A DNA stretch of 64,000 bases from the NCBI RefSeq assembly GCF_000383675.1, contig NZ_KB911820.1:1-64000 (forward strand). Direction: 5' to 3'. Shown in pieces: positions 1 through 64,000 of this stretch (its first letter is position 1; each line of letters begins with the position of its first letter). The notes under the pieces were generated by a model. It saw only the letters and a list, made by a program, of their open reading frames with translations. It searched no databases and was not told the DNA's origin. The DNA comes from Terracoccus sp. 273MFTsu3.1. Lineage in GTDB: Bacteria; Actinomycetota; Actinomycetes; Actinomycetales; Dermatophilaceae. The position numbers were made by a program, and so were the translations under genes.

Positions 1-145
1 ACCGTCACCACGCCACTAGAGGACGAAGATCAACCGGCCAGGCCTCGGGACGAGGTAATTGGCATCGATTTTTGACACGCTGTTGAGTTCTCAAGAATCG
101 GACACACACCATCAACCACCTCAACGAGGAGACCTCCGGGGCAAC
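1..145 (-). other. 16S rRNA leader region with boxA (rrn operon continues off the left edge)
   Basis: Read on the minus strand, positions 81-95 give CTTGAGAACTCAACA, followed by GCGTG and a run of A. This is the antitermination boxA and flanking text found in leaders of actinobacterial rRNA operons, just upstream of 16S. The 16S gene itself is not in the window and is predicted to begin left of position 1. No credible protein is encoded here. Recognition rests on remembered leader sequences, not an alignment. Confidence 0.75.
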
Positions 146-151
146 CCTTCA

Positions 152-180
152 AACTTACCCGCCTCGATGCGCTGGTCCAA
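152..180 (-). promoter_or_regulatory. rRNA operon promoter (leftward)
   Basis: The minus strand carries TTGGAC (175-180) and TAAGTT (152-157) separated by exactly 17 bases, a good housekeeping-sigma promoter. It is placed so that a transcript starting near 145 would contain the boxA leader. The -10 is followed by TGAAGGGTTGCCCCGGAG, typical of actinobacterial rrn promoters as I remember them. Confidence 0.75.
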
Positions 181-363
181 ATCGGCTCCGGCTCCGAGGA
201 GCAGACCCAACCGGCCACGCCAGACACGCGGGCATCCACGTCGATGAGACCGAACGAACGGTCCTTCACTCTGTGGTGCCAACCCCGGGACCGGCCTACT
301 TCGCGAGCGAAGTTTCGCTCAGCGGTGGCGTCCGGTGCTCCCTGTCGGGCTGACGAAGAGAAC

Positions 364-392
364 GTTACAGGGCATCCCCCGAGATCTCATAA
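364..392 (-). promoter_or_regulatory. possible second, upstream rRNA promoter
   Basis: On the minus strand TTATGA (387-392) and TGTAAC (364-369) are 17 bases apart, upstream of the stronger promoter. rRNA operons often carry tandem promoters, which is the main reason to list this. Both hexamers are poor matches, so it is only a candidate. Confidence 0.3.
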
Positions 393-413
393 TCGGGCCT
401 CCGGACCCCCGCC

Positions 414-457
414 CGAGGGCCTGCCGAGGGCCTCCCGAGGCCCTGCCGAGGCCCTCC
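414..457. repeat. four tandem 11-bp GC-rich repeats upstream of the rrn promoter
   Basis: Four head-to-tail 11-mers start at 414, 425, 436 and 447: CGAGGGCCTGC, CGAGGGCCTCC, CGAGGCCCTGC and CGAGGCCCTCC. The first pair is roughly complementary to the second pair, so the array can also fold into a hairpin. It lies between the end of the binding-protein gene and the rrn promoters. It could act as a terminator without a U-tract for the gene at 558-2369, or as an upstream element of the rrn promoter. Confidence 0.6.
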
Positions 458-557
458 ACCGAGCCGTCGGGGAGACCCTTCCGGACACCCCGGCGAGCCC
501 ACCGAGAGCCCTCCGGGAGCGGTTCCACCCCAGGAAGGCGCGCCGCAGGGACGCCGG

Positions 558-2369
558 TCAGCCGAGGCGGGCGAGGTCGACGGTCCAGACCGGGTTGCCC
601 GGCAGGACCTTGACCCGCTCGCCGCTCGCGAAGCGCGTCGACGGCTGGAGGAGGGGGACGAACGGGCTGCGCTGGTTCATCGCGAGCTGCCAGGCGGCAT
701 ACGCCCCCGCCCGGTTGTCACCCACGGACGAGCGCGCCGCCTCGGTGAGGTCGTCGACGAGCGGGTCGGTGCCGCGTGCCCACCCGGCGCGCGACCCGAC
801 GAGCTCGCCGGGCGCGAAGGCGAGGTAGTTCTCGGGATCCGGGTAGTCGGGGTTCCAGCTCCACAGGCTGAACGCGGTGCGTCCGCTGCGGTAGGCGGCG
901 ACGGCCTGGGCCGCGGGCGCCGGGTTGAGCCGCACCGTGATGCCGACCTGCGCGAGCTGCGCACGCACGGCCACCGCCAGCGCGCTCGTCGGGATGCCCT
1001 GGATGGGCAGGTCGGCGGCGTACGACAGGGGGATCGGCTGGCCCCGGTAGCCCGAGCGCCGCAGCGCCGCCTTGGCCGCCGCGAGGTCGCGCTGGGGCAC
1101 GACGGGCAGCGTCACCACGGGCGTGGGTATGCCGTCCGCCCCGGTCGTGAGGATGCCGTCCGGAGTCGCCGTGCTGCCCGACGAGGACGGGGCCGGCGTG
1201 GCCGCGGTCGTCGACGTCGTGGGGGTCGGGGTCCCCGTGCCGTCGGTGCCGGCGCCGTCACTGGGCGTGGGGGCGGGCGAGGGCGCGAGGTCCTCGAGCG
1301 CGCCGACGATGCCGGCGGGGATGAGACCCGCCGCGGGCATGGATCCGGGTGCGGCAGCCTTGCCGAGCGCCACACGATCGAGGCCACGACGCACCGCCTC
1401 GGCGAAGTCGGGGTCGGCGGTCCACGGGTTGAGGGCCTTGTCGCGCCCGAGCGCGAGGTAGACGAGCGAGCTCGACCGCATCGTCGTCACCGTGACCGCC
1501 GACCGCTGCGGCCGGCCGGTGGCCGCGTCGGCCTGGCTCGGCGAGAGGTCGAGCACGAGGTCGGCGCTGCCGGACCCGATGGCGGCCAGCTGTTGGCGCG
1601 CGTCGAGGTTGCGCACGACGATCTCGGGAAAGGCCGGGGTCGCCCCCGACCACATCGGGTTGGCTGCGAGCCGCACCTCGGAGGTGCCGCGGACGCTCTT
1701 GATGACGTAGGGACCCGAACCCGCCGAGTGCTGCGACAGGTAGGAGCTCGCCTCGTCACCGGGGCCGATGGTGCCCCGGTGCGCCTTGACCGCCGTCGCG
1801 TTGAGGATGCCGAAGGCCGGGTTGGCGAGGATCGCCGGGAGGGCGAAGTTCGAGCCGGGAGAGCTGAGCGTGAAGGTGCGGTCGTCGACCTTGACCGCCG
1901 AGACGGTGCCGAGGATCGAGCCGGCCGGACCGGACAGCCCTCGCGCGCGCTGGAGCGTGAAGAGGACGTCGTCGGTCGTCACCGGTGTGCCGTCGGAGAA
2001 GACGAGGCCCTTGCGCAGCCGCAGCGTCAACCATCGGCCCTCGGGGGACAGGGTGTACTCGGCCATCCCGGGCACGACCTTCGTCGGGTCGTCGGGGTCG
2101 AGCGTCGTCAGCGTCTCGTAGAGCGCGTGCGTGAGCATCGACCCGCTGCGGTCGAACTGCCGCGTCGGGTCGAGCGTCGTGTGGTCGAAGACCGCCCCGA
2201 CGACGAGCGGCGCGACCGCGGTCGTCGGTGCCGCCGTGGGGGTCGTGCTCGCCGTCGTGCCTCGCGTGGGAGCCGGCGTCGCGGTGCTCGTCGTGCACGC
2301 GGCCCCCGAGGCCAGCGCGAGCACGCCGAGGGCCGCCACCGCGGTGGGGCGGACGAGACGTCGACGCAT
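558..2369 (-). CDS. ABC transporter substrate-binding lipoprotein, family 5 (peptide/nickel type)
   Basis: The product (603 aa) is predicted to be an exported, lipid-anchored receptor that binds a peptide or similar small ligand for an ABC importer. Residues 1-25 form a signal peptide with a weak lipobox ending GAAC (Cys25). The body carries family-5 text such as the PVTTDDVLFTLQ block after the FSDGTPV turn. Residues about 363-410 are an unusual Ser/Thr/Pro/Gly/Ala-rich insert that looks like a flexible linker. I chose the ATG at 2369 because GAAGGA lies six bases upstream; an in-frame GTG at 2387 has no such site. No permease or ATPase gene is adjacent, so it is an orphan receptor whose ligand cannot be inferred. 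Confidence 0.88.
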   Translation of the reverse strand: MRRRLVRPTAVAALGVLALASGAACTTSTATPAPTRGTTASTTPTAAPTTAVAPLVVGAVFDHTTLDPTRQFDRSGSMLTHALYETLTTLDPDDPTKVVPGMAEYTLSPEGRWLTLRLRKGLVFSDGTPVTTDDVLFTLQRARGLSGPAGSILGTVSAVKVDDRTFTLSSPGSNFALPAILANPAFGILNATAVKAHRGTIGPGDEASSYLSQHSAGSGPYVIKSVRGTSEVRLAANPMWSGATPAFPEIVVRNLDARQQLAAIGSGSADLVLDLSPSQADAATGRPQRSAVTVTTMRSSSLVYLALGRDKALNPWTADPDFAEAVRRGLDRVALGKAAAPGSMPAAGLIPAGIVGALEDLAPSPAPTPSDGAGTDGTGTPTPTTSTTAATPAPSSSGSTATPDGILTTGADGIPTPVVTLPVVPQRDLAAAKAALRRSGYRGQPIPLSYAADLPIQGIPTSALAVAVRAQLAQVGITVRLNPAPAAQAVAAYRSGRTAFSLWSWNPDYPDPENYLAFAPGELVGSRAGWARGTDPLVDDLTEAARSSVGDNRAGAYAAWQLAMNQRSPFVPLLQPSTRFASGERVKVLPGNPVWTVDLARLG

Positions 2370-2487
2370 GGACTTCCTTCGGGGCACCCGGACCGGAGAC
2401 CGGACCCGGGACTTCGGCGGGCACGGAGAGCACGGTGGCAGGTGGCACCGACGGCGACCCGGAGCACCCCTGTCCGTGGTCCGAAGT

Positions 2488-2901
2488 CTAGCCGCCGGAG
2501 CCCGCCGCGGCGCCCGCCTGCTCGGCCGTCGGCGCGAGCACGAGATAGGCCTGCGCGACGAGCACGACCCCGATCGCCACCCACTTGCCCGTGGGCAGCT
2601 CGACGCCGTAGCGCCAGCGGTCGATGAGGACGAGCCCGACCTGGAGCATGACGACCCAGCCCATCGTCACGAGGGCCAGCTCGGCGTACCTCAGCGACGA
2701 CGCATACACCCAGAAGAGGACGAGGAAGGCGCCCGCGCCGAGCACGAGGGCCCGCACGCTGCCGTTCTCGGCCCACTCCTTGGCGAGGACCGCCCCGAGC
2801 AGGTCGAGTCCCGCGAGGCAGACCATGGCGACCGTCGCGACGACCGGCACGGGCCAGGCGTCGGGCGCCTTGATCAGCGGGAAGACGTCGGTGACGCTCA
2901 T
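2488..2901 (-). CDS. small four-helix membrane protein
   Basis: The product (137 aa) has four hydrophobic segments and very short loops, which gives the overall size and topology of small multidrug resistance/EmrE-like or DMT-type proteins. I see no diagnostic membrane glutamate motif, so transport is not claimed. The start at 2901 is preceded by GAAGGACGAGCC, a good ribosome-binding site, and removes a doubtful 12-residue extension. It may be co-transcribed with the binding protein downstream, 118 bases away, but nothing shows a shared role. Confidence 0.7.
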   Translation of the reverse strand: MSVTDVFPLIKAPDAWPVPVVATVAMVCLAGLDLLGAVLAKEWAENGSVRALVLGAGAFLVLFWVYASSLRYAELALVTMGWVVMLQVGLVLIDRWRYGVELPTGKWVAIGVVLVAQAYLVLAPTAEQAGAAAGSGG

Positions 2902-2982
2902 GGCTCGTCCTTCGGGGAACGGGCCCGCTCGACCCACGGACCCCTACGCCTCAGAGGACGCCGGTCGCGTCGCTGATACCCC

Positions 2983-4203
2983 TCAGGCCTGGCCGCCCTC
3001 GAACCAGGCGACGAGGGCGGGCTCGAGCGCCGGTACGTCGACGGCGCCACCACCGGTGCGCAGCGACGTCGTGGCCGAGGCCCCGGCCGCCACGGCCTCG
3101 CGGGCCGCGACCGGAGAGGTCATCGTCGGGCCGCCCTCGCGGGCGAAGCGGACGAACTCGGCGATGAGCAGCGGGTCGGCGCCCCCGTGACCCGTCGTGT
3201 CGGCCGCCGGGATCTCGATGACCTCGTCGGCGTCGTCGCGGTAGGTGTCGGTGCGGCGGGTCCACACCTTGACGAGCGCGCCGGGGCCGTCGCCGAAGTT
3301 CTCGAGCCGACCCTTCGTGCCGATGACGGTGTAGTTGCGCCAGTAGTCCGGCGTGAAGTGGCACTGCTGGTAGCTGGCGAGCACGCCGCCCTCGAGGACG
3401 AGGTTGGCCATCGAGATGTCCTCGATGTCGACGACGGGGTTGAGCTCGCGCTGCTCGGTGGGCGGCCAGTTGTCGAGGGAGTACCAGTCAGCCATCCGCC
3501 GGTCGGAGTTGTCGCGGTGGTCGGTGATGTCGCCGTAGACCGCGAGGGCGCCGACCGCGCTGACCCGGCGGGTGTAGGCGCCGGCGAGCCAGTGGATGAC
3601 GTCGATGTCGTGGGCGCCCTTCTGCAGCAGCAGACCCGTCGTGTTGCGCCGGTCGGCGTGCCAGTCCTTGAAGTAGTAGTCGCCTCCGGCCGAGACGAAG
3701 TGGCGGCACCACACCGCCTTGACCTCGCCGATCGTGCCCGCCTCGATGACATCGCGCATCGCCCGGACCACCGGCATGTGCCTCATGTTGTGCCCGACGT
3801 AGAGGCGCGTGCCCGTGCGGTGCGCGGCCTCGAGCACCCAGTCGGCGTGGGCGACGCTCGTCGCGAGCGGCTTCTCGACGAACGTCGGTATGCCGGCCTC
3901 GAGCGTGCGCACGGCATGGTCGGCGTGCGCGTGGTCGGGCGTCAGGACGAGCACCGCGTCGATCTCGGCGCGCACGTCGGGAGCGAGCAGCTCGTCGAGA
4001 TCGTCGACGACGCGTACGCCCTCGATGCGCTCCGCTGCGTCCGCGCGGCCCCGCTCGGCCGCGTCGCAGACGACCGTGACGCGGCTGCCCTCACCGGGAC
4101 GGTGGGCGTACCTCGCGAGGCTGGCCCGCAGGCCGAAGCCGATGATGGCGATGCGCAGGTCGGGCTGGTCGGGCCGGTGCGGCTGGCGGGGCTTGTCGGT
4201 CAT
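2983..4203 (-). CDS. Gfo/Idh/MocA family NAD(P)-dependent sugar/polyol dehydrogenase
   Basis: The product (406 aa) is a predicted cytoplasmic oxidoreductase acting on a sugar, inositol or sugar acid. The N-terminal Rossmann fold begins with IIGFG (residues 20-24). The family's EKP motif is present with Lys111, and a GAHDIDVIHWLAG block carries the expected acidic and histidine residues of the active site. ATG 4203 is preferred over GTG 4215, which would leave no space after the GGAAGG site. It is the last gene of the sugar ABC operon (39 bases after the permease), so it probably oxidises the imported sugar or its breakdown product. Substrate unknown. Confidence 0.88.
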   Translation of the reverse strand: MTDKPRQPHRPDQPDLRIAIIGFGLRASLARYAHRPGEGSRVTVVCDAAERGRADAAERIEGVRVVDDLDELLAPDVRAEIDAVLVLTPDHAHADHAVRTLEAGIPTFVEKPLATSVAHADWVLEAAHRTGTRLYVGHNMRHMPVVRAMRDVIEAGTIGEVKAVWCRHFVSAGGDYYFKDWHADRRNTTGLLLQKGAHDIDVIHWLAGAYTRRVSAVGALAVYGDITDHRDNSDRRMADWYSLDNWPPTEQRELNPVVDIEDISMANLVLEGGVLASYQQCHFTPDYWRNYTVIGTKGRLENFGDGPGALVKVWTRRTDTYRDDADEVIEIPAADTTGHGGADPLLIAEFVRFAREGGPTMTSPVAAREAVAAGASATTSLRTGGGAVDVPALEPALVAWFEGGQA

Positions 4204-4242
4204 GGGTGGGGGCACCTTCCGGGTGGTGGTGGTTCGAGGGTC

Positions 4243-5106
4243 TCAGCCCTTGGAGCCGCTGAACGCGATCCCCTGGATGAACTGCTTCTGGAGCACGACG
4301 AAGAGGAGGAGCACCGGCAGCGTCGCGAGGACCGAGCCGGCCATGAGCGTCGTCGTGTCGACGGAGAACTGGCCGATGAGAGAGGCGAGGCCGACCGACA
4401 GCGGCATCTTCGTCGGGTCGTTGTTGACCACGAGCGGCCACATGAGGTCGTTCCACGACCAGAGCACGTCGAGGACGGCGAGCGCGATGAGGCCCGGCTT
4501 GGCGAGCGGCAGCATGATGCGGGTGAAGATCTGCCAGTGGTTCGCGCCGTCGAGCTTGGCCGCCTCCTCGAGCTCGCGCGGCAGGCTGAGGAAGAACTGG
4601 CGCAGCAGGAACGTCCCGAAGGCGCTGAAGAGGCCCGGCACGATGAGCGCCTGGAGCGAGTTGAGCCAGCCGAGGCCGGCGACGATCTCGTACTGCGGCA
4701 GCAGGAAGAGCTGGCTCGGGACCATGAGGACCGACAGGAACAGGCCGAAGAGCAGGCCCCGGCCCCGGAACTCGAAGCGGGCGAACGCGTAGCCGGCCAT
4801 CGAGCAGAGCACGAGCTGGCCGAGCACCCGCCCGAGCGTCTGGATCGTGCTGTTCCAGAACATCTGGCCGAAGGGGAGCGTGTCGAAGACGTCGCCGTAG
4901 TTGCCCCACTGGGGCGAGCGGGGGAAGACGGTCGGGGGCACGGTCAGCGTCTCGCCGAGGGTCTTGAGTGAGGTCATGACCTCCCAGAAGAACGGGCCGA
5001 CCATGACGACCGAGCCGAGGACGAGGACGGCGTGGACGCCGAGGTGTCTGCGACGCAAGGGCTTCGGGCGCTGCCGGCGGGGGAGCCGGGTCGTGAGCTC
5101 AGACAT
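4243..5106 (-). CDS. carbohydrate ABC transporter permease, MalG type
   Basis: The product (287 aa) is an inner-membrane permease with about six helices. The ABC-contact EAA loop is visible as LPRELEEAAKLDGA followed by the IMLP block. MSELTTRL at 5106 is the natural start: its ATG overlaps the end of the upstream permease gene by eight bases, which implies translational coupling. The extra N-terminal residues read upstream of this ATG are low-complexity and belong to the other frame. It pairs with the MalF-type subunit to import a sugar. No ATPase gene is present nearby, so a shared MsiK-like ATPase elsewhere is likely, as is common in actinobacteria. Confidence 0.93.
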   Translation of the reverse strand: MSELTTRLPRRQRPKPLRRRHLGVHAVLVLGSVVMVGPFFWEVMTSLKTLGETLTVPPTVFPRSPQWGNYGDVFDTLPFGQMFWNSTIQTLGRVLGQLVLCSMAGYAFARFEFRGRGLLFGLFLSVLMVPSQLFLLPQYEIVAGLGWLNSLQALIVPGLFSAFGTFLLRQFFLSLPRELEEAAKLDGANHWQIFTRIMLPLAKPGLIALAVLDVLWSWNDLMWPLVVNNDPTKMPLSVGLASLIGQFSVDTTTLMAGSVLATLPVLLLFVVLQKQFIQGIAFSGSKG

Positions 5107-6139
5107 AGTGCACCCACTTCTTCTGGAGCCGGAACTGCAGGGCGGTGACCGCGACGATGACGACGAGGATGACGAGGGCGATCGCGGCGGCATACCCCTG
5201 CTGGTTCTCGACGAAGCCCCGCTGGTAGAACTGCGCGACGATCGTCTCCGTCTGCGGGTAGGCCGGGTTCGTCGGCCCGGTCATGACGAAGATGAGGTCG
5301 AACGTCTGCAGCGCGCCGATGACGGCGAGGACCGAGATGAAGAAGACGCTCGGGCTGATCTGCGGGAGCGTGATCGACCAGAACTGCCGGATGCGGCCCG
5401 CGCCGTCGAGCGCGGCCGCCTCGTAGAGGTCCTTCGGCACGCCCTGAATCGCAGCGAGGAAGATGACGATCTGTGTGCCCAGGCTGAGCCAGATGCCCAC
5501 GGCGGCAATGGCATACAGAGCCGTGGCGGGGTTGGAGAGCCAGTTCGTGCCCTCGATGCCGACGAGCCCGAGCAGGGCGTTGATGACGCCGACGTCGCCG
5601 TTGTAGAGCGTGCGCCAGATGAGGCCGACGGCTGCCGGCATCGTCACGACGGGCAGGAAGTAGAGGACGCGGTAGATGCGTACCCCGCGCAGGCCCTCGG
5701 TGCTGAGCAGGGCCGCGATGACGAGCGCCACGGGGATGCCGAGGAGCGCGACGACCGTGAACTTCAGGGTGTTGAGCATCGTCTCCCAGAGCCGCGCGTC
5801 GCCGAACAGCTCGCGGTAGTTGGCGAGCCCGACGAACTCCGACCCACCGAACGGCCCCGTCTCCGTGAAGGAGATGAGCAGCGTGCGCACGACCGGCCAC
5901 AGGTAGAAGACGACGAGGCCGAGCAGGGTCGGGAGGATGAAGACCGCCGCCCAGAAGAGGTCGTTGCGCCGCATCCGCGACATGCCGCTGCCGGATCGAC
6001 CGGACCGACCGGACCGACCGGGCCGGCGGCCGGGGGCCGGGGTGTCGCCCCGGCTCCCCGACCCCGAGGGGGAGCCGCCCGGCGCGGTCGCGCCGTCGGT
6101 CCCCGACGCCTGCTCCCTGTCGGTGAGCACGCCCGCCAC
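5099..6139 (-). CDS. carbohydrate ABC transporter permease, MalF type
   Basis: The product (346 aa) has six predicted helices, starting with NDLFWAAVFILPTLLG, and an EAA loop (LYEAAALDGAGRIRQF, then the ITLP block). About 50 residues before the first helix are a Ser/Gly/Arg/Pro-rich cytoplasmic tail containing RSG repeats, encoded by tandem CCGACCGGA DNA around 5995-6030. I chose GTG 6139 because GGAG lies eight bases upstream; GTG 6145, overlapping the previous stop, or ATG 5983, removing the tail, are alternatives. The binding-protein gene ends two bases upstream, so the genes form one operon. Confidence 0.9.
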   Translation of the reverse strand: MAGVLTDREQASGTDGATAPGGSPSGSGSRGDTPAPGRRPGRSGRSGRSGSGMSRMRRNDLFWAAVFILPTLLGLVVFYLWPVVRTLLISFTETGPFGGSEFVGLANYRELFGDARLWETMLNTLKFTVVALLGIPVALVIAALLSTEGLRGVRIYRVLYFLPVVTMPAAVGLIWRTLYNGDVGVINALLGLVGIEGTNWLSNPATALYAIAAVGIWLSLGTQIVIFLAAIQGVPKDLYEAAALDGAGRIRQFWSITLPQISPSVFFISVLAVIGALQTFDLIFVMTGPTNPAYPQTETIVAQFYQRGFVENQQGYAAAIALVILVVIVAVTALQFRLQKKWVHYV

Positions 6140-6141
6140 GG

Positions 6142-7431
6142 TCACTTCTCCTTGGCGAGCGCCGCGTTCATCTGGGTGGCGAGGTCCTTCAGGCCCGTCG
6201 CCGCGTCGACCTCGCCGTTCCACACCTTCGTGAGGAGGTCGGTCTGGAGGGTCGTCCACGCCTTGGTGTTCTTCGACGCCGGGTAGGGCACGGCCGTCGC
6301 GACCTCGTCGACGTAGGCCTTGAGGTTGAACTGCGGCATCGACTTCACCCAGGCCTCCTGAGTGCCCTCGTAGGCGGGGATGACGGCGCCGGCGTCGGCC
6401 TGGATCTGCGCGGCGCGCTCACCGCCGAGGAAGCCGACGAACTTCTGTGCAGCGTCCTGGTGCTTCGTCTTGGCGTAGATGACGTTGCCGAGGCCGTGGA
6501 TGACCGAGACCTGACCCTTGGGACCGGCAGGGACCGGTGCGACGTTGACGGCGTCCTTGAGCTCGGGGACGCCGTTGTACTCGACCGCGGCCCACGAGCC
6601 GTTCCAGTACATCGCGACCTTGCCGGCCTTGAACATGTCGCCGGGGCTCGTGTCGGTCATCTGCTGCACCGTCGGCGACGCCCCGTCCTTGACGAGCGAG
6701 GTCCAGAACTCGATGCCCTGGAGCGCCTCGGGTGAGTCGAAGCCGCTCTTGGTGCCGGCGGCGTCGATGACCTGGCCATCGGCCGAGGGGATCGTGTCGT
6801 AGAAGCCGGCCTGGTCCTCGACGGGAGCCGCCGCGCCGTAGACGCCCTTGGTCTTGTCGGTGAGTGCCCGGGCGGCGGACTGGAAGTCGGCCCAAGTCCA
6901 GTCGTCCTTGGGGTAGGCGAGCTTCTTGGCGTCGAAGAGCGCCTTGTTGTACCAGACGCCGATCGTGTCGAAGTCCTTCGGGATGCCGTACCTCTTGCCG
7001 TCGTAGGTGTAGAGGTCGACGAGGGCCTCGGGATACTTGGCGAGGTCGAGCTTGGCGCGGCTGATCGTCTGGTCGAGGGGCAGCAGCTGCTGGTTCGCGG
7101 CGTAGAGCTTGACGTTGGGGCCGTTCATCCAGAAGACGTCGGGGGCGCCACCGCCGGCGGCGGCCGTCTGCAGGGTCGTGAAGTACTGCTTGAACGGCGT
7201 CACCTGGATCTTGACCGTGACGTTCGGGTTCGCGGCGTGGAACTCGTCGGCGATCTTCTGCATGGCCGGCACCTGGTTCTTGTCCCAGATGCCGTAGGAG
7301 ATCGTGACCGGCCCCGACTCGGGCTGGGCGTCAGCCGTGGCACCGCCGGTGGACTGGCCGCACGCGGCGAGGCCGAGCACGAGCAACGGGGTGAGCGCGG
7401 CCGTGGCGGCCAGCGTGGACGTTCTGCGCAT
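6142..7431 (-). CDS. sugar ABC transporter substrate-binding lipoprotein, family 1
   Basis: The product (429 aa) is the extracellular sugar receptor of the operon. A signal peptide ends in a textbook lipobox LGLAAC with Cys24. The mature part has the family-1 layout, including the WTWADFQSAARALTDKT, MYWNGSWA and GGERAAQIQADAG blocks. AAGGAG lies about seven bases before ATG 7431. It is the first gene of the unit binding protein, MalF, MalG, dehydrogenase. The ligand cannot be read from the sequence; the companion dehydrogenase suggests an oxidisable sugar or polyol. Confidence 0.93.
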   Translation of the reverse strand: MRRTSTLAATAALTPLLVLGLAACGQSTGGATADAQPESGPVTISYGIWDKNQVPAMQKIADEFHAANPNVTVKIQVTPFKQYFTTLQTAAAGGGAPDVFWMNGPNVKLYAANQQLLPLDQTISRAKLDLAKYPEALVDLYTYDGKRYGIPKDFDTIGVWYNKALFDAKKLAYPKDDWTWADFQSAARALTDKTKGVYGAAAPVEDQAGFYDTIPSADGQVIDAAGTKSGFDSPEALQGIEFWTSLVKDGASPTVQQMTDTSPGDMFKAGKVAMYWNGSWAAVEYNGVPELKDAVNVAPVPAGPKGQVSVIHGLGNVIYAKTKHQDAAQKFVGFLGGERAAQIQADAGAVIPAYEGTQEAWVKSMPQFNLKAYVDEVATAVPYPASKNTKAWTTLQTDLLTKVWNGEVDAATGLKDLATQMNAALAKEK

Positions 7432-7539
7432 TCGCGACTCCTTGGGTGGGGGGCCCGCGGCTGGCTGGAGGCCGCTGCGGTCCGGTGCACGTCATCGGGC
7501 AACCCAAGCCTGATCGCTCGTTTGTGCTTGGGCGGGACT

Positions 7540-7568
7540 ACAATCGAGCACATTCGATCACCTGTCAA
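7540..7568 (-). promoter_or_regulatory. promoter of the sugar ABC operon with an operator-like inverted repeat
   Basis: The minus strand has a perfect TTGACA (7563-7568) and, 17 bases on, GATTGT (7540-7545). ATCGA and TCGAT arms at 7543-7547 and 7554-7558, six bases apart, form an inverted repeat within the spacer and -10. A repressor bound there would block polymerase. No regulator gene is adjacent, and I see nothing else in the 281 bases between 7432 and 7712. Confidence 0.55.
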
Positions 7569-7712
7569 TCCGTAGAGCAGGTCGGATCCCGACCCGGGAC
7601 AGGTCTGTGGAGCAGGCCGCCGCGGGCCCCTGCGTGCTGTCCGGATGCGTCGACGACCGCGTCGGACGTCGCGGCCGGAGGTCCGCGATGCGGACGCCTC
7701 CAGGGGTGGGCG

Positions 7713-8714
7713 TCAGTCCGCCATGACCTCGCGGAGCCGCTGCGCGACCGGCCACGCGACGTCGCTCCGGTTGGCCAGGACGCACCACGTCACGGCCCGC
7801 GACGGTTCGTGCCGGGTCACCGCCGAGACGCCGGCGTCGTAGCCGTTGAGCACCGCCCCGTCACCCGCCCCGTCGAGCCAGACGCCGAGGCCGTAGCGGC
7901 GGCCGTCGTCCATGACGTCGGTCCGTGGGCGCAGCATCTCGGCGACCCAGGTCGGGTCGACGATGTGACCCCCGAGGAACGCGTCCCACAACGCGTGGAG
8001 GTCGGCGACCGTCGTGTACATGCCACCGTCACCGCTGCCACGGACGGGGAGGTGCAGCACGTTGGTGCGCAGCCCGTCCGCGTCGAGGTAGCCGAGCGCG
8101 GCGCGCCCCGGCAGCTCGTCGGAGCGGAGGTATGCCGTGTCGACCATCCCGGCGGGAGCGCAGACCCGCTCCTCGACCGCCTCGTGAAAGGGTGTGCCGG
8201 TCAGGCGCTCCACGACGAGGGCGAGCACGACGAAGCCACTGTTGCAGTACGAGAAACGCTCTCCCGCAGCGAACTTCGTCGGTCGTCCACGGAGGGCCGG
8301 CAGGTAGCCCTCGGTCGTGGCGAACCGGTGCACCGGCAGGGTCATGACGTAGTCGGACGCATCGAGGTCGGTGTCCTCGTCGAGGTAGTCGCCGATGCCC
8401 GAGCGGTGGGAGAGCAGGTGCTCGATCGTGACGTCGCCCCCGATGTCGGGCAGGTCGTCGCCGACGACCGCGCGCACGGGGGTCTCGAGCCCGACGCGAC
8501 CCTCGGCCACGAGGCTCACCACGGTGAGCGCGGTCAGTCCCTTGCAGACGCTGGCGGTGCCGAACTGCGTGTCGAGCCTGTTGGGCAGGCCGTGGGCACG
8601 GTCAGCGAGACCGTGAGCCGAGGCGTGCACGACCTCGCCGCCGCGGTCGACCCGGACGACGCCGGAGAAGCCGTGCTCACGCACGACGTCGGTGACCGCG
8701 GCGTCGAGGTCCAT
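7713..8714 (-). CDS. serine beta-lactamase/class C-like hydrolase (beta-lactamase superfamily)
   Basis: The product (333 aa) belongs to the serine beta-lactamase/penicillin-recognising superfamily that also holds esterases and D-aminopeptidases. The catalytic SxxK is SVCK at 55-58, and the YxN motif is YCN at 156-158, both at normal spacing. The LLSHRSGIGDY stretch is typical of the family's soluble members. No signal peptide is evident, so it is likely cytoplasmic and probably not a true antibiotic-hydrolysing enzyme. ATG 8714 starts 14 bases after the UvrA-like gene ends, so the two are probably co-transcribed. Substrate unknown. Confidence 0.85.
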   Translation of the reverse strand: MDLDAAVTDVVREHGFSGVVRVDRGGEVVHASAHGLADRAHGLPNRLDTQFGTASVCKGLTALTVVSLVAEGRVGLETPVRAVVGDDLPDIGGDVTIEHLLSHRSGIGDYLDEDTDLDASDYVMTLPVHRFATTEGYLPALRGRPTKFAAGERFSYCNSGFVVLALVVERLTGTPFHEAVEERVCAPAGMVDTAYLRSDELPGRAALGYLDADGLRTNVLHLPVRGSGDGGMYTTVADLHALWDAFLGGHIVDPTWVAEMLRPRTDVMDDGRRYGLGVWLDGAGDGAVLNGYDAGVSAVTRHEPSRAVTWCVLANRSDVAWPVAQRLREVMAD

Positions 8715-8728
8715 GGCAGCCCGGTCCG

Positions 8729-11131
<2,403 letters not shown>

Positions 11132-11230
11132 GCGACGTACGCTACGGCCCCGAACCCACCCCGGGCCTCCCGATTCCCGACGACATCACGCGTGACCGGA
11201 CGGCCACGCGACGGGAGAGGGCGTATGCCG

Positions 11231-11959
11231 TCAGGGGAGCAGGTCGTCGAGGTAGAGCGGGAGCATCGCCCACCACGTCGGCCAGTCGTGGTCGTAGTCC
11301 GTGCCCCAGTCGTCGACGCGGTTGGGGATGCCCTTGCTGCCGAGGACGTGCGCGACGGCCCGGGACTCGCCGACGTCCTCCCAGCGACCACTGCCCGAGG
11401 CGAGCACGATCATCCGAGTGCGGAGCACGTCGAGCGCCGGACCCTCGAGACCGGGCAGGAAGCGCAGCGGCGAGCTGAAGTAGAGGTCGTCGTTGACGTG
11501 GCCGCCGAGGAAGCGCTCGATGGCGTACGTGCCGCTCATGCACACGGCGGACTGCACGAGCTCGGGGTAGCGGCACGTGATGGCGAGGGCGTTGAAGGCG
11601 CCGATCGAGGCGCCCGCGACGGTGACCGGCATCGGCTGGCCGCCGAGGTCGGAGTAGATCGCCGGGATGACCTCGCGGGCGATCGCCTCGTGGAAGCCGT
11701 TGAAGAGGGCGAGCTGGTAGTCGGGCGTGCCACGCCCCTCGGCGAGGGCGCGCCCCGCGACGCTGTCGACGGAGTAGACCTTGGCACGGCCGGCCGCGAT
11801 GAGCGGCTCGAGGTGCGCGATCATCTTGTGCCGCTCGACCTCCTCGGCATCACCGCCGGCGGTCGGGAAGAGCAGCACGGGCGCGCCGTAGGTGCCCCAC
11901 CTCGCGACGCTGATGTCCTGGCCCAGACGGTCGGAGTACCACCGGTCGGTGACCTTCAT
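11231..11959 (-). CDS. alpha/beta-hydrolase esterase (esterase D/enterochelin-esterase-like)
   Basis: The product (242 aa) is a predicted cytoplasmic alpha/beta hydrolase. The nucleophile elbow is GASIG with Ser118, after an AGGDAEE oxyanion-side segment and before a C-terminal His in the DYDHDW block. There is no signal peptide. It is the last gene of the four-gene unit beginning with the ATP-grasp protein (28 bases after the previous stop). Its place next to a second esterase, an S51-like enzyme and a ligase suggests hydrolysis of an ester or amide made by that ligase. The substrate is unknown. Confidence 0.82.
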   Translation of the reverse strand: MKVTDRWYSDRLGQDISVARWGTYGAPVLLFPTAGGDAEEVERHKMIAHLEPLIAAGRAKVYSVDSVAGRALAEGRGTPDYQLALFNGFHEAIAREVIPAIYSDLGGQPMPVTVAGASIGAFNALAITCRYPELVQSAVCMSGTYAIERFLGGHVNDDLYFSSPLRFLPGLEGPALDVLRTRMIVLASGSGRWEDVGESRAVAHVLGSKGIPNRVDDWGTDYDHDWPTWWAMLPLYLDDLLP

Positions 11960-11987
11960 GGGTGACCTGCCTTCTCACTTGCGCTCG

Positions 11988-13139
11988 TCACTCGTAGACG
12001 AACTTCTGGGGTCCGGGGAAGAGCCACGCGAGCCCGTCACCGAGACGGTCGCGCCAGTTCTCCCAGTTGTGGCCGTCACGTGACTCCGTGTAGCGCACCG
12101 TCATGCCCGCGTGCCGGAAGACCGGGACCATCGACCGGTTCGGGGTGATGAGCGGCTCGTAGACGCCGCACGACATGAAGAGGCGGTCGACGACCGCGGA
12201 CGGCTTCTCGCGGAAGCGGTTGACGAACTTCACGACGGGGTCGAAGGCCGGGCCGCCGCCGTGGTCGAAGCCGATGTCGGTGAAGACGAGCGAGGCGGAC
12301 TGGAGCATGAGCGAGCCGAAGAAGCCGGGGTAGCGCACCGCCGTCGAGAGCGACGCGATGCCCCCGAAGGAGCTGCCCATGAGGCAGCGCGCCTCCGGGG
12401 TGTCGATGAGGGGGAGTCGCTGGGTGAGCAGCGGCACGAGCTCGCGCGCGATGAACCGGGCGTGCGGCGCGTGGTTGGGGTACTCCTTGAGCCGGTCACG
12501 CGGCGGCACGAAGACCGCGACGAGCGGGTCGACGTCGAGCCGGTGGATGAGGTTGTCGAGGACCGTCTTCATCGCCGCGAACTGGAGGTAGTCGGTGCCG
12601 TCGTGGACGACGAGGAGCGGGTAGCGCTGCGCCCGGTTGAAGCGCGCCGGCAGGTAGATCTGCACCGGCTGGTCACGTCGCAGGGCCCTGCTGTGGACCT
12701 GCTCCTCGACGAGGGTGCCCGGTCGGGCCTCGGGGTCGTGCGCGACCCACTCGGGCACGCGGTAGCCGATGGCCGCACACACCGACGACGATCCCATCGG
12801 GCTGTGGGCCAGGCGCGGGTTGAGCGGGTCGTTGAAGCGTTCGTAGTGCTCGCCCTTGCGGATCTCGATCTGGTACTCGACCCGCGACCCCTCGGGCAGC
12901 ACCGTCGTGACGGCCCAGAGGTCGGACTCGCCGATCCGCTTGAGCGGCAGGGGATCCGGCAGACCGACGACGCGGTGGCGCACCCACACCTCGTCGACGT
13001 CGCCCCGGTAGAGGAAGGTCGCACGCTCGCCCTCGATGATCGGGCACCCGTAGCGCTCGACGAAGCGGTCGATCGTCGGGCCGTCGAGCGGCAGTCGCTC
13101 GCGGAGGCGGTTGACGGCGAGGCGTTCCATGGCGCTCAC
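11988..13139 (-). CDS. enterochelin-esterase-like hydrolase with N-terminal sandwich domain
   Basis: The product (383 aa) has two parts. Residues about 30-125 look like the Ig/E-set sandwich that precedes the catalytic domain of Fes-type esterases (VWVRHRVVG, YQIEIRKG). Residues about 150-380 form an alpha/beta hydrolase with nucleophile Ser257 in GSSFGG and a likely catalytic His357 in RDGHNWE. GTG 13139 overlaps the previous stop by four bases and has a GGGGG tract upstream; ATG 13130 is the alternative. Fes enzymes cleave ferric-siderophore esters, but no siderophore gene is present here, so that substrate is not assumed. Confidence 0.82.
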   Translation of the reverse strand: MSAMERLAVNRLRERLPLDGPTIDRFVERYGCPIIEGERATFLYRGDVDEVWVRHRVVGLPDPLPLKRIGESDLWAVTTVLPEGSRVEYQIEIRKGEHYERFNDPLNPRLAHSPMGSSSVCAAIGYRVPEWVAHDPEARPGTLVEEQVHSRALRRDQPVQIYLPARFNRAQRYPLLVVHDGTDYLQFAAMKTVLDNLIHRLDVDPLVAVFVPPRDRLKEYPNHAPHARFIARELVPLLTQRLPLIDTPEARCLMGSSFGGIASLSTAVRYPGFFGSLMLQSASLVFTDIGFDHGGGPAFDPVVKFVNRFREKPSAVVDRLFMSCGVYEPLITPNRSMVPVFRHAGMTVRYTESRDGHNWENWRDRLGDGLAWLFPGPQKFVYE

Positions 13140-14062
13140 GCGACCCCCACCACCGAGACGTGACCGGTGCGGTCGATGACGCGGGCACCGGCCGGCAGCT
13201 CGGTCGCGCCGTCGGGGAAGCGCACGACGGCCCCGTCGTCGAGCAGGAGCAGCCGGTGCTCGGCGAAGCGCCGGGCCAGCACCGACATGCGCTCGTGGTC
13301 GTCGAGCATCAGCCGCCGCTTGGCGTGCGGCAGGGCGACGATCCCGGGCAGCCGCCCCAGCCCCCGGTCGTGGAGCTCGGCCGCGGCGACGCCGTGCGGC
13401 GTGAAGTCGTGAAAGAGGACGACCTCGTCGGTCAGGGCCATCGCGCCGGCCGACCACGCGACCACGGACTGCTCGGGCCGGAGGGTGACGTCGAAGACGC
13501 GCAGCGTGCGCAGCAGGGTGCGCACGTTGCCACCGGCGATGACGACCGCCTCGCACTCGTCGAGGAGCGCACCGATCTCGCCCCGGTGCCAGCCGATGGT
13601 GCCGCTCTCGTCGAGGGGTGCGGTGGCGCGGACCGAGCCGTAGAGCTCGTCGAGCTCGGCGGCATACCACCGGTCGACCTCGCGCACGGCCTCCATGGCG
13701 GACTCCTCGGCGATGGGGCCGACGGCGTGGATCGAGGTGCGGTGCGCGACGGCGTGCACGGCGTCGATCGCCGCCTGGAGGCGGATGCCGTAGAAGGCGC
13801 GCAGCTCGTCCATCCGGTCGCGGAAGGCGACCGCCGCCGCCGCGAAGTGCTGGTCCTTGGTCAGCACGTCCATCATCCGGTGGTGCAGGCGCAGGTTGAC
13901 GCCGCGCCCGTCGAGGTGGCCGGCGAGCTCGCCGTCGTCGGACTCGCGCTCCTCCCAGCCGGAGTTGACCATGGCGATGCGGCCGGTCACGCCGAGGGAG
14001 CGCACGGTGGCGCCCACGGTCGTCGTGAACCGCTGGGGGCCGAGCAGGATCGTCGTCGACAT
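13136..14062 (-). CDS. class I glutamine-amidotransferase-like/S51 (cyanophycinase-PepE-like) protein
   Basis: The product (308 aa) resembles the S51 serine peptidase branch of the class I amidotransferase fold, which includes PepE and cyanophycinase. The key strand-elbow-helix is VVAWSAGAMAL with candidate nucleophile Ser204, preceded by IAGGN (175-179). His246 in ALPHAKRR is a plausible triad partner. The N-terminal 130 residues are helical and not typical of PepE. It sits between the ATP-grasp gene (21 bases upstream) and the first esterase (4-base overlap). The pairing ligase plus S51-type peptidase recalls amide-polymer metabolism, but this is inference only. Confidence 0.72.
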   Translation of the reverse strand: MSTTILLGPQRFTTTVGATVRSLGVTGRIAMVNSGWEERESDDGELAGHLDGRGVNLRLHHRMMDVLTKDQHFAAAAVAFRDRMDELRAFYGIRLQAAIDAVHAVAHRTSIHAVGPIAEESAMEAVREVDRWYAAELDELYGSVRATAPLDESGTIGWHRGEIGALLDECEAVVIAGGNVRTLLRTLRVFDVTLRPEQSVVAWSAGAMALTDEVVLFHDFTPHGVAAAELHDRGLGRLPGIVALPHAKRRLMLDDHERMSVLARRFAEHRLLLLDDGAVVRFPDGATELPAGARVIDRTGHVSVVGVA

Positions 14063-14083
14063 CGAGGCAGGAATCAGCCGTGC

Positions 14084-15313
14084 TCAGCCCGCGTGCACGT
14101 GGATCGTGCGGCCGATGTCGTCGAGCATGGCGCGCGCCGTGTCGAAGTCGGGGTGGCGCAGTCGGACCCAGGCGTTGGCCATGTAGCCGGCCTCGACGCC
14201 CTGGGTGCCGTGCCCGACCGGTGGGAAGTGGCCGTCGATGACCCACTCGCCGTAGCGCGACTGGATCTCGTCGATGCCGCTGTAGCCGGTGATCGACCCG
14301 TCGCGGTCGGGGCGGAGCGCGACGATGCCGGCGGCATACGTGCGCTGCATCTGACGCTCGGGGGCGCGGTGGGTGATGACGTGCGCCCACTCGCGGTAGA
14401 CGTCGACCTCGTTGGCCGCGGAGTAGACGTCCCAGGCGCCGACACCCGGGGGTCGGGCGCCGATCTCGCTGAACTTCAGACCCTTCGGGCCGTAGAACCA
14501 CTCCATGTGGGTGGCCGACGTCTCGATGCCGAGCGCCTCGATGACGCGGCGCCCGAGCTCACGCACCTCGCTGTAGAAGGCGTTGCCCGGCTCGTCGATG
14601 CGGTTCGTCGTGATGAACTGCGGCGAGATCCAGCGCTGGCGCATCGCCTCGAGGACGTTGGGGTAGTAGTGCGTCGCCCAGTCGTGCACGACCCGGCCGT
14701 CGAGGCTGATCGTGTCGTAGAAGCCCTCGTGACCCTCGACGAACTCCTCGATGGCGATCGAGCTCGCACCCTCGCGGGCGTAGCCCTGGAGCGCCTGCTC
14801 GAGCTCGTGGTCGGAGTCGACGCGCACCGTGCCCTGGGCGCCGGCGCCCGCGCGGGGCTTGAGGATGAGCGGGTAACCCTCGCGCTCGGCGAACGCGCGC
14901 GCCTCCCCGGCCGAGTCGACGGCCGCGCTCGCCGCGGTGGGCACACCCGCCTGGCGCAGCGCCTCCTTCATCGACGGCTTGTCACGGCACAGCCACGTCG
15001 TGCGGACGCTCGTGCCGGGGATGCCACAGATCTCGCGGACCTGCGCCGCCGGCATCGTGTGCGCCTCGACCGTCGCCTCGAGCGCGTCGATCCAGACCTT
15101 GTCCTGGAAGTAGCGGACCGCCTCGACCATCTGGTCGACGTTCGTCACCGAGCCGACGCGGTAGTAGCCGCGAAGCGCACCGAGCACCTCGTCGCCGAGG
15201 TGCGCCTCGTCGGACTCACCGACGCCGTAGACGTTCGCGCCCACCGAGGCGAGGGCGTGCACGAAGCGACGCTGGTTCGCCGGGAACGACGGCTCCACGA
15301 AGATGATGTTCAC
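14084..15313 (-). CDS. ATP-grasp ligase
   Basis: The product (409 aa) is a stand-alone ATP-grasp enzyme of the carbamoyl-phosphate-synthase/biotin-carboxylase-like type. It would activate a carboxylate as acyl phosphate and join it to an amine or thiol. The ATP-binding lysine is Lys152 in LILKPRAGAGAQGT; magnesium ligands are probably Glu271 and Glu283 in FSEIGARPPG. The N-terminal pre-ATP-grasp fold starts directly at the GTG (NIIFVEPSFPAN). The GTG at 15313 has no ribosome-binding site but lies seven bases after TAGCGT, consistent with a leaderless message. First gene of the four-gene unit 11231-15313. Substrates unknown. Confidence 0.83.
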   Translation of the reverse strand: MNIIFVEPSFPANQRRFVHALASVGANVYGVGESDEAHLGDEVLGALRGYYRVGSVTNVDQMVEAVRYFQDKVWIDALEATVEAHTMPAAQVREICGIPGTSVRTTWLCRDKPSMKEALRQAGVPTAASAAVDSAGEARAFAEREGYPLILKPRAGAGAQGTVRVDSDHELEQALQGYAREGASSIAIEEFVEGHEGFYDTISLDGRVVHDWATHYYPNVLEAMRQRWISPQFITTNRIDEPGNAFYSEVRELGRRVIEALGIETSATHMEWFYGPKGLKFSEIGARPPGVGAWDVYSAANEVDVYREWAHVITHRAPERQMQRTYAAGIVALRPDRDGSITGYSGIDEIQSRYGEWVIDGHFPPVGHGTQGVEAGYMANAWVRLRHPDFDTARAMLDDIGRTIHVHAG

Positions 15314-15320
15314 GGCGTCG

Positions 15321-15326
15321 ACGCTA
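15321..15326 (-). promoter_or_regulatory. -10 element for a leaderless ATP-grasp operon transcript
   Basis: TAGCGT on the minus strand fits TAnnnT and ends seven bases before the GTG start at 15313, so transcription would begin at or next to the start codon. No convincing -35 is visible. Confidence 0.45.
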
Positions 15327-15475
15327 TCGGTCCACCGGGAGGCCCGCCACGGACGGCCGCGCGCGCCTCCTGCCGCCGCGCGGGTCGAGCGGCAAAAGCG
15401 CGCGCCGGACACTCAGGAGGACGAGACTGGAGCTGCCGCACCTCGGGCAGCACCTCACCCCTTACGGAGGAAGCC

Positions 15476-16141
15476 ATGTCGAGCACCGTCCCGAACGCAG
15501 CGTCACCCGACCCGACCGACCCCGCCCCCGACGCACCGAGGACGCGCCGCGAGGCCGCCGCCACGTGGGCGTCCCCCGCGACCTCGTCCGGGTGGTCGGG
15601 CGCCCTCATCGCCATGGGCATCCTGTCCGTCATCCTCGGCATCATGGTGCTCGTCTGGCCCAAGGCGACCCTGCTCATCGTGGCCATCCTGTTCGGGCTG
15701 CAGCTCATCGTCGCCGGAGCCGTCCGCCTGTCCGTGACGCGCGACCTGCCGAGCGACCCGGGCTGGATCAAGCCGCTCTCCATCGGGCTCGGCGTGCTCT
15801 CGATCATCGCCGGCATCATCTGCCTCTTCCGACCCGGCACCTCGCTCGCCGTCATCGCGATCTTCATCGCGATCGGCTGGATCGCCGAGGGCATCGCCGC
15901 GCTCGTCCAGGGCTTCGGCTCCGACCGGACGACCGGCACGCGCGTCTTCCTCATCGTCAGCGGCGTCGTCTCGATCCTCGGTGGCCTCGTCGTCGCGATC
16001 TTCCCGGGCTCGTCGCTCGTCGTGCTGACCCGCATCGCCGGCATCGCGCTCATCGTCATCGGCATCGTCGAGCTCGTCGCGGCCTTCATGGCGCGCCGCG
16101 CCGCCGGCCACGGGAGCACCACGGCGCCGGCCACCGCCTGA
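15476..16141 (+). CDS. HdeD/DUF308 family membrane protein
   Basis: The product (221 aa) begins with a 45-residue Pro/Asp/Arg-rich cytoplasmic tail, followed by six hydrophobic helices arranged as repeated helix pairs, the layout of HdeD-family proteins. In enterobacteria HdeD has been linked to acid resistance; in actinobacteria the role is unknown. The start is set by GGAGG six bases before ATG 15476. It is monocistronic, divergent from the ATP-grasp gene and convergent with the YCII gene. Confidence 0.82.
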   Translation: MSSTVPNAASPDPTDPAPDAPRTRREAAATWASPATSSGWSGALIAMGILSVILGIMVLVWPKATLLIVAILFGLQLIVAGAVRLSVTRDLPSDPGWIKPLSIGLGVLSIIAGIICLFRPGTSLAVIAIFIAIGWIAEGIAALVQGFGSDRTTGTRVFLIVSGVVSILGGLVVAIFPGSSLVVLTRIAGIALIVIGIVELVAAFMARRAAGHGSTTAPATA

Positions 16142-16176
16142 CCCGCCCGGGGCCACCGGACGGCATACGACAGCGT

Positions 16177-16212
16177 GGAGGTTCGCGCCCCGTCGAAGGG
16201 GTGCGAACCTCC
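16177..16212. terminator. bidirectional terminator hairpin
   Basis: GGAGGTTCGC (16177-16186) pairs with GCGAACCTCC (16203-16212). The stem extends through CCCC/GGGG to a six-base loop, giving about 15 pairs with one G-T wobble. It lies between two convergent genes. There is no T-tract. Confidence 0.75.
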
Positions 16213-16227
16213 GCGACGCCGGTCGGC

Positions 16228-16596
16228 TCAGGACGGCTGCGGCAGGTCCTCGAACTCGTAGACGCGGCGGACCTCGACCGACACCTCGTCGAAGAGCGAG
16301 GCGAACCTCCCGGCCAGCTCGAGCGCCTGCTCCTTGCTCTCGACGTTGACGAGGGCGAAGCCGCCGATGACCTCGCGCGCCTCGCTGAACGGGCCGTCGG
16401 TCACCGTGACACCGGCGCCCTCGGTCTTGCGGACGATCGCGCCGTCCTTGCTCTGCGTCACGCCCTCGGCGGCGAGCAGGACGCCCGACTCGGCGTACTC
16501 GGACATGAGCGCGCCCATCGCGTCCTGGAACTCCTGGCTCGGGTTCCACGCCTCGGGGCGGGACTCGTCGATCTTGTGGATCATGAGGTAGCGCAT
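16228..16596 (-). CDS. YCII/DGPF-domain protein
   Basis: The product (122 aa) is a small cytoplasmic protein of the YCII-related family. It starts MRYLMIHK and has the DGPF motif in VTDGPFSEAREVIGGF. Members occur next to extracytoplasmic-function sigma factors and oxidoreductases, but their activity is mostly undefined. AAGGAGAG lies just before ATG 16596. A second family member is encoded at 28339-28731. Confidence 0.85.
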   Translation of the reverse strand: MRYLMIHKIDESRPEAWNPSQEFQDAMGALMSEYAESGVLLAAEGVTQSKDGAIVRKTEGAGVTVTDGPFSEAREVIGGFALVNVESKEQALELAGRFASLFDEVSVEVRRVYEFEDLPQPS

Positions 16597-16694
16597 CGGT
16601 CTCTCCTTGCGTCTCGTGCCGGGTCCGTCCCAGCCTTCACCACGACGTCGAACGGGCGCGGCCCGACTCGACACTTCGATATTCGAAAGGCTGG

Positions 16695-17309
16695 CTAGAG
16701 CCAGCCGCGCTCCTGGGCCACCCGGGCGGCCTCGGCGCGGGTCGACGTGCCGGTCTTGCCGATGGCCGAGCTGAGGTGGTTGCGGACCGTGCCCGGCGAC
16801 AGGTGGACGACCCCGGCGATGGCGGCGACGGTGCCACCGCGCAGCGCGACCCCGAGGACCTCGCGCTCGCGCTCGGTCAGCGGGTTGGCTCCGTCGACGA
16901 GCGACTCGGTGGCGAGCGACGGGTCGACGACCCGCAGCCCGGCGTGAACCCGCCGCACGGCCTCGGCGAGCTGGCGGGCGGGAGTGTCCTTGACGACGAA
17001 CCCGGACGCGCCGGCCTCGAGCGCCCGACGCAGGTAGCCCGGGCGGCCGAAGGTCGTGACGACGAGCGTGCGCACACCCGGGAGTGCGTCACGGACGGCG
17101 GCCGCGGCGGCGATGCCGTCGATGCCGGGCATCTCGATGTCGAGGAGGCAGACCTCGGCGGCCGAGGCACGTGCGGCGTCGACGACCTCGTCGCCGCGCC
17201 CCACCTCGGCCACGACCTCGAGGTCGGGCTCGAGCGCGAGCAGAGCGGCGAGCGCCCCACGCACGAGGGCCTGGTCGTCGGCGAGCAGCACCTTGATCGT
17301 CGCGCTCAC
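16695..17309 (-). CDS. NarL/LuxR-family response regulator
   Basis: The product (204 aa) has a receiver domain with acidic pocket Asp11/Asp12 and phospho-acceptor Asp57 in LLDIEMPG. A LuxR-type helix-turn-helix follows at about 140-195 (LTEREREVLGVALRG). It is the DNA-binding partner of the kinase encoded just upstream: its GTG start overlaps the kinase stop (GTGA), with GGAGGTGG upstream. With the ABC exporter genes it forms a four-gene unit of DesKR or drug-sensing type. It probably controls the exporter operon; a palindrome at 20263-20276 is a candidate site. Confidence 0.92.
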   Translation of the reverse strand: MSATIKVLLADDQALVRGALAALLALEPDLEVVAEVGRGDEVVDAARASAAEVCLLDIEMPGIDGIAAAAAVRDALPGVRTLVVTTFGRPGYLRRALEAGASGFVVKDTPARQLAEAVRRVHAGLRVVDPSLATESLVDGANPLTEREREVLGVALRGGTVAAIAGVVHLSPGTVRNHLSSAIGKTGTSTRAEAARVAQERGWL

Positions 17310-18439
17310 AACGCCACCTCCAGCACGGTCCCGTGGCCCTCCGGGCCCGTCTCGATCGAGAGCCGACCTCCCGCGGCCTCGACCCTCTCACGCAGCCCGC
17401 GTATGCCGTTCCCCTCCGGCCGCTCGCCGAGGCCGCGTCCGTCGTCGCGGACGGTCAGACGGTTCGACTCGAGCTCGACCCAGCAGGCGTCGGCGTCGCT
17501 GTGGCGCACGACGTTGGTCGTCGCCTCGCGCAGCACCCAGGCGAGGACCGTGCGGTGGCGCGGGTCGACCGCGCTCGGGTCGTCGGGGACGTGGCCCTCG
17601 ATGCCGGCGCCGGCGAGCGCCGTGCGCGCCGAGGCGAGCTCGTCACCGAGGCGGGCCACCCGCAGGCCCCCGACGGTCGCCCGGATCTCCGCGAGCGCCT
17701 GACGGCTCAGGGCCTGGATCTCGGCGAGCTCGCCCTTGGCCCGCTCGGGGTCGAGGTCGACGAGACGCTCGGCCAGCTCGGCCTTGACCGTGACGACGGT
17801 GAGCGAGTGACCGAGCACGTCGTGGACGTCGCGGGCCACGCGCTCGCGCTCCTCGACGATGGCGAGGTCGCGCGACATCCGCTCGTAGTCCTCACCCCGG
17901 TCGGTCATGAGCCGGACCGCACCGGTCATCGCACCGACGGCGAAGACGATGATGGCCACGACCCAGGTGCCCTCGTCACGGTCGACGAAGACCGCCACCG
18001 CCGTCGCGACCGCCACGCACGCGATGCCCAGGGCGATCGACCACGCGAGCGGCAGCGCGAACATCCCGAACGACACGACGAACGGCAGGAGGCCGAGGCT
18101 GCCGGCACCGATGAGCGGGGCCAGCCCGACCGCGCAGCCGATCAGCACGAGCAGGTAGCCGACACCCCGACGCTGCGTCGGCGCGCACCTCCGGTGCAGG
18201 CGCTGGAGGTGCTGGGCGCCGAGGCCGTAGACGACGGCGAACGTCAGCACGAGGGCCAGCCCGAGCACGACCTGCCAGACCGGCAGGCCGCTCGAGACGA
18301 GCGCGATGACGGGGAAGACGAGGAAGACCAGCCACACCGACTGCACGACCCAGCCGAAGCGCTCCCACGGGCTGCGCCCCGGCGCCGGGGCGGCGGCCGG
18401 GGCACCCGGGACGTCGGAGACCGACGCCGACTGGGTCAC
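17306..18439 (-). CDS. sensor histidine kinase (HisKA_3 type)
   Basis: The product (377 aa) has about five or six membrane helices in residues 30-175, with almost no extracellular domain. A dimerisation/phosphotransfer block follows with His206 in ARDVHDVLGHS, then a HATPase domain with LREATTNVVRHSDA, DDGRG and GIRGLRERV. Kinases with this architecture sense membrane state or signals relayed by a partner ABC transporter. The GTG start at 18439 overlaps the permease stop by four bases. It is the cognate kinase of the NarL-type regulator. Confidence 0.92.
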   Translation of the reverse strand: MTQSASVSDVPGAPAAAPAPGRSPWERFGWVVQSVWLVFLVFPVIALVSSGLPVWQVVLGLALVLTFAVVYGLGAQHLQRLHRRCAPTQRRGVGYLLVLIGCAVGLAPLIGAGSLGLLPFVVSFGMFALPLAWSIALGIACVAVATAVAVFVDRDEGTWVVAIIVFAVGAMTGAVRLMTDRGEDYERMSRDLAIVEERERVARDVHDVLGHSLTVVTVKAELAERLVDLDPERAKGELAEIQALSRQALAEIRATVGGLRVARLGDELASARTALAGAGIEGHVPDDPSAVDPRHRTVLAWVLREATTNVVRHSDADACWVELESNRLTVRDDGRGLGERPEGNGIRGLRERVEAAGGRLSIETGPEGHGTVLEVAL

Positions 18440-19182
18440 TGGCGCTCCCGGCCGCGGCGCACGAGGAACACGGCGGCGGTCCCGAAGATCGCGAGCCAGG
18501 CGAGCACGTTGACGATCGGCAGCCACAGCGGGTCCTGCGACCCGTCGGGCAGGTAGCCCTCGGTGAGCGGATAGCGCGCCAGGGCGGCATACCCGTAGAG
18601 CGGCGTGAACTTCGCGAACGCCAGCAGGGCCCCCGACAGCGGGATGAAGACGTTGCCGAGGAAGGCGAAGATCACCATGGTGCCGCTCGCGGCACCGACC
18701 GCTGCCTCGGAGCGGAACGCCGTGCCGACGAGCAGGCCGTAGACGGCGAAGACCGCGGACCCGACGAGGCAGAGCGCCGCACTGAGCACCCAGGCCCGCG
18801 CCGACCCGCGGGCGCCGGTCGCGGCACCGAGGGCGAAGGTCAGCAGGATCGGCACGGCCGCGACGGTCATGGCGATGAGGGCCTTCATGGCGATGTAGGA
18901 GGAGTCGGCGAGCGGGGTGAGGCCGAGCTGCCGGCCCCAGCCCTGCTGGCGCTCTACGGCCGCGTTGCCGCCGATGCTCGTCGTCGCGGTGACGGCGCCG
19001 TAGGCAGCCATGCTGATCATGACGTACATCGCGACGTTGCCGTTGCCGATGGTCGCGTCCTTGGCGTCGACCGTCGCGCCGAAGATGAGGTAGAAGAAGG
19101 CGGGCAGCACCGCGGTGAAGAACATGCCCGCCCAGTCGCGCGTGATCCGGCGCATCTCGAGCAGCGTGAAGGTGGCGTTCAT
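18436..19182 (-). CDS. ABC-2 type transporter permease
   Basis: The product (248 aa) is a six-helix membrane protein of the ABC-2 exporter family, lacking export signals other than its helices. It pairs with the ATPase encoded immediately upstream; its ATG overlaps the ATPase stop (ATGA). The substrate is probably a drug, lipid or peptide; nothing in the sequence narrows this further. The kinase gene downstream also overlaps, so transporter and sensor are made together. Confidence 0.9.
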   Translation of the reverse strand: MNATFTLLEMRRITRDWAGMFFTAVLPAFFYLIFGATVDAKDATIGNGNVAMYVMISMAAYGAVTATTSIGGNAAVERQQGWGRQLGLTPLADSSYIAMKALIAMTVAAVPILLTFALGAATGARGSARAWVLSAALCLVGSAVFAVYGLLVGTAFRSEAAVGAASGTMVIFAFLGNVFIPLSGALLAFAKFTPLYGYAALARYPLTEGYLPDGSQDPLWLPIVNVLAWLAIFGTAAVFLVRRGRERQ

Positions 19183-20204
19183 CGGACGAGCTCCTCGTCG
19201 TGGGTCGTGGCGTCGCGGGTGGCGCGGGCGCCACCGGTGTCATGGGTGTCGCGGCCGTCGCCGGTCAGGGTCATGAAGGCCTGCTCGAGACCGGCGGTGA
19301 CGATCTCGAGGTCGGTGCCGCCGAGCTCGAGCAGGAGCAGCCGCGCGACGGCGTCGGAGTCGCCGGCCGTGACGAGGACCCGGCTGCCGCGCTCCTCGAC
19401 CTGGTGCACGCCGTCGACCGTCCGCAGCCTCGCGACGGACTCGGCGACCGAGCCCGGCGGCAGCGTCGCGGAGACCGTGCGCCCGCTCGCCTGCGACCGG
19501 ATCTCTGCCGTCGTGCCGTCCGCGACGATGCGGCCGCCGGCGACGAGGACGATGCGGTCGGCGAAGGCGTCGGCCTCCTCGAGGTAGTGCGTCGCGAAGA
19601 CGACGGTGCGGCCCGCACTCGCGTCGGCGTGCATCGTGTCCCAGAAGTCGCGGCGGGCCGTGACGTCCATGCCCGCCGTCGGCTCGTCGAGGACGAGCAG
19701 TCGCGGGTCGGGCAGGAGCGCCAGCGCGAAGCGCAGCCGCTGCTGCTCGCCCCCGGAGCACTTGGAGACGCGGCGGTCGGCGAGCGACCTCAGCCCGGCA
19801 CGGTCGATGACCTCGTCGACCGGTGAGTGGACGGCATACGTCGACGCGATCATCCGGACCGTCTCACGGACGGTGAGGTCGCGCAGGAGCCCGCCCGTCT
19901 GGAGGACGGCGGACACCTGCCCGCCGACGACGGCCTCCCGGGGCCGGCGGCCGAAGACCTTCGCCGTGCCGCTCGTCGGCTCGGTGAGGCCGAGCACCAT
20001 GTCGAGGGTCGTCGTCTTGCCGGCACCGTTCGGGCCGAGGAAGGCGACGACCTCGCCGGGCTCGATGCGCAGGTCGATGCCGTCGACGGCACGGACCTCC
20101 GCATCCTGGGACCCGCGGCGGGCAGGGAAGCTCTTGACGAGCGAACGCAGCTCGATCGCCGGCGCCCCCGAGGCGCCGTCGACCGGACGAGGTGTGGTGG
20201 TCAT
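19179..20204 (-). CDS. ABC transporter ATP-binding protein (drug/lipid exporter type)
   Basis: The product (341 aa) has Walker A GPNGAGKTT (57-65), signature CSGGEQQRL and Walker B LLVLDEPTAGMD, the form typical of DrrA/CcmA-type exporters. The C-terminal 100 residues form the extension seen in this group. GGGAGAG precedes ATG 20204. It is the first gene of the ATPase-permease-kinase-regulator unit. Confidence 0.93.
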   Translation of the reverse strand: MTTTPRPVDGASGAPAIELRSLVKSFPARRGSQDAEVRAVDGIDLRIEPGEVVAFLGPNGAGKTTTLDMVLGLTEPTSGTAKVFGRRPREAVVGGQVSAVLQTGGLLRDLTVRETVRMIASTYAVHSPVDEVIDRAGLRSLADRRVSKCSGGEQQRLRFALALLPDPRLLVLDEPTAGMDVTARRDFWDTMHADASAGRTVVFATHYLEEADAFADRIVLVAGGRIVADGTTAEIRSQASGRTVSATLPPGSVAESVARLRTVDGVHQVEERGSRVLVTAGDSDAVARLLLLELGGTDLEIVTAGLEQAFMTLTGDGRDTHDTGGARATRDATTHDEELVR

Positions 20205-20262
20205 GACCCAACTCTCCCGCTCGGCGATGCTCCGCGTCAGCAGCAGGCGTCACGTCCTGCGC

Positions 20263-20276
20263 GTGACAGGTGTCAC
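20263..20276. promoter_or_regulatory. palindromic operator candidate GTGACA-GG-TGTCAC
   Basis: Perfect six-base arms with a two-base centre lie in the 100-base gap between the divergent exporter operon and the SRPBCC gene. A further GTCACG...CGTGAC pairing occurs at about 20249-20267. The location fits a dimeric regulator, perhaps the NarL-type regulator of the operon. Confidence 0.5.
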
Positions 20277-20292
20277 GGGGCGGCGAACCGGA

Positions 20293-20298
20293 CAGACT
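20293..20298 (+). promoter_or_regulatory. -10-like element, leaderless start of the SRPBCC gene
   Basis: CAGACT ends six bases before ATG 20305, and no ribosome-binding site is present. The same spacing recurs at several other genes in the window. Confidence 0.35.
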
Positions 20299-20304
20299 GG
20301 CCCC

Positions 20305-20748
20305 ATGGCCGACTTCGAGGTGCACCTCGACTCACCGCTGTCCGCACCCGAGGCGTGGCGGCGGATCCTCGACCTGCGCGCGCACACCGCCGTCATCCCG
20401 CTCACGACCGTGACCGGCGAGGCGATGGGCGCGAGCGAGCTCGTCGAGGGGTCGCGCTTCGTCGCGCGGACCGGCGTCGGGCCGGTGGGCTTCGACGACG
20501 TCATGGTCGTGCAGTCGATCGTCCAGCCGACGACGCACTCGGCCGGGAGCGCCCGGATCCACAAGGAGGGCAAGGTCGTCCGCGGACGCATCGACCTGCT
20601 CGTGACCCCCACGGCCTCCGGGTCGACGGTCGGGTGGACGCAGCGCATCGGGGTGCGGGGCCTGCCCGCGCTCCTGGACCCCGTCGTCGCGAAGGTCGCC
20701 GGGGCGGCATACGGCTCGACCCTCCGCAAGCTGCTCGCGCGCGGCTGA
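20305..20748 (+). CDS. SRPBCC/polyketide-cyclase-like protein
   Basis: The product (147 aa) looks like a small START/SRPBCC-fold protein: an N-terminal strand (DFEVHLDSPLSAPEAWRRILD), a central beta-sheet and a long C-terminal helix. Such proteins bind hydrophobic ligands; no catalytic residues can be assigned. It is transcribed alone, divergent from the exporter operon, apparently without a leader. Confidence 0.7.
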   Translation: MADFEVHLDSPLSAPEAWRRILDLRAHTAVIPLTTVTGEAMGASELVEGSRFVARTGVGPVGFDDVMVVQSIVQPTTHSAGSARIHKEGKVVRGRIDLLVTPTASGSTVGWTQRIGVRGLPALLDPVVAKVAGAAYGSTLRKLLARG

Positions 20749-20770
20749 GGTGCAGGCGCCCGGCCCGCGC

Positions 20771-20840
20771 GACACACGAAGTGCCGCGCGGACGCGAGCC
20801 GCGTGCGGGGTCACGCCAAGTTGGACGGACTTCGTGTGTC
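20771..20840. repeat. 12-bp perfect terminal inverted repeat flanking a GC-rich core
   Basis: GACACACGAAGT (20771-20782) is exactly complementary to ACTTCGTGTGTC (20829-20840), with a 46-base core that has its own GC-rich inner pairing. It fills the gap between convergent genes. It may be a long-loop terminator or a small mobile element remnant. Confidence 0.6.
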
Positions 20841-20857
20841 GTGAAGGACCGCGGCGG

Positions 20858-21874
20858 TCAGCGCCAGCCGAGCTCCGGAGCGACGTGCGTCAGGAGGCTC
20901 TCGATGACGTGCGCGTTGTAGTCGACGCCGAGCTGGTTGGGCACGGTGAGGAGCAGCGTGTCGGCGGCGGCGATCGCCTCGTCCTCCGCGAGGTCACGGA
21001 TCAGCTGGTCGGGCTCACCGGCATACGTCTTGCCGAAGCGCGCCGTCCCGCCGTCGATGTGGCCGACCTGGTCCTGGCTCGCCGACTCGCGGCCGAAGTA
21101 CGCGCGGTCCCGGTCGTCGACGATGGGGAACACGCTGCGGCTCACGGAGACCCGCGGCTCACGCTCGTGCCCTGCGGCCGTCCACGCGTCGCGGAAACGC
21201 TGGATCTGCTCGGCCTGGAGCTGGTGGAAGGGCACGCCGGTGTCCTCGGTGAGGAGGGTCGAGCTCATGAGGTTCATCCCCTGCTCGGCCGTCCACTCGG
21301 CGGTGGCCCGGCTGCCGGCGCCCCACCAGATGCGGTCGCGAAGACCGGGCGAATGCGGCTCGATGCGGAGCAGCCCGGGCGGGTTGGGAAACATCGGGCG
21401 CGGGTTCGGCTCGGCGAAGCCCCGGCCGGACAGGACGTCGAGGAAGACCTCGGTGTGCTGTCGGGCCATCGCGGCGTGGTCGCCGTCGGTGGGCTCGTAG
21501 CCGAAGTAGCGGAAGCCGTCGACGACCTGCTCAGGTGACCCACGGCTGATGCCGAGCTGGAGGCGTCCGCCGGAGATGAGGTCGGCCGCGCCGGCGTCCT
21601 CCGCCATGTAGAGCGGGTTCTCGTAGCGCATGTCGATGACGCCGGTCCCGATCTCGATCCGGCTCGTGCGCGCCCCGACCGCGGCGACCAGCGGGAACGG
21701 CGACGCGAGCTGGCGCGCGAAGTGGTGGATCCGGAAGTAGGCGCCGTCCGCGCCGAGCTCCTCGGCAGCGACCGCGAGGTCGATGGACTGGAGCAGGGCG
21801 TCCGAGGCCGACTGCGTGCCCGAGTGCGGCGAGGGGTTCCAGTGCCCGAACGAGAGGAATCCGATCTTCTTCAC
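20858..21874 (-). CDS. LLM-class flavin-dependent oxidoreductase
   Basis: The product (338 aa) is a luciferase-like monooxygenase family TIM barrel. The family's central segment is clear: RTSRIEIGTGVIDMRYENP, then LISGGRLQLGISRG. Members use FMN or F420; this sequence does not let me choose. The start is a GTG at 21874 (MKKIGFLSFGHW) without an evident ribosome-binding site. It is monocistronic and convergent with the SRPBCC gene. Substrate unknown. Confidence 0.85.
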   Translation of the reverse strand: MKKIGFLSFGHWNPSPHSGTQSASDALLQSIDLAVAAEELGADGAYFRIHHFARQLASPFPLVAAVGARTSRIEIGTGVIDMRYENPLYMAEDAGAADLISGGRLQLGISRGSPEQVVDGFRYFGYEPTDGDHAAMARQHTEVFLDVLSGRGFAEPNPRPMFPNPPGLLRIEPHSPGLRDRIWWGAGSRATAEWTAEQGMNLMSSTLLTEDTGVPFHQLQAEQIQRFRDAWTAAGHEREPRVSVSRSVFPIVDDRDRAYFGRESASQDQVGHIDGGTARFGKTYAGEPDQLIRDLAEDEAIAAADTLLLTVPNQLGVDYNAHVIESLLTHVAPELGWR

Positions 21875-21942
21875 GTGCGGTCAACAACGGCGGCGCCCGT
21901 GCTCTTCCCGCCGCCGCACACCCACCGGCGCCGGGCGACCGA

Positions 21943-21969
21943 CAATCCGGATCGCCCTCTCGCACCGAA
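21943..21969 (+). promoter_or_regulatory. putative SigK-type promoter of the molybdopterin oxidoreductase gene
   Basis: CAATCC (21943-21948) and CCGAA (21965-21969) are 16 bases apart, with the -10 ending nine bases before the ATG at 21979. The same bipartite motif lies upstream of the fasciclin gene (23593-23618), where CAATCCGG and GCACCGAA are both identical. The link to SigK comes from the adjacent sigma gene. Confidence 0.65.
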
Positions 21970-21978
21970 CGACGAGGC

Positions 21979-23550
21979 ATGACGCGCCTACGATTTGCCC
22001 TCAGCGGGATCCTCGCCGCGGTCGCCGGGATCGCTGCCGGCCACCTCGTCGCAGGCTTCCTCGCTCCCGCATCGTCGCCGGTGCTCGCCATCGGGTCAAC
22101 CGTGATCGACCTGACCCCCACGCCCGTCAAGGAGTGGGCGATCGCGACCTTCGGCACGAACGACAAGGTGATCCTCCAGGGGTCGGTTCTCGTGGTGACG
22201 CTGGTCCTCGCCGCCGTGGCCGGGCTGCTCGCCCGTCGTCGGATGCCCGTCGCCATCGGCTTCATCGTGCTGCTCACCGGCCTCGCCGGTGCGGCCGCGC
22301 TGCTGCGGCCGGCGGCCCGCCCGCTCGATGCCCTGCCCGCCGTCGCGGCGATGGCCGCCGGGGTCGCGACCCTCGTCTGGCTCACCGGCCTCGCCCGGAC
22401 CGCCTCGGGCGACGTCGCCCGCGAGACCACCGGCCCACGGGGCTCGGTCATGACGAACGCCGCCGAGCCGGGGCGCACGTCCACAGCAGGCTCGACCGCC
22501 GGACGTCGCCGCTTCCTCGGAGGCGCGCTCGGCGTCACGGCCCTCGCGGTGCTCGCCGCCGTCGGCGGCCAGCTGCGCGCCGGCGCCCAGTCGGTCAAGA
22601 AGGTCGTCCTGCCCGCCGCCGCCGACAAGGCGAAGGCGCTGCCGAAGGGCCTCGAGGCGACGGTCTCCGGCATCTCCCCGCTGCGCACCCCGACCGACAC
22701 CTTCTACCGCGTCGACACCAACCTCGTCGTGCCCCGGGTCGACGTCGACACGTGGACGCTCGAGGTCGACGGCATGGTCGAGAAGCCCTTCACGATGACC
22801 TTCGCCGAGCTCGCTGCCATGCCGCTCATCGAGCGCGACATCACCATGACGTGCGTCTCCAACGAGGTCGGCGGCGGCTACATCGGCTCCGCCCGGTGGC
22901 TCGGCGTCAAGCTGACCGACGTCCTGGACCGAGCCGGCACCACCGGCAGCCCCGACCAGGTGCTGAGCACCGCCGTCGACGGCTTCACCATCAGCACCCC
23001 GCTCGCCGTCGTCCGCGACGGGCGCGACGCGATGATCGCCATCGGCATGAACGGCGCCCAGCTCAGCGACACCCACGGCTTCCCGGCGCGCCTCATCACG
23101 CCGGGCCTCTACGGCTTCGTGGGTGCGACGAAGTGGCTCACCAAGCTCACCCTGACGACGTATGCCGCCGACCAGTCCTACTGGACGAAGCGGCAGTGGG
23201 CGACCGATGCCCCGATCAAGACGAGCGCACGCATCGACACTCCCGAACCGCTGTCGACGATCAAGGCCGGCACGACTGCCATCGGCGGCGTCGCCTGGGC
23301 CCAGCACCGCGGCGTCGGCACCGTCGAGGTCAAGATCGACGACGGGCAGTGGCAGAGGACGAAGCTCGGTCCCGACGTCGGCATCGACTACTGGCGCCAG
23401 TGGTACCTCGAGTGGGACGCCAAGCCCGGACTCCACCGCATCGCCGTGCGTGCCACCGACCTCAAGGGTCAGGTGCAGAGCACCGAACGCGCCACGCCGT
23501 TCCCCAGCGGGTCGAGCGGCATCCAGGAGGTGGTGGTGACCGTCGCGTGA
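21979..23550 (+). CDS. membrane-anchored molybdopterin-dependent oxidoreductase (sulfite oxidase/YedY family)
   Basis: The product (523 aa) begins with about four membrane helices (residues 5-140), then a twin-arginine-like segment RRRFLGGALG at 177-186, then an extracytoplasmic Mo-cofactor domain. The cofactor-binding cysteine is Cys292 in ITMTCVSNEVGGG. The C-terminal 100 residues form the Ig-like dimerisation domain of sulfite-oxidase proteins. Its function may be periplasmic reduction of oxidised methionine or related sulfoxides, but that is family-level inference. The position directly before the fasciclin, sigK and anti-sigma genes, and a shared promoter motif, place it in the SigK regulon. 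Confidence 0.88.
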   Translation: MTRLRFALSGILAAVAGIAAGHLVAGFLAPASSPVLAIGSTVIDLTPTPVKEWAIATFGTNDKVILQGSVLVVTLVLAAVAGLLARRRMPVAIGFIVLLTGLAGAAALLRPAARPLDALPAVAAMAAGVATLVWLTGLARTASGDVARETTGPRGSVMTNAAEPGRTSTAGSTAGRRRFLGGALGVTALAVLAAVGGQLRAGAQSVKKVVLPAAADKAKALPKGLEATVSGISPLRTPTDTFYRVDTNLVVPRVDVDTWTLEVDGMVEKPFTMTFAELAAMPLIERDITMTCVSNEVGGGYIGSARWLGVKLTDVLDRAGTTGSPDQVLSTAVDGFTISTPLAVVRDGRDAMIAIGMNGAQLSDTHGFPARLITPGLYGFVGATKWLTKLTLTTYAADQSYWTKRQWATDAPIKTSARIDTPEPLSTIKAGTTAIGGVAWAQHRGVGTVEVKIDDGQWQRTKLGPDVGIDYWRQWYLEWDAKPGLHRIAVRATDLKGQVQSTERATPFPSGSSGIQEVVVTVA

Positions 23551-23592
23551 ACGCATACGGCCAAGAACCCGCGAAAAAACCTCTCCGACAAG

Positions 23593-23618
23593 CAATCCGG
23601 AGCCACAGCGGCACCGAA
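23593..23618 (+). promoter_or_regulatory. putative SigK-type promoter of the fasciclin-sigK-rskA unit
   Basis: CAATCC (23593-23598) and CCGAA (23614-23618) are separated by 15 bases, matching the motif at 21943-21969. It lies 43 bases before the fasciclin ATG. No similar motif precedes sigK itself, so sigK may be expressed by read-through from here. Confidence 0.65.
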
Positions 23619-23661
23619 TCCCCCATGACCGTGCACCACACAGCCACAAGGAGTGACTGAC

Positions 23662-24327
23662 ATGAAGAGCACCATGAAGACCCGTACCGGCCTCGTCGCC
23701 CTCGCCATCGCCCTGCCCCTGAGCCTCGCGGCCTGCGGCAGCTCCAGCGACAACACCGCCGCCGCCGGTGGCAGCACGCCCGCCGCGACGTCCTCGGACG
23801 CCATGACGAGCACACCCTCCGACACGATGACCTCGTCCGAGTCGATGGACGCCGCTGCGGCCGTCTTCGGTGAGGGCTGCGCCGCGGTGCCGAAGGATGG
23901 CGCCGGCTCGTTCAACGGCATGGCCACCGCGCCCGTGGCGACCGCCGCGAGCGCCAACCCGCTGCTCTCGACGCTCGTCACCGCCGTCAAGACGGCCGGC
24001 CTCGTCGACACCCTGAACTCGGCTCCCGAGATCACCGTCTTCGCGCCCGTCAACGACGCGTTCGCCAAGATCCCGGCCGCCGACCTCAAGAAGGTCCTCG
24101 CCGACAAGCCGACCCTCACCAAGATCCTCACGAACCACGTGGTGGCCGGCAAGCTCTCGCCGGACCAGCTCGCGGGCGACCACAAGACGCTCGCCGGCAC
24201 GACGATCACGGTCAAGGGCTCTGGCGAGAACTTCACCGTCGGCAAGGCCGACGCCAAGGTCATCTGCGGCAACGTCCCCACCGCCAACGCCACGGTGTAC
24301 ATCATCGACGGCGTCCTGATGCCCTGA
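23662..24327 (+). CDS. fasciclin (FAS1) domain lipoprotein, MPT70/MPT83-like
   Basis: The product (221 aa) is a secreted lipoprotein: signal peptide with lipobox SLAAC (Cys25), a Ser/Thr/Met-rich linker, then a FAS1 domain from about residue 85. The domain shows LLSTLVTAVKTAGLVDTL, ITVFAPVNDAFAKIP and LTNHVVAGKL, ending ATVYIIDGVLMP, all canonical FAS1 blocks. AAGGAG lies eight bases before ATG 23662. In Mycobacterium tuberculosis the homologous antigens MPT70 and MPT83 are controlled by SigK and RskA, whose genes follow here. Its role is probably surface adhesion or matrix interaction. Confidence 0.93.
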   Translation: MKSTMKTRTGLVALAIALPLSLAACGSSSDNTAAAGGSTPAATSSDAMTSTPSDTMTSSESMDAAAAVFGEGCAAVPKDGAGSFNGMATAPVATAASANPLLSTLVTAVKTAGLVDTLNSAPEITVFAPVNDAFAKIPAADLKKVLADKPTLTKILTNHVVAGKLSPDQLAGDHKTLAGTTITVKGSGENFTVGKADAKVICGNVPTANATVYIIDGVLMP

Positions 24328-24373
24328 TCGCCACCTGACCAGGCTGACGCAGACCACGACGACGGGCGACACA

Positions 24374-24985
24374 ATGGATCCCATGTCACGGTTCTCGGTG
24401 GTTCCCTCCGGCGATGAGTCGCCGGGGGGACCCGCCCGCCCAGCCACCCTGGAGCAGCTGCTCCACCGAGCGGCGACGGGGGACGAGACGGCGTTCGCAG
24501 AGCTCTACGACGCCGTCTCCTCCCGGCTCTTCGGTCTCGTCCGCCGGGTCGTGCGCGACCCAGCCCAGTCCGAGGAGGTCACCCAGGAGGTGTTCCTCGA
24601 GATCTGGCGGCACAGCGCACGGTTCGACCCGAGCAAGGGTGCGGCTCTCTCGTGGATGCTCACCATCGCTCACCGCAAGGCCGTCGACCGGGTCCGGTCG
24701 GCGGAGGCAGCCCGCCACCGCGACGAGGGATACGGCGCCAGCAACCAGGACGTCACCCACGACTCCACAGCGGAGGCCGTCGTCGAACGGCTCGATGCGG
24801 AGCGGGTTCATCGGGCGCTAGAGACGCTCACACCGGTCCAGCGGCAGGCCCTCGAGCTGGCCTACCTCTCGGGATACACCCACACGGAGGTGGCCACCAT
24901 GCTCGACCTGCCACTCGGGACCGCCAAGACACGCATACGTGATGGACTGATCAGACTACGAGACACGTTGGGGGTGACACTGTGA
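24374..24985 (+). CDS. sigK: ECF RNA polymerase sigma factor SigK
   Basis: The product (203 aa) has a sigma-2 region (about 38-105: FAELYDAVSSRLFGLVRRVV, the VTQEVFLEIWR core and SWMLTIAHRKAVDRVR) and a sigma-4 region (about 143-195, with LTPVQRQALELAYLSGYTH). It would direct RNA polymerase to the CAATCC-N15/16-CCGAA promoters nearby. The stop overlaps the anti-sigma GTG by four bases. Start is uncertain: ATG 24374 has no ribosome-binding site; ATG 24383, seven bases after CACAAT, could be a leaderless start. The assignment as SigK rests on the combination with RskA and the fasciclin gene. Confidence 0.9.
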   Translation: MDPMSRFSVVPSGDESPGGPARPATLEQLLHRAATGDETAFAELYDAVSSRLFGLVRRVVRDPAQSEEVTQEVFLEIWRHSARFDPSKGAALSWMLTIAHRKAVDRVRSAEAARHRDEGYGASNQDVTHDSTAEAVVERLDAERVHRALETLTPVQRQALELAYLSGYTHTEVATMLDLPLGTAKTRIRDGLIRLRDTLGVTL

Positions 24986-25812
24986 GCGAAGACATCCACG
25001 CACTCTCGGGTGCCTACGCCGTGGACGCCCTCGACGACGTCGAGCGAGCGCGCTTCGAGCGCCACCTCGCCGGCTGCACCGCCTGCCAGGCCGAGGTCGA
25101 GAGCCTCGTCGCCGCAGCATCGGAGCTGTCGGTGCTGACCGAGGCCGCTCCGCCGGCGTCGCTCCGGGCCAAGGTGCTCGCCGAGATCGCGACCGTCCGC
25201 CCACTGCCGCCCCTCACGGCACCGCAGCACGACTCCGCCGACGAGGACGTCACGTCGTCCACGCCCCCGGAGCCCGTGCAGGCTCCGGCCGCCACCGCAG
25301 CCCCCGCCACCGAGGTCGAGCACGCCGACGACCTCACCGAGCGTCGCCGGTCCCGCGCCCCCCGTGGGCTCGCCCGGGGCTGGCGGGTGGTCGTCGCCGC
25401 CGCCACCGTGGCCGTGCTCGCCATCGGCGGGTTCACGGTCTGGAAGCAGATCGACAAGGACCCGTCCCGAGCCATCGCCGACCAGGTGCTCGCGGCCCCC
25501 GACGCCACGCGCTACGGGCAGCGGCTCGCCGGCGGCGCGACGGCCACCGTCGTCCGCTCCAACGCGCTCCACAAGGCCGTCATCGTCACGTCCGGCATGT
25601 CGCAGCCGCCCTCGGGCAAGGTCTTCCAGCTGTGGCTCCAGGACGCGACGGGTCACATGACCTCGGCGGGCCTCATGCCCGGCGGCGGAGACCAGGTGGT
25701 CGTGCTGAGCGGCGACGCCAGCCACTCGAAGGGCGCCGGCATCACGGTCGAGCCCGAGGGCGGGTCCGACCAGCCGACCTCCAACCCCGTCGCGTTCATC
25801 GCCTTCGCCTGA
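24982..25812 (+). CDS. rskA: zinc-binding anti-sigma-K factor RskA
   Basis: The product (276 aa) is a membrane anti-sigma factor. The N-terminal zinc-binding anti-sigma motif is His28, Cys32 and Cys35 in RHLAGCTACQ. A Pro/Ala/Glu-rich linker leads to one membrane helix at about 134-153. The extracytoplasmic C-terminal domain is the RskA fold (VFQLWLQDATG, then the VAFIAFA end). It should hold SigK inactive at the membrane until cleaved by regulated proteolysis. The GTG start overlaps the sigK stop, so the two are coupled. Confidence 0.92.
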   Translation: MSEDIHALSGAYAVDALDDVERARFERHLAGCTACQAEVESLVAAASELSVLTEAAPPASLRAKVLAEIATVRPLPPLTAPQHDSADEDVTSSTPPEPVQAPAATAAPATEVEHADDLTERRRSRAPRGLARGWRVVVAAATVAVLAIGGFTVWKQIDKDPSRAIADQVLAAPDATRYGQRLAGGATATVVRSNALHKAVIVTSGMSQPPSGKVFQLWLQDATGHMTSAGLMPGGGDQVVVLSGDASHSKGAGITVEPEGGSDQPTSNPVAFIAFA

Positions 25813-25831
25813 AACAACCGGTCGCCCGGAC

Positions 25832-25889
25832 GTCGGGCGGTCACGAGCTCGCTCCCGGCTTCCCCAGCTGGAGCTCGTGACCGCCCGAC
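25832..25889. terminator. strong hairpin terminator between rskA and the globin gene
   Basis: GTCGGGCGGTCACGAGCTC (25832-25850) is perfectly complementary to GAGCTCGTGACCGCCCGAC (25871-25889): a 19-base-pair stem with a 20-base loop. It lies between convergent genes and has no T-tract on either strand. Confidence 0.8.
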
Positions 25890-25932
25890 CTCCGTGCCCG
25901 CGGCAGGAGTCGCCCCACCCGCTGCCGACCGG

Positions 25933-26412
25933 TCACCCCTGGTACGGCGGTGCGACGCCCCAGCCCCATCGTGGAGTCGGAGCGTGTTCGACCGGTGCGG
26001 CGCCGGGCTGGGAGTTCTCCATGGCGAGCCGGGTGCCCCACTCGAGGTAGCCGATGATCGCCGCCCGGAACTCCGGGTCGGCGGGCAGCTCGGCGTCGTC
26101 GGCCGCCAGGCTCATCGTGGCTGCGAACCGGTGCCGTTGCGCTGGAGTGATGGCCAGCCCGAGGTGGTGGCGCAGCATCGACTCATACCCGCCGTGCCGC
26201 TCCGTGTACGTCGCAGGACCGCCGAGCACCTCGGCCCACCAGTCCGCGACGTGCGCTCGATGATGCTCCGACACCCCGCCCGGGAAGAAGCCCGACAGGG
26301 TCTCGTCGAGCTCGACGCGGTCGTAGAAGCAGTCGATCATCCGGCGCAGCGGCCCAAGACCGCCGGCCCACTCGTAGAGCGTCGGCAACTCCGGTTCGTG
26401 GACTCCACCCAT
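25933..26412 (-). CDS. truncated hemoglobin (group II, GlbO-like)
   Basis: The product (159 aa) is a heme protein of the truncated globin family. The likely proximal His83 lies in ESMLRHHLGLAI, with the usual hydrophobic helix E text (HHRAHVADWWAEVLGG) and PAQRHRFAATM after it. The start at 26412 gives a protein a little longer than a typical GlbO (about 130 aa), the excess being a C-terminal tail of Pro/Trp/Gly. The ribosome-binding site is weak, and an upstream in-frame start at 26481 cannot be excluded. Role: oxygen or NO chemistry. Confidence 0.85.
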   Translation of the reverse strand: MGGVHEPELPTLYEWAGGLGPLRRMIDCFYDRVELDETLSGFFPGGVSEHHRAHVADWWAEVLGGPATYTERHGGYESMLRHHLGLAITPAQRHRFAATMSLAADDAELPADPEFRAAIIGYLEWGTRLAMENSQPGAAPVEHAPTPRWGWGVAPPYQG

Positions 26413-26544
26413 GTCGCCAGTCCACCTCACACGGCGGCCTGCCGCACCCGGATTGATCGTGAATGGCCCGGTTGCAGCCATGTCGGGACGTCCGTCGACG
26501 GGAGCCGCCGGCTTCGGCAGCAGCGCACGGCCGGGTCGGCCCGG

Positions 26545-26550
26545 TACGTT
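26545..26550 (+). promoter_or_regulatory. -10 element, leaderless start of the NadR gene
   Basis: TACGTT ends eight bases before ATG 26559; no ribosome-binding site is present. The same GTACGTT text precedes the gene at 28852. Confidence 0.45.
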
Positions 26551-26558
26551 CTCGTGCC

Positions 26559-27593
26559 ATGGACTGGGCGATGACCGAGCGTCACGGGCACGGGCTCGTC
26601 ATCGGGAAGTTCTACCCCTTCCACGCCGGCCACCAGGCCCTCGTGCGCGCGGCGACGAGCTCGTGCGACCGCGTCACCGTCGAGGTCATGGCGCACACCG
26701 TCGAGTCGATCCCCGTCGACGTCCGCGTGGGCTGGGTGCAGGCCGAGCACCCGACCGCGCGCGTCGTCGCAGCCCCGGACGACCACGACGTCGACTTCGA
26801 CTCGCCGGTCGCCTGGGACCTCCACATGGAGGTCATCACCTCGCACCTGGACGGGCCCGTCGACGCCGTCTTCACGAGCGACGCCTACGGCGAGGAGATG
26901 GCCCGCCGACTCGGCGCGACGTGGGTGCAGGTCGACCCCGGCCGTGCCTCGACCCCGATCTCTGGCACCGCCGTGCGCGCCGACGTCGCGGGCTCCTGGT
27001 GGGCGCTGCCGTCGCCGGTCCGGGCGTGGTTCGCCAAGCGCGTCGTCGTCGTCGGCGCCGAGTCGGCGGGCACGACGACGCTGGCCGACGCCCTGGGCGC
27101 GCACTACGGCACGACGGTCGTCCCCCGGTTCGGGCGTGAGTGGACCGACCGGCGTCCTGGCGGGGCGACCGCGCCGTGGCACACCGCCGAGTTCGACCTC
27201 GTGGCTCGAGAGCAGGCCGCCCTCGAGGATGCCGGGGCCGCCGCCGCACCGCGACCGCTGCTCGTCTGCGACACCGACGCCCTCGCGACGACGCTCTGGC
27301 ACGAGCGCCACCTCGGCACCCCGTCGCCCAGCGTGCAGGCCTTCGCCGACGCGAGACCCGCTCCGGCTCTCTACGTCCTGACCGGCGACGAGACCCCCTC
27401 CGTCCAGGACGGCACACCCGAGGGCGAGCCCGTGCGCGCAAGGACTCAGGACCGGTTCCGCGAGGAGCTCGCGTCGCGCGGCGTGCCGTGGGTCGAAGTT
27501 CGAGGCTCGCGCGAGGAACGGCTGGCCGCGGCCGTCGCCGCCGTCGACGAGGTCGTCGCTGCCGCTTGGGACCTCGCCGACCCGGTGGGCTGA
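26559..27593 (+). CDS. nadR: NadR-like bifunctional NMN adenylyltransferase/ribosylnicotinamide kinase
   Basis: The product (344 aa) has two parts. Residues about 12-155 are a nucleotidyltransferase with GKFYPFHAGHQ (His22 and His25 of the HxGH motif) and the STPISGTAVR block. Residues about 160-340 are a P-loop kinase starting VVVVGAESAGTTTLADAL. It would make NAD from nicotinamide riboside by phosphorylation and adenylation. The P-loop reads GAESAGTTT, with Thr where the usual lysine stands; I recall the same in other actinobacterial NadR proteins. There is no N-terminal helix-turn-helix, so no repressor function. Met at 26571 is an alternative start. Confidence 0.88.
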   Translation: MDWAMTERHGHGLVIGKFYPFHAGHQALVRAATSSCDRVTVEVMAHTVESIPVDVRVGWVQAEHPTARVVAAPDDHDVDFDSPVAWDLHMEVITSHLDGPVDAVFTSDAYGEEMARRLGATWVQVDPGRASTPISGTAVRADVAGSWWALPSPVRAWFAKRVVVVGAESAGTTTLADALGAHYGTTVVPRFGREWTDRRPGGATAPWHTAEFDLVAREQAALEDAGAAAAPRPLLVCDTDALATTLWHERHLGTPSPSVQAFADARPAPALYVLTGDETPSVQDGTPEGEPVRARTQDRFREELASRGVPWVEVRGSREERLAAAVAAVDEVVAAAWDLADPVG

Positions 27594-27630
27594 GGGACCA
27601 GCGCGACACGGATCGACGATCGCACCGCAG

Positions 27631-27663
27631 GTCAGCCGCCGGTCAGCCGCCGGTCAGCCGCCG
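27631..27663. repeat. three perfect tandem 11-bp repeats
   Basis: GTCAGCCGCCG occurs three times head to tail (27631, 27642, 27653) in the 86-base gap between convergent genes, followed by a CCGCGG-rich tract. It may be a slippage product or part of a termination region. Confidence 0.8.
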
Positions 27664-27679
27664 CCGCGGGCCGCGGCCG

Positions 27680-28216
27680 TCAGGAGACGGCGGGCGGCCA
27701 GCGCCGATCACGCCACTCCGCCCAGGAGGCGAAGCCCGCCGGAGGGTCGTCGACGGGTTCGCTGCCGTCGAGCTCACCCGGTGTCGGGACCTCGATGCTC
27801 GTGGCCCACGCGTCGAGCTCCTCGTCGGACATGTGCCACGTCGTGCGCGACGCCTCGGCCAGACGCTGCTCCAGACGACGCCGCTGCTCGGCCCGAGTCA
27901 GCTCGAGGTAGTGCATCTCCACCCCCGCACCCCGGTCGGCGGCGGCCTGACGCAGCGCGGAGCGCTCGTCCCGGCCCCACAGGCCGTAGTCGATGACGAC
28001 GTTGGTGCCGAGCTCGAGGGCGCGCAGACCGACCTCGATGAGCCGGCCCTCGATGACGTCCTGCGCCGACGGCGGGTTGTCCTGCCCGTAGAGCGCCTTG
28101 ACCCACTCGTCCTTCGTCAGACGAAGGGCCCGCTGCTCGACCTCGAGGCGCCGGGCGGCGGTGGTCTTGCCGGTCCCGGGCAGTCCCACGGTGAGGAACA
28201 AGGTCGGGGGTCTCAT
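27680..28216 (-). CDS. P-loop AAA_33-type small-molecule kinase
   Basis: The product (178 aa) is a zeta-toxin/gluconate-kinase-like P-loop protein, with Walker A GLPGTGKTT at 11-19 and a downstream LTKDEWVKALYGQD segment that typically contacts substrate. A C-terminal WAEWRDRRWPP tail follows. It is probably a cytoplasmic phosphotransferase of unknown substrate. GGAAGG lies seven bases before ATG 28216. No antitoxin-like gene is adjacent, which argues against a zeta toxin. Confidence 0.8.
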   Translation of the reverse strand: MRPPTLFLTVGLPGTGKTTAARRLEVEQRALRLTKDEWVKALYGQDNPPSAQDVIEGRLIEVGLRALELGTNVVIDYGLWGRDERSALRQAAADRGAGVEMHYLELTRAEQRRRLEQRLAEASRTTWHMSDEELDAWATSIEVPTPGELDGSEPVDDPPAGFASWAEWRDRRWPPAVS

Positions 28217-28338
28217 CGATCACCTTCCGTGCGAGCGGTTCGGTTCCATCATCGCCGACCACGTCACCGTTCCTGCGCGAGCAGCGACCCGCTGGCTAGT
28301 CTCGACCTCAGAGCCAGCCAGCGTCGAGGGAGGCCACG

Positions 28339-28731
28339 ATGAGGTTCATGCTGATGATGCACGTGGGGCAGGACGACGGCCGCGAGGTGCTCGAGTGGGC
28401 CCAGGAGGACATCGCGGCCATGATCGAGTTCCAGCGGGCCTTCGACCGCGAGCTCGAGGAGAACGGCGAGATGGTCTTCAACGCCGGGCTCGCGTGGCCC
28501 GACCAGGCCCGCATCGTGACCTACACCGACGGGACTCCCGCCGTCAGCGACGGGCCGTTCCCACCCGGGCGGGAGTTCCTCATCGGCTTCTGGGTCGTCG
28601 AGTGCGACAGCGAGGAACGGGCGTACGCCATCGCTGCGAAGGCGTCGTCGTCACCCGGCCCCGGTGGGGCGCCGACGGGCGTCCCGATCGAGGTGCGCCC
28701 GCTCGCGGGCCCACCGCCGGTGGACGCCTGA
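28339..28731 (+). CDS. YCII/DGPF-domain protein
   Basis: The product (130 aa) is a second YCII-family protein, with MRFMLMMHVG at the N-terminus and VSDGPFPPGREFLIGFWVVE. A ribosome-binding site GGGAGG precedes ATG 28339. A 7-bp hairpin (28291-28297 with 28312-28318) and a TAGTCT -10-like element (28296-28301) lie upstream. Activity unknown. Confidence 0.85.
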   Translation: MRFMLMMHVGQDDGREVLEWAQEDIAAMIEFQRAFDRELEENGEMVFNAGLAWPDQARIVTYTDGTPAVSDGPFPPGREFLIGFWVVECDSEERAYAIAAKASSSPGPGGAPTGVPIEVRPLAGPPPVDA

Positions 28732-28839
28732 CCGACGGGCGCACCGACGACACGGGGAGACCCGTACCGCACCGCCGCCCGGACGGGCCACCCAGCCATC
28801 CGGACGCTGACGATCCCGCCGGGGCGCCGGGTCGCGTTG

Positions 28840-28845
28840 TACGTT
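28840..28845 (+). promoter_or_regulatory. -10 element, leaderless start
   Basis: TACGTT ends six bases before ATG 28852 with no ribosome-binding site between. Confidence 0.45.
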
Positions 28846-28851
28846 GTCGCC

Positions 28852-29451
28852 ATGAGCGACACCCCCGTGTCAGGCGGGTCCACCGGGCCGACGGGCCCGG
28901 ACGAGCAGTTCACCGTCCCCGTGCCCCACGTGCCGCGCGGCCCTGGTGCCGGCGCGGCCGGGCCCACGACACCTGCGGCTGCGGCTCCGACGCAGGCCAT
29001 CCCCGTCTTCGAGCCGACGCGTGAGCTGCCCACGGCCGACCCGTCGTGGCCTGCCCCGGCGCCGACCGCGCCACCCGTGCCGCCGAATCCGTATGCCGGA
29101 CAGCCGGTTTGGCCGGCCACGCCCAGTCCCAGCCGAGCCGCCGACGAGACGGTCGACCCGCTGCTCGGTCAGATCGGCGTCGCGCTCTTCTGGATCACCG
29201 TCGGCTGGTGGCTCTTCGTCCTCATCCGCGTGCTCGGCTTCCTCACCCGTCACGGCGTCACCGACACGATCCTCATCCGGACCATCGACCTCGGCGCCGA
29301 GGAGACCGTCGTCGCGGCCGTCCTGTCGGTCCTCGCCGCCCTGCTGCTCCTCCTCGGTCGCGGGCGAGCCGGCCGCTCGCCCCTCGGGTGGGCCTCCCTC
29401 GCCCTCGCCGTCGTCACGGTCGGCGTCGCCGTGTGGCGTCTCCTGCCGTGA
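28852..29451 (+). CDS. proline-rich membrane protein of unknown function
   Basis: The product (199 aa) has a 95-residue N-terminal region rich in Pro, Ala, Gly and Thr without hydrophobic stretches, followed by three predicted membrane helices (IGVALFWITVGWWLFVLI, VVAAVLSVLAALLLLLG, and one at the C-terminus). I do not recognise the family. ATG 28852 is chosen because it follows a TACGTT element at leaderless spacing. It is probably co-oriented with, but not functionally tied to, the phosphotransferase gene downstream. Confidence 0.65.
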   Translation: MSDTPVSGGSTGPTGPDEQFTVPVPHVPRGPGAGAAGPTTPAAAAPTQAIPVFEPTRELPTADPSWPAPAPTAPPVPPNPYAGQPVWPATPSPSRAADETVDPLLGQIGVALFWITVGWWLFVLIRVLGFLTRHGVTDTILIRTIDLGAEETVVAAVLSVLAALLLLLGRGRAGRSPLGWASLALAVVTVGVAVWRLLP

Positions 29452-29481
29452 CCGGGAACGCTTGAGCGCGAGCGGGATCCG

Positions 29482-30435
29482 ATGCTCACCCCCTCAGCAG
29501 CCCAGGTCGTCGCGGACGCCTACGGTCTCGACGGCACGGTGGCCCTGACCGGCCCGGTCGCCCGCGGTCAGCTCGGCCAGGTCTGGCGGCTCGACACCGG
29601 TGACGGCAGCCACGCCGTCAAGGAGTGGTTCGCGACGCCCGACCTCGGCGAGGCCTCGAGGGACGCCGACCTCGTCGCGGCGGCCCGCGATCAGGGCGTG
29701 CTCACCCCACGGATCCTGCGGACGACCGACGGCGACGTGGCCACGACCGTCGCCACCGCGGACGGCGAGACGGCCGTCCGGGTCTTCGAGTGGGTCGACC
29801 TGCAGCCGCGGTCCCGCCGGCTCGACCCGGTCGCGGTCGGGCGCACGCTCGCGGGACTGCACCGGGCGGGCGCGCCGTCGGACGAGGCCGTCGACAACTG
29901 GTTCGCGACGGGCTTCGGCGAGCAGCGGTGGCGCGACCTGCACCAGCGGGTCCTCGCGGAGGGCGCGCCGTTCGCCGGGCAGCTCGGCGCGCTCGTCGAC
30001 GAGCTCGTCGCCGTCGAGTCCGTCGTCGAGCCGCACGAGTCGCCCATCGTCTGCCACCGCGATCTCTGGGCCGACAACGTGCTCGCCACGACCGGCGGTG
30101 AGGTCTGCGTCATCGACTTCGAGAACCTCGGCCCGGCCGACCCGAGCCAGGAGCTCGCCATGGTGCTCTTCGAGTTCGGCGACGACGACCCGGCCCGCGC
30201 GCGGCGGCTTCACACGGCATACCGCGAGGCCGGTGGTCCGGGACGGGTGTCCCGCCGCGGGCACTTCACCATGCTCGTGGCCGAGCAGGCCCACATCGGC
30301 CAGCTCGCCTGCTCGCGCTGGGTCGGTGCGAGCAGCGAAACGGAGCGCGAGCGCCTCGCCGCCTGGTTCCTCGAGATCCCCGACGACCCCGTGACGCTGC
30401 CGCGCATCGACCGGGTGCTCGCCGCCGTCACCTGA
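29482..30435 (+). CDS. aminoglycoside-phosphotransferase-family kinase
   Basis: The product (317 aa) has the APH/choline kinase fold. The catalytic Brenner motif is CHRDLWADN (His192, Asp194, Asn199) and the metal-binding acid is Asp212 in VIDFEN. The N-terminal lobe has the ATP-contacting GQLGQVWRL and HAVKEWF, with Lys47. The family phosphorylates antibiotics, sugars, homoserine or choline; substrate not assignable. It starts 30 bases after the previous stop and is convergent with the mannosidase gene. Confidence 0.82.
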   Translation: MLTPSAAQVVADAYGLDGTVALTGPVARGQLGQVWRLDTGDGSHAVKEWFATPDLGEASRDADLVAAARDQGVLTPRILRTTDGDVATTVATADGETAVRVFEWVDLQPRSRRLDPVAVGRTLAGLHRAGAPSDEAVDNWFATGFGEQRWRDLHQRVLAEGAPFAGQLGALVDELVAVESVVEPHESPIVCHRDLWADNVLATTGGEVCVIDFENLGPADPSQELAMVLFEFGDDDPARARRLHTAYREAGGPGRVSRRGHFTMLVAEQAHIGQLACSRWVGASSETERERLAAWFLEIPDDPVTLPRIDRVLAAVT

Positions 30436-30463
30436 GCTCGGCGAGCACCACAGCACGCTCTCC

Positions 30464-33400
30464 TCAGGCCCGGACGACCCGCAGGGTCCGCACCTCGAAG
30501 GCACCGAGCTCCACCGGCACCACGCCGTCGAGGACCGGGACCGCGCCGTCGTCGAGCGGCTCCTCGAGGAGCGACGCCGTCGTCACCGAGCCGACCGTGA
30601 GGTCGAACTGCAGCGTTCCGCGGGCCCGCCCGCCGAGCGACTCGTAGACCCGGACGACGAGGTCGCCCGAGCGGTCGGCGGCCTCCTTGACGCTCGACAC
30701 CACGATGCCTTCACCGGTCACGGTGACGAGCGGCGCGACGGCGCGGGCGCCCCTGACCCGTCGGGACGGTGTCCCCATGAGCGCGCCCTCGCGCGTGGCG
30801 ACGTCGGCGTCGGCCCCGATGACGAGCCCGTAGCGGTGCGTCTGCACACCCTGGTCGGTCTCGGGGTCGGGGAAGCGCGGGGCCCGAAGCAGCGACAGGC
30901 GCAGCGTCGTGACGACGTCGTCACCGGCGACGTCGCGGGTCACGTCGTGGCCGTAGACCGAGTCGTTGACGAGGGCGACGCCGAAGCCGCGCTCCTCCGC
31001 GAGCACGAAGCGGTGCATCGACGTCTCGAACTTCGCCGCCTCCCAGCTCGTGTTCGTGTGCGTGACCCGCCGGTGGAAACCGAACTGCGTCTCGGCGGCG
31101 ACGTGCTCGGCGCGCACGTCCAACGGGAAGGCGACCTTGAGGAACTTCTCGCTCTCGTGCCAGTCGGTCCGCTGGTCGATCTCGAGCAGCCGGGCTCCTG
31201 GTGCAAGCGAGAGCTCCTGTCGCACGGTGGAGTCGGGCGAGATGCGCCGCTCGACGACGACCCGCGCCACACCCTCCCCGTCGACCGACGCCGACAGCGC
31301 GCTCACCTCGCGCAGGTCGGTGACCCTGTTGCGGTAGTAGCGGTCGACGTCCCACGCGTCCCACCGGTTCGGGACGTCCTGGTGCAGCTGGAGGAGGTTG
31401 CCCTCGTGGCCGGACGCGATCGCGTCGCGTCCTGTGGCGAGGTCGACGGCCGAGGTGACGAGCCCCTCGGCCGACACGGTCACCGCCACGACACCGTTGT
31501 CGAGCACCCAGCCCCCGTCGCGCTCGCTCAGCGACACGGCACACGCCCCCGGGCCGGCGGGCTCCCGCTCGACGACGCCGCCGGCGGGGACTCCGGCACG
31601 CTCGAACGGCGCGGCGTTGGCCTCGAGGGCCGTGTCGCCCTCGCCGACGAGCGCCGCGAGCGAGCGCGCGACGATCGCCTCGGCCGCCTCGGTGACCCGG
31701 GCGTACTGCTCGACCGCCTCGCGGTGCACCCACGCGATCGACGTGCCGGGGAGGATGTCGTGGAACTGCTGGAGCAGCACCTGCTGCCACAGGGCGTCGA
31801 GCTCGTCGTGGGGGTATGCCGTCCCCGCCCGGACGGCGGCCGTGACCGCCCACAGCTCCGCCTCGACGAGCAGGTGCTCGGTGCGACGGTTGCCCTGCTT
31901 GGTCCGGTGCTGCGACGTCAGCGTCGCGCGGTGCAGCTCGAGGTAGAGCTCCCCGACCCAGACGGGTGCCTGCGGCAGCTGCTCCCGGGTGCGCTCGAAG
32001 AAGGCGTCCGGGTGCTCCCAGCGCACCCTCGGGCTGCCCTCGAGGTCGGCGAGGCGGCTCGCCCGGCCCGTCATCTCGCGGGTCGTGCCGCCCCCACCGT
32101 CGCCCCACCCGACGGGCGCGATCGAGCCCGTGGCGGCCCGGCTCTCGCGGAACTGACGCGAGGCCAGGGCGACCTCCGCGCCGGAGAGCTGCGCGTTGTA
32201 GGTGTCCATGGGCGGGAAGTGGCTGAGGACGCGGGAGCCGTCGATGCCCTCCCAGAGGAAGGTGTGGTGCGGGAACGTGTTGACCTGGTTCCACGAGATC
32301 TTCTGGGTGAAGAACCACTCGAAGCCCGCCCGACGCATCAGCTGCGGCAGGGCCGGGGAGTAGCCGAAGCTGTCGGGCAGCCAGACGCCGCGGCAGCGGA
32401 TGCCGAGCTCGGTCTCGAAGAAGCGCTGGCCGTGGAGGAACTGGCGCACGAGCGACTCGCCCGAGGGCATGACGGTGTCGCTCTCGACCCACATGCCGCC
32501 GAGCGGGACGAAGCGGCCGGCGTCGACGGCCGCCTTGACCCGCTCCCAGACCTCTGGCCGGTGCTCCTTGATCCACGCGTACTGCTGCGCGCTCGACATG
32601 CCGTAGACGAAGTCGTCGGTCTCGTCGATGAGCGTCGTCATCGACGCGGTGGTGCGGGCGACCTTGCGGATGGTCTCGCGCACGGGCCAGAGCCACGCGC
32701 TGTCGATGTGGGCGTGGCCCAGGGCGGAGATCTCGTGGGCGCTCGCCTCTGCGGGGCGGGCCAGCACGTCGACGAGGGCGGAGCGTGCGTCGGCCGCCGT
32801 CTCGGCGACGTGCTGGAGGTCGAGACGGTCCATGGCGTCGTCGAGCGCCTGGAGCACCTGCATCCGGCGCGGTCCGGCAGGCAGCTCGGCCTGCAGCTCG
32901 AGGAGCACCTCGACGTCGAGGGCGAGCTCGAAGACGTCGCGCTCGAAGACCGCGAGGTCGAGGCGGCCCGTTCGGTAGAGCCGCGCCGACGAGCTCGTGA
33001 CGATGTCGCCCTCGCGGGTCGGCACGAAGGGGTTGCCCGCGACGAGGATCGGGTTCGAGGCGGCCTCGACGTAGAGCTCGACGATCTGCCCGGCCTCGGC
33101 CTGGTCGGCGACGAGGACCCACTGGTTGCGCGGGTTGAGCGACTTCACCGGCGTGCCGTCGGCGCGGTAGACGAGCCCCTCGCACTGGAAGCCGGTCATG
33201 TCGCGGTCGAAGCCGAGGTCGGCGACGACCTCGACCCGGCGTCCGGCCCAGTGCGCCGGCACCTGCCCCGTGAGCCGGAACCACGTCGTGCCCCAGGCCG
33301 CACCCCACGGGGTCCCGACGGCATACGGCGTGTAGTCGAGGGCGAGGCCCTCGACCGGCGCGACCGGCTCGCCGGGCAGCTCGTGCCACTCGGCCGCGAG

Positions 33401-33490
33401 CGGTACCGACTCGGCATGGACGGCCGGGAGGATGCGCTCCTTGAGGACGCGCGTCACGCGCCCCACGGTCAGGGGGATGTCGTCGTGCAT
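30464..33490 (-). CDS. alpha-mannosidase, glycoside hydrolase family 38
   Basis: The product (1008 aa) is a cytoplasmic GH38 alpha-mannosidase. The zinc-binding block HAHIDSAWLWP lies at about 257-267, and the catalytic nucleophile is the Asp of WLPDSFGYSPALPQL at about 372. C-terminal beta-domains (GH38C) make up the remaining 500 residues. ATG 33490 is preceded by GAGAGGCAGCC. Without a signal peptide it probably degrades imported or intracellular mannosides. It is monocistronic. Confidence 0.93.
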   Translation of the reverse strand: MHDDIPLTVGRVTRVLKERILPAVHAESVPLAAEWHELPGEPVAPVEGLALDYTPYAVGTPWGAAWGTTWFRLTGQVPAHWAGRRVEVVADLGFDRDMTGFQCEGLVYRADGTPVKSLNPRNQWVLVADQAEAGQIVELYVEAASNPILVAGNPFVPTREGDIVTSSSARLYRTGRLDLAVFERDVFELALDVEVLLELQAELPAGPRRMQVLQALDDAMDRLDLQHVAETAADARSALVDVLARPAEASAHEISALGHAHIDSAWLWPVRETIRKVARTTASMTTLIDETDDFVYGMSSAQQYAWIKEHRPEVWERVKAAVDAGRFVPLGGMWVESDTVMPSGESLVRQFLHGQRFFETELGIRCRGVWLPDSFGYSPALPQLMRRAGFEWFFTQKISWNQVNTFPHHTFLWEGIDGSRVLSHFPPMDTYNAQLSGAEVALASRQFRESRAATGSIAPVGWGDGGGGTTREMTGRASRLADLEGSPRVRWEHPDAFFERTREQLPQAPVWVGELYLELHRATLTSQHRTKQGNRRTEHLLVEAELWAVTAAVRAGTAYPHDELDALWQQVLLQQFHDILPGTSIAWVHREAVEQYARVTEAAEAIVARSLAALVGEGDTALEANAAPFERAGVPAGGVVEREPAGPGACAVSLSERDGGWVLDNGVVAVTVSAEGLVTSAVDLATGRDAIASGHEGNLLQLHQDVPNRWDAWDVDRYYRNRVTDLREVSALSASVDGEGVARVVVERRISPDSTVRQELSLAPGARLLEIDQRTDWHESEKFLKVAFPLDVRAEHVAAETQFGFHRRVTHTNTSWEAAKFETSMHRFVLAEERGFGVALVNDSVYGHDVTRDVAGDDVVTTLRLSLLRAPRFPDPETDQGVQTHRYGLVIGADADVATREGALMGTPSRRVRGARAVAPLVTVTGEGIVVSSVKEAADRSGDLVVRVYESLGGRARGTLQFDLTVGSVTTASLLEEPLDDGAVPVLDGVVPVELGAFEVRTLRVVRA

Positions 33491-33576
33491 GGCTGCCTCT
33501 CGGGAGTGCGGGTCCACGGGGGTCGGTCCGTCGACGCGACCCCGACGGGTCCCCGCACGAGTGGCGACCCCCGGCA

Positions 33577-33582
33577 TATCGT
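33577..33582 (+). promoter_or_regulatory. -10 element, leaderless GTG start
   Basis: TATCGT ends six bases before GTG 33589; no ribosome-binding site is present. Confidence 0.45.
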
Positions 33583-33588
33583 GACCGC

Positions 33589-34143
33589 GTGACGAACATC
33601 GGACGCCTCATGCTCGCGCAGGTCAGGTCGATCGGCTCGCGCAACGCCTGCCTGTCGCCGGGCGATGTGCCCGGCGGCCCGTGGGTCGCGCGCGGCGGAC
33701 GGACCTACCGCACCGGGGCGAGCGGCAGCACGAGCGAGGCCATCACCCGAGCGCGCGCGATCCGCTCGGTCACGAGCGTGCGCGGCTACCAGGAGGTCGG
33801 TCGGGCGGACCTCTTCATCCAGGTCATCCCCTTCGCGTCACCGGAGGACGCCCGCGTGGCCGTGACCGAGCTGCGCGCCCTCCCGCGGACGATGCCGCAG
33901 AGCAAGGGCCTCTCCGACGTCGGGGAGCTGCGGGCGGTCGAGGCGCCAGACGCGTCCGGCACGACGCACGTGGAGGCGGCCGAGCAGGCGTTCGTCCTCG
34001 ACGGCGAGCACTCACGCACGCTCACGGTGTGGTGCGTCGTGGGCAGCACGGTCGTCGTGGCGGCGCTCGGTGGGCGGGCCGAGGCGGTGCGGTGGCCGCA
34101 GCTCGCGGCGATCGTCGAGGCGCAGGCGGCCGCGCTCGGCTGA
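33589..34143 (+). CDS. hypothetical protein
   Basis: The product (184 aa) has no motif I recognise. It starts TNIGRLMLAQVRSIGSRN and has mixed alpha/beta character, with a hydrophobic strand TLTVWCVVGSTVVVAALGG near the C-terminus that looks like a buried beta-hairpin rather than a membrane helix. No signal peptide is evident. The GTG start follows TATCGT at leaderless spacing. It is convergent with the tiny zinc-ribbon gene. Confidence 0.6.
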   Translation: MTNIGRLMLAQVRSIGSRNACLSPGDVPGGPWVARGGRTYRTGASGSTSEAITRARAIRSVTSVRGYQEVGRADLFIQVIPFASPEDARVAVTELRALPRTMPQSKGLSDVGELRAVEAPDASGTTHVEAAEQAFVLDGEHSRTLTVWCVVGSTVVVAALGGRAEAVRWPQLAAIVEAQAAALG

Positions 34144-34168
34144 GCGGGGCCTCGGCCGACGAGGAGTG

Positions 34169-34342
34169 TCAGCCGCGACCGAGGATGCGGCTGAGGAAGC
34201 CGGAACCGGACGCCTTCTCGGACTCCGCGTGACCCGGGCAGCGCTGGCCCGCGGGCACGGTGCGCATGACCTGGTCGACGTGCTGGCCGCAGCCGGCCCA
34301 CGTCGTCTTGCCGCAGGTCTTGCAGGTGGCCGCTCGGCACAT
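34169..34342 (-). CDS. 57-residue zinc-ribbon-like protein
   Basis: The product has metal-ligand spacing Cys7-x2-Cys10, Cys18-x2-His21, Cys35-x2-His38 within a conserved-looking block CKTCGKTTWAGCGQHVDQVM, and a short basic C-terminal tail. It probably binds one or two zinc ions or another soft metal. GGAGAG lies five bases before ATG 34342. A CsoR-like palindrome sits 22 bases upstream, so expression may respond to copper, another metal or reactive sulfur. The family is familiar to me from actinobacterial genomes only as uncharacterised. Confidence 0.7.
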   Translation of the reverse strand: MCRAATCKTCGKTTWAGCGQHVDQVMRTVPAGQRCPGHAESEKASGSGFLSRILGRG

Positions 34343-34364
34343 GGTCGCTCTCCTCGGTCGGTTG

Positions 34365-34380
34365 ATACCCATGGGGGTAT
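34365..34380. promoter_or_regulatory. CsoR/RcnR-family-like operator
   Basis: ATACCC-ATGG-GGGTAT has perfect six-base arms; on the minus strand it reads ATACCCCCATGGGTAT. CsoR, CstR and FrmR-type regulators bind such ATACCC/GGGTAT palindromes with a central G-tract. It lies between the start of the zinc-ribbon gene and the 3' end of the sulfate operon. No CsoR gene is in the window. Confidence 0.55.
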
Positions 34381-34428
34381 GTGTCGTGCCCGACGATAGC
34401 CGACGCCGGGCGCGCGTCCAAGCGCGCG

Positions 34429-34503
34429 CAGCGACGGGGGTGCGGCTCAGCGACGGGGGGTGGCTCGGCAGCACGGGTACGGCTCAGCGGGCGGCATACG
34501 GCT
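34429..34503. repeat. four degenerate CAGCG...GGCT repeats
   Basis: Related blocks begin at 34429, 34448, 34469 and 34485. The first two share CAGCGACGGGGG; all end in GGCT or GGCTCGG. They fill the noncoding space between the palindrome and the sulfate-operon terminator. No function is evident. Confidence 0.5.
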
Positions 34504-34517
34504 GAGCGGCGCCGGAG

Positions 34518-34543
34518 CGCTCCCGGGTCGGTGAGCGGGAGCG
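34518..34543 (-). terminator. hairpin after the sulfate assimilation operon
   Basis: CGCTCCCG (34518-34525) pairs with CGGGAGCG (34536-34543) around a 10-base loop, 17 bases beyond the cysG stop. There is no U-tract. Confidence 0.5.
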
Positions 34544-34559
34544 GCGCTGCCGGGACGGG

Positions 34560-35783
34560 TCAGCGCTGCTGCCAGTCGGGACCGAGGCGGACGACGTCGC
34601 CCACGACGACGACGGCCGGAGCCTGCACGCCGCGCTCAAGGGCCAGCTCGGCGATCGTGCCGACCGTCCCGACCGTGGTGCGCTGGTCCGGCGCGAAGCC
34701 GCGCTCGACGACCGCGACGGGGCAGTCGGCCGACCGCCCGTGCAGGGCGAGCAGCTCGGTCGTGCGGGCGAGCTGGGTGACGCCCATGAGCAGGACGAGC
34801 GTGTGGTCGCCGCCCGTCGGGAGCACCGGGATGTCCTCGTGGCCCGTGACGACCGTGAAGCCGCGCGCGACGCCGCGGTGGGTCACGGGTATGCCGGCCG
34901 CCGCGGGCACGCTGACCGCGCTCGTCACGCCCGGCACCACCTCGACGCGTATGCCGTGTGCCTCGCAGGCGTCGCGTTCCTCGCCTCCGCGTCCGAGGAC
35001 GTAGGGGTCTCCGCCCTTGAGGCGCACGACACCGAGGCCGCGCTGAGCCTCCTCGACGAGGATGTCGTTGATGCGCGACTGCGGCACCGGGTGGTTGCCG
35101 GGCGTCTTGCCGACGTCGATGACGCGCACCGAGGCGGGCAGACGGCCGATGACGGCGCGGGGCGCGAGGCGGTCGACGACGACGACGTCGGCCGAGGCGA
35201 GCAGCTCGTGGCCGCGGGCCGTGAGCAGGCCGTCGACCCCGGGCCCGCCGCCGACGAGTGCCACCCAGCCGCGACGGCCGTGCGTGCGGGTGCGGCGCAG
35301 GTCGAGGGAGCCCGAGACGAGCGCCCGCTCGACCCCGTCGCGGACCGTCACGGCCAGACCGGGGTCGCCGGCGGCATACGCAGCCACGGTGACCCGGCCG
35401 TCGGGGGTGGTCACGTCGGCTCGGGCGGCGACGCTCGCGGTCGTGCCTGCGGCGTCCGTGGCGTCGACGCACCAGAGGCGCAGGGCCTCGGCGTCGGCGG
35501 CGACCTCGCGGTCGACGGACGGCTCGCCCGTCGCCGTGTGGGCGAACCAAGCGCCGTCGAGATCGGCGGAACCGGCGTAGTCGCGCTCGACCCACTCGAC
35601 GCGGCCGGCCACGGCCAGCTCGCGTAGGTCCTCGCACAGCCAGGGGGCCACGACCCGTACGACCGCGCCCTCGTCGAGGAAGGCCCGGACCCGGCGCGCG
35701 GACACCGGTCCGCCCCCGACGGCGACGACGAGGCGGCCGGTCAGGTCGAGGACGACCGGCAGGGCCGGCTTCAGATCTCCCAT
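34560..35783 (-). CDS. cysG: uroporphyrinogen-III C-methyltransferase/precorrin-2 dehydrogenase (siroheme synthase CysG-like)
   Basis: The product (407 aa) has an N-terminal NAD-binding domain (VVAVGGGPVSARRV at 20-33) that oxidises precorrin-2, perhaps also inserting iron. It is followed by a SUMT domain from about 165 (VALVGGGPGVDGLLT, VRLKGGDPYVLGRGGEE, VVPGVTSAVSVPA). Siroheme is the cofactor of the sulfite reductase encoded at the head of this operon. The gene is shorter than enterobacterial CysG (about 457 aa). ATG 35783 overlaps the end of cysN by 13 bases. Confidence 0.92.
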   Translation of the reverse strand: MGDLKPALPVVLDLTGRLVVAVGGGPVSARRVRAFLDEGAVVRVVAPWLCEDLRELAVAGRVEWVERDYAGSADLDGAWFAHTATGEPSVDREVAADAEALRLWCVDATDAAGTTASVAARADVTTPDGRVTVAAYAAGDPGLAVTVRDGVERALVSGSLDLRRTRTHGRRGWVALVGGGPGVDGLLTARGHELLASADVVVVDRLAPRAVIGRLPASVRVIDVGKTPGNHPVPQSRINDILVEEAQRGLGVVRLKGGDPYVLGRGGEERDACEAHGIRVEVVPGVTSAVSVPAAAGIPVTHRGVARGFTVVTGHEDIPVLPTGGDHTLVLLMGVTQLARTTELLALHGRSADCPVAVVERGFAPDQRTTVGTVGTIAELALERGVQAPAVVVVGDVVRLGPDWQQR

Positions 35784-37147
35784 TCCTCGTCACCCTCGGG
35801 CTGCGTCGGGGCGTCGGCGGCCGTGGGCAGCGTCGCGCCCACCATGCCGGCAGCGACAGTGCGTCCGTCGTGCGCGTCGATGAGCAGGAACGACCCGCCG
35901 CGGCGCGAGGTCGAGTAGTTCTCGACCGGGACCGGCGCCGCCAGTCGGAGCGTCACGAGGCCGATGTCGTTGAGCGACAGCGCGTCTGCAGGGACCGTGT
36001 GGAGCCCGTCGAGGTCGAGGGCGCCGTCGAGCGACCGGACGGCCGTCTGCACCGTGCGCGAGCCGTGCTTGAGCAGCAGGCGCTGGGCCGGGCGCAGCGG
36101 AGCGTCACCCAGCCAGCAGACGACGGCCTTGATGTCCTGCGTCGGCTCGGGGGCGTCGGAGGCAGCGGCGATGACGTCGCCGCGCGAGATGTCGATCTCA
36201 TCGGTGAGCCGGAGCGTCACCGACTGCGGCGCGAAGGCCTCCTGGAGCTCACGGTCACCGAGGTCGATGCCGGCGACGGTCGTGCGGCGGCCGGACGGGA
36301 GGGCCACCACCTCGTCACCGACGCGCACGACGCCCGAGGCCACCTGGCCGGCATACCCCCGGTAGTCGCGTTGCGCCTCGTCGCGGGCCGCACCCTGGGG
36401 CCGGATGACGAGCTGGACCGGCAGGCGGAAGGACTCGTTCGCCGGGTCGTCCGACGGCGGGAGCGCCTCGAGCAGCTCGAGGAGGCTCGGGCCGGCGTAC
36501 CAGGGCGTGCGCGGCGAGCGCTCGGCGACGTTGTCGCCGTCGAGGGCGCTGACCGGGATGGCGATGGCGTCGACGACGCCGAGCTCGCGGGCCACGGCCT
36601 GCACCTCGGACTCGACGCGGTCGTAGACCTCCTGCGAGAAGTCGACGAGGTCGATCTTGTTGACCGCGACGACGACGTGCGGCACCCGGAGCAGCGCGGT
36701 CACCGCGAGGTGGCGGCGGGTCTGCTCGAGCACGCCCTTGCGCGCGTCGACGAGGAGCACGACGACGTCGGCCGTCGAGCTGCCGGTGACGGTGTTCCGG
36801 GTGTACTGCACGTGGCCGGGGCAGTCGGCGAGGACGAACGAGCGGTTGGCCGTCGCGAAGTAGCGGTAGGCGACGTCGATGGTGATGCCCTGCTCGCGCT
36901 CGGCGCGCAGGCCGTCGGTGAGCAGCGCGAGGTCGGCGGCGGTGAGGCCACGGTCGCGGCTGACCCGCTCGACGGCGGCGAGCTGGTCGGACAGGACCGA
37001 CTTCGTGTCGTGGAGGAGTCGTCCGACGAGCGTCGACTTGCCGTCGTCGACCGAGCCGGCCGTGGCGAGGCGGAGCAGCGTCCCGCGGGCCGCACCGGCG
37101 ACGGCGACCGGGTCGAGGACCGGCGTGGTCTGCGTGGAGGCACTCAT
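35771..37147 (-). CDS. cysN: sulfate adenylyltransferase subunit 1 (GTPase)
   Basis: The product (458 aa) is an EF-Tu-like GTPase that drives ATP sulfurylase. G1 is GSVDDGKST (31-39), G3 is DCPGH, G4 is NKID. Beta-barrel domains 2 and 3 follow. There is no fused APS kinase, which agrees with the APS-type reductase in the operon, because PAPS is not needed. It acts as a complex with CysD, encoded 73 bases upstream. Confidence 0.95.
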   Translation of the reverse strand: MSASTQTTPVLDPVAVAGAARGTLLRLATAGSVDDGKSTLVGRLLHDTKSVLSDQLAAVERVSRDRGLTAADLALLTDGLRAEREQGITIDVAYRYFATANRSFVLADCPGHVQYTRNTVTGSSTADVVVLLVDARKGVLEQTRRHLAVTALLRVPHVVVAVNKIDLVDFSQEVYDRVESEVQAVARELGVVDAIAIPVSALDGDNVAERSPRTPWYAGPSLLELLEALPPSDDPANESFRLPVQLVIRPQGAARDEAQRDYRGYAGQVASGVVRVGDEVVALPSGRRTTVAGIDLGDRELQEAFAPQSVTLRLTDEIDISRGDVIAAASDAPEPTQDIKAVVCWLGDAPLRPAQRLLLKHGSRTVQTAVRSLDGALDLDGLHTVPADALSLNDIGLVTLRLAAPVPVENYSTSRRGGSFLLIDAHDGRTVAAGMVGATLPTAADAPTQPEGDEEWEI

Positions 37148-37220
37148 GTCAGGCTGTCCTTGTCTTGGGGCCCCCGCGACGTATCGGAGCGAGGGACGAG
37201 CGGAGAACGTCGTGGGGAGT

Positions 37221-38213
37221 TCAGAAGTACCCCTCCTTCTTGCGGTCCTCCATGGCTGCCTCGGAGATCCGGTCGTCGGCGCGCGTCGCGCCGCGCTCGG
37301 TCAGGGTCGAGGCGGCCACCTCGACGACGATCTCGGCGTTCGTGCGGGCCGGGGACTCGACGGCCCCCGTGCACGACATGTCGCCGACGGTGCGGTAGCG
37401 CACGAGGCGCGTCTCGACCGTCTCGTCGTCACGCGGGCGGCTCACCGGCCCGACGGCGAGCCACATGCCGTCGCGCTGGAAGACCTCGCGCTCGTGGGCG
37501 TAGTAGAGCGGTGCGAGCGGGATGTCCTCGCGGTCGATGTAGCGCCAGATGTCGACCTCGGTCCAGTTGCTGATCGGGAAGACACGCACGTGCTCGCCCG
37601 GCCGGTGCCTGGGATTGAAGAGGTTCCACAGCTCGGGGCGCTGGTTCTTCGGGTCCCACTGGCCGAACTCGTCGCGGAGGCTGACGATGCGCTCCTTGGC
37701 GCGCGCCTTCTCCTCGTCGCGACGGCCGCCGCCGAAGACGCCGTCGAAACGGTTGTCGTTGATGGCGTCGAGCAGCGGGAGCGTCTGGAGCGGGTTGCGG
37801 GTGCCGTCGGCGCGCTCGCGCAGCCGGCCGTCGTCGATGTAGTCCTGCACGCTCGCGACGACGAGCCGCAGGCCGAGCCGCTCGACCGTCTCGTCGCGGT
37901 AGGCGAGCACCTCGGGGAAGTTGTGGCCCGTGTCGACGTGCAGCACCGGGAAGGGGATCGGCGCCGGCCAGAAGGCCTTCGTCGCGAGGTGGAGCATGAC
38001 GACGGAGTCCTTGCCGCCGCTGAAGAGCAGCGCGGGACGCTCGAGCTCCCCGGCCATCTCGCGGATGACGAGGATCGCCTCGGCCTCGAGGGCGTCGAGG
38101 TGGGTGAGGCGGCGGTCGTCGGCGTCGCCCGCGGGCACGACGGCGAAGGCCGTGTCGTCCGCAGCGCTGTCGTCGGCGGCCACGCGAGTGGTCGGGGTGC
38201 TGGTCGTCGTCAT
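37221..38213 (-). CDS. cysD: sulfate adenylyltransferase subunit 2
   Basis: The product (330 aa) makes APS from ATP and sulfate. The PP-loop is SGGKDS (65-70), followed by VDTGHNFPEVLAYRDE. The FPISNWTEVDIWRYI and EGYF C-terminal blocks are canonical. The N-terminal 30 residues are a longer Thr/Ala/Asp-rich tail than in enterobacteria. ATG 38213 overlaps the cysH stop (ATGA). Confidence 0.95.
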   Translation of the reverse strand: MTTTSTPTTRVAADDSAADDTAFAVVPAGDADDRRLTHLDALEAEAILVIREMAGELERPALLFSGGKDSVVMLHLATKAFWPAPIPFPVLHVDTGHNFPEVLAYRDETVERLGLRLVVASVQDYIDDGRLRERADGTRNPLQTLPLLDAINDNRFDGVFGGGRRDEEKARAKERIVSLRDEFGQWDPKNQRPELWNLFNPRHRPGEHVRVFPISNWTEVDIWRYIDREDIPLAPLYYAHEREVFQRDGMWLAVGPVSRPRDDETVETRLVRYRTVGDMSCTGAVESPARTNAEIVVEVAASTLTERGATRADDRISEAAMEDRKKEGYF

Positions 38214-38959
38214 GTGTGGAGTCCGCACTCGGTCTTGGCGAAGCCGGCCCAGCGACCGGCACGAGGGTCCTCGCCGGGCTCGACCCGGCGGGTGCACGGC
38301 TCGCAGCCGATCGACGGGTAGCCATCGGAGAGAAGGGAGTTGACCTCGACCTGGTGCTCGGCGGCATACGCCAGGAGCTCGTCGAAGCTCCACGCGGCCA
38401 GCGGGTTGATCTTGACGAGGCCGTTCTTGGCGTCCCAGGTGACGAGGGGCGTGTCGGCGCGGGTGGGGCCCTCCTCGCGGCGGACGCCGGTGACCCACGC
38501 CTCGTACAGCGGGAGGGTGCGAGCCAGCGGCTCGACCTTGCGCATCTGGCAGCACAGTGCCGGGTCGCGCTCGTAGAGGCGGGCGCCGTACTTCTCGTCC
38601 TGCTCGGCGACCGTCAGCTCGGGCATGACGTTCACGAGGGTGATCGGCAGGTCCTCCGCGACGATGTCGCGCGTCACGAGGGTGTCGGAGAAGTGGTAGC
38701 CGGTCTCGAGGAAGAGCACGTCGACCCCCGGAGCGAACCGCGAGACGACATGCGGCAGCACGGCATCCGCCATCGAGCAGGCAACGGCGAGGCTGCCGTC
38801 GAAGTGGAAGGCGGCCCAGGCGGCGACCTCGTCGGCGGTCGGCTCGTGCTGCCCGTCGGCGCCGAGCGTCGCGGTGAAGTCGTCGACGATCGCCTTGAGC
38901 TCGGCCTCGCTGCGCCGCCTGCGGGGCACCTTCGGGGTCGCGAGGGGAACTGCGGTCAC
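38210..38959 (-). CDS. cysH: adenylyl-sulfate (APS) reductase, iron-sulfur type
   Basis: The product (249 aa) reduces APS to sulfite using thioredoxin. The catalytic cysteine is Cys245 in ECGLHT. The four cluster cysteines, Cys136-Cys137 and Cys219-x2-Cys222, mark the [4Fe-4S] APS-reducing class rather than PAPS reductase. The GTG start at 38959 overlaps the sulfite reductase stop by four bases. Confidence 0.95.
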   Translation of the reverse strand: MTAVPLATPKVPRRRRSEAELKAIVDDFTATLGADGQHEPTADEVAAWAAFHFDGSLAVACSMADAVLPHVVSRFAPGVDVLFLETGYHFSDTLVTRDIVAEDLPITLVNVMPELTVAEQDEKYGARLYERDPALCCQMRKVEPLARTLPLYEAWVTGVRREEGPTRADTPLVTWDAKNGLVKINPLAAWSFDELLAYAAEHQVEVNSLLSDGYPSIGCEPCTRRVEPGEDPRAGRWAGFAKTECGLHT

Positions 38960-40680
38960 AGGAGTGCTCCTTCGTCTGCTCGGCGGGTCCACGACGAGAA
39001 GGTCTCGCCGGACTCGCGCTGGTCGAGGAAGGTCCGCACGACGCGCTCGACGTAGTCGGGCAGGTCGTCGGCCGTCACCTTGAGGCCGCGGACCGTGCGT
39101 CCGAGGCCGGCCTCGTCGCGGTCGACGGAGGCGAGGCCGCCGCCGAGGTGCACCTGGAAGCCGGGCACCTGCTCCCCGTCGATCGTCACGAGCTGGCCCT
39201 TGAGGCCGATGTCCGCGACCTGGATGCGGGCGCACGAGTTCGGGCAGCCGTTGACGTTGAGGCTGATGGGGGTGTCGAGCTGCTCGGTGACGTCGGCGAG
39301 ACGCTGCTCGAGCGCAGCGATCGTCGTCGCCGCCGTCGCCTTGGTCTCGACGATGGCGAGCTTGCAGAACTCGATGCCGGTGCAGGCCATCGTGTGCCGC
39401 CGGAAGGGGCTCGGCGCGGTGCTGAGACCGAGCTTCTCGAGCCGGGTGACGGCGCCGCGGACCCGGCGGCCCGGGACGTCGAGGACGACGAGCTTCTGGT
39501 GCGGGGTCAGGCGCAACCGGTCGGAGCCGACCGACTCCAGGAGGTCGGCCAGGCCGGTGAGCACGTCGCCGCTGATGCGCCCGACGGTCGGGGCCGCGCC
39601 GATGTAGCGCTTGCCGTCCTTCTGCAGGTGCACGCCGACGTGGTCTCCGGGGCCGCTGGCAGGCGCCGGCGGCGGCCCGTCGGGGAGCTCGCGACCGAGG
39701 TACTCGTCCTGGAGCACCTGGCGGAACTTCTCGGGACCCCACTCGGCGAGGAGGAACTTGAGGCGGGCCTTGTTGCGCAGGCGGCGGTAGCCGTAGTCGC
39801 GGAAGATCCGGATGACGCCGTGCCAGACCTCAGCGGCCTCCTCGGGTCGCACGAAGACGCCGACGCGCTCGGCGAGTCGGGGGCTCGTCGAGAGGCCGCC
39901 GCCGACCCAGAGGTCGTAGCCGGCGCCGAGCTCGGGGTGGACGACGCCGACGAGGGAGATGTCGTTGATCTCGTGCACGACGTCGAGGCTCGGGTGGCCC
40001 GTGATGGCCGACTTGAACTTGCGCGGGAGGTTGGCGAGCTCGGGGTCGCCGATGTAGCGGTCGAGGATCTCGTCGATGACGGGCGTCGGGTCGATGATCT
40101 CGTCCTGCGCCACCCCGGCGAGCGGGCTGCCGAGGATGACGCGCGGGGTGTCGCCGCACGCCTCGGTCGTCTGGAGACCGACGGCCTCGAGCCGCCGCCA
40201 GATCTCGGGCACGTCCTCGACCCGGATCCAGTGGTACTGGATGTTCTGCCGGTCGCTGATGTCCGCGGTGCCGCGGGCGAACTCGTGACTGATCTCCGCG
40301 AGGACGCGCAGCTGGGCGAGGTTGATCGCGCCGCCGTCGAGGCGGACGCGAAGCATGAAGTACTCGTCGGACAGCTCGGTGTCGTCGAGCTGCGCGGTGC
40401 GGCCGCCGTCGATGCCGGGGCGGCGCTGCGTGTAGAGGCCCCACCACCGGAAGCGGCCCGAGAGGTCCTGGGGCGGGATCGACGCGAAGCCCTCGCGCGA
40501 GTAGATCTGCTCGATCCGCTCGCGGACGCCCAGGCCACCCTCCTCCTGCTTCCAGGTCTCGTTGGCGTTGAGCGGCTCGGTGCCGTCGACCTTCCACTGC
40601 CCGTTGGAGCGGCCGGCACGGGGGGGCCGGGTGCCGGGGCGCACCGGGGCCGTGCCGGTCGCGGAGTCGGTGACGGTCAT
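38956..40680 (-). CDS. sir: ferredoxin-dependent assimilatory sulfite reductase
   Basis: The product (574 aa) reduces sulfite to sulfide with six electrons. It has the duplicated siroheme-[4Fe-4S] fold; cluster/siroheme cysteines lie in ACTGIEFCKLA and NVNGCPNSCARIQ. Arginine-rich substrate segments such as SDRQNIQYHWI are present. It could formally be a nitrite reductase, but linkage to cysH, cysD, cysN and cysG settles sulfite. ATG 40680 lies seven bases after TACATT with no ribosome-binding site, so the operon message is probably leaderless. Confidence 0.94.
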   Translation of the reverse strand: MTVTDSATGTAPVRPGTRPPRAGRSNGQWKVDGTEPLNANETWKQEEGGLGVRERIEQIYSREGFASIPPQDLSGRFRWWGLYTQRRPGIDGGRTAQLDDTELSDEYFMLRVRLDGGAINLAQLRVLAEISHEFARGTADISDRQNIQYHWIRVEDVPEIWRRLEAVGLQTTEACGDTPRVILGSPLAGVAQDEIIDPTPVIDEILDRYIGDPELANLPRKFKSAITGHPSLDVVHEINDISLVGVVHPELGAGYDLWVGGGLSTSPRLAERVGVFVRPEEAAEVWHGVIRIFRDYGYRRLRNKARLKFLLAEWGPEKFRQVLQDEYLGRELPDGPPPAPASGPGDHVGVHLQKDGKRYIGAAPTVGRISGDVLTGLADLLESVGSDRLRLTPHQKLVVLDVPGRRVRGAVTRLEKLGLSTAPSPFRRHTMACTGIEFCKLAIVETKATAATTIAALEQRLADVTEQLDTPISLNVNGCPNSCARIQVADIGLKGQLVTIDGEQVPGFQVHLGGGLASVDRDEAGLGRTVRGLKVTADDLPDYVERVVRTFLDQRESGETFSSWTRRADEGALL

Positions 40681-40687
40681 GTAATCG

Positions 40688-40717
40688 AATGTATAACCAG
40701 TGATTATCTCGGCCCAA
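40688..40717 (-). promoter_or_regulatory. promoter and operator-like repeat of the sulfate assimilation operon
   Basis: The minus strand shows TTGGGC (40712-40717), a 16-base spacer and TATACA (40690-40695); TACATT (40688-40693) is an overlapping alternative -10 at leaderless spacing. ATAACC-AGT-GATTAT (40693-40707, one mismatch between arms) overlaps the spacer and -10. This AT-rich spot stands out in the GC-rich surroundings and would suit a sulfur-responsive repressor. Confidence 0.6.
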
Positions 40718-40789
40718 ACGGGTCCAGAGTGCGGCCCTTTCCCACCCAGCCGGTGGGAATGCCGTCCGGGAGCCCCGCGGTCTCCTGGG

Positions 40790-41758
40790 TCAGGGACCGG
40801 CGAGCTGGCCGGAGTCGACGGCCTGGACGATGCCGAGCACCGTCCGGAGGTAGGCCTGCGAGTGGTTGTAGGAGAGCACCGCCGCCGTGAGGTCGGCCGG
40901 GCGCGAGAGGTCGCGGCCACCGGCACAGAGGTAGTTGGCGGCGGCGAGCGCCGCGTCCTCGATGTTCTGCGGGTCCTCGACGCCGTCGCCGTTGCCGTCG
41001 GCGCCCCAGATGCGCCACGTGCCGGGGATGAACTGCATCGGACCCACGGCGCGGTCCCAGACCGGGTCCCCGTCGTAGCGGCCCCCGTCGGTGTCGCGGA
41101 TCGCCGAGAAGGAGCCACCCGAGAGCGCCGGACCCCGGACCGGCGGGACGGCGTCGTGCGACGCGTCGAGCGTCCGGCCGCGGAGCGAGGACGACTCCAC
41201 CTCGCCGATGGCGGCGAGCAGCATGACGGGGATGTGGCAGGCGCGCTGCCGCTCCGCGGCGGAGGCGTATGCCGCCCAGATGATCTCGTCCTTGGTGCGC
41301 GCAGTCGGCCGCGAGGTGCCCTTGGGAGGCACGGTGACGACGACGGGGATCTTGATGACCGCCTTGGGTCGCCAGGGCGTGGGGTTGGCGCTCGACCCGC
41401 CGCCCGGCTCGAGGGTCGCGGCAGGGACGGCGGGTGCCTGCTGCGCGAGGGTCGAGGCCGCGATGCGGATCTCGTCGAAGACGGGGAGCACGAGATCGCC
41501 TGCGACAGAGCCGAACCCACTGTCGAACGGCGGTGGTTCCGGCTGCGTCGAGCCATCGGTGCCGGATGTGGTCGCTGCGCCTCCCGGCACCAACGGTGAG
41601 AGCAGGGGTGCGGGTGTCGGGGTCGGTACGGACGGAGCGGTGTCGGCCATGGCCTGCGCTGCCGACCCGAGCAGGGCCGTCGCCACGGCGACGGAGGCGG
41701 CGACGGAGGCGGCCACGGCTCGTGCCGCGGTCCATCGTCTCGGCTTCGCCCCTGACAT
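40790..41758 (-). CDS. secreted lytic transglycosylase-like protein
   Basis: The product (322 aa) has a signal peptide (residues 1-35, cleaved after AMA), a Pro/Ser/Thr-rich linker, and a C-terminal lysozyme-like SLT domain. The catalytic Glu is in AAIGEVESS at about 184; VGPMQFIPGTWRIWG and the YNHSQAYL segment are typical. A DGNGDGVEDP insert resembles a calcium-binding loop. GGAGGG precedes ATG 41758. It probably cuts peptidoglycan. It lies 147 bases downstream of copCD and may or may not belong to that unit. Confidence 0.85.
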   Translation of the reverse strand: MSGAKPRRWTAARAVAASVAASVAVATALLGSAAQAMADTAPSVPTPTPAPLLSPLVPGGAATTSGTDGSTQPEPPPFDSGFGSVAGDLVLPVFDEIRIAASTLAQQAPAVPAATLEPGGGSSANPTPWRPKAVIKIPVVVTVPPKGTSRPTARTKDEIIWAAYASAAERQRACHIPVMLLAAIGEVESSSLRGRTLDASHDAVPPVRGPALSGGSFSAIRDTDGGRYDGDPVWDRAVGPMQFIPGTWRIWGADGNGDGVEDPQNIEDAALAAANYLCAGGRDLSRPADLTAAVLSYNHSQAYLRTVLGIVQAVDSGQLAGP

Positions 41759-41905
41759 GTCCGTGTCCCTCCTCGGGCGCGTGGCCGCCCACTCACCAGT
41801 ACAGCGCGAAATCCTCGACCGTGGCGACGAACGCCGAGTCCCACAGGACCACGGGCCATCCTGCCCTCCGGCCCGACTCGTCACGACGGGAGGGTCCCCC
41901 GGCCG

Positions 41906-43849
41906 TCACCGGCTCGCGGCGGATCGCGGCGCGACGGCACCGGACTCGTCCTGAGCCGCGTCGGTGCTGCCTGCGACGGCGGACGCCTGGGGCCGGGGCG
42001 CCCAGTGCCCGACAGGCGTACGCGTACGACCCGGTGCCGGAGACGGCTGACGGCGGCGCTTCACGAGGAGCCAGGCGGCGCCGATCACGGCCGCCACGGC
42101 GAGCACGGCGCACGCCAGGGCCAGCTGCCCCGAGACGGGCGCCCGCGACACGACGGGGGCCGGGTCGGAGGAGCTCGGGCCGACGACCCAGTGCACGGTG
42201 CTGCGCACGTCGTCGAGACCGCGCCGGTGCACGACGACATCGACGTCGACCGGTCCACCTGCCGGCAGCTCGAGGGCCGCCGACCAGCGCGACGGCGTCA
42301 CGGCGATCGCCGTCACCGGCGCCTGCGCCACGGCGGGACGCGCGTCGACGCCACCCGACGAGCTGCCCCGGACGGTGACGGACACGCCCGTGACGGGCCC
42401 GGGGGACGGTCGACGCGTGTCGAGCACGTCGATGAGGGCCACGCTGGCGCCCGGACGGTTTGGCCGCAGGGCGAGGGTCTGCTGGAGGTCGGCGACCGGC
42501 CGGTCGTCGATGACGCTCGGCGCCTGCTCGCTGACGAGGCGGGGCGAGACGGCGGGCTGCCCCGTGGCGAGGAGACCGGCGAGGGCGACGACGACGAGCA
42601 GGCCGACGGCCTCCACCGCGACGAAGGCTCGTCGGGCCTGCCCCTCCTGCAACCCCCGAGGGTGCAGGGCGCGAGTCGTCGCGAGCGCGACGAGCCCGAC
42701 GAGGCCGGCCAGGACGACCTTGGCGAGCAGGACGCGACCGTAGGTGGTGAGCAGCGCGGCGTCGACCGAGACGACGACGTCGCTTGCGAGGTAGACCCCG
42801 GTAACGGCGACGACGACGACCGAGACCGTGGCGGAAGTGCGGAAGCCCCGCAGGACCGAGCGGACGTCCGATCGCGAGAGTCCCAGCCGTACGGCGCGCA
42901 CGCCGAGCAGCGCGAGGGCGGCCACGGAGCCCGCCCACAGGAGGGCGGCGACGAGGTGCACCGTCGAGGTGACGACCCACGTCGGGCCGCCGCGGACCCC
43001 GAAGTGACCGATGCTCACGGTGAGCAGGCCCGCGCCGAGGAGCGCGGTCGTGGCTGCGACGTCGCGCGACACCCGCCCCGAGGCCGACCGGTCCGGCCGG
43101 TCCGGCCGGTTCGGCGGTGCCGGTCGGAGCGCGAGCGCCGCGCCGAGCAGGGCCGCCTCGCGCAGCCCCCACCGCAGCAGGTAGCCGGGGGTGAACGCCG
43201 CGGCGCCGAAGCGGACGAGGTCGACGAGCGCGACGGCCAGGGCCGCCGTCGCCCCGACGACGAGGAGACGGAACGCCTGACGGCGGAGCCAGGCCCGCGG
43301 CATACCGCTCGTCGGCTCCGGCAGGCGACGGAGCAGGCGTCCGACGACGACGGCGCCGAGCCCGGCGCCGATCCCCGCGAGGACGGCCCACCGGCCGACC
43401 AGCTCGAAGAGGTCCGGGTTGCTCTCGCTCGGACCGGCAGCCTGCACCTCGCTCTGCACGCCGAAGGCGAAGATGCCCGCGGACTCGTGGAGGTCGTCGC
43501 TCGACAGGGTCCGCCAGGACACGTGGTACGCGCCGACCCCGAGCGCGGGGATCGTGGCCACGACGGTCGCCGGCGCCTCCTGGTCCTCGTCGCTCTCGAC
43601 GAGCGTCATCGACGTCGGTGCCACGCGGTGACCGTCCGGCTCGGTGACGGTGATCTCGGTCGAGGCGAGGACGACGTGCTCGGTGAAGCGCAGCTCGATG
43701 CTGCGTGGGGCTGCCGCGAGGCTGGCCCCATCGGCCGGGTTGCTCGACGCGAGGTAGGCGTGGGCCGAGGCCGGGCCCGCGCCGAGGCCGACGAGCAGGG
43801 CCGTGCCGAGAGCCACCACCAGGGTGAGCAGGGCCCGTCGGAGGCCCAT
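41906..43849 (-). CDS. CopC-CopD fusion, copper binding and import
   Basis: The product (647 aa) has a signal peptide cleaved after Ala29, so mature residue 1 is His30 (HAYLASSNPADG). With His121 in DDLHESAG this forms the CopC copper-binding histidine pair. CopD follows at about 150-460, with eight or so helices. A third extracytoplasmic beta-rich domain (about 470-600), one more helix and a basic cytoplasmic tail complete it. CopCD fusions bring copper across the membrane. Here it is probably the copper supply or homeostasis component for the oxidases of the same operon. A TGATG junction overlaps the previous stop. Confidence 0.9.
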   Translation of the reverse strand: MGLRRALLTLVVALGTALLVGLGAGPASAHAYLASSNPADGASLAAAPRSIELRFTEHVVLASTEITVTEPDGHRVAPTSMTLVESDEDQEAPATVVATIPALGVGAYHVSWRTLSSDDLHESAGIFAFGVQSEVQAAGPSESNPDLFELVGRWAVLAGIGAGLGAVVVGRLLRRLPEPTSGMPRAWLRRQAFRLLVVGATAALAVALVDLVRFGAAAFTPGYLLRWGLREAALLGAALALRPAPPNRPDRPDRSASGRVSRDVAATTALLGAGLLTVSIGHFGVRGGPTWVVTSTVHLVAALLWAGSVAALALLGVRAVRLGLSRSDVRSVLRGFRTSATVSVVVVAVTGVYLASDVVVSVDAALLTTYGRVLLAKVVLAGLVGLVALATTRALHPRGLQEGQARRAFVAVEAVGLLVVVALAGLLATGQPAVSPRLVSEQAPSVIDDRPVADLQQTLALRPNRPGASVALIDVLDTRRPSPGPVTGVSVTVRGSSSGGVDARPAVAQAPVTAIAVTPSRWSAALELPAGGPVDVDVVVHRRGLDDVRSTVHWVVGPSSSDPAPVVSRAPVSGQLALACAVLAVAAVIGAAWLLVKRRRQPSPAPGRTRTPVGHWAPRPQASAVAGSTDAAQDESGAVAPRSAASR

Positions 43850-44373
43850 CAGAGCACCGGGACGTGCTCGAGGCGGAGGCCGCCGTACTCGATCGTCACG
43901 TCCTCACCGGCGCGGAGCGCGCCACCGGTGTTCTGGTAGACGAAGTAGTACGTCGCGCCCGCGCGGTTGATGTGCCCCTGTCGCATGACCGAGACGCGGT
44001 TCGTCGAGCCGTCACGGGCCTCGCTGCGCAGCACCGGCGGGTGCTTGACGTCGGCCTGGAAGCGGCTCGCCTTGTCGACGTCGAGGACGACGTAGCTGAC
44101 GGTGACGAGGCCCCCGTCGCCGACGACCGCGACCCGCGAGATGCGGACGCCGAGCGCCGTCTCCATGGCGGCGGAGTGCGGGACCGGTCGCCCCGGGTCG
44201 TCGCCGCCTCGCAGCGCACGGGCCCCGAGGAGACCGAGGACCGCGACGACGAGGACGGCGACGACGGCGAGCGCGGCCCTGGCCCGGCCCTCCCGACCCG
44301 TCCGCGTGGACGGGTCGGAGGGGCCGGAGGGACCGGCCGGCTGGACCGGCGGAACTGCTGTGGTGGTGCTCAT
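43849..44373 (-). CDS. single-pass membrane-anchored protein of the copper oxidase operon
   Basis: The product (174 aa) has a Pro/Ser/Gly-rich cytoplasmic tail, one membrane helix (about 33-53) and an extracytoplasmic beta-rich domain of about 115 residues ending in LRLEHVPVL. Two histidines and a methionine in VMRQGHINRAG, plus His in DVKHPP, could bind copper, but no known copper-chaperone motif is complete. I do not recognise the family. It lies between the third oxidase and copCD, sharing TGATG with the latter. Confidence 0.65.
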   Translation of the reverse strand: MSTTTAVPPVQPAGPSGPSDPSTRTGREGRARAALAVVAVLVVAVLGLLGARALRGGDDPGRPVPHSAAMETALGVRISRVAVVGDGGLVTVSYVVLDVDKASRFQADVKHPPVLRSEARDGSTNRVSVMRQGHINRAGATYYFVYQNTGGALRAGEDVTIEYGGLRLEHVPVL

Positions 44374-44441
44374 TCGGACTGCCCTCCGATGCTGCCGGCC
44401 GGGGTCACGGGCAGGTGACCCCGGCACGAGGTGGGACCGGA

Positions 44442-47400
44442 TCAGGGGATGCTGTTCCGGGTCGAGACGAAGCTGTCGAACCAGGCCGTGCCCGCCGTGC
44501 TCGACGTGGTGCCGGCGATGACCCCGAGACGAGCCGTCTCGATCTGCATTGCCGTGCCGGTGTTGTTGCCGGACCGCGTGTCACGCAGGGTGCCGTCGAC
44601 GCGGAGGGTCAGCGACCCGCCCGTCCCCTGCACCCAGTCGACGCGGATCGTGTGGTTGCCCGCCGCCAGGCTGAGCGCGTTGCTCGTCGTGGCGCCGAAC
44701 GCCGCGCGGTTCATCACGGTGCGGAGCGTCACCGCCCCCGTGCCGACACGGTGGTACTGCACGGCGAACGACTGACCCGTGGCGCTGCGCCCCTCGAACA
44801 CCGTCAGCCATGCCGTCGTGCTGGTGCCCGACGAGAGGGTGTTGGCGTTGAAGGAGAACTGCGCGCGGTAGGTCGTCTCGGCCGACGGCGTGGTGTCGGT
44901 GACGTACGCCGGGGTGGCCGAGCCGGTCGCGACCATGCCGTAGTTGCCGGTGCCGAGCGGTATGCCGGCAGCCAGGGCTGTCGTGACCGCACCGCTCCGC
45001 GCCGACCAGCTCGACAGCGAGGTGCTGTTGAACGTGTCGCTGAAGATCGCGTTGGGTCGGGTCACCTGGACCGTCACCGCGGACGCGTTGCTCCAGCTGC
45101 CTGCGGCGTCCTGCACGCGGAGGTTGAACGAGACGGTGCCGGGCTGGATGCCGGTCAGCGGGATCGCCGCCGACACCCCGGTGCCCGAGTCGGTGACCTG
45201 GACCCGCGTGGCCTTGCCGGCGCCGGGGTCGGTCGTGCCGGTCCAGAACTCGGCGCCCTGGAAGCGCGGCCCGACGTAGGTCGGGACCGGGGCCTCCGTG
45301 ACCGGCGCGGACAGTGTGACCGTGGCCGAGCCGTTGGTCGGGTTCGGCGAGGCCGTCACGGCCCCGAGGACCGGTGCCGTCTTGTCGACGAAGAGCCGCA
45401 CGAGGGCGTTGCTCGCGGTGAGGCTGCCCCAGTTGCCGGCGGCGTCCTTGCCGTGCACGTAGACCTGGTGCTCGCCGGGCGTCATCGCCTTGACCTGGGT
45501 CAGCGGGATGAGGCCGTAGACCTGCTCCGTCGGCGAGTCGAAGGCACCGTCGACGGCGATGAGGCTGAGGCCCTTGCCGAAGGTCGGTGTCGTGCTCGTC
45601 GGGTCGATGAAGGCCTCGCCGGCGAGCACCGGGCTCTGGAGCCCGTTGCCGGCGTCGCGGTCCTGCAGCTCGGCAGAGATCACGAGGTAGCCGGGGTAGG
45701 ACTTCGAGCTGGCGACCGCGTTGGTCGGGTTGGGCCCGACGGTGGCGGCGTTGACGGCCGGCGCGGTGAGGTCGACGGTGAGGTCGACGGGCACGGCCGG
45801 CCCCCAGATGTTCTGGGAGTTGCGGCTGTGGACCCACACCTGCGAGGTCCCCTCGCCGAGAGCGAGGACGTCCGCGGCCGGGATGGTCCCGGTCTCGGCG
45901 ACCTTCGTCGCGACCCGGTTGAGGGTCATCGCGTGGCCGGAGCCGTTGGCGCCGGCGGCCGCACCGAGGAAGTACTCGGCGCCGGTGATCGTGCCTCCGG
46001 CCGCGGTGTCGTCACCGGTCGCGTTGACCGTGACGGCGCCCTTGCCGCTCGCGGGCGACGGGCTCACCGAGAGTGCGACCGTCTGCGGGCCGGACTTGGC
46101 CACGTTGAGGATCACCGACCCGACGACGCCCCAGTTGCCGGCGGCGTCGAGACCGCGCACGAACACCGTGTGCTTCGTCGACGTCAGGCAGTGCAGGTCG
46201 ACGGGAGGCACCGGCGCAGCACAGTCCGCGGCGGTCGCCACGGCTGGGATCGTGCCACTGACCGTGGTGGTCTCGACGCCGAACGGCCCGGTCATCGGGA
46301 CGCCGCTGCCGACGCCCACGGTGACCGCGTCGTCGACGACGAACTCGGCCTGGCTGACGGTGCCGCGGCCCGTGGTCGCGTCACTCACGGTCGCGGTGAC
46401 GGTGACGGGGCCCGTGGCGTCCGTCGGGTTCGGGGTCGCGGTGATCCCTGTCGAGACCGGGCCCACTCCGTCGGTCGAGGGTGCGGGCGCGTTCGTGTCG
46501 AGGAAGGTCATCATGCCGCCGAACGCCACCGACAGCGGGTCGGCCGTGGTCTGGCCGGCGTTGTCGAGGCGGGCCGAGGACTCGTAGACCGCGATCTTCG
46601 ACTCGGGTCCGGACGGGACGGTGACGAGGGCGTCGACGCTGACCCCGGGGTCGACCGGCACGACGACGGACGGCTCCGGGAACGCGAGACCGTGTCCGTC
46701 GTGCGACAGGACGACCTGGTCGGCGCCGAGCGTGCTCATCGAGTGCAGCTCGGACCCGACGTTGACGTAGCGCAGCAGCACCGTGTGGCCCTGGTCGGTC
46801 GGCACGGGGTCGCTCGACGGCAAGGGCTTGCCGTTGATGAGCCGGTAGGCCGGGTGGAACTCACGCATGTCGAAGGACGTCGGGTGGGCGTTGAGAGCGG
46901 GGTCGATCTCGCTGAGCACGAGCACCGCCTCGTCCTGGTAGGTCTGGCCGTATGCCGTGCCGTCGCCGAGGACGACGAGCGCGCCGGCAAGACCCATCGC
47001 CACCTGCCGGGCTCCGCCCGAGGTGTGGCCGGCCTCGTAGAGGAACGTGCCGGGTCGGCCGGCGGTGAAGACGTAGCGCGCGGTCGCTCCCGGCGCGATG
47101 CCGGTCGTCGCGGCCGCCGTCGGCAAGCCCTCGCTGATGGACGCCGCGGGCTGCCCGGGCAGGGCGAGCGAGGTCGGCTCGTCGAGTCCGTTGTGCAGCG
47201 TCAGCACGACCCTGTCGCCCTGGCGGGCGATGATGGCCGGACCGGGCGCGGTGGCCGCCCCGGCCGAGGTCGTCGAGTAGCCCCAGATCGGGATCGGTTG
47301 TCCGAGAACCTGGTTCGTGCCGGGCTTGGCCCAGAGGTCGCACGCGACGATCTCAGGGTCGGGCGCGGAGGCCGGGGTGACGGTGCAGCCGGGCGTGTTC

Positions 47401-47603
47401 GGGGTCAGCTTGCCGACCGGTGCCGCCGGCGCGACCGCGGGTGCGGCGGCCGGGGCGACGGAGGAGGCGACGGCGGAGGCCGAGGTGGCCGCGGAGGCCG
47501 ACGAGACGGCATACGCGGTCGTGGCGGCGAAGGGGACGGTCGCGAGCGCGGCGGCGACGGCGGAGACGCCGAGGCGGTGCCGGAGGCTGGGTCGAGAGGT
47601 CAT
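44442..47603 (-). CDS. degenerate multicopper-oxidase domains fused to Ig-like repeats and a LamG-like end
   Basis: The secreted product (1053 aa) has a signal peptide ending near TTAYA, an Ala-rich linker, and two cupredoxin domains (about 75-365) aligned by PGPAIIARQGDRVVLTLHN, LYEAGHTSGGARQVAMGL and FGGMM. The copper motifs are largely lost: TSLALPGQ replaces the HWHG site and GSELHSMSTLG replaces HPHG. From about 370 to 855 come repeated Ig-like modules (VSPSPASGKGAVTV, HSRNSQNIWGP, VHGKDAAGNWGS). The C-terminal 200 residues are a concanavalin/LamG-like domain. It is probably a structural or carbohydrate-binding partner of the two other oxidases. Confidence 0.82.
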   Translation of the reverse strand: MTSRPSLRHRLGVSAVAAALATVPFAATTAYAVSSASAATSASAVASSVAPAAAPAVAPAAPVGKLTPNTPGCTVTPASAPDPEIVACDLWAKPGTNQVLGQPIPIWGYSTTSAGAATAPGPAIIARQGDRVVLTLHNGLDEPTSLALPGQPAASISEGLPTAAATTGIAPGATARYVFTAGRPGTFLYEAGHTSGGARQVAMGLAGALVVLGDGTAYGQTYQDEAVLVLSEIDPALNAHPTSFDMREFHPAYRLINGKPLPSSDPVPTDQGHTVLLRYVNVGSELHSMSTLGADQVVLSHDGHGLAFPEPSVVVPVDPGVSVDALVTVPSGPESKIAVYESSARLDNAGQTTADPLSVAFGGMMTFLDTNAPAPSTDGVGPVSTGITATPNPTDATGPVTVTATVSDATTGRGTVSQAEFVVDDAVTVGVGSGVPMTGPFGVETTTVSGTIPAVATAADCAAPVPPVDLHCLTSTKHTVFVRGLDAAGNWGVVGSVILNVAKSGPQTVALSVSPSPASGKGAVTVNATGDDTAAGGTITGAEYFLGAAAGANGSGHAMTLNRVATKVAETGTIPAADVLALGEGTSQVWVHSRNSQNIWGPAVPVDLTVDLTAPAVNAATVGPNPTNAVASSKSYPGYLVISAELQDRDAGNGLQSPVLAGEAFIDPTSTTPTFGKGLSLIAVDGAFDSPTEQVYGLIPLTQVKAMTPGEHQVYVHGKDAAGNWGSLTASNALVRLFVDKTAPVLGAVTASPNPTNGSATVTLSAPVTEAPVPTYVGPRFQGAEFWTGTTDPGAGKATRVQVTDSGTGVSAAIPLTGIQPGTVSFNLRVQDAAGSWSNASAVTVQVTRPNAIFSDTFNSTSLSSWSARSGAVTTALAAGIPLGTGNYGMVATGSATPAYVTDTTPSAETTYRAQFSFNANTLSSGTSTTAWLTVFEGRSATGQSFAVQYHRVGTGAVTLRTVMNRAAFGATTSNALSLAAGNHTIRVDWVQGTGGSLTLRVDGTLRDTRSGNNTGTAMQIETARLGVIAGTTSSTAGTAWFDSFVSTRNSIP

Positions 47604-47614
47604 CGTTGTCGTCC

Positions 47615-48955
47615 TCAGCTCGTCGGGCAGCCGGCGGGCGGGTCGATGCGGAAGACCGTCATCATGCCGCCGAAGGCTGCGCCGTAGTTGGTCGCCTGCT
47701 GGAGCGCGTGGCTGTGGGCCACGTGGTAGTACTCGCCGCACTCGTTGTTCACGGTGATGTTCGACGGGTAGGTGCCCTTCGTGCCGAGGTAGGGGCTCTC
47801 GCTGAACCACGTGTCGGCACCCACGAGCAGCTGGTCGGTGATGACGGGCAGCTGCGTCGGGATCGGGTTCGACGTCGCGTCCCAGTGCTCGACGTCGCGC
47901 CAATCCATCAGCGCGTCGACGGTCTGCCCGGGCATGACGTCGATGTCGTACTTGAGGTACGAGAGATCCTGTGGCGCAGTGGCGCTCGTGCCCTGGAGGG
48001 CGTGCCCGTCCTTGTTGACGACGCGTTCGTCACTCCCGTGCGGGTGGAAGGGGTAGTTGCCCCGTCCCGCGTTGAGGTAGCGGATGACCGCCGGGAGCGG
48101 GTTGCTGGCCGCGTCGTACGGCTTGATGTGCACGAGGGCGCCGTAGGGCTGGCTCGGCAGCCACGACGCGTTGTTGGGCGCGAGGGTGTCGGGCATGCTG
48201 CGGCCGTTGATGAGGTAGTAGCGCGCGTTGTAGGCGCCCCAGTCGACCGGCTGCGAGCGCTCGACGGCCAGGTGCACCTCGGGGTCGATCTCCGAGAGGA
48301 GGAAGACGTACTCGTGCTGCGGGTTGAAGGCCGAGTCGGGGCGGGCGTTGACCTGCCCGGCCGCGCCTGCGGGTCGCACGACGAGGGCTCCGTAGAGGCC
48401 CATCTGCTGCTGCTTCGTCACATCGGTGCCGCTCGAGTAGAGGTACGTCCCGGGCGAGCCGGCCGTGAAGGTGTAGGTCACCGAGCCGCCCGAGGCACCG
48501 GCCGGCTGGACCATCGAGGTGAGGGAGCCGCCCGTGTCGAGCTGCGGCTGGGCCGGGTTGCCGTTCGCCTTGACCGCCTTCTGGCCCGGGAAGAGGATCG
48601 AGGTCGCCTCCGGCAGGTCGTTGTGCAGGATGACGGTGACCGGCTGGCCGGACGTGACGCAGAGGACCGGGCCGGGCAGCTGGAACTGTCCGGAGCTCAT
48701 CCCGTAGCCCCACATGTAGATCGAGTTGCCGTCGGGGGTCGAGACGTAGCCCGTCCGCGCGGTGAGCGAGAAGGTCTGCTGCGGGTCCGTCTGGCAGAGC
48801 AGCCCCTCGGACGTCGCAGCCTGGGCACCGGCGGTCGAGCCCACGGCCACGGCGGCCACGAGGGCGCCGACGGCCGCGAGGATGCCCGTGCGCCGTCGGG
48901 TACGCGCGGCACTCGCCGCGTCGCCCGGGTGGCGTCGTGATCGGTTGAGTCGCAT
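47615..48955 (-). CDS. multicopper-oxidase-like protein retaining only second-domain copper motifs
   Basis: The secreted product (446 aa, signal peptide to about residue 47) has two cupredoxin domains. In domain 1 the HWHG position reads LFPG (121-124) and the HCH position reads YSSG (173-176), so ligands are lost. Domain 2 keeps HPHG (His304, His306) and HVAHSH (His411, His414, His416). No Cys for a type-1 copper is seen next to these. It therefore supplies only half of a trinuclear site. The gene ends 11 bases before the Ig-fused oxidase gene and starts 20 bases after the Tat oxidase gene. GGAGGACGATC precedes the ATG. Confidence 0.86.
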   Translation of the reverse strand: MRLNRSRRHPGDAASAARTRRRTGILAAVGALVAAVAVGSTAGAQAATSEGLLCQTDPQQTFSLTARTGYVSTPDGNSIYMWGYGMSSGQFQLPGPVLCVTSGQPVTVILHNDLPEATSILFPGQKAVKANGNPAQPQLDTGGSLTSMVQPAGASGGSVTYTFTAGSPGTYLYSSGTDVTKQQQMGLYGALVVRPAGAAGQVNARPDSAFNPQHEYVFLLSEIDPEVHLAVERSQPVDWGAYNARYYLINGRSMPDTLAPNNASWLPSQPYGALVHIKPYDAASNPLPAVIRYLNAGRGNYPFHPHGSDERVVNKDGHALQGTSATAPQDLSYLKYDIDVMPGQTVDALMDWRDVEHWDATSNPIPTQLPVITDQLLVGADTWFSESPYLGTKGTYPSNITVNNECGEYYHVAHSHALQQATNYGAAFGGMMTVFRIDPPAGCPTS

Positions 48956-48975
48956 GATCGTCCTCCGTCGGCTCG

Positions 48976-50268
48976 TCAGGTGTTGGGCTGGGTCTGGGGC
49001 CCGTAGGTGCCGGGCGCGCCGACGCGGAGGACGGTCATCATGCCGCCCCAGCCGGGTCCCCCGCCGTTGCCCAGATAGGCGTAGTTGCGGTCGTAGAGCA
49101 GGTACTCGCCGGGCTGGTGGGGCGTGACGAGCACGTCCCGGCTCTCGCCGGGCCCCACGTCGACGGTGTTGGTCTCGAGGTAGTTCGTGTAGCCGTCGCG
49201 GCCGCGGAGCAGGCTCGCGTCCTTGGCGATGACCTGCATGTCGACGTTGTCGAGCGTCAGGGCGTGGTTCTGGTAGCCGAGGTTCGACATCCGCAGCAGC
49301 ACCGTCTCGTTGACGTTGCAGGTGATGAGCGAGCTGATCGGCTGGTACTGCAGCCGACCCGCCGCCGCCGACGTCGGGTTGCCCCCCGGCGCGATGGTGT
49401 CGGGGTAGCCGCGCCCGTTGAGCAGCCAGAAGCTCGGTGCGTAGTCGGTCCAGTCGCTGACCTGGATGTGGGCGTCGCGGTAGTGGGCGGCCGACCACAG
49501 CTCGGTGATCATGAAGGCGAACTCGCGGTCGTAGCGCGTGCTGCCGTCGCCGTCGTTGTACGCGTACTTGGTGCCGATCGGGTGGCCGGCCAGCGGCGTC
49601 TTGTTCTGCTTCGGCCGCACGAAGACCATGCCGGTCATGCCCATCTGCACGTGCTCGACGTCCTCGAAGTGGCAGTGGTACATGTACGTGCCGGCGTCGC
49701 GGGGGCGGTAGAAGTAGGACAGGTCGCGCCCGATCGGCACGGCGAGGGAGAGCTCCGGCACGCCGTCGAAGAGCGGGATGGCATTGACGAAGCCGTGCCA
49801 GTGCAGCGTGTGACCGTCGAAGAGGTCGGGCCGCATGACGAGTCCGAGGTTGGACAGCGTGATCGTCACCTCGTCCAGCTCGTCGAAGGCGAGCATCGGC
49901 GCCGAGATCTGCGCCTTGCCGCGCGTGGCCGCCACCTGGGTCGCCGACATGCCCGTGACGTCACGGAAGCCGAAGACGTAGGTGTCGAAGGGCGACGGCG
50001 CGAGCGAGTCGGGGAAGAAGGGCAGGTCGTCGGGCGAGCCGGCCGGCATGCTGACCCAGCCGTCGGTGCCGGCCAGGTGCACCGACTTGGCGGGGCCCGT
50101 GGCGGCGGCCTGTACGACGGTCGGGCGGGCGGCCTGCTGTCCGAAGCTGAGGCGCGTGCCGAGGAAGACGCTGCCCACGGCGCCCGCCCCACCCAGCATG
50201 ACGGCTCGTCGGCCGAGACCTGAGCCCGCCGTGCGCCGTGCGGCGTCTGAGCGTGATTCGTCGGTCAT
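48976..50268 (-). CDS. Tat-exported multicopper oxidase retaining first-domain copper motifs and type-1 site
   Basis: The product (430 aa) has a twin-arginine signal (GRRAVMLGG, 19-27). Domain 1 keeps HTLHWHG (His153, His156, His158) and YHCHFEDVEHVQMGM (His198, Cys199, His200, His206, Met211), giving both HxH motifs and a full type-1 copper site. Domain 2 has NHALTLDN and YDRNYAYLGNGGG where copper motifs would be, so the second-domain HxH pairs are missing. This is the complement of the neighbouring oxidase at 47615-48955. GGAG precedes ATG 50268. Confidence 0.88.
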   Translation of the reverse strand: MTDESRSDAARRTAGSGLGRRAVMLGGAGAVGSVFLGTRLSFGQQAARPTVVQAAATGPAKSVHLAGTDGWVSMPAGSPDDLPFFPDSLAPSPFDTYVFGFRDVTGMSATQVAATRGKAQISAPMLAFDELDEVTITLSNLGLVMRPDLFDGHTLHWHGFVNAIPLFDGVPELSLAVPIGRDLSYFYRPRDAGTYMYHCHFEDVEHVQMGMTGMVFVRPKQNKTPLAGHPIGTKYAYNDGDGSTRYDREFAFMITELWSAAHYRDAHIQVSDWTDYAPSFWLLNGRGYPDTIAPGGNPTSAAAGRLQYQPISSLITCNVNETVLLRMSNLGYQNHALTLDNVDMQVIAKDASLLRGRDGYTNYLETNTVDVGPGESRDVLVTPHQPGEYLLYDRNYAYLGNGGGPGWGGMMTVLRVGAPGTYGPQTQPNT

Positions 50269-50387
50269 GAGGTGCTCCTGAGGTCGGTCCGGCTCCTGCG
50301 CCGGACGGGTGGTGAGTGGGTTGGCCCCCGGGGCGCCGGGGGATCCAGTGGGAGTGACTGGGATGCCCCGGGGGCCGGACTGTGGGG

Positions 50388-53300
50388 TTACGGGTAGTAC
50401 TGGTCGGAGCCGGAGTCGAACCGTCTTGCCGTGCCGACGACGGTTGGCCGTTGCTGGTTGTCGATGTCGCGCGCGGCGGCATTGACGACTGCGGTCCACT
50501 GGGTGGTGATGCCGAAGAGCGTCTGGCTGCCGTAGGTGACCGTCGTCGTCCCGCGTCCCTTGCCGTATGCCGTGGCTGCCGTCCCCGAGAGGTGGTAGTC
50601 CGCCCGCAGGCGTGGCGGCAGCAGGGCCGTGACGATGGCCGCCTCCCGGAAGGCCGGGAAGGTGCGGGCCGCCAGGACGGTGACGGTGAGGTCGGGCGTC
50701 GGGTCCTTGAACCCCGGCGTGTCGCTGACGGTGACGCCCACCCCTCCGTCGGTGCCTGTCGTCGTCTGGATGACGCCGCCCACCGGGTGGAGCGTGCCCG
50801 GGCCTCCGACGACGGCCATGTCCCACGTGTCGACCGAGTTGGCCGTGCCGTCGGGCAGGGTGCCGCCGATGCCGTAGACGTAGCCGCCGACGTAGGTGCC
50901 GGCGCGGTTGTCGTTGAAGACGTTGTCGAGGAGCACCGGCTTGCTGAAGGTCGACTGCCCGGTGACCTTGACGAGCGCGAAGGCGCCTGCGGTGAGGCCG
51001 CTGCTGTTGAGCTTGGCCATGAGCGGGTCGCTGTTCGGTCCGGTCGCGAGGCCGGCGGGGGCCGGCAGTCCGTCCGAGGTGACCGCGGTCGCCGTCGTCA
51101 TGTTGCCGGCGACGGTGTTGTCGACGATGGTGACGAACGGCGCGTCGTCGAGGGCGATGCCGCCACCCTCGTGGGCCGACACGTTGTTGGTGATCGTGTT
51201 GTTCGTGATGGCGATCGTCTGCGGGTCGGACCGGGTGACGTGCGTGCCGGCCACCTGGAGCAGTCGGATGCCGCCGCCGTCGTCGCTCGCGAGGTTCGCG
51301 TCGATGACGTTCGCGTCGATCGTCGCCGCACCGGTGCCGGGGCTGAGTCCGGTCGGGCTCGACGGCAGCTCGCCGGCGAGCATCACGGCGCCACCCTCGT
51401 CGTAGGAGCTGTTGAACCAGATGGTGTTGCCGGAGACGGTGCCTCCGTCGCTGCCACCCGCGTTCGACATGTAGCCGAAGGCCGTCATCGCGCCGCCGTA
51501 CTCCGCGGAGAAGTTGCCGCAGATGGCGTTGTGCACGACCTTGTAGCCGTCGCTGCCGGTGAAGAGCCCGATGCCGCCGGCGAGGTTGGTCCCGCCGTTG
51601 TTGAGCACCTGGTTGTCGGCGATGAGCGTGTCGTAGTTGCGGTTGTCACCGGTGTACGGCGTGCCCACTCGGATGCCGCCGCCGTAGCTGCCGCTGTTGC
51701 CGACGATGACGTTGTCGGTGATGCGGACGCTCCGGTTGTTGTTGTGCAGGTAGATGCCGCCGCCCTGGGTGACGAGGGCACCTGCCGCGCCGTACGGCGT
51801 CGTGACGCCGCCGGTCAGCACGTTGACGTTGCCGGGGAAGTCCGACTGGGCCCCGCCGGTGACCTGCAGCCCGTCGATGGCCACGGGGTAGGCCGCGTCG
51901 TTGACGGAGGCGCGCGTCGGGTCGTCGAGCACGGTGATCGTCGCGGCGTCGGGCACGTCGAGCTCGCCGCTGTAGGTCAGCGTCCCGAGCCGGGTGATCC
52001 AGGCCGTGCCACCGGGCAGGTCGGGGCTGAAGCCGGACCCGTCGATGATCGAGCCGGGCACCCACTGCTGCGAGCCGTCGGCATTCGTCGTGAAGCCGCC
52101 CGGGCCCACGCCCTGGATCGCGACACGGTGGTGGACGAGGAGGTTCTCGTTGTACTCACCGCGCGGGTTGAGCGCGGTCGCGGCACCGGGCCAGACGACG
52201 ACGAGCCAGTGGCGCCTCGTCGAGGACGGCGTGGCAGCCTCGAGCCCCTTCTGGACGGTGTCGTACTGGCTGTTCGGTCGGACCTCGATGACGTTCGGGT
52301 TGTAGGTGGTCGAGGCTCCCGAGGCGGGTGTCGTCCCGAGGTTCCAGATGGTCAGGCCGTTGTACGTCGAGCGCTTCGACGCGTTCGTGACGCCGACCTT
52401 GAGGGGACCACGAGCGGTCGTGGCCGTCGACGTGAAGGTCGGGACGGTGAAGGTGATGCTCGTGTCCGACCAGGTGCCGTACGTCGTCACGGGGACGTTC
52501 GTACCGGCACTGTTCGTCAGCGTCACCGAGCCGGTGCCGCGGGTCGCCCCGAAGCCGGTGCCCTGGATGGTCACCGTCCGGCTGGCGTCGGTGGACCGTA
52601 GGTACGGCCGGCTCACGGCGAACAGCTGCGGGTCGGTCGTGCCGAGGTTGCAGCGCGCCGGGTTCGACGCAGTGGTCCCCGGGGCGAGCACGGTCGCGGC
52701 CGCCTGGGTGGGCGCGGTGTCGGTCACGGTGTAGAGGCCGGGCCAGCCCTGGAAGTTGGTGCTGATCGTCCGGTAGGCCGGGTTGTAGTCCGGGTTCGGG
52801 TCACCCGGCCCGCCGGGGTCGTTGCCCGTGAAGCGGTACATGTTGGGGCAGGGACCGGCCGGGACCGGGCAGTTGTACGTCCCGGTCGAGGGCTCCAGGG
52901 CCTCGTAGAAGCCGTTGAAGTCGGTGTGCGTCGTGTCGACGAGACGTCCGCTCCAGTCGTAGAGGCCGACGGGGACGTTGGGCAGGCCCTGGGCCTCGCC
53001 GTAGTTGGCGCTCCGCTTGTCGAGGGACAGGCCGAGGTCGTTGATCGTCAGACCCCAGAAGTGCGTGGGGATCGGGACGGGCGTGAACAGGTTGAAGTTC
53101 GGTGCGACGGTCTGTCCACTGCGGACGGTGATGAGCTTGGAGTCGCACAGGGGCCGGTCCTGGCCCTCGAAGGGGCTGCCGCCGCCGTCGAGGAAGGCCG
53201 GGTTCGTGACGCGCACCGTGTGGAGCGCGCCCGCGCAGCCCGAGATGATGCCGGCTCCCTGCGACGGGGGCTGGGTCGGGGGCAGCGGGTCGTTGCCGGT

Positions 53301-55862
53301 GCCGGGGCCGTCGGAGGCCGCCTCGGCCACGGTCGGCGGGAAGTTCTCCTGGGAGAGGTAGGTGTCGCCGTCGAAGACGTTGACGTCCTCCTCGCGGGTG
53401 ACCTGGTACATCGGCTTGCCGTCGACCGGGTCCTTGGGCACCTCGACGGCGACGATGTAGTCACCCGCGTCGAGGCCGCCGAAGCCGTAGTTGCCGTTGA
53501 CCGTCTGGCCGGCCGCCCCGGGCGTGTTGTCGGACGGGCCGACCTGCACTCCCATCATCGGTGCCTCGACGCAGAGGTTGTTGGCGTCGGGACCGGACTC
53601 GGGCAGGGCGAGCTGGTCGGTCAGCTCGGTGCCGTCCCACTGGCGAGCGGTGCAGCCCCGCGGCGGAGCCCACTCCTCGCTCGGGTAGTGGTCCTGGACC
53701 TCGGCGCCCTTGACGAGCGCGCCGCGCTCGGGGTCGGGGTTCGGGATGGTCGCCGGAGCGGTGGGGTCGGTGTCGTGGGCCGGGTTGGGCACCGACAGCG
53801 GCACGATCGCCTTGCCCTGGCGGCACGCGTTCGCCTTGTCCTCGGCCGTCGTGGCCGAGCAGGGCACGGAGGCGTAGACGTGGACGTTCACGTCGGGGAT
53901 GCCGGGCTGGTAGTCCTCGCTCACCGCGTCGGCCGGGTCGAGCTCGTTGCGCGTCACGTCGTAGGACACGGTGGCGGCGATGCCGCCGTTCTCGTTCGTC
54001 GCGTACGGCTCGACGCCCCAGTCGATGCGGCCCGAGAGGCCGATGACGGGCAGGAAGTCGATGTCGACGAGGCCGCCGAGGATGGTTGTCGGGGAGTCCT
54101 CGTTGTCCGCCTGGTAGGTCACCCCGGTGGTCCGGTAACGGGTGTTGAACGCCTCGAGGACGAGCCACTTGCTGAGCGGGTAGCCCTCCTTGATGTCGTA
54201 GACGCCGTCGTCGCCGGTGTTCACGAGGTTCGTGTACTGGTCCATGAGCGAGTTGTCGCGCTCGCGGACCGTCAGGGTGAAGCCGGGTACCGGCGCCTCG
54301 CCCGGGTCGCGCTTGCCGTTGCCGTTGTCGTCGACGAAGACCGTGCCACGCACGTGCGTGAACCAGCCGACGAGCATCTTGTTGCCGACGTCGACGAGGT
54401 CTCCGCCGGACACCTCGACGTTGAAGCTCCACAGGATGTAGTCCTGTGCGTCGTCCCAGAGGGTCAGCTGGTAGGTGCCGTCGGGGACGTTCTTGATGTC
54501 GAACGAGCCGTTGGCCGCGCCCCGCCCTACGTAGACGGCCGCGTCCCCGGCGGTGAGGTCGGAGAGCGCCACCCACGGCGACGCGATCGGACCGGCGTAC
54601 TTGGCGCCCGCCCAGCCGGTCTCGGGGACGACCTGCCCGTTCTGCCCGCCGATGTAGGGCAGGCCGGCGACGGCGACGCCCTTGACCTCGCCGGTCGCGG
54701 AGGACGCGGGCATGGCCTTGACGCGGACGAAGCCGAACTGGGTCGCGGGCACAGGCTCGGCGCCCTTGATGAACTCGGTGTCGAGGCCGGTGTCGCCCTC
54801 CTGCACCCAGATGTCGTGGTCGTGCCCGCCCTCGAGGGTCGTCGTCTGGACCCAGCCGGCCTGGCCGGCGGGCGGGGAGACGGTCGCGCCGTAGCGGTTC
54901 GGGCCGAGGTTGGGGATCGTGATGACGCCCGAGGCGTCGCTCGTGCACTTGCCGGTGGAGCGGGTCGTGTCGACGACCGGCTTGCCGTCGGTGCCGAAGA
55001 GCATGCGGCCCGCCGAGTCGTGCCGGTAGACGGTGCACAGGGCGTTGCCGTAGTAGTCGGTGCTCACCGGTCCGAGGACGTCGGAGAGGTTGCCGGTGAA
55101 GCCGGACAGACCGCGCTCGGCGTCGGCCTCGTAGGTCCCGTCCGCGGGGACGTTGTCGTTGAAGACCTGGATCTTGATCGTGGCGAGCGGCAGGGGCAGC
55201 GGCTGCATCTCGACGGCGACGAGGCCCTTCAGCCCCGCCTTCACGGTGAAGTGCGCGCCGTCGATCTTGTAGCCGTCTGCGGTGACGGAGATGAGGTACT
55301 TGCCCGGGTCGAGGCCCTCGAGGACCTTCGCGGAGTCGAGGTCGGCCTCGGAGCCCTGCGCGACGATCTTCGAGAAGCCCGACGTGGGCCGCACCGAAGG
55401 CCACGGGCAGCTGTCGGCATACGGCTCCGTCGGGTCACCCGCGGCGGGGTTGGCCGGCTTCGTGCTGCCGCCGGGCGCCCGCGAGGGGAGGCACTTGTCG
55501 AGGAGCGGTGCGTCCGCCGTCCCCGGGTCGCCGGTGCTGTCCTCGTTGACCATCCACTGGTAGGCCGTGACGTGGTCGCCCTTCTGGATGAAACCCGCGC
55601 CGGTGCCGACCGACCGTGCGCTCGCGACGGTCAGCGTGATGCACCCCTTGCCTGCCGCGGTCGTCGACGGACAGGGTCCTCCCGTCGGGGTGGTCACCGC
55701 CGGTGCCGCGGCCTGTGCCGCGGCGGGCGCCGCGGGCGCCACCGCCGGTCTCGGTGCGGCGGCCGCTGCTGCCAGCGGTCCACCGACCTGAGCCACTCCG
55801 GCGATGGCGAGTGCGGTCAGTCCGGCGATGATCGGGACGCAACGCCTACGCAGCCTTGGCAT
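50388..55862 (-). CDS. giant secreted protein with SdrD-like B, IPT/TIG and beta-helix domains
   Basis: The product (1824 aa) has a signal peptide (about 1-36), then repeated carboxypeptidase-regulatory/Cna-B-like domains. The clearest, GTVFVDDNGNGKRDPGEAPV at about residue 502, has the SdrD calcium-loop signature. An IPT/TIG domain (VTIQGTGFGATRGTGSVTL) lies near 1080-1160, and a right-handed beta-helix at about 1330-1600 with rungs such as ITNNTITNNVSAHEGGGIAL. There is no LPXTG or membrane anchor at the C-terminus. It is the first gene of the oxidase operon, so it probably acts as an extracellular scaffold or substrate-binding partner. The start is ATG 55862; GTG 55868 is possible. Confidence 0.88.
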   Translation of the reverse strand: MPRLRRRCVPIIAGLTALAIAGVAQVGGPLAAAAAAPRPAVAPAAPAAAQAAAPAVTTPTGGPCPSTTAAGKGCITLTVASARSVGTGAGFIQKGDHVTAYQWMVNEDSTGDPGTADAPLLDKCLPSRAPGGSTKPANPAAGDPTEPYADSCPWPSVRPTSGFSKIVAQGSEADLDSAKVLEGLDPGKYLISVTADGYKIDGAHFTVKAGLKGLVAVEMQPLPLPLATIKIQVFNDNVPADGTYEADAERGLSGFTGNLSDVLGPVSTDYYGNALCTVYRHDSAGRMLFGTDGKPVVDTTRSTGKCTSDASGVITIPNLGPNRYGATVSPPAGQAGWVQTTTLEGGHDHDIWVQEGDTGLDTEFIKGAEPVPATQFGFVRVKAMPASSATGEVKGVAVAGLPYIGGQNGQVVPETGWAGAKYAGPIASPWVALSDLTAGDAAVYVGRGAANGSFDIKNVPDGTYQLTLWDDAQDYILWSFNVEVSGGDLVDVGNKMLVGWFTHVRGTVFVDDNGNGKRDPGEAPVPGFTLTVRERDNSLMDQYTNLVNTGDDGVYDIKEGYPLSKWLVLEAFNTRYRTTGVTYQADNEDSPTTILGGLVDIDFLPVIGLSGRIDWGVEPYATNENGGIAATVSYDVTRNELDPADAVSEDYQPGIPDVNVHVYASVPCSATTAEDKANACRQGKAIVPLSVPNPAHDTDPTAPATIPNPDPERGALVKGAEVQDHYPSEEWAPPRGCTARQWDGTELTDQLALPESGPDANNLCVEAPMMGVQVGPSDNTPGAAGQTVNGNYGFGGLDAGDYIVAVEVPKDPVDGKPMYQVTREEDVNVFDGDTYLSQENFPPTVAEAASDGPGTGNDPLPPTQPPSQGAGIISGCAGALHTVRVTNPAFLDGGGSPFEGQDRPLCDSKLITVRSGQTVAPNFNLFTPVPIPTHFWGLTINDLGLSLDKRSANYGEAQGLPNVPVGLYDWSGRLVDTTHTDFNGFYEALEPSTGTYNCPVPAGPCPNMYRFTGNDPGGPGDPNPDYNPAYRTISTNFQGWPGLYTVTDTAPTQAAATVLAPGTTASNPARCNLGTTDPQLFAVSRPYLRSTDASRTVTIQGTGFGATRGTGSVTLTNSAGTNVPVTTYGTWSDTSITFTVPTFTSTATTARGPLKVGVTNASKRSTYNGLTIWNLGTTPASGASTTYNPNVIEVRPNSQYDTVQKGLEAATPSSTRRHWLVVVWPGAATALNPRGEYNENLLVHHRVAIQGVGPGGFTTNADGSQQWVPGSIIDGSGFSPDLPGGTAWITRLGTLTYSGELDVPDAATITVLDDPTRASVNDAAYPVAIDGLQVTGGAQSDFPGNVNVLTGGVTTPYGAAGALVTQGGGIYLHNNNRSVRITDNVIVGNSGSYGGGIRVGTPYTGDNRNYDTLIADNQVLNNGGTNLAGGIGLFTGSDGYKVVHNAICGNFSAEYGGAMTAFGYMSNAGGSDGGTVSGNTIWFNSSYDEGGAVMLAGELPSSPTGLSPGTGAATIDANVIDANLASDDGGGIRLLQVAGTHVTRSDPQTIAITNNTITNNVSAHEGGGIALDDAPFVTIVDNTVAGNMTTATAVTSDGLPAPAGLATGPNSDPLMAKLNSSGLTAGAFALVKVTGQSTFSKPVLLDNVFNDNRAGTYVGGYVYGIGGTLPDGTANSVDTWDMAVVGGPGTLHPVGGVIQTTTGTDGGVGVTVSDTPGFKDPTPDLTVTVLAARTFPAFREAAIVTALLPPRLRADYHLSGTAATAYGKGRGTTTVTYGSQTLFGITTQWTAVVNAAARDIDNQQRPTVVGTARRFDSGSDQYYP

Positions 55863-55965
55863 GTCCACGGCAACCCCCACGTGATGCTCTGCAGGGCTCG
55901 GTGCGAGCCCGTCGTCCCGCGAACGTCGCACGCGCCGTCACGGCGCCCTGGCGAGATGGGTGGAG

Positions 55966-56053
55966 GGCTCAGGCAACTGTCATGGACGGGGTCGGCTTCG
56001 GCTCAGGCACCTGTCACGTCGTTGCCAGCGCGCCGTCATGTTCCTGTCATGTT
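55966..56053. promoter_or_regulatory. direct-repeat array (CYGTCAYG) between the oxidase operon and its two-component system
   Basis: A 19-base repeat occurs at 55966-55984 (GGCTCAGGCAACTGTCATG) and 56000-56018 (GGCTCAGGCACCTGTCACG), 17 of 19 identical. Two further units GCCGTCATGTT (56032-56042) and CCTGTCATGTT (56043-56053) abut. Core starts at 56010, 56032 and 56043 are spaced 22 and 11 bases, as expected for tandem OmpR-family dimers on one DNA face. The rest of 55863-56177 holds no gene. Confidence 0.7.
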
Positions 56054-56097
56054 GGCGCCCGATTTGCGCGGAAAGATCCGGGTCTCGTCCACAGATT

Positions 56098-56111
56098 TCA
56101 CAGCTCTGTGA
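56098..56111. promoter_or_regulatory. palindrome TCACAG-CT-CTGTGA
   Basis: Perfect six-base arms lie 66 bases before the response regulator ATG, outside the direct-repeat array. It may be a second operator or part of the regulator promoter. Confidence 0.4.
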
Positions 56112-56177
56112 CCTTTCCCACTCCGCGTTCCCACGCTCAGATCCATACTTGGCGACAGATCGGGGAGGGGGACTCTC

Positions 56178-56849
56178 ATGGCAACAGTCATGGTGGTCGA
56201 CGACGAGGAACGCGTACGCACGTTGCTGGCGAAGTCGTTGTCGTCCCAAGGACACTCGGTGGTGACCGCTGCAACGGCCAACGCCGCGATAGACCGGCTC
56301 GCGTCGAGGGACGTCGATCTCGTCGTGCTCGACCTCGTGATGCCCGGGCTCAACGGCATGGCCGTGCTCAACGCGATCAAGGAGCGCAAGCAGACGACGC
56401 CCGTGATCGTGCTGTCGGGTGTCACCGACGTGGGAGCACGCGTCGAGGCGCTCGACCGCGGCGCCGTCGACGTCGTGTCCAAGCCGTTCAGCCTGACGGA
56501 GCTCATGGCTCGCGTCCGGCGCAACGTCGGGGCGGCGCGTGCTCCCGCCGACGACGGCTTCCTCGAGGTGGCCGGCATACGTCTCGACGTGGGACGCCGT
56601 CGCGCGACGTTCCGGTCGCGCAGCGCCTCGCTCACCGAGCGGGAGTTCAGCCTGCTCGCGCACCTCATGCGACGCGCCGGCCAGGTGTGCCACAGGGAGG
56701 AGCTGCTCCACGACGTCTGGCACCTCGACTTCGACCCGGGCAGCAACGTCGTCGAGGTGTGCGTCGGCAGGCTCCGCGCCAAGCTCGGCCAGGACATCCC
56801 GGTCGAGACGTTGCGCGGCGTCGGGTACGGGCTCTACGAGGACGCCTGA
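56178..56849 (+). CDS. OmpR-family response regulator
   Basis: The product (223 aa) has a receiver domain with Asp8/Asp9, phospho-acceptor Asp52 (LVVLDLVMPG) and a conserved Lys in VVSKPFS. A winged helix at about 125-220 follows (SLTEREFSLLAHLMRRAG, VVEVCVGRLRAKLG). GGGGAGGGGGA precedes ATG 56178. It is divergent from the giant copper-oxidase operon, and the direct repeats between them are the likely binding sites, so it probably controls that operon and itself. Confidence 0.93.
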   Translation: MATVMVVDDEERVRTLLAKSLSSQGHSVVTAATANAAIDRLASRDVDLVVLDLVMPGLNGMAVLNAIKERKQTTPVIVLSGVTDVGARVEALDRGAVDVVSKPFSLTELMARVRRNVGAARAPADDGFLEVAGIRLDVGRRRATFRSRSASLTEREFSLLAHLMRRAGQVCHREELLHDVWHLDFDPGSNVVEVCVGRLRAKLGQDIPVETLRGVGYGLYEDA

Positions 56850-57997
56850 TGGTGCGCCATCGGATGGTCCTCGTCTGGAGCGTCTTCGCCGCGCTCTGCT
56901 CGGCCGCGATGATCGCCCTTCCCGGCAGCGAGACGGTGCCGTACCACATCGCCTGGGCGGCCTTCGCGCTCTGCTTCGGCCTCGAGCAGTGGAGCCCGCG
57001 GTCCACGTGGGTCGGCCTCGGCGTCTTCACCTTCGTGACCGGCGCGATCCTCGTCTACCGCGTCATGACCGACGTCCTCGAGTGGCAGGAGACGACCGAG
57101 ATCCCGCTCATGCTCCTGCTCATGGCGCTCATGATCTGGCACGTGCGCCGTCGTCAGCAGGCGCTCTCGGACCTCACGGTCAACGCGGCACGGGAGCGCG
57201 CCGACTCGACGATGCGCGAGCTGCTCACGTTGCGCACGTCGCACGAGATGCGGTCTCCGCTCATGATCTCGCGCGGCTACCTCGAGATGCTCATGGACCG
57301 GACCCCGCCCGGAGAGGACCTCGCCGACCTCCAGGTCGTCGACGAGGAGCTCGAGCGGCTCACCCGCGTGTGCGAGCGGCTCGTGCGGAGCATGCGCGTC
57401 GGGTCCGACCTCGAGGTCACCGAGGTCGAGCTCGACTCGGTGCTCCACCAGACGGCCGAGCGGTGGTCGGCGGTCGCCCAGCGCAACTGGAAGGTCGAGT
57501 CGTCGGCGCTCACGCTCCACTGCTCAGGTGAGCGGCTGCGAGCCTGCCTCGACACCCTCATCGAGAACGCGCTGCGCTACACGGAGCACGACCACGACAC
57601 GGTCCTGCTCTACGCGCGCCCGATGCGCGGCGCCATCGCGATCGGGGTCGCCGACTCGGGCCGCGGCTTCACCACCGACATGCTGCGCTCGGCCGCCGGT
57701 CAGGACCTCCCGAGCGGCGTGCTCGACGGCGTGCGCGACGACCTCTCCCAGACCGGACTCGGGCTGTCCCTCGTGCGCGACGTCGCGACGCGACGCGGCG
57801 GGTGGGTCCAGCTCGGGGTGTCTCCGTGGGGCGGCGCGGACGTCGCGATGATCCTGCCGGTGCGTCATGCCGCGCCGACCCTGCCCGTCGCACGCCCGAC
57901 CGCGGTGATCGCCCCGGAGGCCAAGGAGCAGATGGCGTTCCTGCGTTCCGGAGTACGGCGCGAGCCGGACACGGGGACGGGGGCGCGCAGCGCCTGA
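56849..57997 (+). CDS. sensor histidine kinase (HisKA type)
   Basis: The product (382 aa) has about four membrane helices in residues 8-98 and no extracellular domain. The phosphotransfer His132 is in TSHEMRSPLMISRGYLEML. The HATPase domain has N-box DTLIENALRYTEHD, G1 VADSGRGF and GLGLSLVRDVATRRGG. It overlaps the regulator stop (TGATG) and is its cognate kinase. With so little outside the membrane, it may sense membrane or intramembrane signals rather than bind copper directly. Confidence 0.93.
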   Translation: MVRHRMVLVWSVFAALCSAAMIALPGSETVPYHIAWAAFALCFGLEQWSPRSTWVGLGVFTFVTGAILVYRVMTDVLEWQETTEIPLMLLLMALMIWHVRRRQQALSDLTVNAARERADSTMRELLTLRTSHEMRSPLMISRGYLEMLMDRTPPGEDLADLQVVDEELERLTRVCERLVRSMRVGSDLEVTEVELDSVLHQTAERWSAVAQRNWKVESSALTLHCSGERLRACLDTLIENALRYTEHDHDTVLLYARPMRGAIAIGVADSGRGFTTDMLRSAAGQDLPSGVLDGVRDDLSQTGLGLSLVRDVATRRGGWVQLGVSPWGGADVAMILPVRHAAPTLPVARPTAVIAPEAKEQMAFLRSGVRREPDTGTGARSA

Positions 57998-58000
57998 GGT

Positions 58001-59665
58001 TCAGTCCCCGCGCGACCACCTGAGCCGCACCTGCTGGCCGGGGCGCAGCTGGGCGGCGAGCGCGACGGCTCGTGGGGTGAGCACGGCGACGACCGGGTAG
58101 CCACCGGTCACCGGATGGTCGGCGAGGAACACGACGGGCTCGCCCCCGGGTGGCACCTGCACCGCCCCGGGGACCATGCCCTCACTGGGGAGCTCGCGGT
58201 CGGCATACGCGGACCTTCGCTGGATCGCTTTGCCCTCCAGTCGGATTCCCACGCGGTTGCTGCGCGAGGAGACCGCCCAGGAGGTCTTGCCGACCGCGGT
58301 GAGGTCGCACCAGTCGCCACGGGGACCGGGCACGACGTCGAGCACGACCTCGCCGTCGGTGAGGCTCGGTTGCGGTGCCACCTCGACGACGGGGAACGTC
58401 GCCGGCGACGGCCCGATCGGGAGCACGTCACCGACGACAGGCAGCGGCGGCCCCACGCGCGCCAGGGTGTCGGTCGCCCGTGAGCCCAGCACCGGCGCGA
58501 CCGCGATCCCGCCACGCACAGCCAGCCACGTGCGCAGGCCGGCCGCAGGCACTCCGAGGGTGAGCACCGCCCCGTCGGCGAGCGCGACGGGGGCGCCGTG
58601 CGGGACCGGTCGGCCGTCGACGTCAGCGGGGCAGCGCGCGCCGGTGAGCGCGACGAGCAGGTCACCGCGGGCGCGCACCGAGAGCCCGCCGAGAGTGACC
58701 TCGAGCGACGCGGGCGTCGGCCCGCCCGGCTCGTGGGGGTCGAGCAGGTGCCCGACGAGCCGCAGACCGAGGACGTATGCCGTCGGGTCGGCCGCCCCGG
58801 AGCGGCCCACCCCCGCGTCGGCGAGGTCCGGGCGGCCGAGGTCCTCGACGAGGGTGAGCGGCCCGGTGGCGAGCACCTCCAGGCCGCGCCGAGCCGAGCC
58901 CGCGTCCACACCGACGTCCCCGCCCTCCCCGACCACCCCGTCGAGTGGACTCGCCGTCGCATCCGTCCCCGCGACCGACGGGGCGGGCTGGGCCACGAGG
59001 TCACTGGACGCGGTCTGGCCGGCGTCGACGAAGCGGACCGGCGTGCCCGGCGCGAGCAGCGCGGGCGGGTCGCGGTCGACGTCCCAGAGCACGGCCTCGG
59101 TCGTGCCGATGAGCTGCCACCCGCCGGGAGAGTCCTGCGGATAGATGCCGCTGAAATCGCCTGCGAGAGCGACGGATCCGGCAGGGACGCGGGTGCGGGG
59201 CTCGCTGCGACGCGGCACGCGCAGGCGCGCGTCGCCGTCGACGAGATAGGCGAAGCCGGGCGCGAAGCCCCCGAACCCCACCCGCCAGGGCGTGCCGGTG
59301 TGGGCGCGGACCACCTCGTCACGGGTCAGTCCGGTGAGGTGGGCGACCTCGTCGAGGTCGGGCCCGTCGTAGTGCACCCGGATCTCGACGACGACCTCAG
59401 CCCCTCCGTCCGGCGGGGTGATCGCCACCGAGAGGCCGGCCGCCTCGTCGAGGCAAGCCCGGCCGACGTCCGACCGCCGCCCGGGGTCCCGGAGCACGAC
59501 GAGCACGGTGCGCGCCCCGGCCACGAGGTGGTCGACGCCCTCCCATACGCCCGTGGCGCGCTCGACGAGCGACGCCAGATGGGCACGCAGGGCGAGGGCG
59601 GCATCGGTGTCGGCCACCTCGACGAGCAGGGCTGCGCCGCCCATGGGCAGCAGCCGGGCCTCCAC
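58001..59665 (-). CDS. pxpBC: 5-oxoprolinase subunits B and C fused (KipI-KipA type)
   Basis: The product (554 aa) has an N-terminal PxpB/KipI part (about 1-215, with [15 protein letters not shown] and [12 protein letters not shown]) joined by an Ala/Gly/Asp linker to a PxpC/KipA carboxyltransferase-like part ([28 protein letters not shown], ending [19 protein letters not shown]). With PxpA it hydrolyses 5-oxoproline to glutamate using ATP. GTG 59665 begins two bases before the pxpA stop codon end of the upstream gene. In many bacteria B and C are separate genes; here they are fused. It is convergent with the kinase gene, only three bases apart. Confidence 0.92.
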
Positions 59666-59667
59666 GC

Positions 59668-60426
59668 TCAGCCCGCGAAGGGGCGGATCTCGACGCCGGA
59701 CTGCTCGAGCGCAGCGCGCACGGCCCGCGCCATCGCGACCGCGCCGGGGGTGTCGCCGTGGATGCACACCGACTCGGCACGCACCTCGACGTCGGTGCCG
59801 TCGACGGCGGTCACGAGGCCCTCCTGCGCGAGCCGGACGACGCGGGCCGCCACCTCTCCCGGGTCGTGGAGCACGGCGCCGGGCTCGGTCCGCGGGACGA
59901 GTCGGCCGTCCGGTGTGTACCCACGGTCGGCGAACGCCTCGGTGACGGCGCGCAGCCCCGCGTCCGTCGCGAGCTCGAGCACGAGGCTGCCCGGCAGGCC
60001 GAGGACCGGCAGGGAGGTGTCGACCGCCACGACGGCGTCGACGAGCGCCCTGGCCTGCGCCTCGTGGTGGACGACCGCGTTGTAGAGGGCGCCGTGCGGC
60101 TTCACGTACGCGACGTCCGTCCCCTCGACCTGGGCCACCGCCGAGAGGGCGCCCAGCTGGTAGATGATGTCGGCGGTTAGCTCGTCGGGCGGGACGTCCA
60201 TGAAGCGCCGCCCGAAGCCGACGAGGTCGCGGTAGGCCACCTGCGCGCCGACGACGACACCGCGCTCGGCGGCATACCGGCACGTCGTGCGGAGGGTGAG
60301 CGGGTCGCCGGCGTGGAAGCCGCAGGCGACGTTGGCGCTCGTCACCACGTCGAGCACGGCGGCGTCGTCGCCCAGGGTCCACGCCCCGTAGGACTCGCCG
60401 ACGTCGGCGTTGAGGTCGAGTCGCAT
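59668..60426 (-). CDS. pxpA: 5-oxoprolinase subunit A (LamB/YcsF family)
   Basis: The product (252 aa) is the LamB/YcsF barrel. [29 protein letters not shown], the [12 protein letters not shown] block and VKPHGALYN are all canonical. It works with the B-C fusion encoded immediately downstream. ATG 60426 has CAGGAT six bases upstream and no ribosome-binding site, consistent with a leaderless message. Confidence 0.95.
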
Positions 60427-60432
60427 GACCCG

Positions 60433-60438
60433 ATCCTG
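60433..60438 (-). promoter_or_regulatory. -10-like element, leaderless start of pxpA
   Basis: CAGGAT on the minus strand ends six bases before ATG 60426. Confidence 0.35.
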
Positions 60439-60467
60439 CCCCACCGGAAGCGGCTCCACCGGGTCGT

Positions 60468-61838
60468 TCACCTCAGGCCGTCGTAGTGCCCGGGCAACCG
60501 CCGTTCGTATGCCGTGAGCACCTCGCGCGCGACGGTCACCGAGTCGACGAGCGGGTGAAGGGCAAACGCTTGCACCGCAAGAGATCTCGACTGCTCGACG
60601 GCTGCCCGGATGACGAGCTCGTCGACGGCCTTGACCTGCTGCACGAGGCCCAGCGCGTGGCCGGGGAGCGGGCTCACGGTGACGGGAACCGGGCCGGCCG
60701 CGTCGACCCGGCACGGCACCTCGACGACGGCGTCGTCCGGGAGCCCCACGACGGCGCCGCCGTTGCGGACGTTGAGGATGAGGCGCGCGGGCTCGTCACG
60801 CGCGATCGCGGCCATGAGCGCGAGCGCCACGCCCTCGTAGCCCCCTCCCTCGACGTCGGCCTCGGCGCGCTCCTGGGTGTGCCCGTCGTCGCTCTCGCGG
60901 GTCTCCTGCATGTAGGTCGCGTTGCGGTCGCGTCGCACGGAGTCCCAGCGCTGCCAGGCCTGCTCGGGTTCGGCAGCCACTCCGGCGTAGAAGTCGGCCT
61001 GTTGACCGACGAGGTACTCGCCGCGCGTCTGCGGCGCACCGGTGATCTGGGCGATCGCATCACGGGTGAAGTAGTAGTAGAAGAGGTACTCGTTCGGCAG
61101 GGCACCGAGCGTCCGCAACCACTCGGTGCCGAAGAGCTGACCCTCCTCGATGGCACCCAGGGCGACGTCGTCCGCGAGGAGGTCGGGAAGCAGGTCGCGG
61201 CCGTCGTGGCGCAGCCCGGTGAGCCAGCCGAGGTGGTTGAGCCCGGCGTAGTCGATCTCGAGGTCGTCGAGGTCGTGACCGAGGGCCGTGGCCGCGCGCT
61301 GCGCGAGGCCCAGCGGGGAGTCGCAGATGCCGACGACCCGCTCACCGAGCACCGACTGCATCGCCTGGGTGACGAGCCCGGCCGGGTTGGTGAAGTTGAT
61401 GACCCATGCGTCGGGCGACAGACGGCGTATGCGTTCGGCGACGTCGAGCGCGACGGGCACGGTGCGCAGGCCGTAGCCGACTCCCCCGGGGCCGGTCGTC
61501 TCCTGGCCGAGGAGGCCGAGGTCGAGCGCGATCCGCTCGTCGGCGGTGCGGCCGTCGAGACCTCCGACCCGCATCGCGGAGAAGACGAAGTCGGCACCCG
61601 CGAGCGCCGTGTCGAGGTCGGTCGTCGCCGTGACCGTCGGGGGCGCAATCGTTGCGCCGGAGTCCGTGCCGGCCAGCGCGGCCTGGGCCGCAAGCACCTG
61701 GCGCATGACGTCGAGCCTGGCGCCGTCCGTGTCGTGCAGGACGACCTCGGTGACGTGTCGGTCCGCGGTGTCGCGCAGCAGCGCGCCGTGGACGAGCGGC
61801 ACGCGGAACCCGCCCCCGCCGAGGATCACCAGCTTCAT
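60468..61838 (-). CDS. family 4 glycoside hydrolase (6-phospho-beta-glucosidase type)
   Basis: The product (456 aa) is an NAD- and metal-dependent GH4 enzyme, cleaving a phosphorylated or free disaccharide by an oxidation-elimination route. It starts [15 protein letters not shown] (Rossmann fold), with [23 protein letters not shown] (metal Cys) and GLNHLGW. GAGGGTGG precedes ATG 61838. A PfkB sugar kinase is encoded divergently, suggesting a shared sugar pathway. Substrate not determined. Confidence 0.92.
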
Positions 61839-61981
61839 GGCAGCACCACCCTCGGACCGTACCAAGGTGTGACGGCGGGGCCACTCGACCCGGGGCGAGA
61901 CGTGGGGCGACATGTGGACGAACTGCACCGACACGGCATACGACCGTGGGAAAACCCGGCGAGTCGCGGACGGCAGTGCGG

Positions 61982-61987
61982 GATCAT
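61982..61987 (+). promoter_or_regulatory. -10-like element, leaderless GTG start of the PfkB gene
   Basis: GATCAT ends six bases before GTG 61994 with no separate ribosome-binding site. Confidence 0.35.
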
Positions 61988-61993
61988 GGGGGC

Positions 61994-63115
61994 GTGCCGC
62001 CCAACCAGACGTTCGACCCGCTCGCGTCCCGTCGCACCGCCGACGAGCCGGCTCTCGACGTGTTCGTCTGGGGCACCGTCTTCCTCGACATGATCTTCGC
62101 GGGGCTGCCGAGCGCGCCGAAGCCGGGCACCGAGGTGTGGGCCGACGGGCTCGCCTCGTGCCCCGGCGGCATCGCCAACCTCGCCGTCGCCACCCGCCGC
62201 CTCGGTTTGCGCACCGGGCTCGCGGCGGCCTTCAGCGACGACGACTACGGCGACTTCTGCTGGCGCACCCTCGAGGAGCAGGAGGGCATCGACCTCGCCC
62301 GGAGCCGCCGCTTCGCCGACTGGCACAGCCCCGTCACGATCTCGATGTCGGTCGACCGCGACCGCAGCATGGTCTCGCACGGTCACCCGTCACCCGTCGC
62401 CGCCGCCGAGCTCATCGGGACACCCCCGCGTTCTCGCGCCGTCATGGTCGACCTCGGCGAGGACGAGGTCTTCGGAGCAAGTGGCCGGACCTGGGTCGAC
62501 CGGGCCCGCGACGACGGCGCGCTCGTCTTCGCCGACGTGGGCTGGGACCCCAAGGAGGAGTGGTCGCCGCACGTGCTCGACCGGCTGGAGCGCTGTGACG
62601 TCTTCATGCCCAACGCCGTCGAGGCGATGGCCTACACCGGCACCCGCTCGCCAGTCGAGGCCGTCTACGCCCTCGCCGACCGCGTGCCCGTCGCCATCGT
62701 CACCGACGGCGCCAACGGGGCTCTCGGCATCGACGCCCGCACGGGAGAGGAGTCCCAGGTCCCGTCGCTGCGGGTGCAGGAGGTCGACCCGACCGGCGCC
62801 GGCGACGTCTTCGGGGCCGCCCTGCTCGTCGGCACGCTCGCGGAGTGGCCGCTCGAGCAGCGGATGACCTTCGCCAGCCTCTGCGCCGGCCTCGCGCTCC
62901 AGCAGTACGGCGGCTCGCTGGCGGCACCCGGCTGGGGCGACCTCGTCGACTGGTGGACCGCCCTCGTCTCCGACACGAGCGGCGACGCCTACCACCGCTC
63001 GCTCCGGCGCCGATTCGCCTTCCTCGACGAGATAGTGCCGCGCGTGCCGGTCATGGCGTGCCGTCGCGCGACCGCGACCATCGCCAAGCGCGCCGACGTC
63101 CAGGACCTCGACTGA
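61994..63115 (+). CDS. PfkB-family carbohydrate kinase
   Basis: The product (373 aa) has the ribokinase fold: an N-terminal substrate segment (CPGGIANLAVATRRLGLRTGL) and the C-terminal signature VDPTGAGDVFGAALL at about 265-279, with the catalytic Asp of GAGD. It phosphorylates a sugar or nucleoside with ATP. A basic 45-residue C-terminal tail (RSLRRRFAFLDEI) extends past the usual end. Start GTG 61994 is chosen by leaderless spacing; GTG 61946 would add a poor N-terminus. It is divergent from the GH4 gene. Confidence 0.9.
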   Translation: MPPNQTFDPLASRRTADEPALDVFVWGTVFLDMIFAGLPSAPKPGTEVWADGLASCPGGIANLAVATRRLGLRTGLAAAFSDDDYGDFCWRTLEEQEGIDLARSRRFADWHSPVTISMSVDRDRSMVSHGHPSPVAAAELIGTPPRSRAVMVDLGEDEVFGASGRTWVDRARDDGALVFADVGWDPKEEWSPHVLDRLERCDVFMPNAVEAMAYTGTRSPVEAVYALADRVPVAIVTDGANGALGIDARTGEESQVPSLRVQEVDPTGAGDVFGAALLVGTLAEWPLEQRMTFASLCAGLALQQYGGSLAAPGWGDLVDWWTALVSDTSGDAYHRSLRRRFAFLDEIVPRVPVMACRRATATIAKRADVQDLD

Positions 63116-63148
63116 CCACCTCTCGCCGCCACACGGCACGATGGTGAC

Positions 63149-63574
63149 GTGACCGACCTGCCCGCCGAGCTCCCAGCGGAGCTGCCCGCCGACGTGCCGG
63201 TCGAGCTTGCGGCCGAGCTGCCAGCCGACGTCAGCGACCTCGCGGCACTCGACCTGCGGGCCGCGCAGGTGCAGCACTGGTCGATCGCCGGCGACTCCTT
63301 CACGTGGACCCTGCTCGTCGGCGACACCGACCGCGGCCACGAGCTCGCCAGCATCACCTACGTCGGCGCCGTCGTGCTCCACACCAACCGGCGCGACCTC
63401 GACCGCGCCGTCGCGGCCGCCGCGGAGGTCGAGCGGTCCGAGGTCGTGCCCACTCCCGACGGCGGCTTCGAGCACCGGGTCACGCTCGTGCCGGCCTACC
63501 CGGTCGTCGTCCGCTTCTGGAGCGTCGAGGTGCGCCGGATGCCGGCTCCCGACCACCTGCGACGCGAGCGCTGA
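63149..63574 (+). CDS. hypothetical protein with N-terminal P-A-E-L repeats
   Basis: The product (141 aa) begins with about 28 residues of repeated PAEL/PADV units, then a beta-rich domain (WSIAGDSFTWTLLVGDTDRG, VVVRFWSVEVRRM) that I do not recognise. There is no signal peptide or membrane segment. GTG 63149 lies six bases after CACGAT, which fits a leaderless start. It follows the PfkB gene by 33 bases. Confidence 0.6.
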   Translation: MTDLPAELPAELPADVPVELAAELPADVSDLAALDLRAAQVQHWSIAGDSFTWTLLVGDTDRGHELASITYVGAVVLHTNRRDLDRAVAAAAEVERSEVVPTPDGGFEHRVTLVPAYPVVVRFWSVEVRRMPAPDHLRRER

Positions 63575-63656
63575 CGACCCACCGCGCCACCCGGCATACG
63601 CCCTCGGTGCCGGCGGCACCATCGACCAGCGGGCTTCGGGGTGCGATGGTGAGTGC

Positions 63657-63989
63657 ATGGAGAAGTCGTCCTTGACCGCCCTCGCCCGGGAGCTGCTCGA
63701 GCACGCCACGACGACCTCGAGCGGTCGCGGCGCCGACACGGTCTACGGCGGTCACGAGCACGTGCTGCGCCAGACCGTCGTCGCGCTGGCGGCAGGTCGG
63801 TCGATGACCGAGCACGAGAATCCTGGCGAGGCGACGGTGCAGGTGTTGCGCGGACGGGTGCGCATCAGCACGGCCGACGCGGCCTGGGAGGGCGCACCGG
63901 GTGACCTGCTCGTCGTCCCGCAGGCGCGCCACTCGCTCGAGGCGCTCGAGGACTCGGCCGTGCTGCTCACCGTCGCCAAGCTGCCCTGA
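63657..63989 (+). CDS. small cupin-domain protein
   Basis: The product (110 aa) is a single cupin barrel: AAGRSMTEHENPGEATVQVLRG supplies motif 1 (His and Glu ligands) and PGDLLVVPQARHSLEALEDS motif 2 (His). Such proteins act as small metal enzymes or sugar/ligand binders. ATG 63657 lies six bases after GATGGT, again leaderless spacing. Its stop is 11 bases before the window end. Confidence 0.85.
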   Translation: MEKSSLTALARELLEHATTTSSGRGADTVYGGHEHVLRQTVVALAAGRSMTEHENPGEATVQVLRGRVRISTADAAWEGAPGDLLVVPQARHSLEALEDSAVLLTVAKLP

Positions 63990-64000
63990 CCCGGGCTGGA

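Follow-up and report, generated by a model that had tools for sequence, protein, structure and literature searches.

The window, a 64,000-nucleotide stretch of DNA from the soil bacterium Terracoccus sp. 273MFTsu3.1, contains four neighboring genes, designated here D, A, B and C, all on the minus strand and with gaps of only 20 bases between A and B and 11 bases between B and C. Two further genes lie behind C on the same strand, and a divergent pair, identified by reading the sequence, lies on the plus strand:

About 56849-57997, plus strand: histidine kinase
About 56112-56849, plus strand: response regulator
50388-55862, minus strand: D, giant repeat protein directly upstream of A
48976-50268, minus strand: A, two-domain multicopper oxidase chain of 430 aa with half a site
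47615-48955, minus strand: B, two-domain multicopper oxidase chain of 446 aa with the other half site
44442-47603, minus strand: C, two-domain cupredoxin chain of 1053 aa, free of copper ligands and ending in a long C-terminal extension
43849-44427, minus strand: E, conserved protein of 192 aa with one hydrophobic segment
41906-43849, minus strand: CopC-CopD fusion (Pfam CopC 2.1e-19, CopD 2.3e-10)

The coordinates, strand and starts of A, B and C agree with an earlier account of this DNA made from its letters alone (the sequence-only reading). That account overlooked D, yet D is a member of the same conserved set. Its reading frame is open from 55931, with a likely ATG at 55862 followed by what appears by eye to be a signal-peptide-like stretch; it matches the Pfam families SdrD_B, carboxypeptidase-regulatory-like, fn3_3 and TIG, and a right-handed beta-helix match fell below the curated cut-off (23.1 versus 25.9 bits). 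The N-terminus of A looks twin-arginine-like, also by eye.

A, B and C all match Cu-oxidase families in Pfam, and the PDB entries that best match the window's A are 3g5w and 2zwn, both homotrimers. Known two-domain multicopper oxidases form a ring of three identical chains, and the letters that sort them into types B and C may be used differently by other authors. We follow passages of PMC13151041, in which type C denotes a two-domain enzyme with its type-1 copper in the N-terminal domain, and in which the trinuclear site of two-domain enzymes lies between the first and second domains of adjacent chains. The A and B orthologues at one other locus, L105, also have 3g5w and 2zwn as their best PDB matches, with alignments that span both domains; compared with these structures, the ligands of the first domain are retained in A and those of the second in B. 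In the window, the corresponding motifs are:

49792-49812, minus strand: A, HTLHWHG, with type-1 ligand H153 and trinuclear ligands H156 and H158
49636-49677, minus strand: A, HCHFEDVEHVQMGM, with trinuclear ligands H198 and H200 and type-1 ligands C199, H206 and M211
48038-48046, minus strand: B, HPH, with H304 and H306
47708-47716, minus strand: B, HSH, with H414 and H416 and Ser in place of the type-1 Cys

Domain 1 of A (A.d1) holds a complete type-1 copper set and two HxH motifs, and no HxH was found in its domain 2. Through the L105 orthologue, HTLHWHG aligned to HTIHWHG of 3g5w, and the HCHFEDVEHVQMGM ligand region was placed in the same way. B shows the opposite arrangement: its domain 1 has TSILFPG and YSSG at the ligand-motif positions and no ligands, and its domain 2 (B.d2) carries FHPHG and HVAHSH. 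Again via the L105 orthologue, the HPH aligned to the second-domain HTH of 3g5w and the HSH to its HDH, the latter over a short stretch that scored only 5.2 bits on its own. The window's B also matched other two-domain laccases of solved structure, chiefly through its ligand-less first domain. The sequence-only reading had described this partition and counted four HxH motifs in the pair; both points hold, with two motifs in A.d1 and two in B.d2. A type-1 set in the N-terminal domain, the mark of type C, is present in A and absent from B and C; no single chain carries four HxH motifs (A two, B two, C none), nor does any polypeptide here contain six cupredoxin domains in the manner of ceruloplasmin. 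Two other identities considered for A were rejected on score: nitrite reductase NirK (NCBIfam TIGR02376, 35.1 bits versus a cut-off of 296.3) and three-domain oxidases of the CueO/CopA kind (copper_res_A, 39.8 versus 478.95 bits; CueO, 21.5 versus 525 bits).

The retained ligands are nearly invariant. Among 79 aligned A sequences, H153, H156, H158, C199, H200, H206 and M211 occur in every one and H198 in 78; H304, H306, H414 and H416 are each present in all 76 aligned B sequences. Our wider sample comprised 100 non-identical A loci, meaning that only exact A duplicates (L171 and L173) were removed; the close relatives L028 and L057 and the window were counted separately, and loci from the 98-genome search described below were not added. 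The 100 loci come from four phyla, and all eight A ligands are intact at 97 of them; L050 has Leu at H198 despite the presence of B. The four histidines of B are complete in 94 of 95 rows, the remaining row being truncated by a contig end. C possesses neither ligand set, and among 74 aligned C sequences no histidine column rose above a 97% conservation threshold. The earlier statement that C has almost no ligands is borne out; the Ig-like repeats ascribed to it were not confirmed by Pfam, which recognized only Cu-oxidase_3, in the first domain of the window's C (both domains were recognized in L105). Bacillota have little or none of the C tail that follows about residue 372: in 19 of 22 rows their stop-to-stop frame measures 313-443 aa, and the exceptions are L086 (556 aa), L094 (two frames, the first of 198 aa) and the broken locus L167 (171 aa).

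The division of labor between A and B and the gene set around it recur in four bacterial phyla. B lies directly downstream of A in all 10 genomes with an A orthologue among the 98 searched, the window's own included, and is the next gene after A at 75 of 78 loci in a scan of named genomes, the other three stopping at a contig edge. In the same scan, D is upstream of A at 74 of the 78 loci, with contig ends cutting the other four, and wherever B, C or D is lacking, the contig stops there. A search begun from B retrieved four copies, each adjoining an A. C is present with A and B wherever the contig permits, except at one broken locus. Five of the 100 A loci yielded no B row: three end with the contig, and two are real absences, one with an A that lacks intact trinuclear ligands and the other a broken locus. 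At the loci examined, A, B and C occupy separate frames; the sole fusion seen joins C to D, in the Betaproteobacteria Cupriavidus metallidurans and Paraburkholderia (loci L106 and L107). Because C travels with A and B and is fused to D in these organisms, a structural role for it is plausible. In the CH34 and 22B1P records, the annotated regions list no features, and the main text of the CH34 genome paper (PMC2864759), within the part available, contains none of the oxidase terms looked for and a lone secretion passage that does not concern this locus.

Neighbors were counted by direct searches with the window's own genes, since clustering of flanking ORFs was swamped by apparent antisense frames of high-GC genes. 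Of the 67 loci that extend far enough to include it, 47 have an E homologue directly behind C on the same strand; E matched no Pfam or NCBIfam family. At 38 of the same 67 loci, a CopC-CopD homologue lies on the same strand no more than 6 kb behind C, and CopC-CopD is a candidate copper supply. The response-regulator frame has homologues at 38 loci, the window included, and it and the histidine kinase are candidate regulators.

Two loci record natural losses. In G436 (Bacillota), A carries H156Y, H158E and H200Y, while the type-1 ligands H153, C199, H206 and M211 remain; searches of this genome with one B and one D piece found neither, and C still lies beside A, which suggests contact between A and C. 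In G561, A and D are each split into two frames, B is absent and C is short. Interrupted frames also occur in D of L165 and A of L166. The paired loss of B and of the trinuclear ligands of A is drawn from one genome, G436.

Co-variation between chains was analyzed across 92 loci, excluding L157, L167 and loci that lacked A, B or C or had more than 35% gaps. By raw mutual information, 62 of the top 200 inter-chain pairs link A.d1 to B.d2. Shuffling partners within clades left this count unchanged (null means 60.5 and 63.5, 12 shuffles each), so the raw signal reflects deep branches; because the changes sit on those branches, within-clade shuffling is itself a poor null. A tree-aware count of co-substitutions, set against a conservation-matched null, gave 18 A.d1-B.d2 pairs in the top 50 versus 9.9 ± 2.8, an excess that shrinks to 25 versus 17.7 ± 3.8 in the top 100 and 40 versus 32.1 ± 5.3 in the top 200, where A.d2-C.d2, a pair that a ring does not predict, is equally in excess (20 versus 13.7 ± 3.4). 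The other ring-predicted pairs show no excess in the top 50 (A.d2-C.d1, 1 versus 2.9; B.d1-C.d2, 2 versus 1.6). Raw mutual information was therefore dropped as decisive proof, given that shuffles reproduce it and the matched null leaves a modest excess; co-variation weakly supports the putative A.d1/B.d2 site. Over the same loci, A and B distances correlate with r = 0.946, a figure that stands without a control gene. A quick tree was built from 34 of the 100 loci, the window and seven oxidases from plasmid records, which bear the author's label 2dMCO and some of which are perhaps of another build. In this tree the A sequences group together on one side of a branch, as do those of B and those of C, with all three chains in each of the four phyla sampled and the longest branches in C.

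Since known two-domain sites form where a first domain meets a second, and the ligands are split between A and B, we infer a single four-copper site where A.d1 meets B.d2. As judged from the sequences, A and B very probably share this trinuclear site. The three genes would encode paralogous two-domain chains that arose by duplication and then divided the work: A.d1 would give the type-1 copper (H153, C199, H206, M211) and trinuclear ligands H156, H158, H198 and H200, and B.d2 the remaining histidines H304, H306, H414 and H416. C would most likely be the third chain closing the ring, which by symmetry would have B.d1/C.d2 and C.d1/A.d2 as its other interfaces, both ligand-free. The product would be an asymmetric heterotrimer with six cupredoxin domains and a single active site, tied through C to the giant D, either beyond the membrane or at the cell surface, and probably supplied with copper by CopC-CopD; the type-1 copper of A would take up electrons from the substrate, and O2 would be reduced at the shared site. 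We consider it likely that the genes specify a heteromeric, type-C-like oxidase, probably an A-B-C heterotrimer, whose only active site lies at A.d1/B.d2; a 1:1:1 particle of the three chains is reasonably probable. In favor of this reading stand the ligand partition and its conservation, the gene linkage, the C-D fusion and the paired loss, all read directly from the sequences; the assembly, its stoichiometry, chemistry and location are predicted. Against it count the Leu at H198 in L050 and the laccase matches of the window's B, which lie mainly in its ligand-less domain. The sequence-only reading had proposed such a split oxidase, to be given up if each protein by itself carried all four motifs in divergent form or if genomes routinely held one gene of the pair; the alignments of A and B show no such chain, and the linkage of B to A is interrupted, among the 78 loci scanned, only at contig ends. 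Its proposal is thereby supported, with physical assembly as the predicted part.

The most serious competitor, which we regard as unlikely, removes C from the enzyme: A and B alone would be active, for example as an A3B3 ring or as AB dimers, and C would be an adaptor to D. The absence of conserved ligands from C, its long branches and its fusion to D in Betaproteobacteria all fit an adaptor. An adaptor is harder to reconcile with the two-cupredoxin layout that C keeps, in most Bacillota rows with little else, with its persistence beside A in G436 after the loss of B and D, and with the trimers that two-domain enzymes form according to passages of PMC13151041. Much less probable is that the two sets of histidines never meet, A acting on its own as a blue-copper (type-1) carrier of electrons and B binding copper separately. 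The A of G436, with type-1 ligands and no intact trinuclear set, indicates that such a protein could serve with its type-1 copper only; however, conservation of the trinuclear-type histidines in A and B is as strict as that of the type-1 set, and in the genome without B three of the four in A are gone.

A and B might instead form separate homotrimers whose incomplete, non-catalytic copper sites serve in copper storage or sensing, a role suited to a gene set that includes CopC-CopD. Yet taken together the two partial sets give precisely the eight histidines that make up one trinuclear site, and a conserved type-1 His-Cys-His-Met set would be needless for storage; we find this slightly harder still to credit than a free carrier. 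Least credible of all, to the point of being highly improbable, is that the partition reflects decay, the genes being degraded remnants of ordinary two-domain oxidases. Losses at G436 and G561 and the interrupted frames of L165 and L166 show that these genes can degenerate, but the partition is the same across four phyla at nearly all loci whose frames are intact, and decay would not spare the same half of each chain; the conservation data already contradict this reading.

The A-B-C assembly may occupy a different place in Bacillota, where the three chains appear to lack signal peptides. By analogy with CotA and MnxG, which are made in the mother cell and located on the spore, the oxidase may there be made in the mother cell and put on the spore. 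SpoIVA was considered as support for this link and dropped: it is present in 16 of 16 Bacillota carriers and in 19 of 20 non-carriers, and so is uninformative. Several carrier lineages are presumably anaerobic, and the place of an O2-reducing enzyme in them is not obvious, which counts against the proposed chemistry.

To our knowledge, the known multicopper oxidases carry all of their ligands in one gene, and our search of the literature for a split oxidase of this kind found no description. Bacillus Mnx (MnxE-MnxF-MnxG) also places a multicopper oxidase within a multi-subunit assembly, but all of its oxidase ligands reside in one chain, MnxG. The type-C enzymes 3g5w and 2zwn share two cupredoxin domains per chain and aligned ligand positions with A and B; theirs is one chain with all motifs, whereas here there are two genes and a ligand-less paralogue. 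Ceruloplasmin has six cupredoxin domains and a single trinuclear site, the numbers that an A-B-C ring would give as predicted from the ligand count, but in a single chain rather than three, and the present set has only one type-1 set. A passage of PMC10707984 gives ceruloplasmin as an example of a six-domain multicopper oxidase. Type-B laccases such as Streptomyces SLAC and Cellvibrio CjMCO are, in passages of PMC13151041, trimers with a trinuclear site between domain 1 and the domain 2 of the next chain, as predicted here; they differ in being homotrimers encoded by one gene, with type-1 copper in the C-terminal domain.

It is an evenly balanced possibility that the gene set specifies a three-chain, six-cupredoxin counterpart of ceruloplasmin, with one site built by two proteins and a catalytically dead third subunit on a giant surface protein, which had a single origin and then spread to four phyla. 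If the proposed assembly is correct, an obligate two-gene trinuclear copper site would be a new architecture for multicopper oxidases and an actual case in which cupredoxin evolution went from homotrimer to heterotrimer. It would predict a trinuclear cluster in the A plus B pair and in neither chain alone, and would caution against taking proteins such as B and C for degenerate oxidases. The conserved operon would also provide genetic handles toward what this oxidase acts on.

Along the window's minus strand the genes run in the order D (a giant repeat protein), A, B and C (neighbouring two-domain multicopper oxidase chains), E and CopC-CopD, with a candidate regulatory pair diverging from them:

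50388-55862, minus strand: D, with Pfam matches to SdrD_B and TIG and a beta-helix match just under the cut-off
48976-50268, minus strand: A, Pfam Cu-oxidase families
47615-48955, minus strand: B, Pfam Cu-oxidase families
44442-47603, minus strand: C, Pfam Cu-oxidase families
43849-44427, minus strand: E, a conserved protein of 192 aa with one hydrophobic segment
41906-43849, minus strand: CopC-CopD, last gene of the row
From about 56112, divergent: apparent response regulator and histidine kinase, judged by reading the sequence

Spacing is tight (D-A, 119 bases; A-B, 20; B-C, 11; C-E, 14), and E and CopC-CopD overlap by 1 base. A Pfam search of E gave no family. The nearest named relatives are Terrabacter, whose A is 98% identical. 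Further along from the gene set, a minus-strand ORF (40790-41884) presumably resembles an SLT-type lytic transglycosylase. The same genome has further large multicopper oxidases at G000:C8:76985-77272 (L005) and G000:C1:137648-139057 (L004, L006): one frame, open over 1608 aa, carries several cupredoxin-type motifs preceded by hydrophobic stretches, and another, of 1168 aa, matches Cu-oxidase_3 twice.

Domain 1 of A contains H153/H156/H158 and H198/C199/H200/H206/M211, and its domain 2 is without HxH. Domain 2 of B contains H304/H306 and H414/H416, with serine at the place of the type-1 cysteine; its domain 1 is ligand-free. C possesses neither ligand set. When 79 A, 76 B and 74 C sequences were aligned, the ligand columns were invariant except for H198 (78/79), and no histidine column in C lay above the 97% threshold. 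With further loci added, 97 of 100 non-identical A sequences kept all eight ligands, the exceptions being L050 (Leu at H198), L157 from genome G436, and L167 (broken frame). All four B histidines were present in 94 of 95 sequences (the remaining one, L116, is cut by a contig end), and none of the 95 had a cysteine between H414 and H416. These counts bear out the partition proposed by the sequence-only reading, which assigned the first-domain ligands to A and the second-domain HxH motifs to B.

Both A and B of a Bacillota locus (L105) align across two domains to the two-domain oxidases 3g5w and 2zwn. Of the motifs in these structures, this A keeps HxxHxH and HCH...H...M in the first domain, with different residues where their second domain has HxH; B keeps the two second-domain HxH without first-domain ligands; the stretch holding the last HxH of B scores just 5.2 and 7.8 bits by itself. 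The best two matches of the window's A are likewise 3g5w and 2zwn; those of the window's B are two-domain laccases, matched mainly through its ligand-less first domain. Taken together, A and B thus amount to one site of such an enzyme. Each trinuclear site of a two-domain enzyme draws its histidines from domain 1 of one chain and domain 2 of its neighbour (PMC13151041).

We propose a ring in which A would contribute the copper at which electrons enter together with half of the cluster that reduces oxygen, B the other half of that cluster, and C would complete the ring and attach it to D. Judged from sequence, sharing of the trinuclear site between A and B is very likely; that the particle is a trimer, what C does in it, how O2 reacts and what is oxidized are inferred. 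Among the matches listed from the open-licence PMC literature, judged by title and abstract start, none describes this gene set or a multicopper oxidase whose cluster is shared between the chains of a heteromer; such a description may exist elsewhere.

The genes are closely linked across genomes. An orthologue of A (53-100% identity) occurred in 10 of 98 relatives searched, the window's own genome included, with B directly downstream in 10/10. In a one-genome-per-species sample of 78 loci, kept from the best 80 of 99 confirmed stretches, B followed A in 75, C was present in 73 and D preceded A in 74; all absences fall at contig ends. Searching 296 Actinomycetota genomes for B recovered the window plus two further genomes, of which one holds two copies, and all four copies were adjoined by A and D. 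In the phylum of Thermincola (G387), 26 of 299 genomes had A matches at E <= 1e-20, of which 14 are orthologue-like, at 9.3e-78 or below, and 12 far weaker, none better than 4.6e-28; in that of the Chloroflexota genome G392, 8 of 301 genomes matched. The D-A-B-C order was kept in the 23 stretches examined except at L106 and L107, where a C-D fusion follows A and B, at L116, whose C falls past the contig end, and at L157 and L167; D is split over two frames at L165, and A lies in overlapping frames at L166. The set occurs twice in one genome in Oscillochloris sp. ZM17-4 and in G301 (L064, L172, L114, L115).

A natural loss bears on the proposed shared site. In G436 (L157), A and C alone remain, and neither B nor D turned up when the assembly was searched with one piece of each. 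Its A has HTIYWEG and HCYFETVEHLQMGM, so that three of four trinuclear histidines are lost and all four type-1 ligands kept, as a trinuclear site shared with B predicts, in this one genome. G561 (L167) lacks B and has A and D each in two frames and a short C; here either the locus is broken or the assembly is at fault. Ligand conservation, linkage and this paired loss support and much extend the earlier suggestion of a site shared by A and B.

In a tree of 112 proteins built by a quick method, a single branch divides each of A, B and C from the rest (support values of 100, 93 and 93, the starred level being reached by the first only), with seven other oxidases set apart (95) and similar groups recurring within the three parts. 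Pairwise distances over 92 loci correlated at r = 0.946 (A-B), 0.851 (A-C) and 0.883 (B-C), descriptive figures obtained without a control gene. The simplest account is a single origin of the split, followed by joint inheritance or joint transfer. The five top inter-chain couplings by corrected mutual information all joined domain 1 of A to domain 2 of B, at residues beside the copper motifs. Shuffling partners inside clades did not lower the coupling counts for this domain pair, which places the signal on deep branches. By tree-based co-substitution the pair made up 18 of the top 50 (background share 8.6%), versus 9.9 +/- 2.8 under a null matched for column variability. This excess was smaller further down the list, the unpredicted pair A.d2-C.d2 showed an equal excess at the top 200, and the other two interfaces of the ring order (B.d1/C.d2 and C.d1/A.d2) showed none. 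Co-variation thus weakly backs site sharing between A and B.

The third gene of Cupriavidus metallidurans CH34 and of Paraburkholderia sp. 22B1P codes for a single chain of about 2700 aa, C domains first and then D, a physical tie between the two. A secretin-like gene, recognized by reading, precedes A in CH34 (L106:4355-6559, upstream), a hint of a dedicated export route. D of the Bacillota relative (L105:357-4892) has a weak match to the NosD copper-protein family over its beta-helix region (33 bits against a cut-off of 300).

On a crude measure of hydrophobicity, non-Bacillota loci have a strong hydrophobic stretch before the domain in B, and mostly in A and C; in Bacillota such stretches are weak or absent, except in B of L101, where the stretch lies ahead of the likely start. 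Among the N-termini read (the window's alone for Actinomycetota), A is twin-arginine-like in the window and three Chloroflexota loci (L058, L062, L066) and Sec-like in Cupriavidus, and Bacillota chains begin almost at the domain. A spore location for the Bacillota products is conjecture, on which SpoIVA presence does not discriminate. Of 67 loci with enough room behind C, 47 have E directly there and 38 have CopC-CopD on the same strand no more than 6 kb away, which points to copper handling dedicated to this set.

The set is also present in Moorella, Thermincola, Peptococcaceae and a Clostridiales bacterium (L095, L096, L098, L099, L101, L102). These lineages are anaerobes, in which an O2-reducing oxidase is unexpected. 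Possible substrates are Mn(II), Fe(II), Cu(I) and phenols. Overall, the system looks like a two-domain multicopper oxidase that has become an apparent obligate heteromer.
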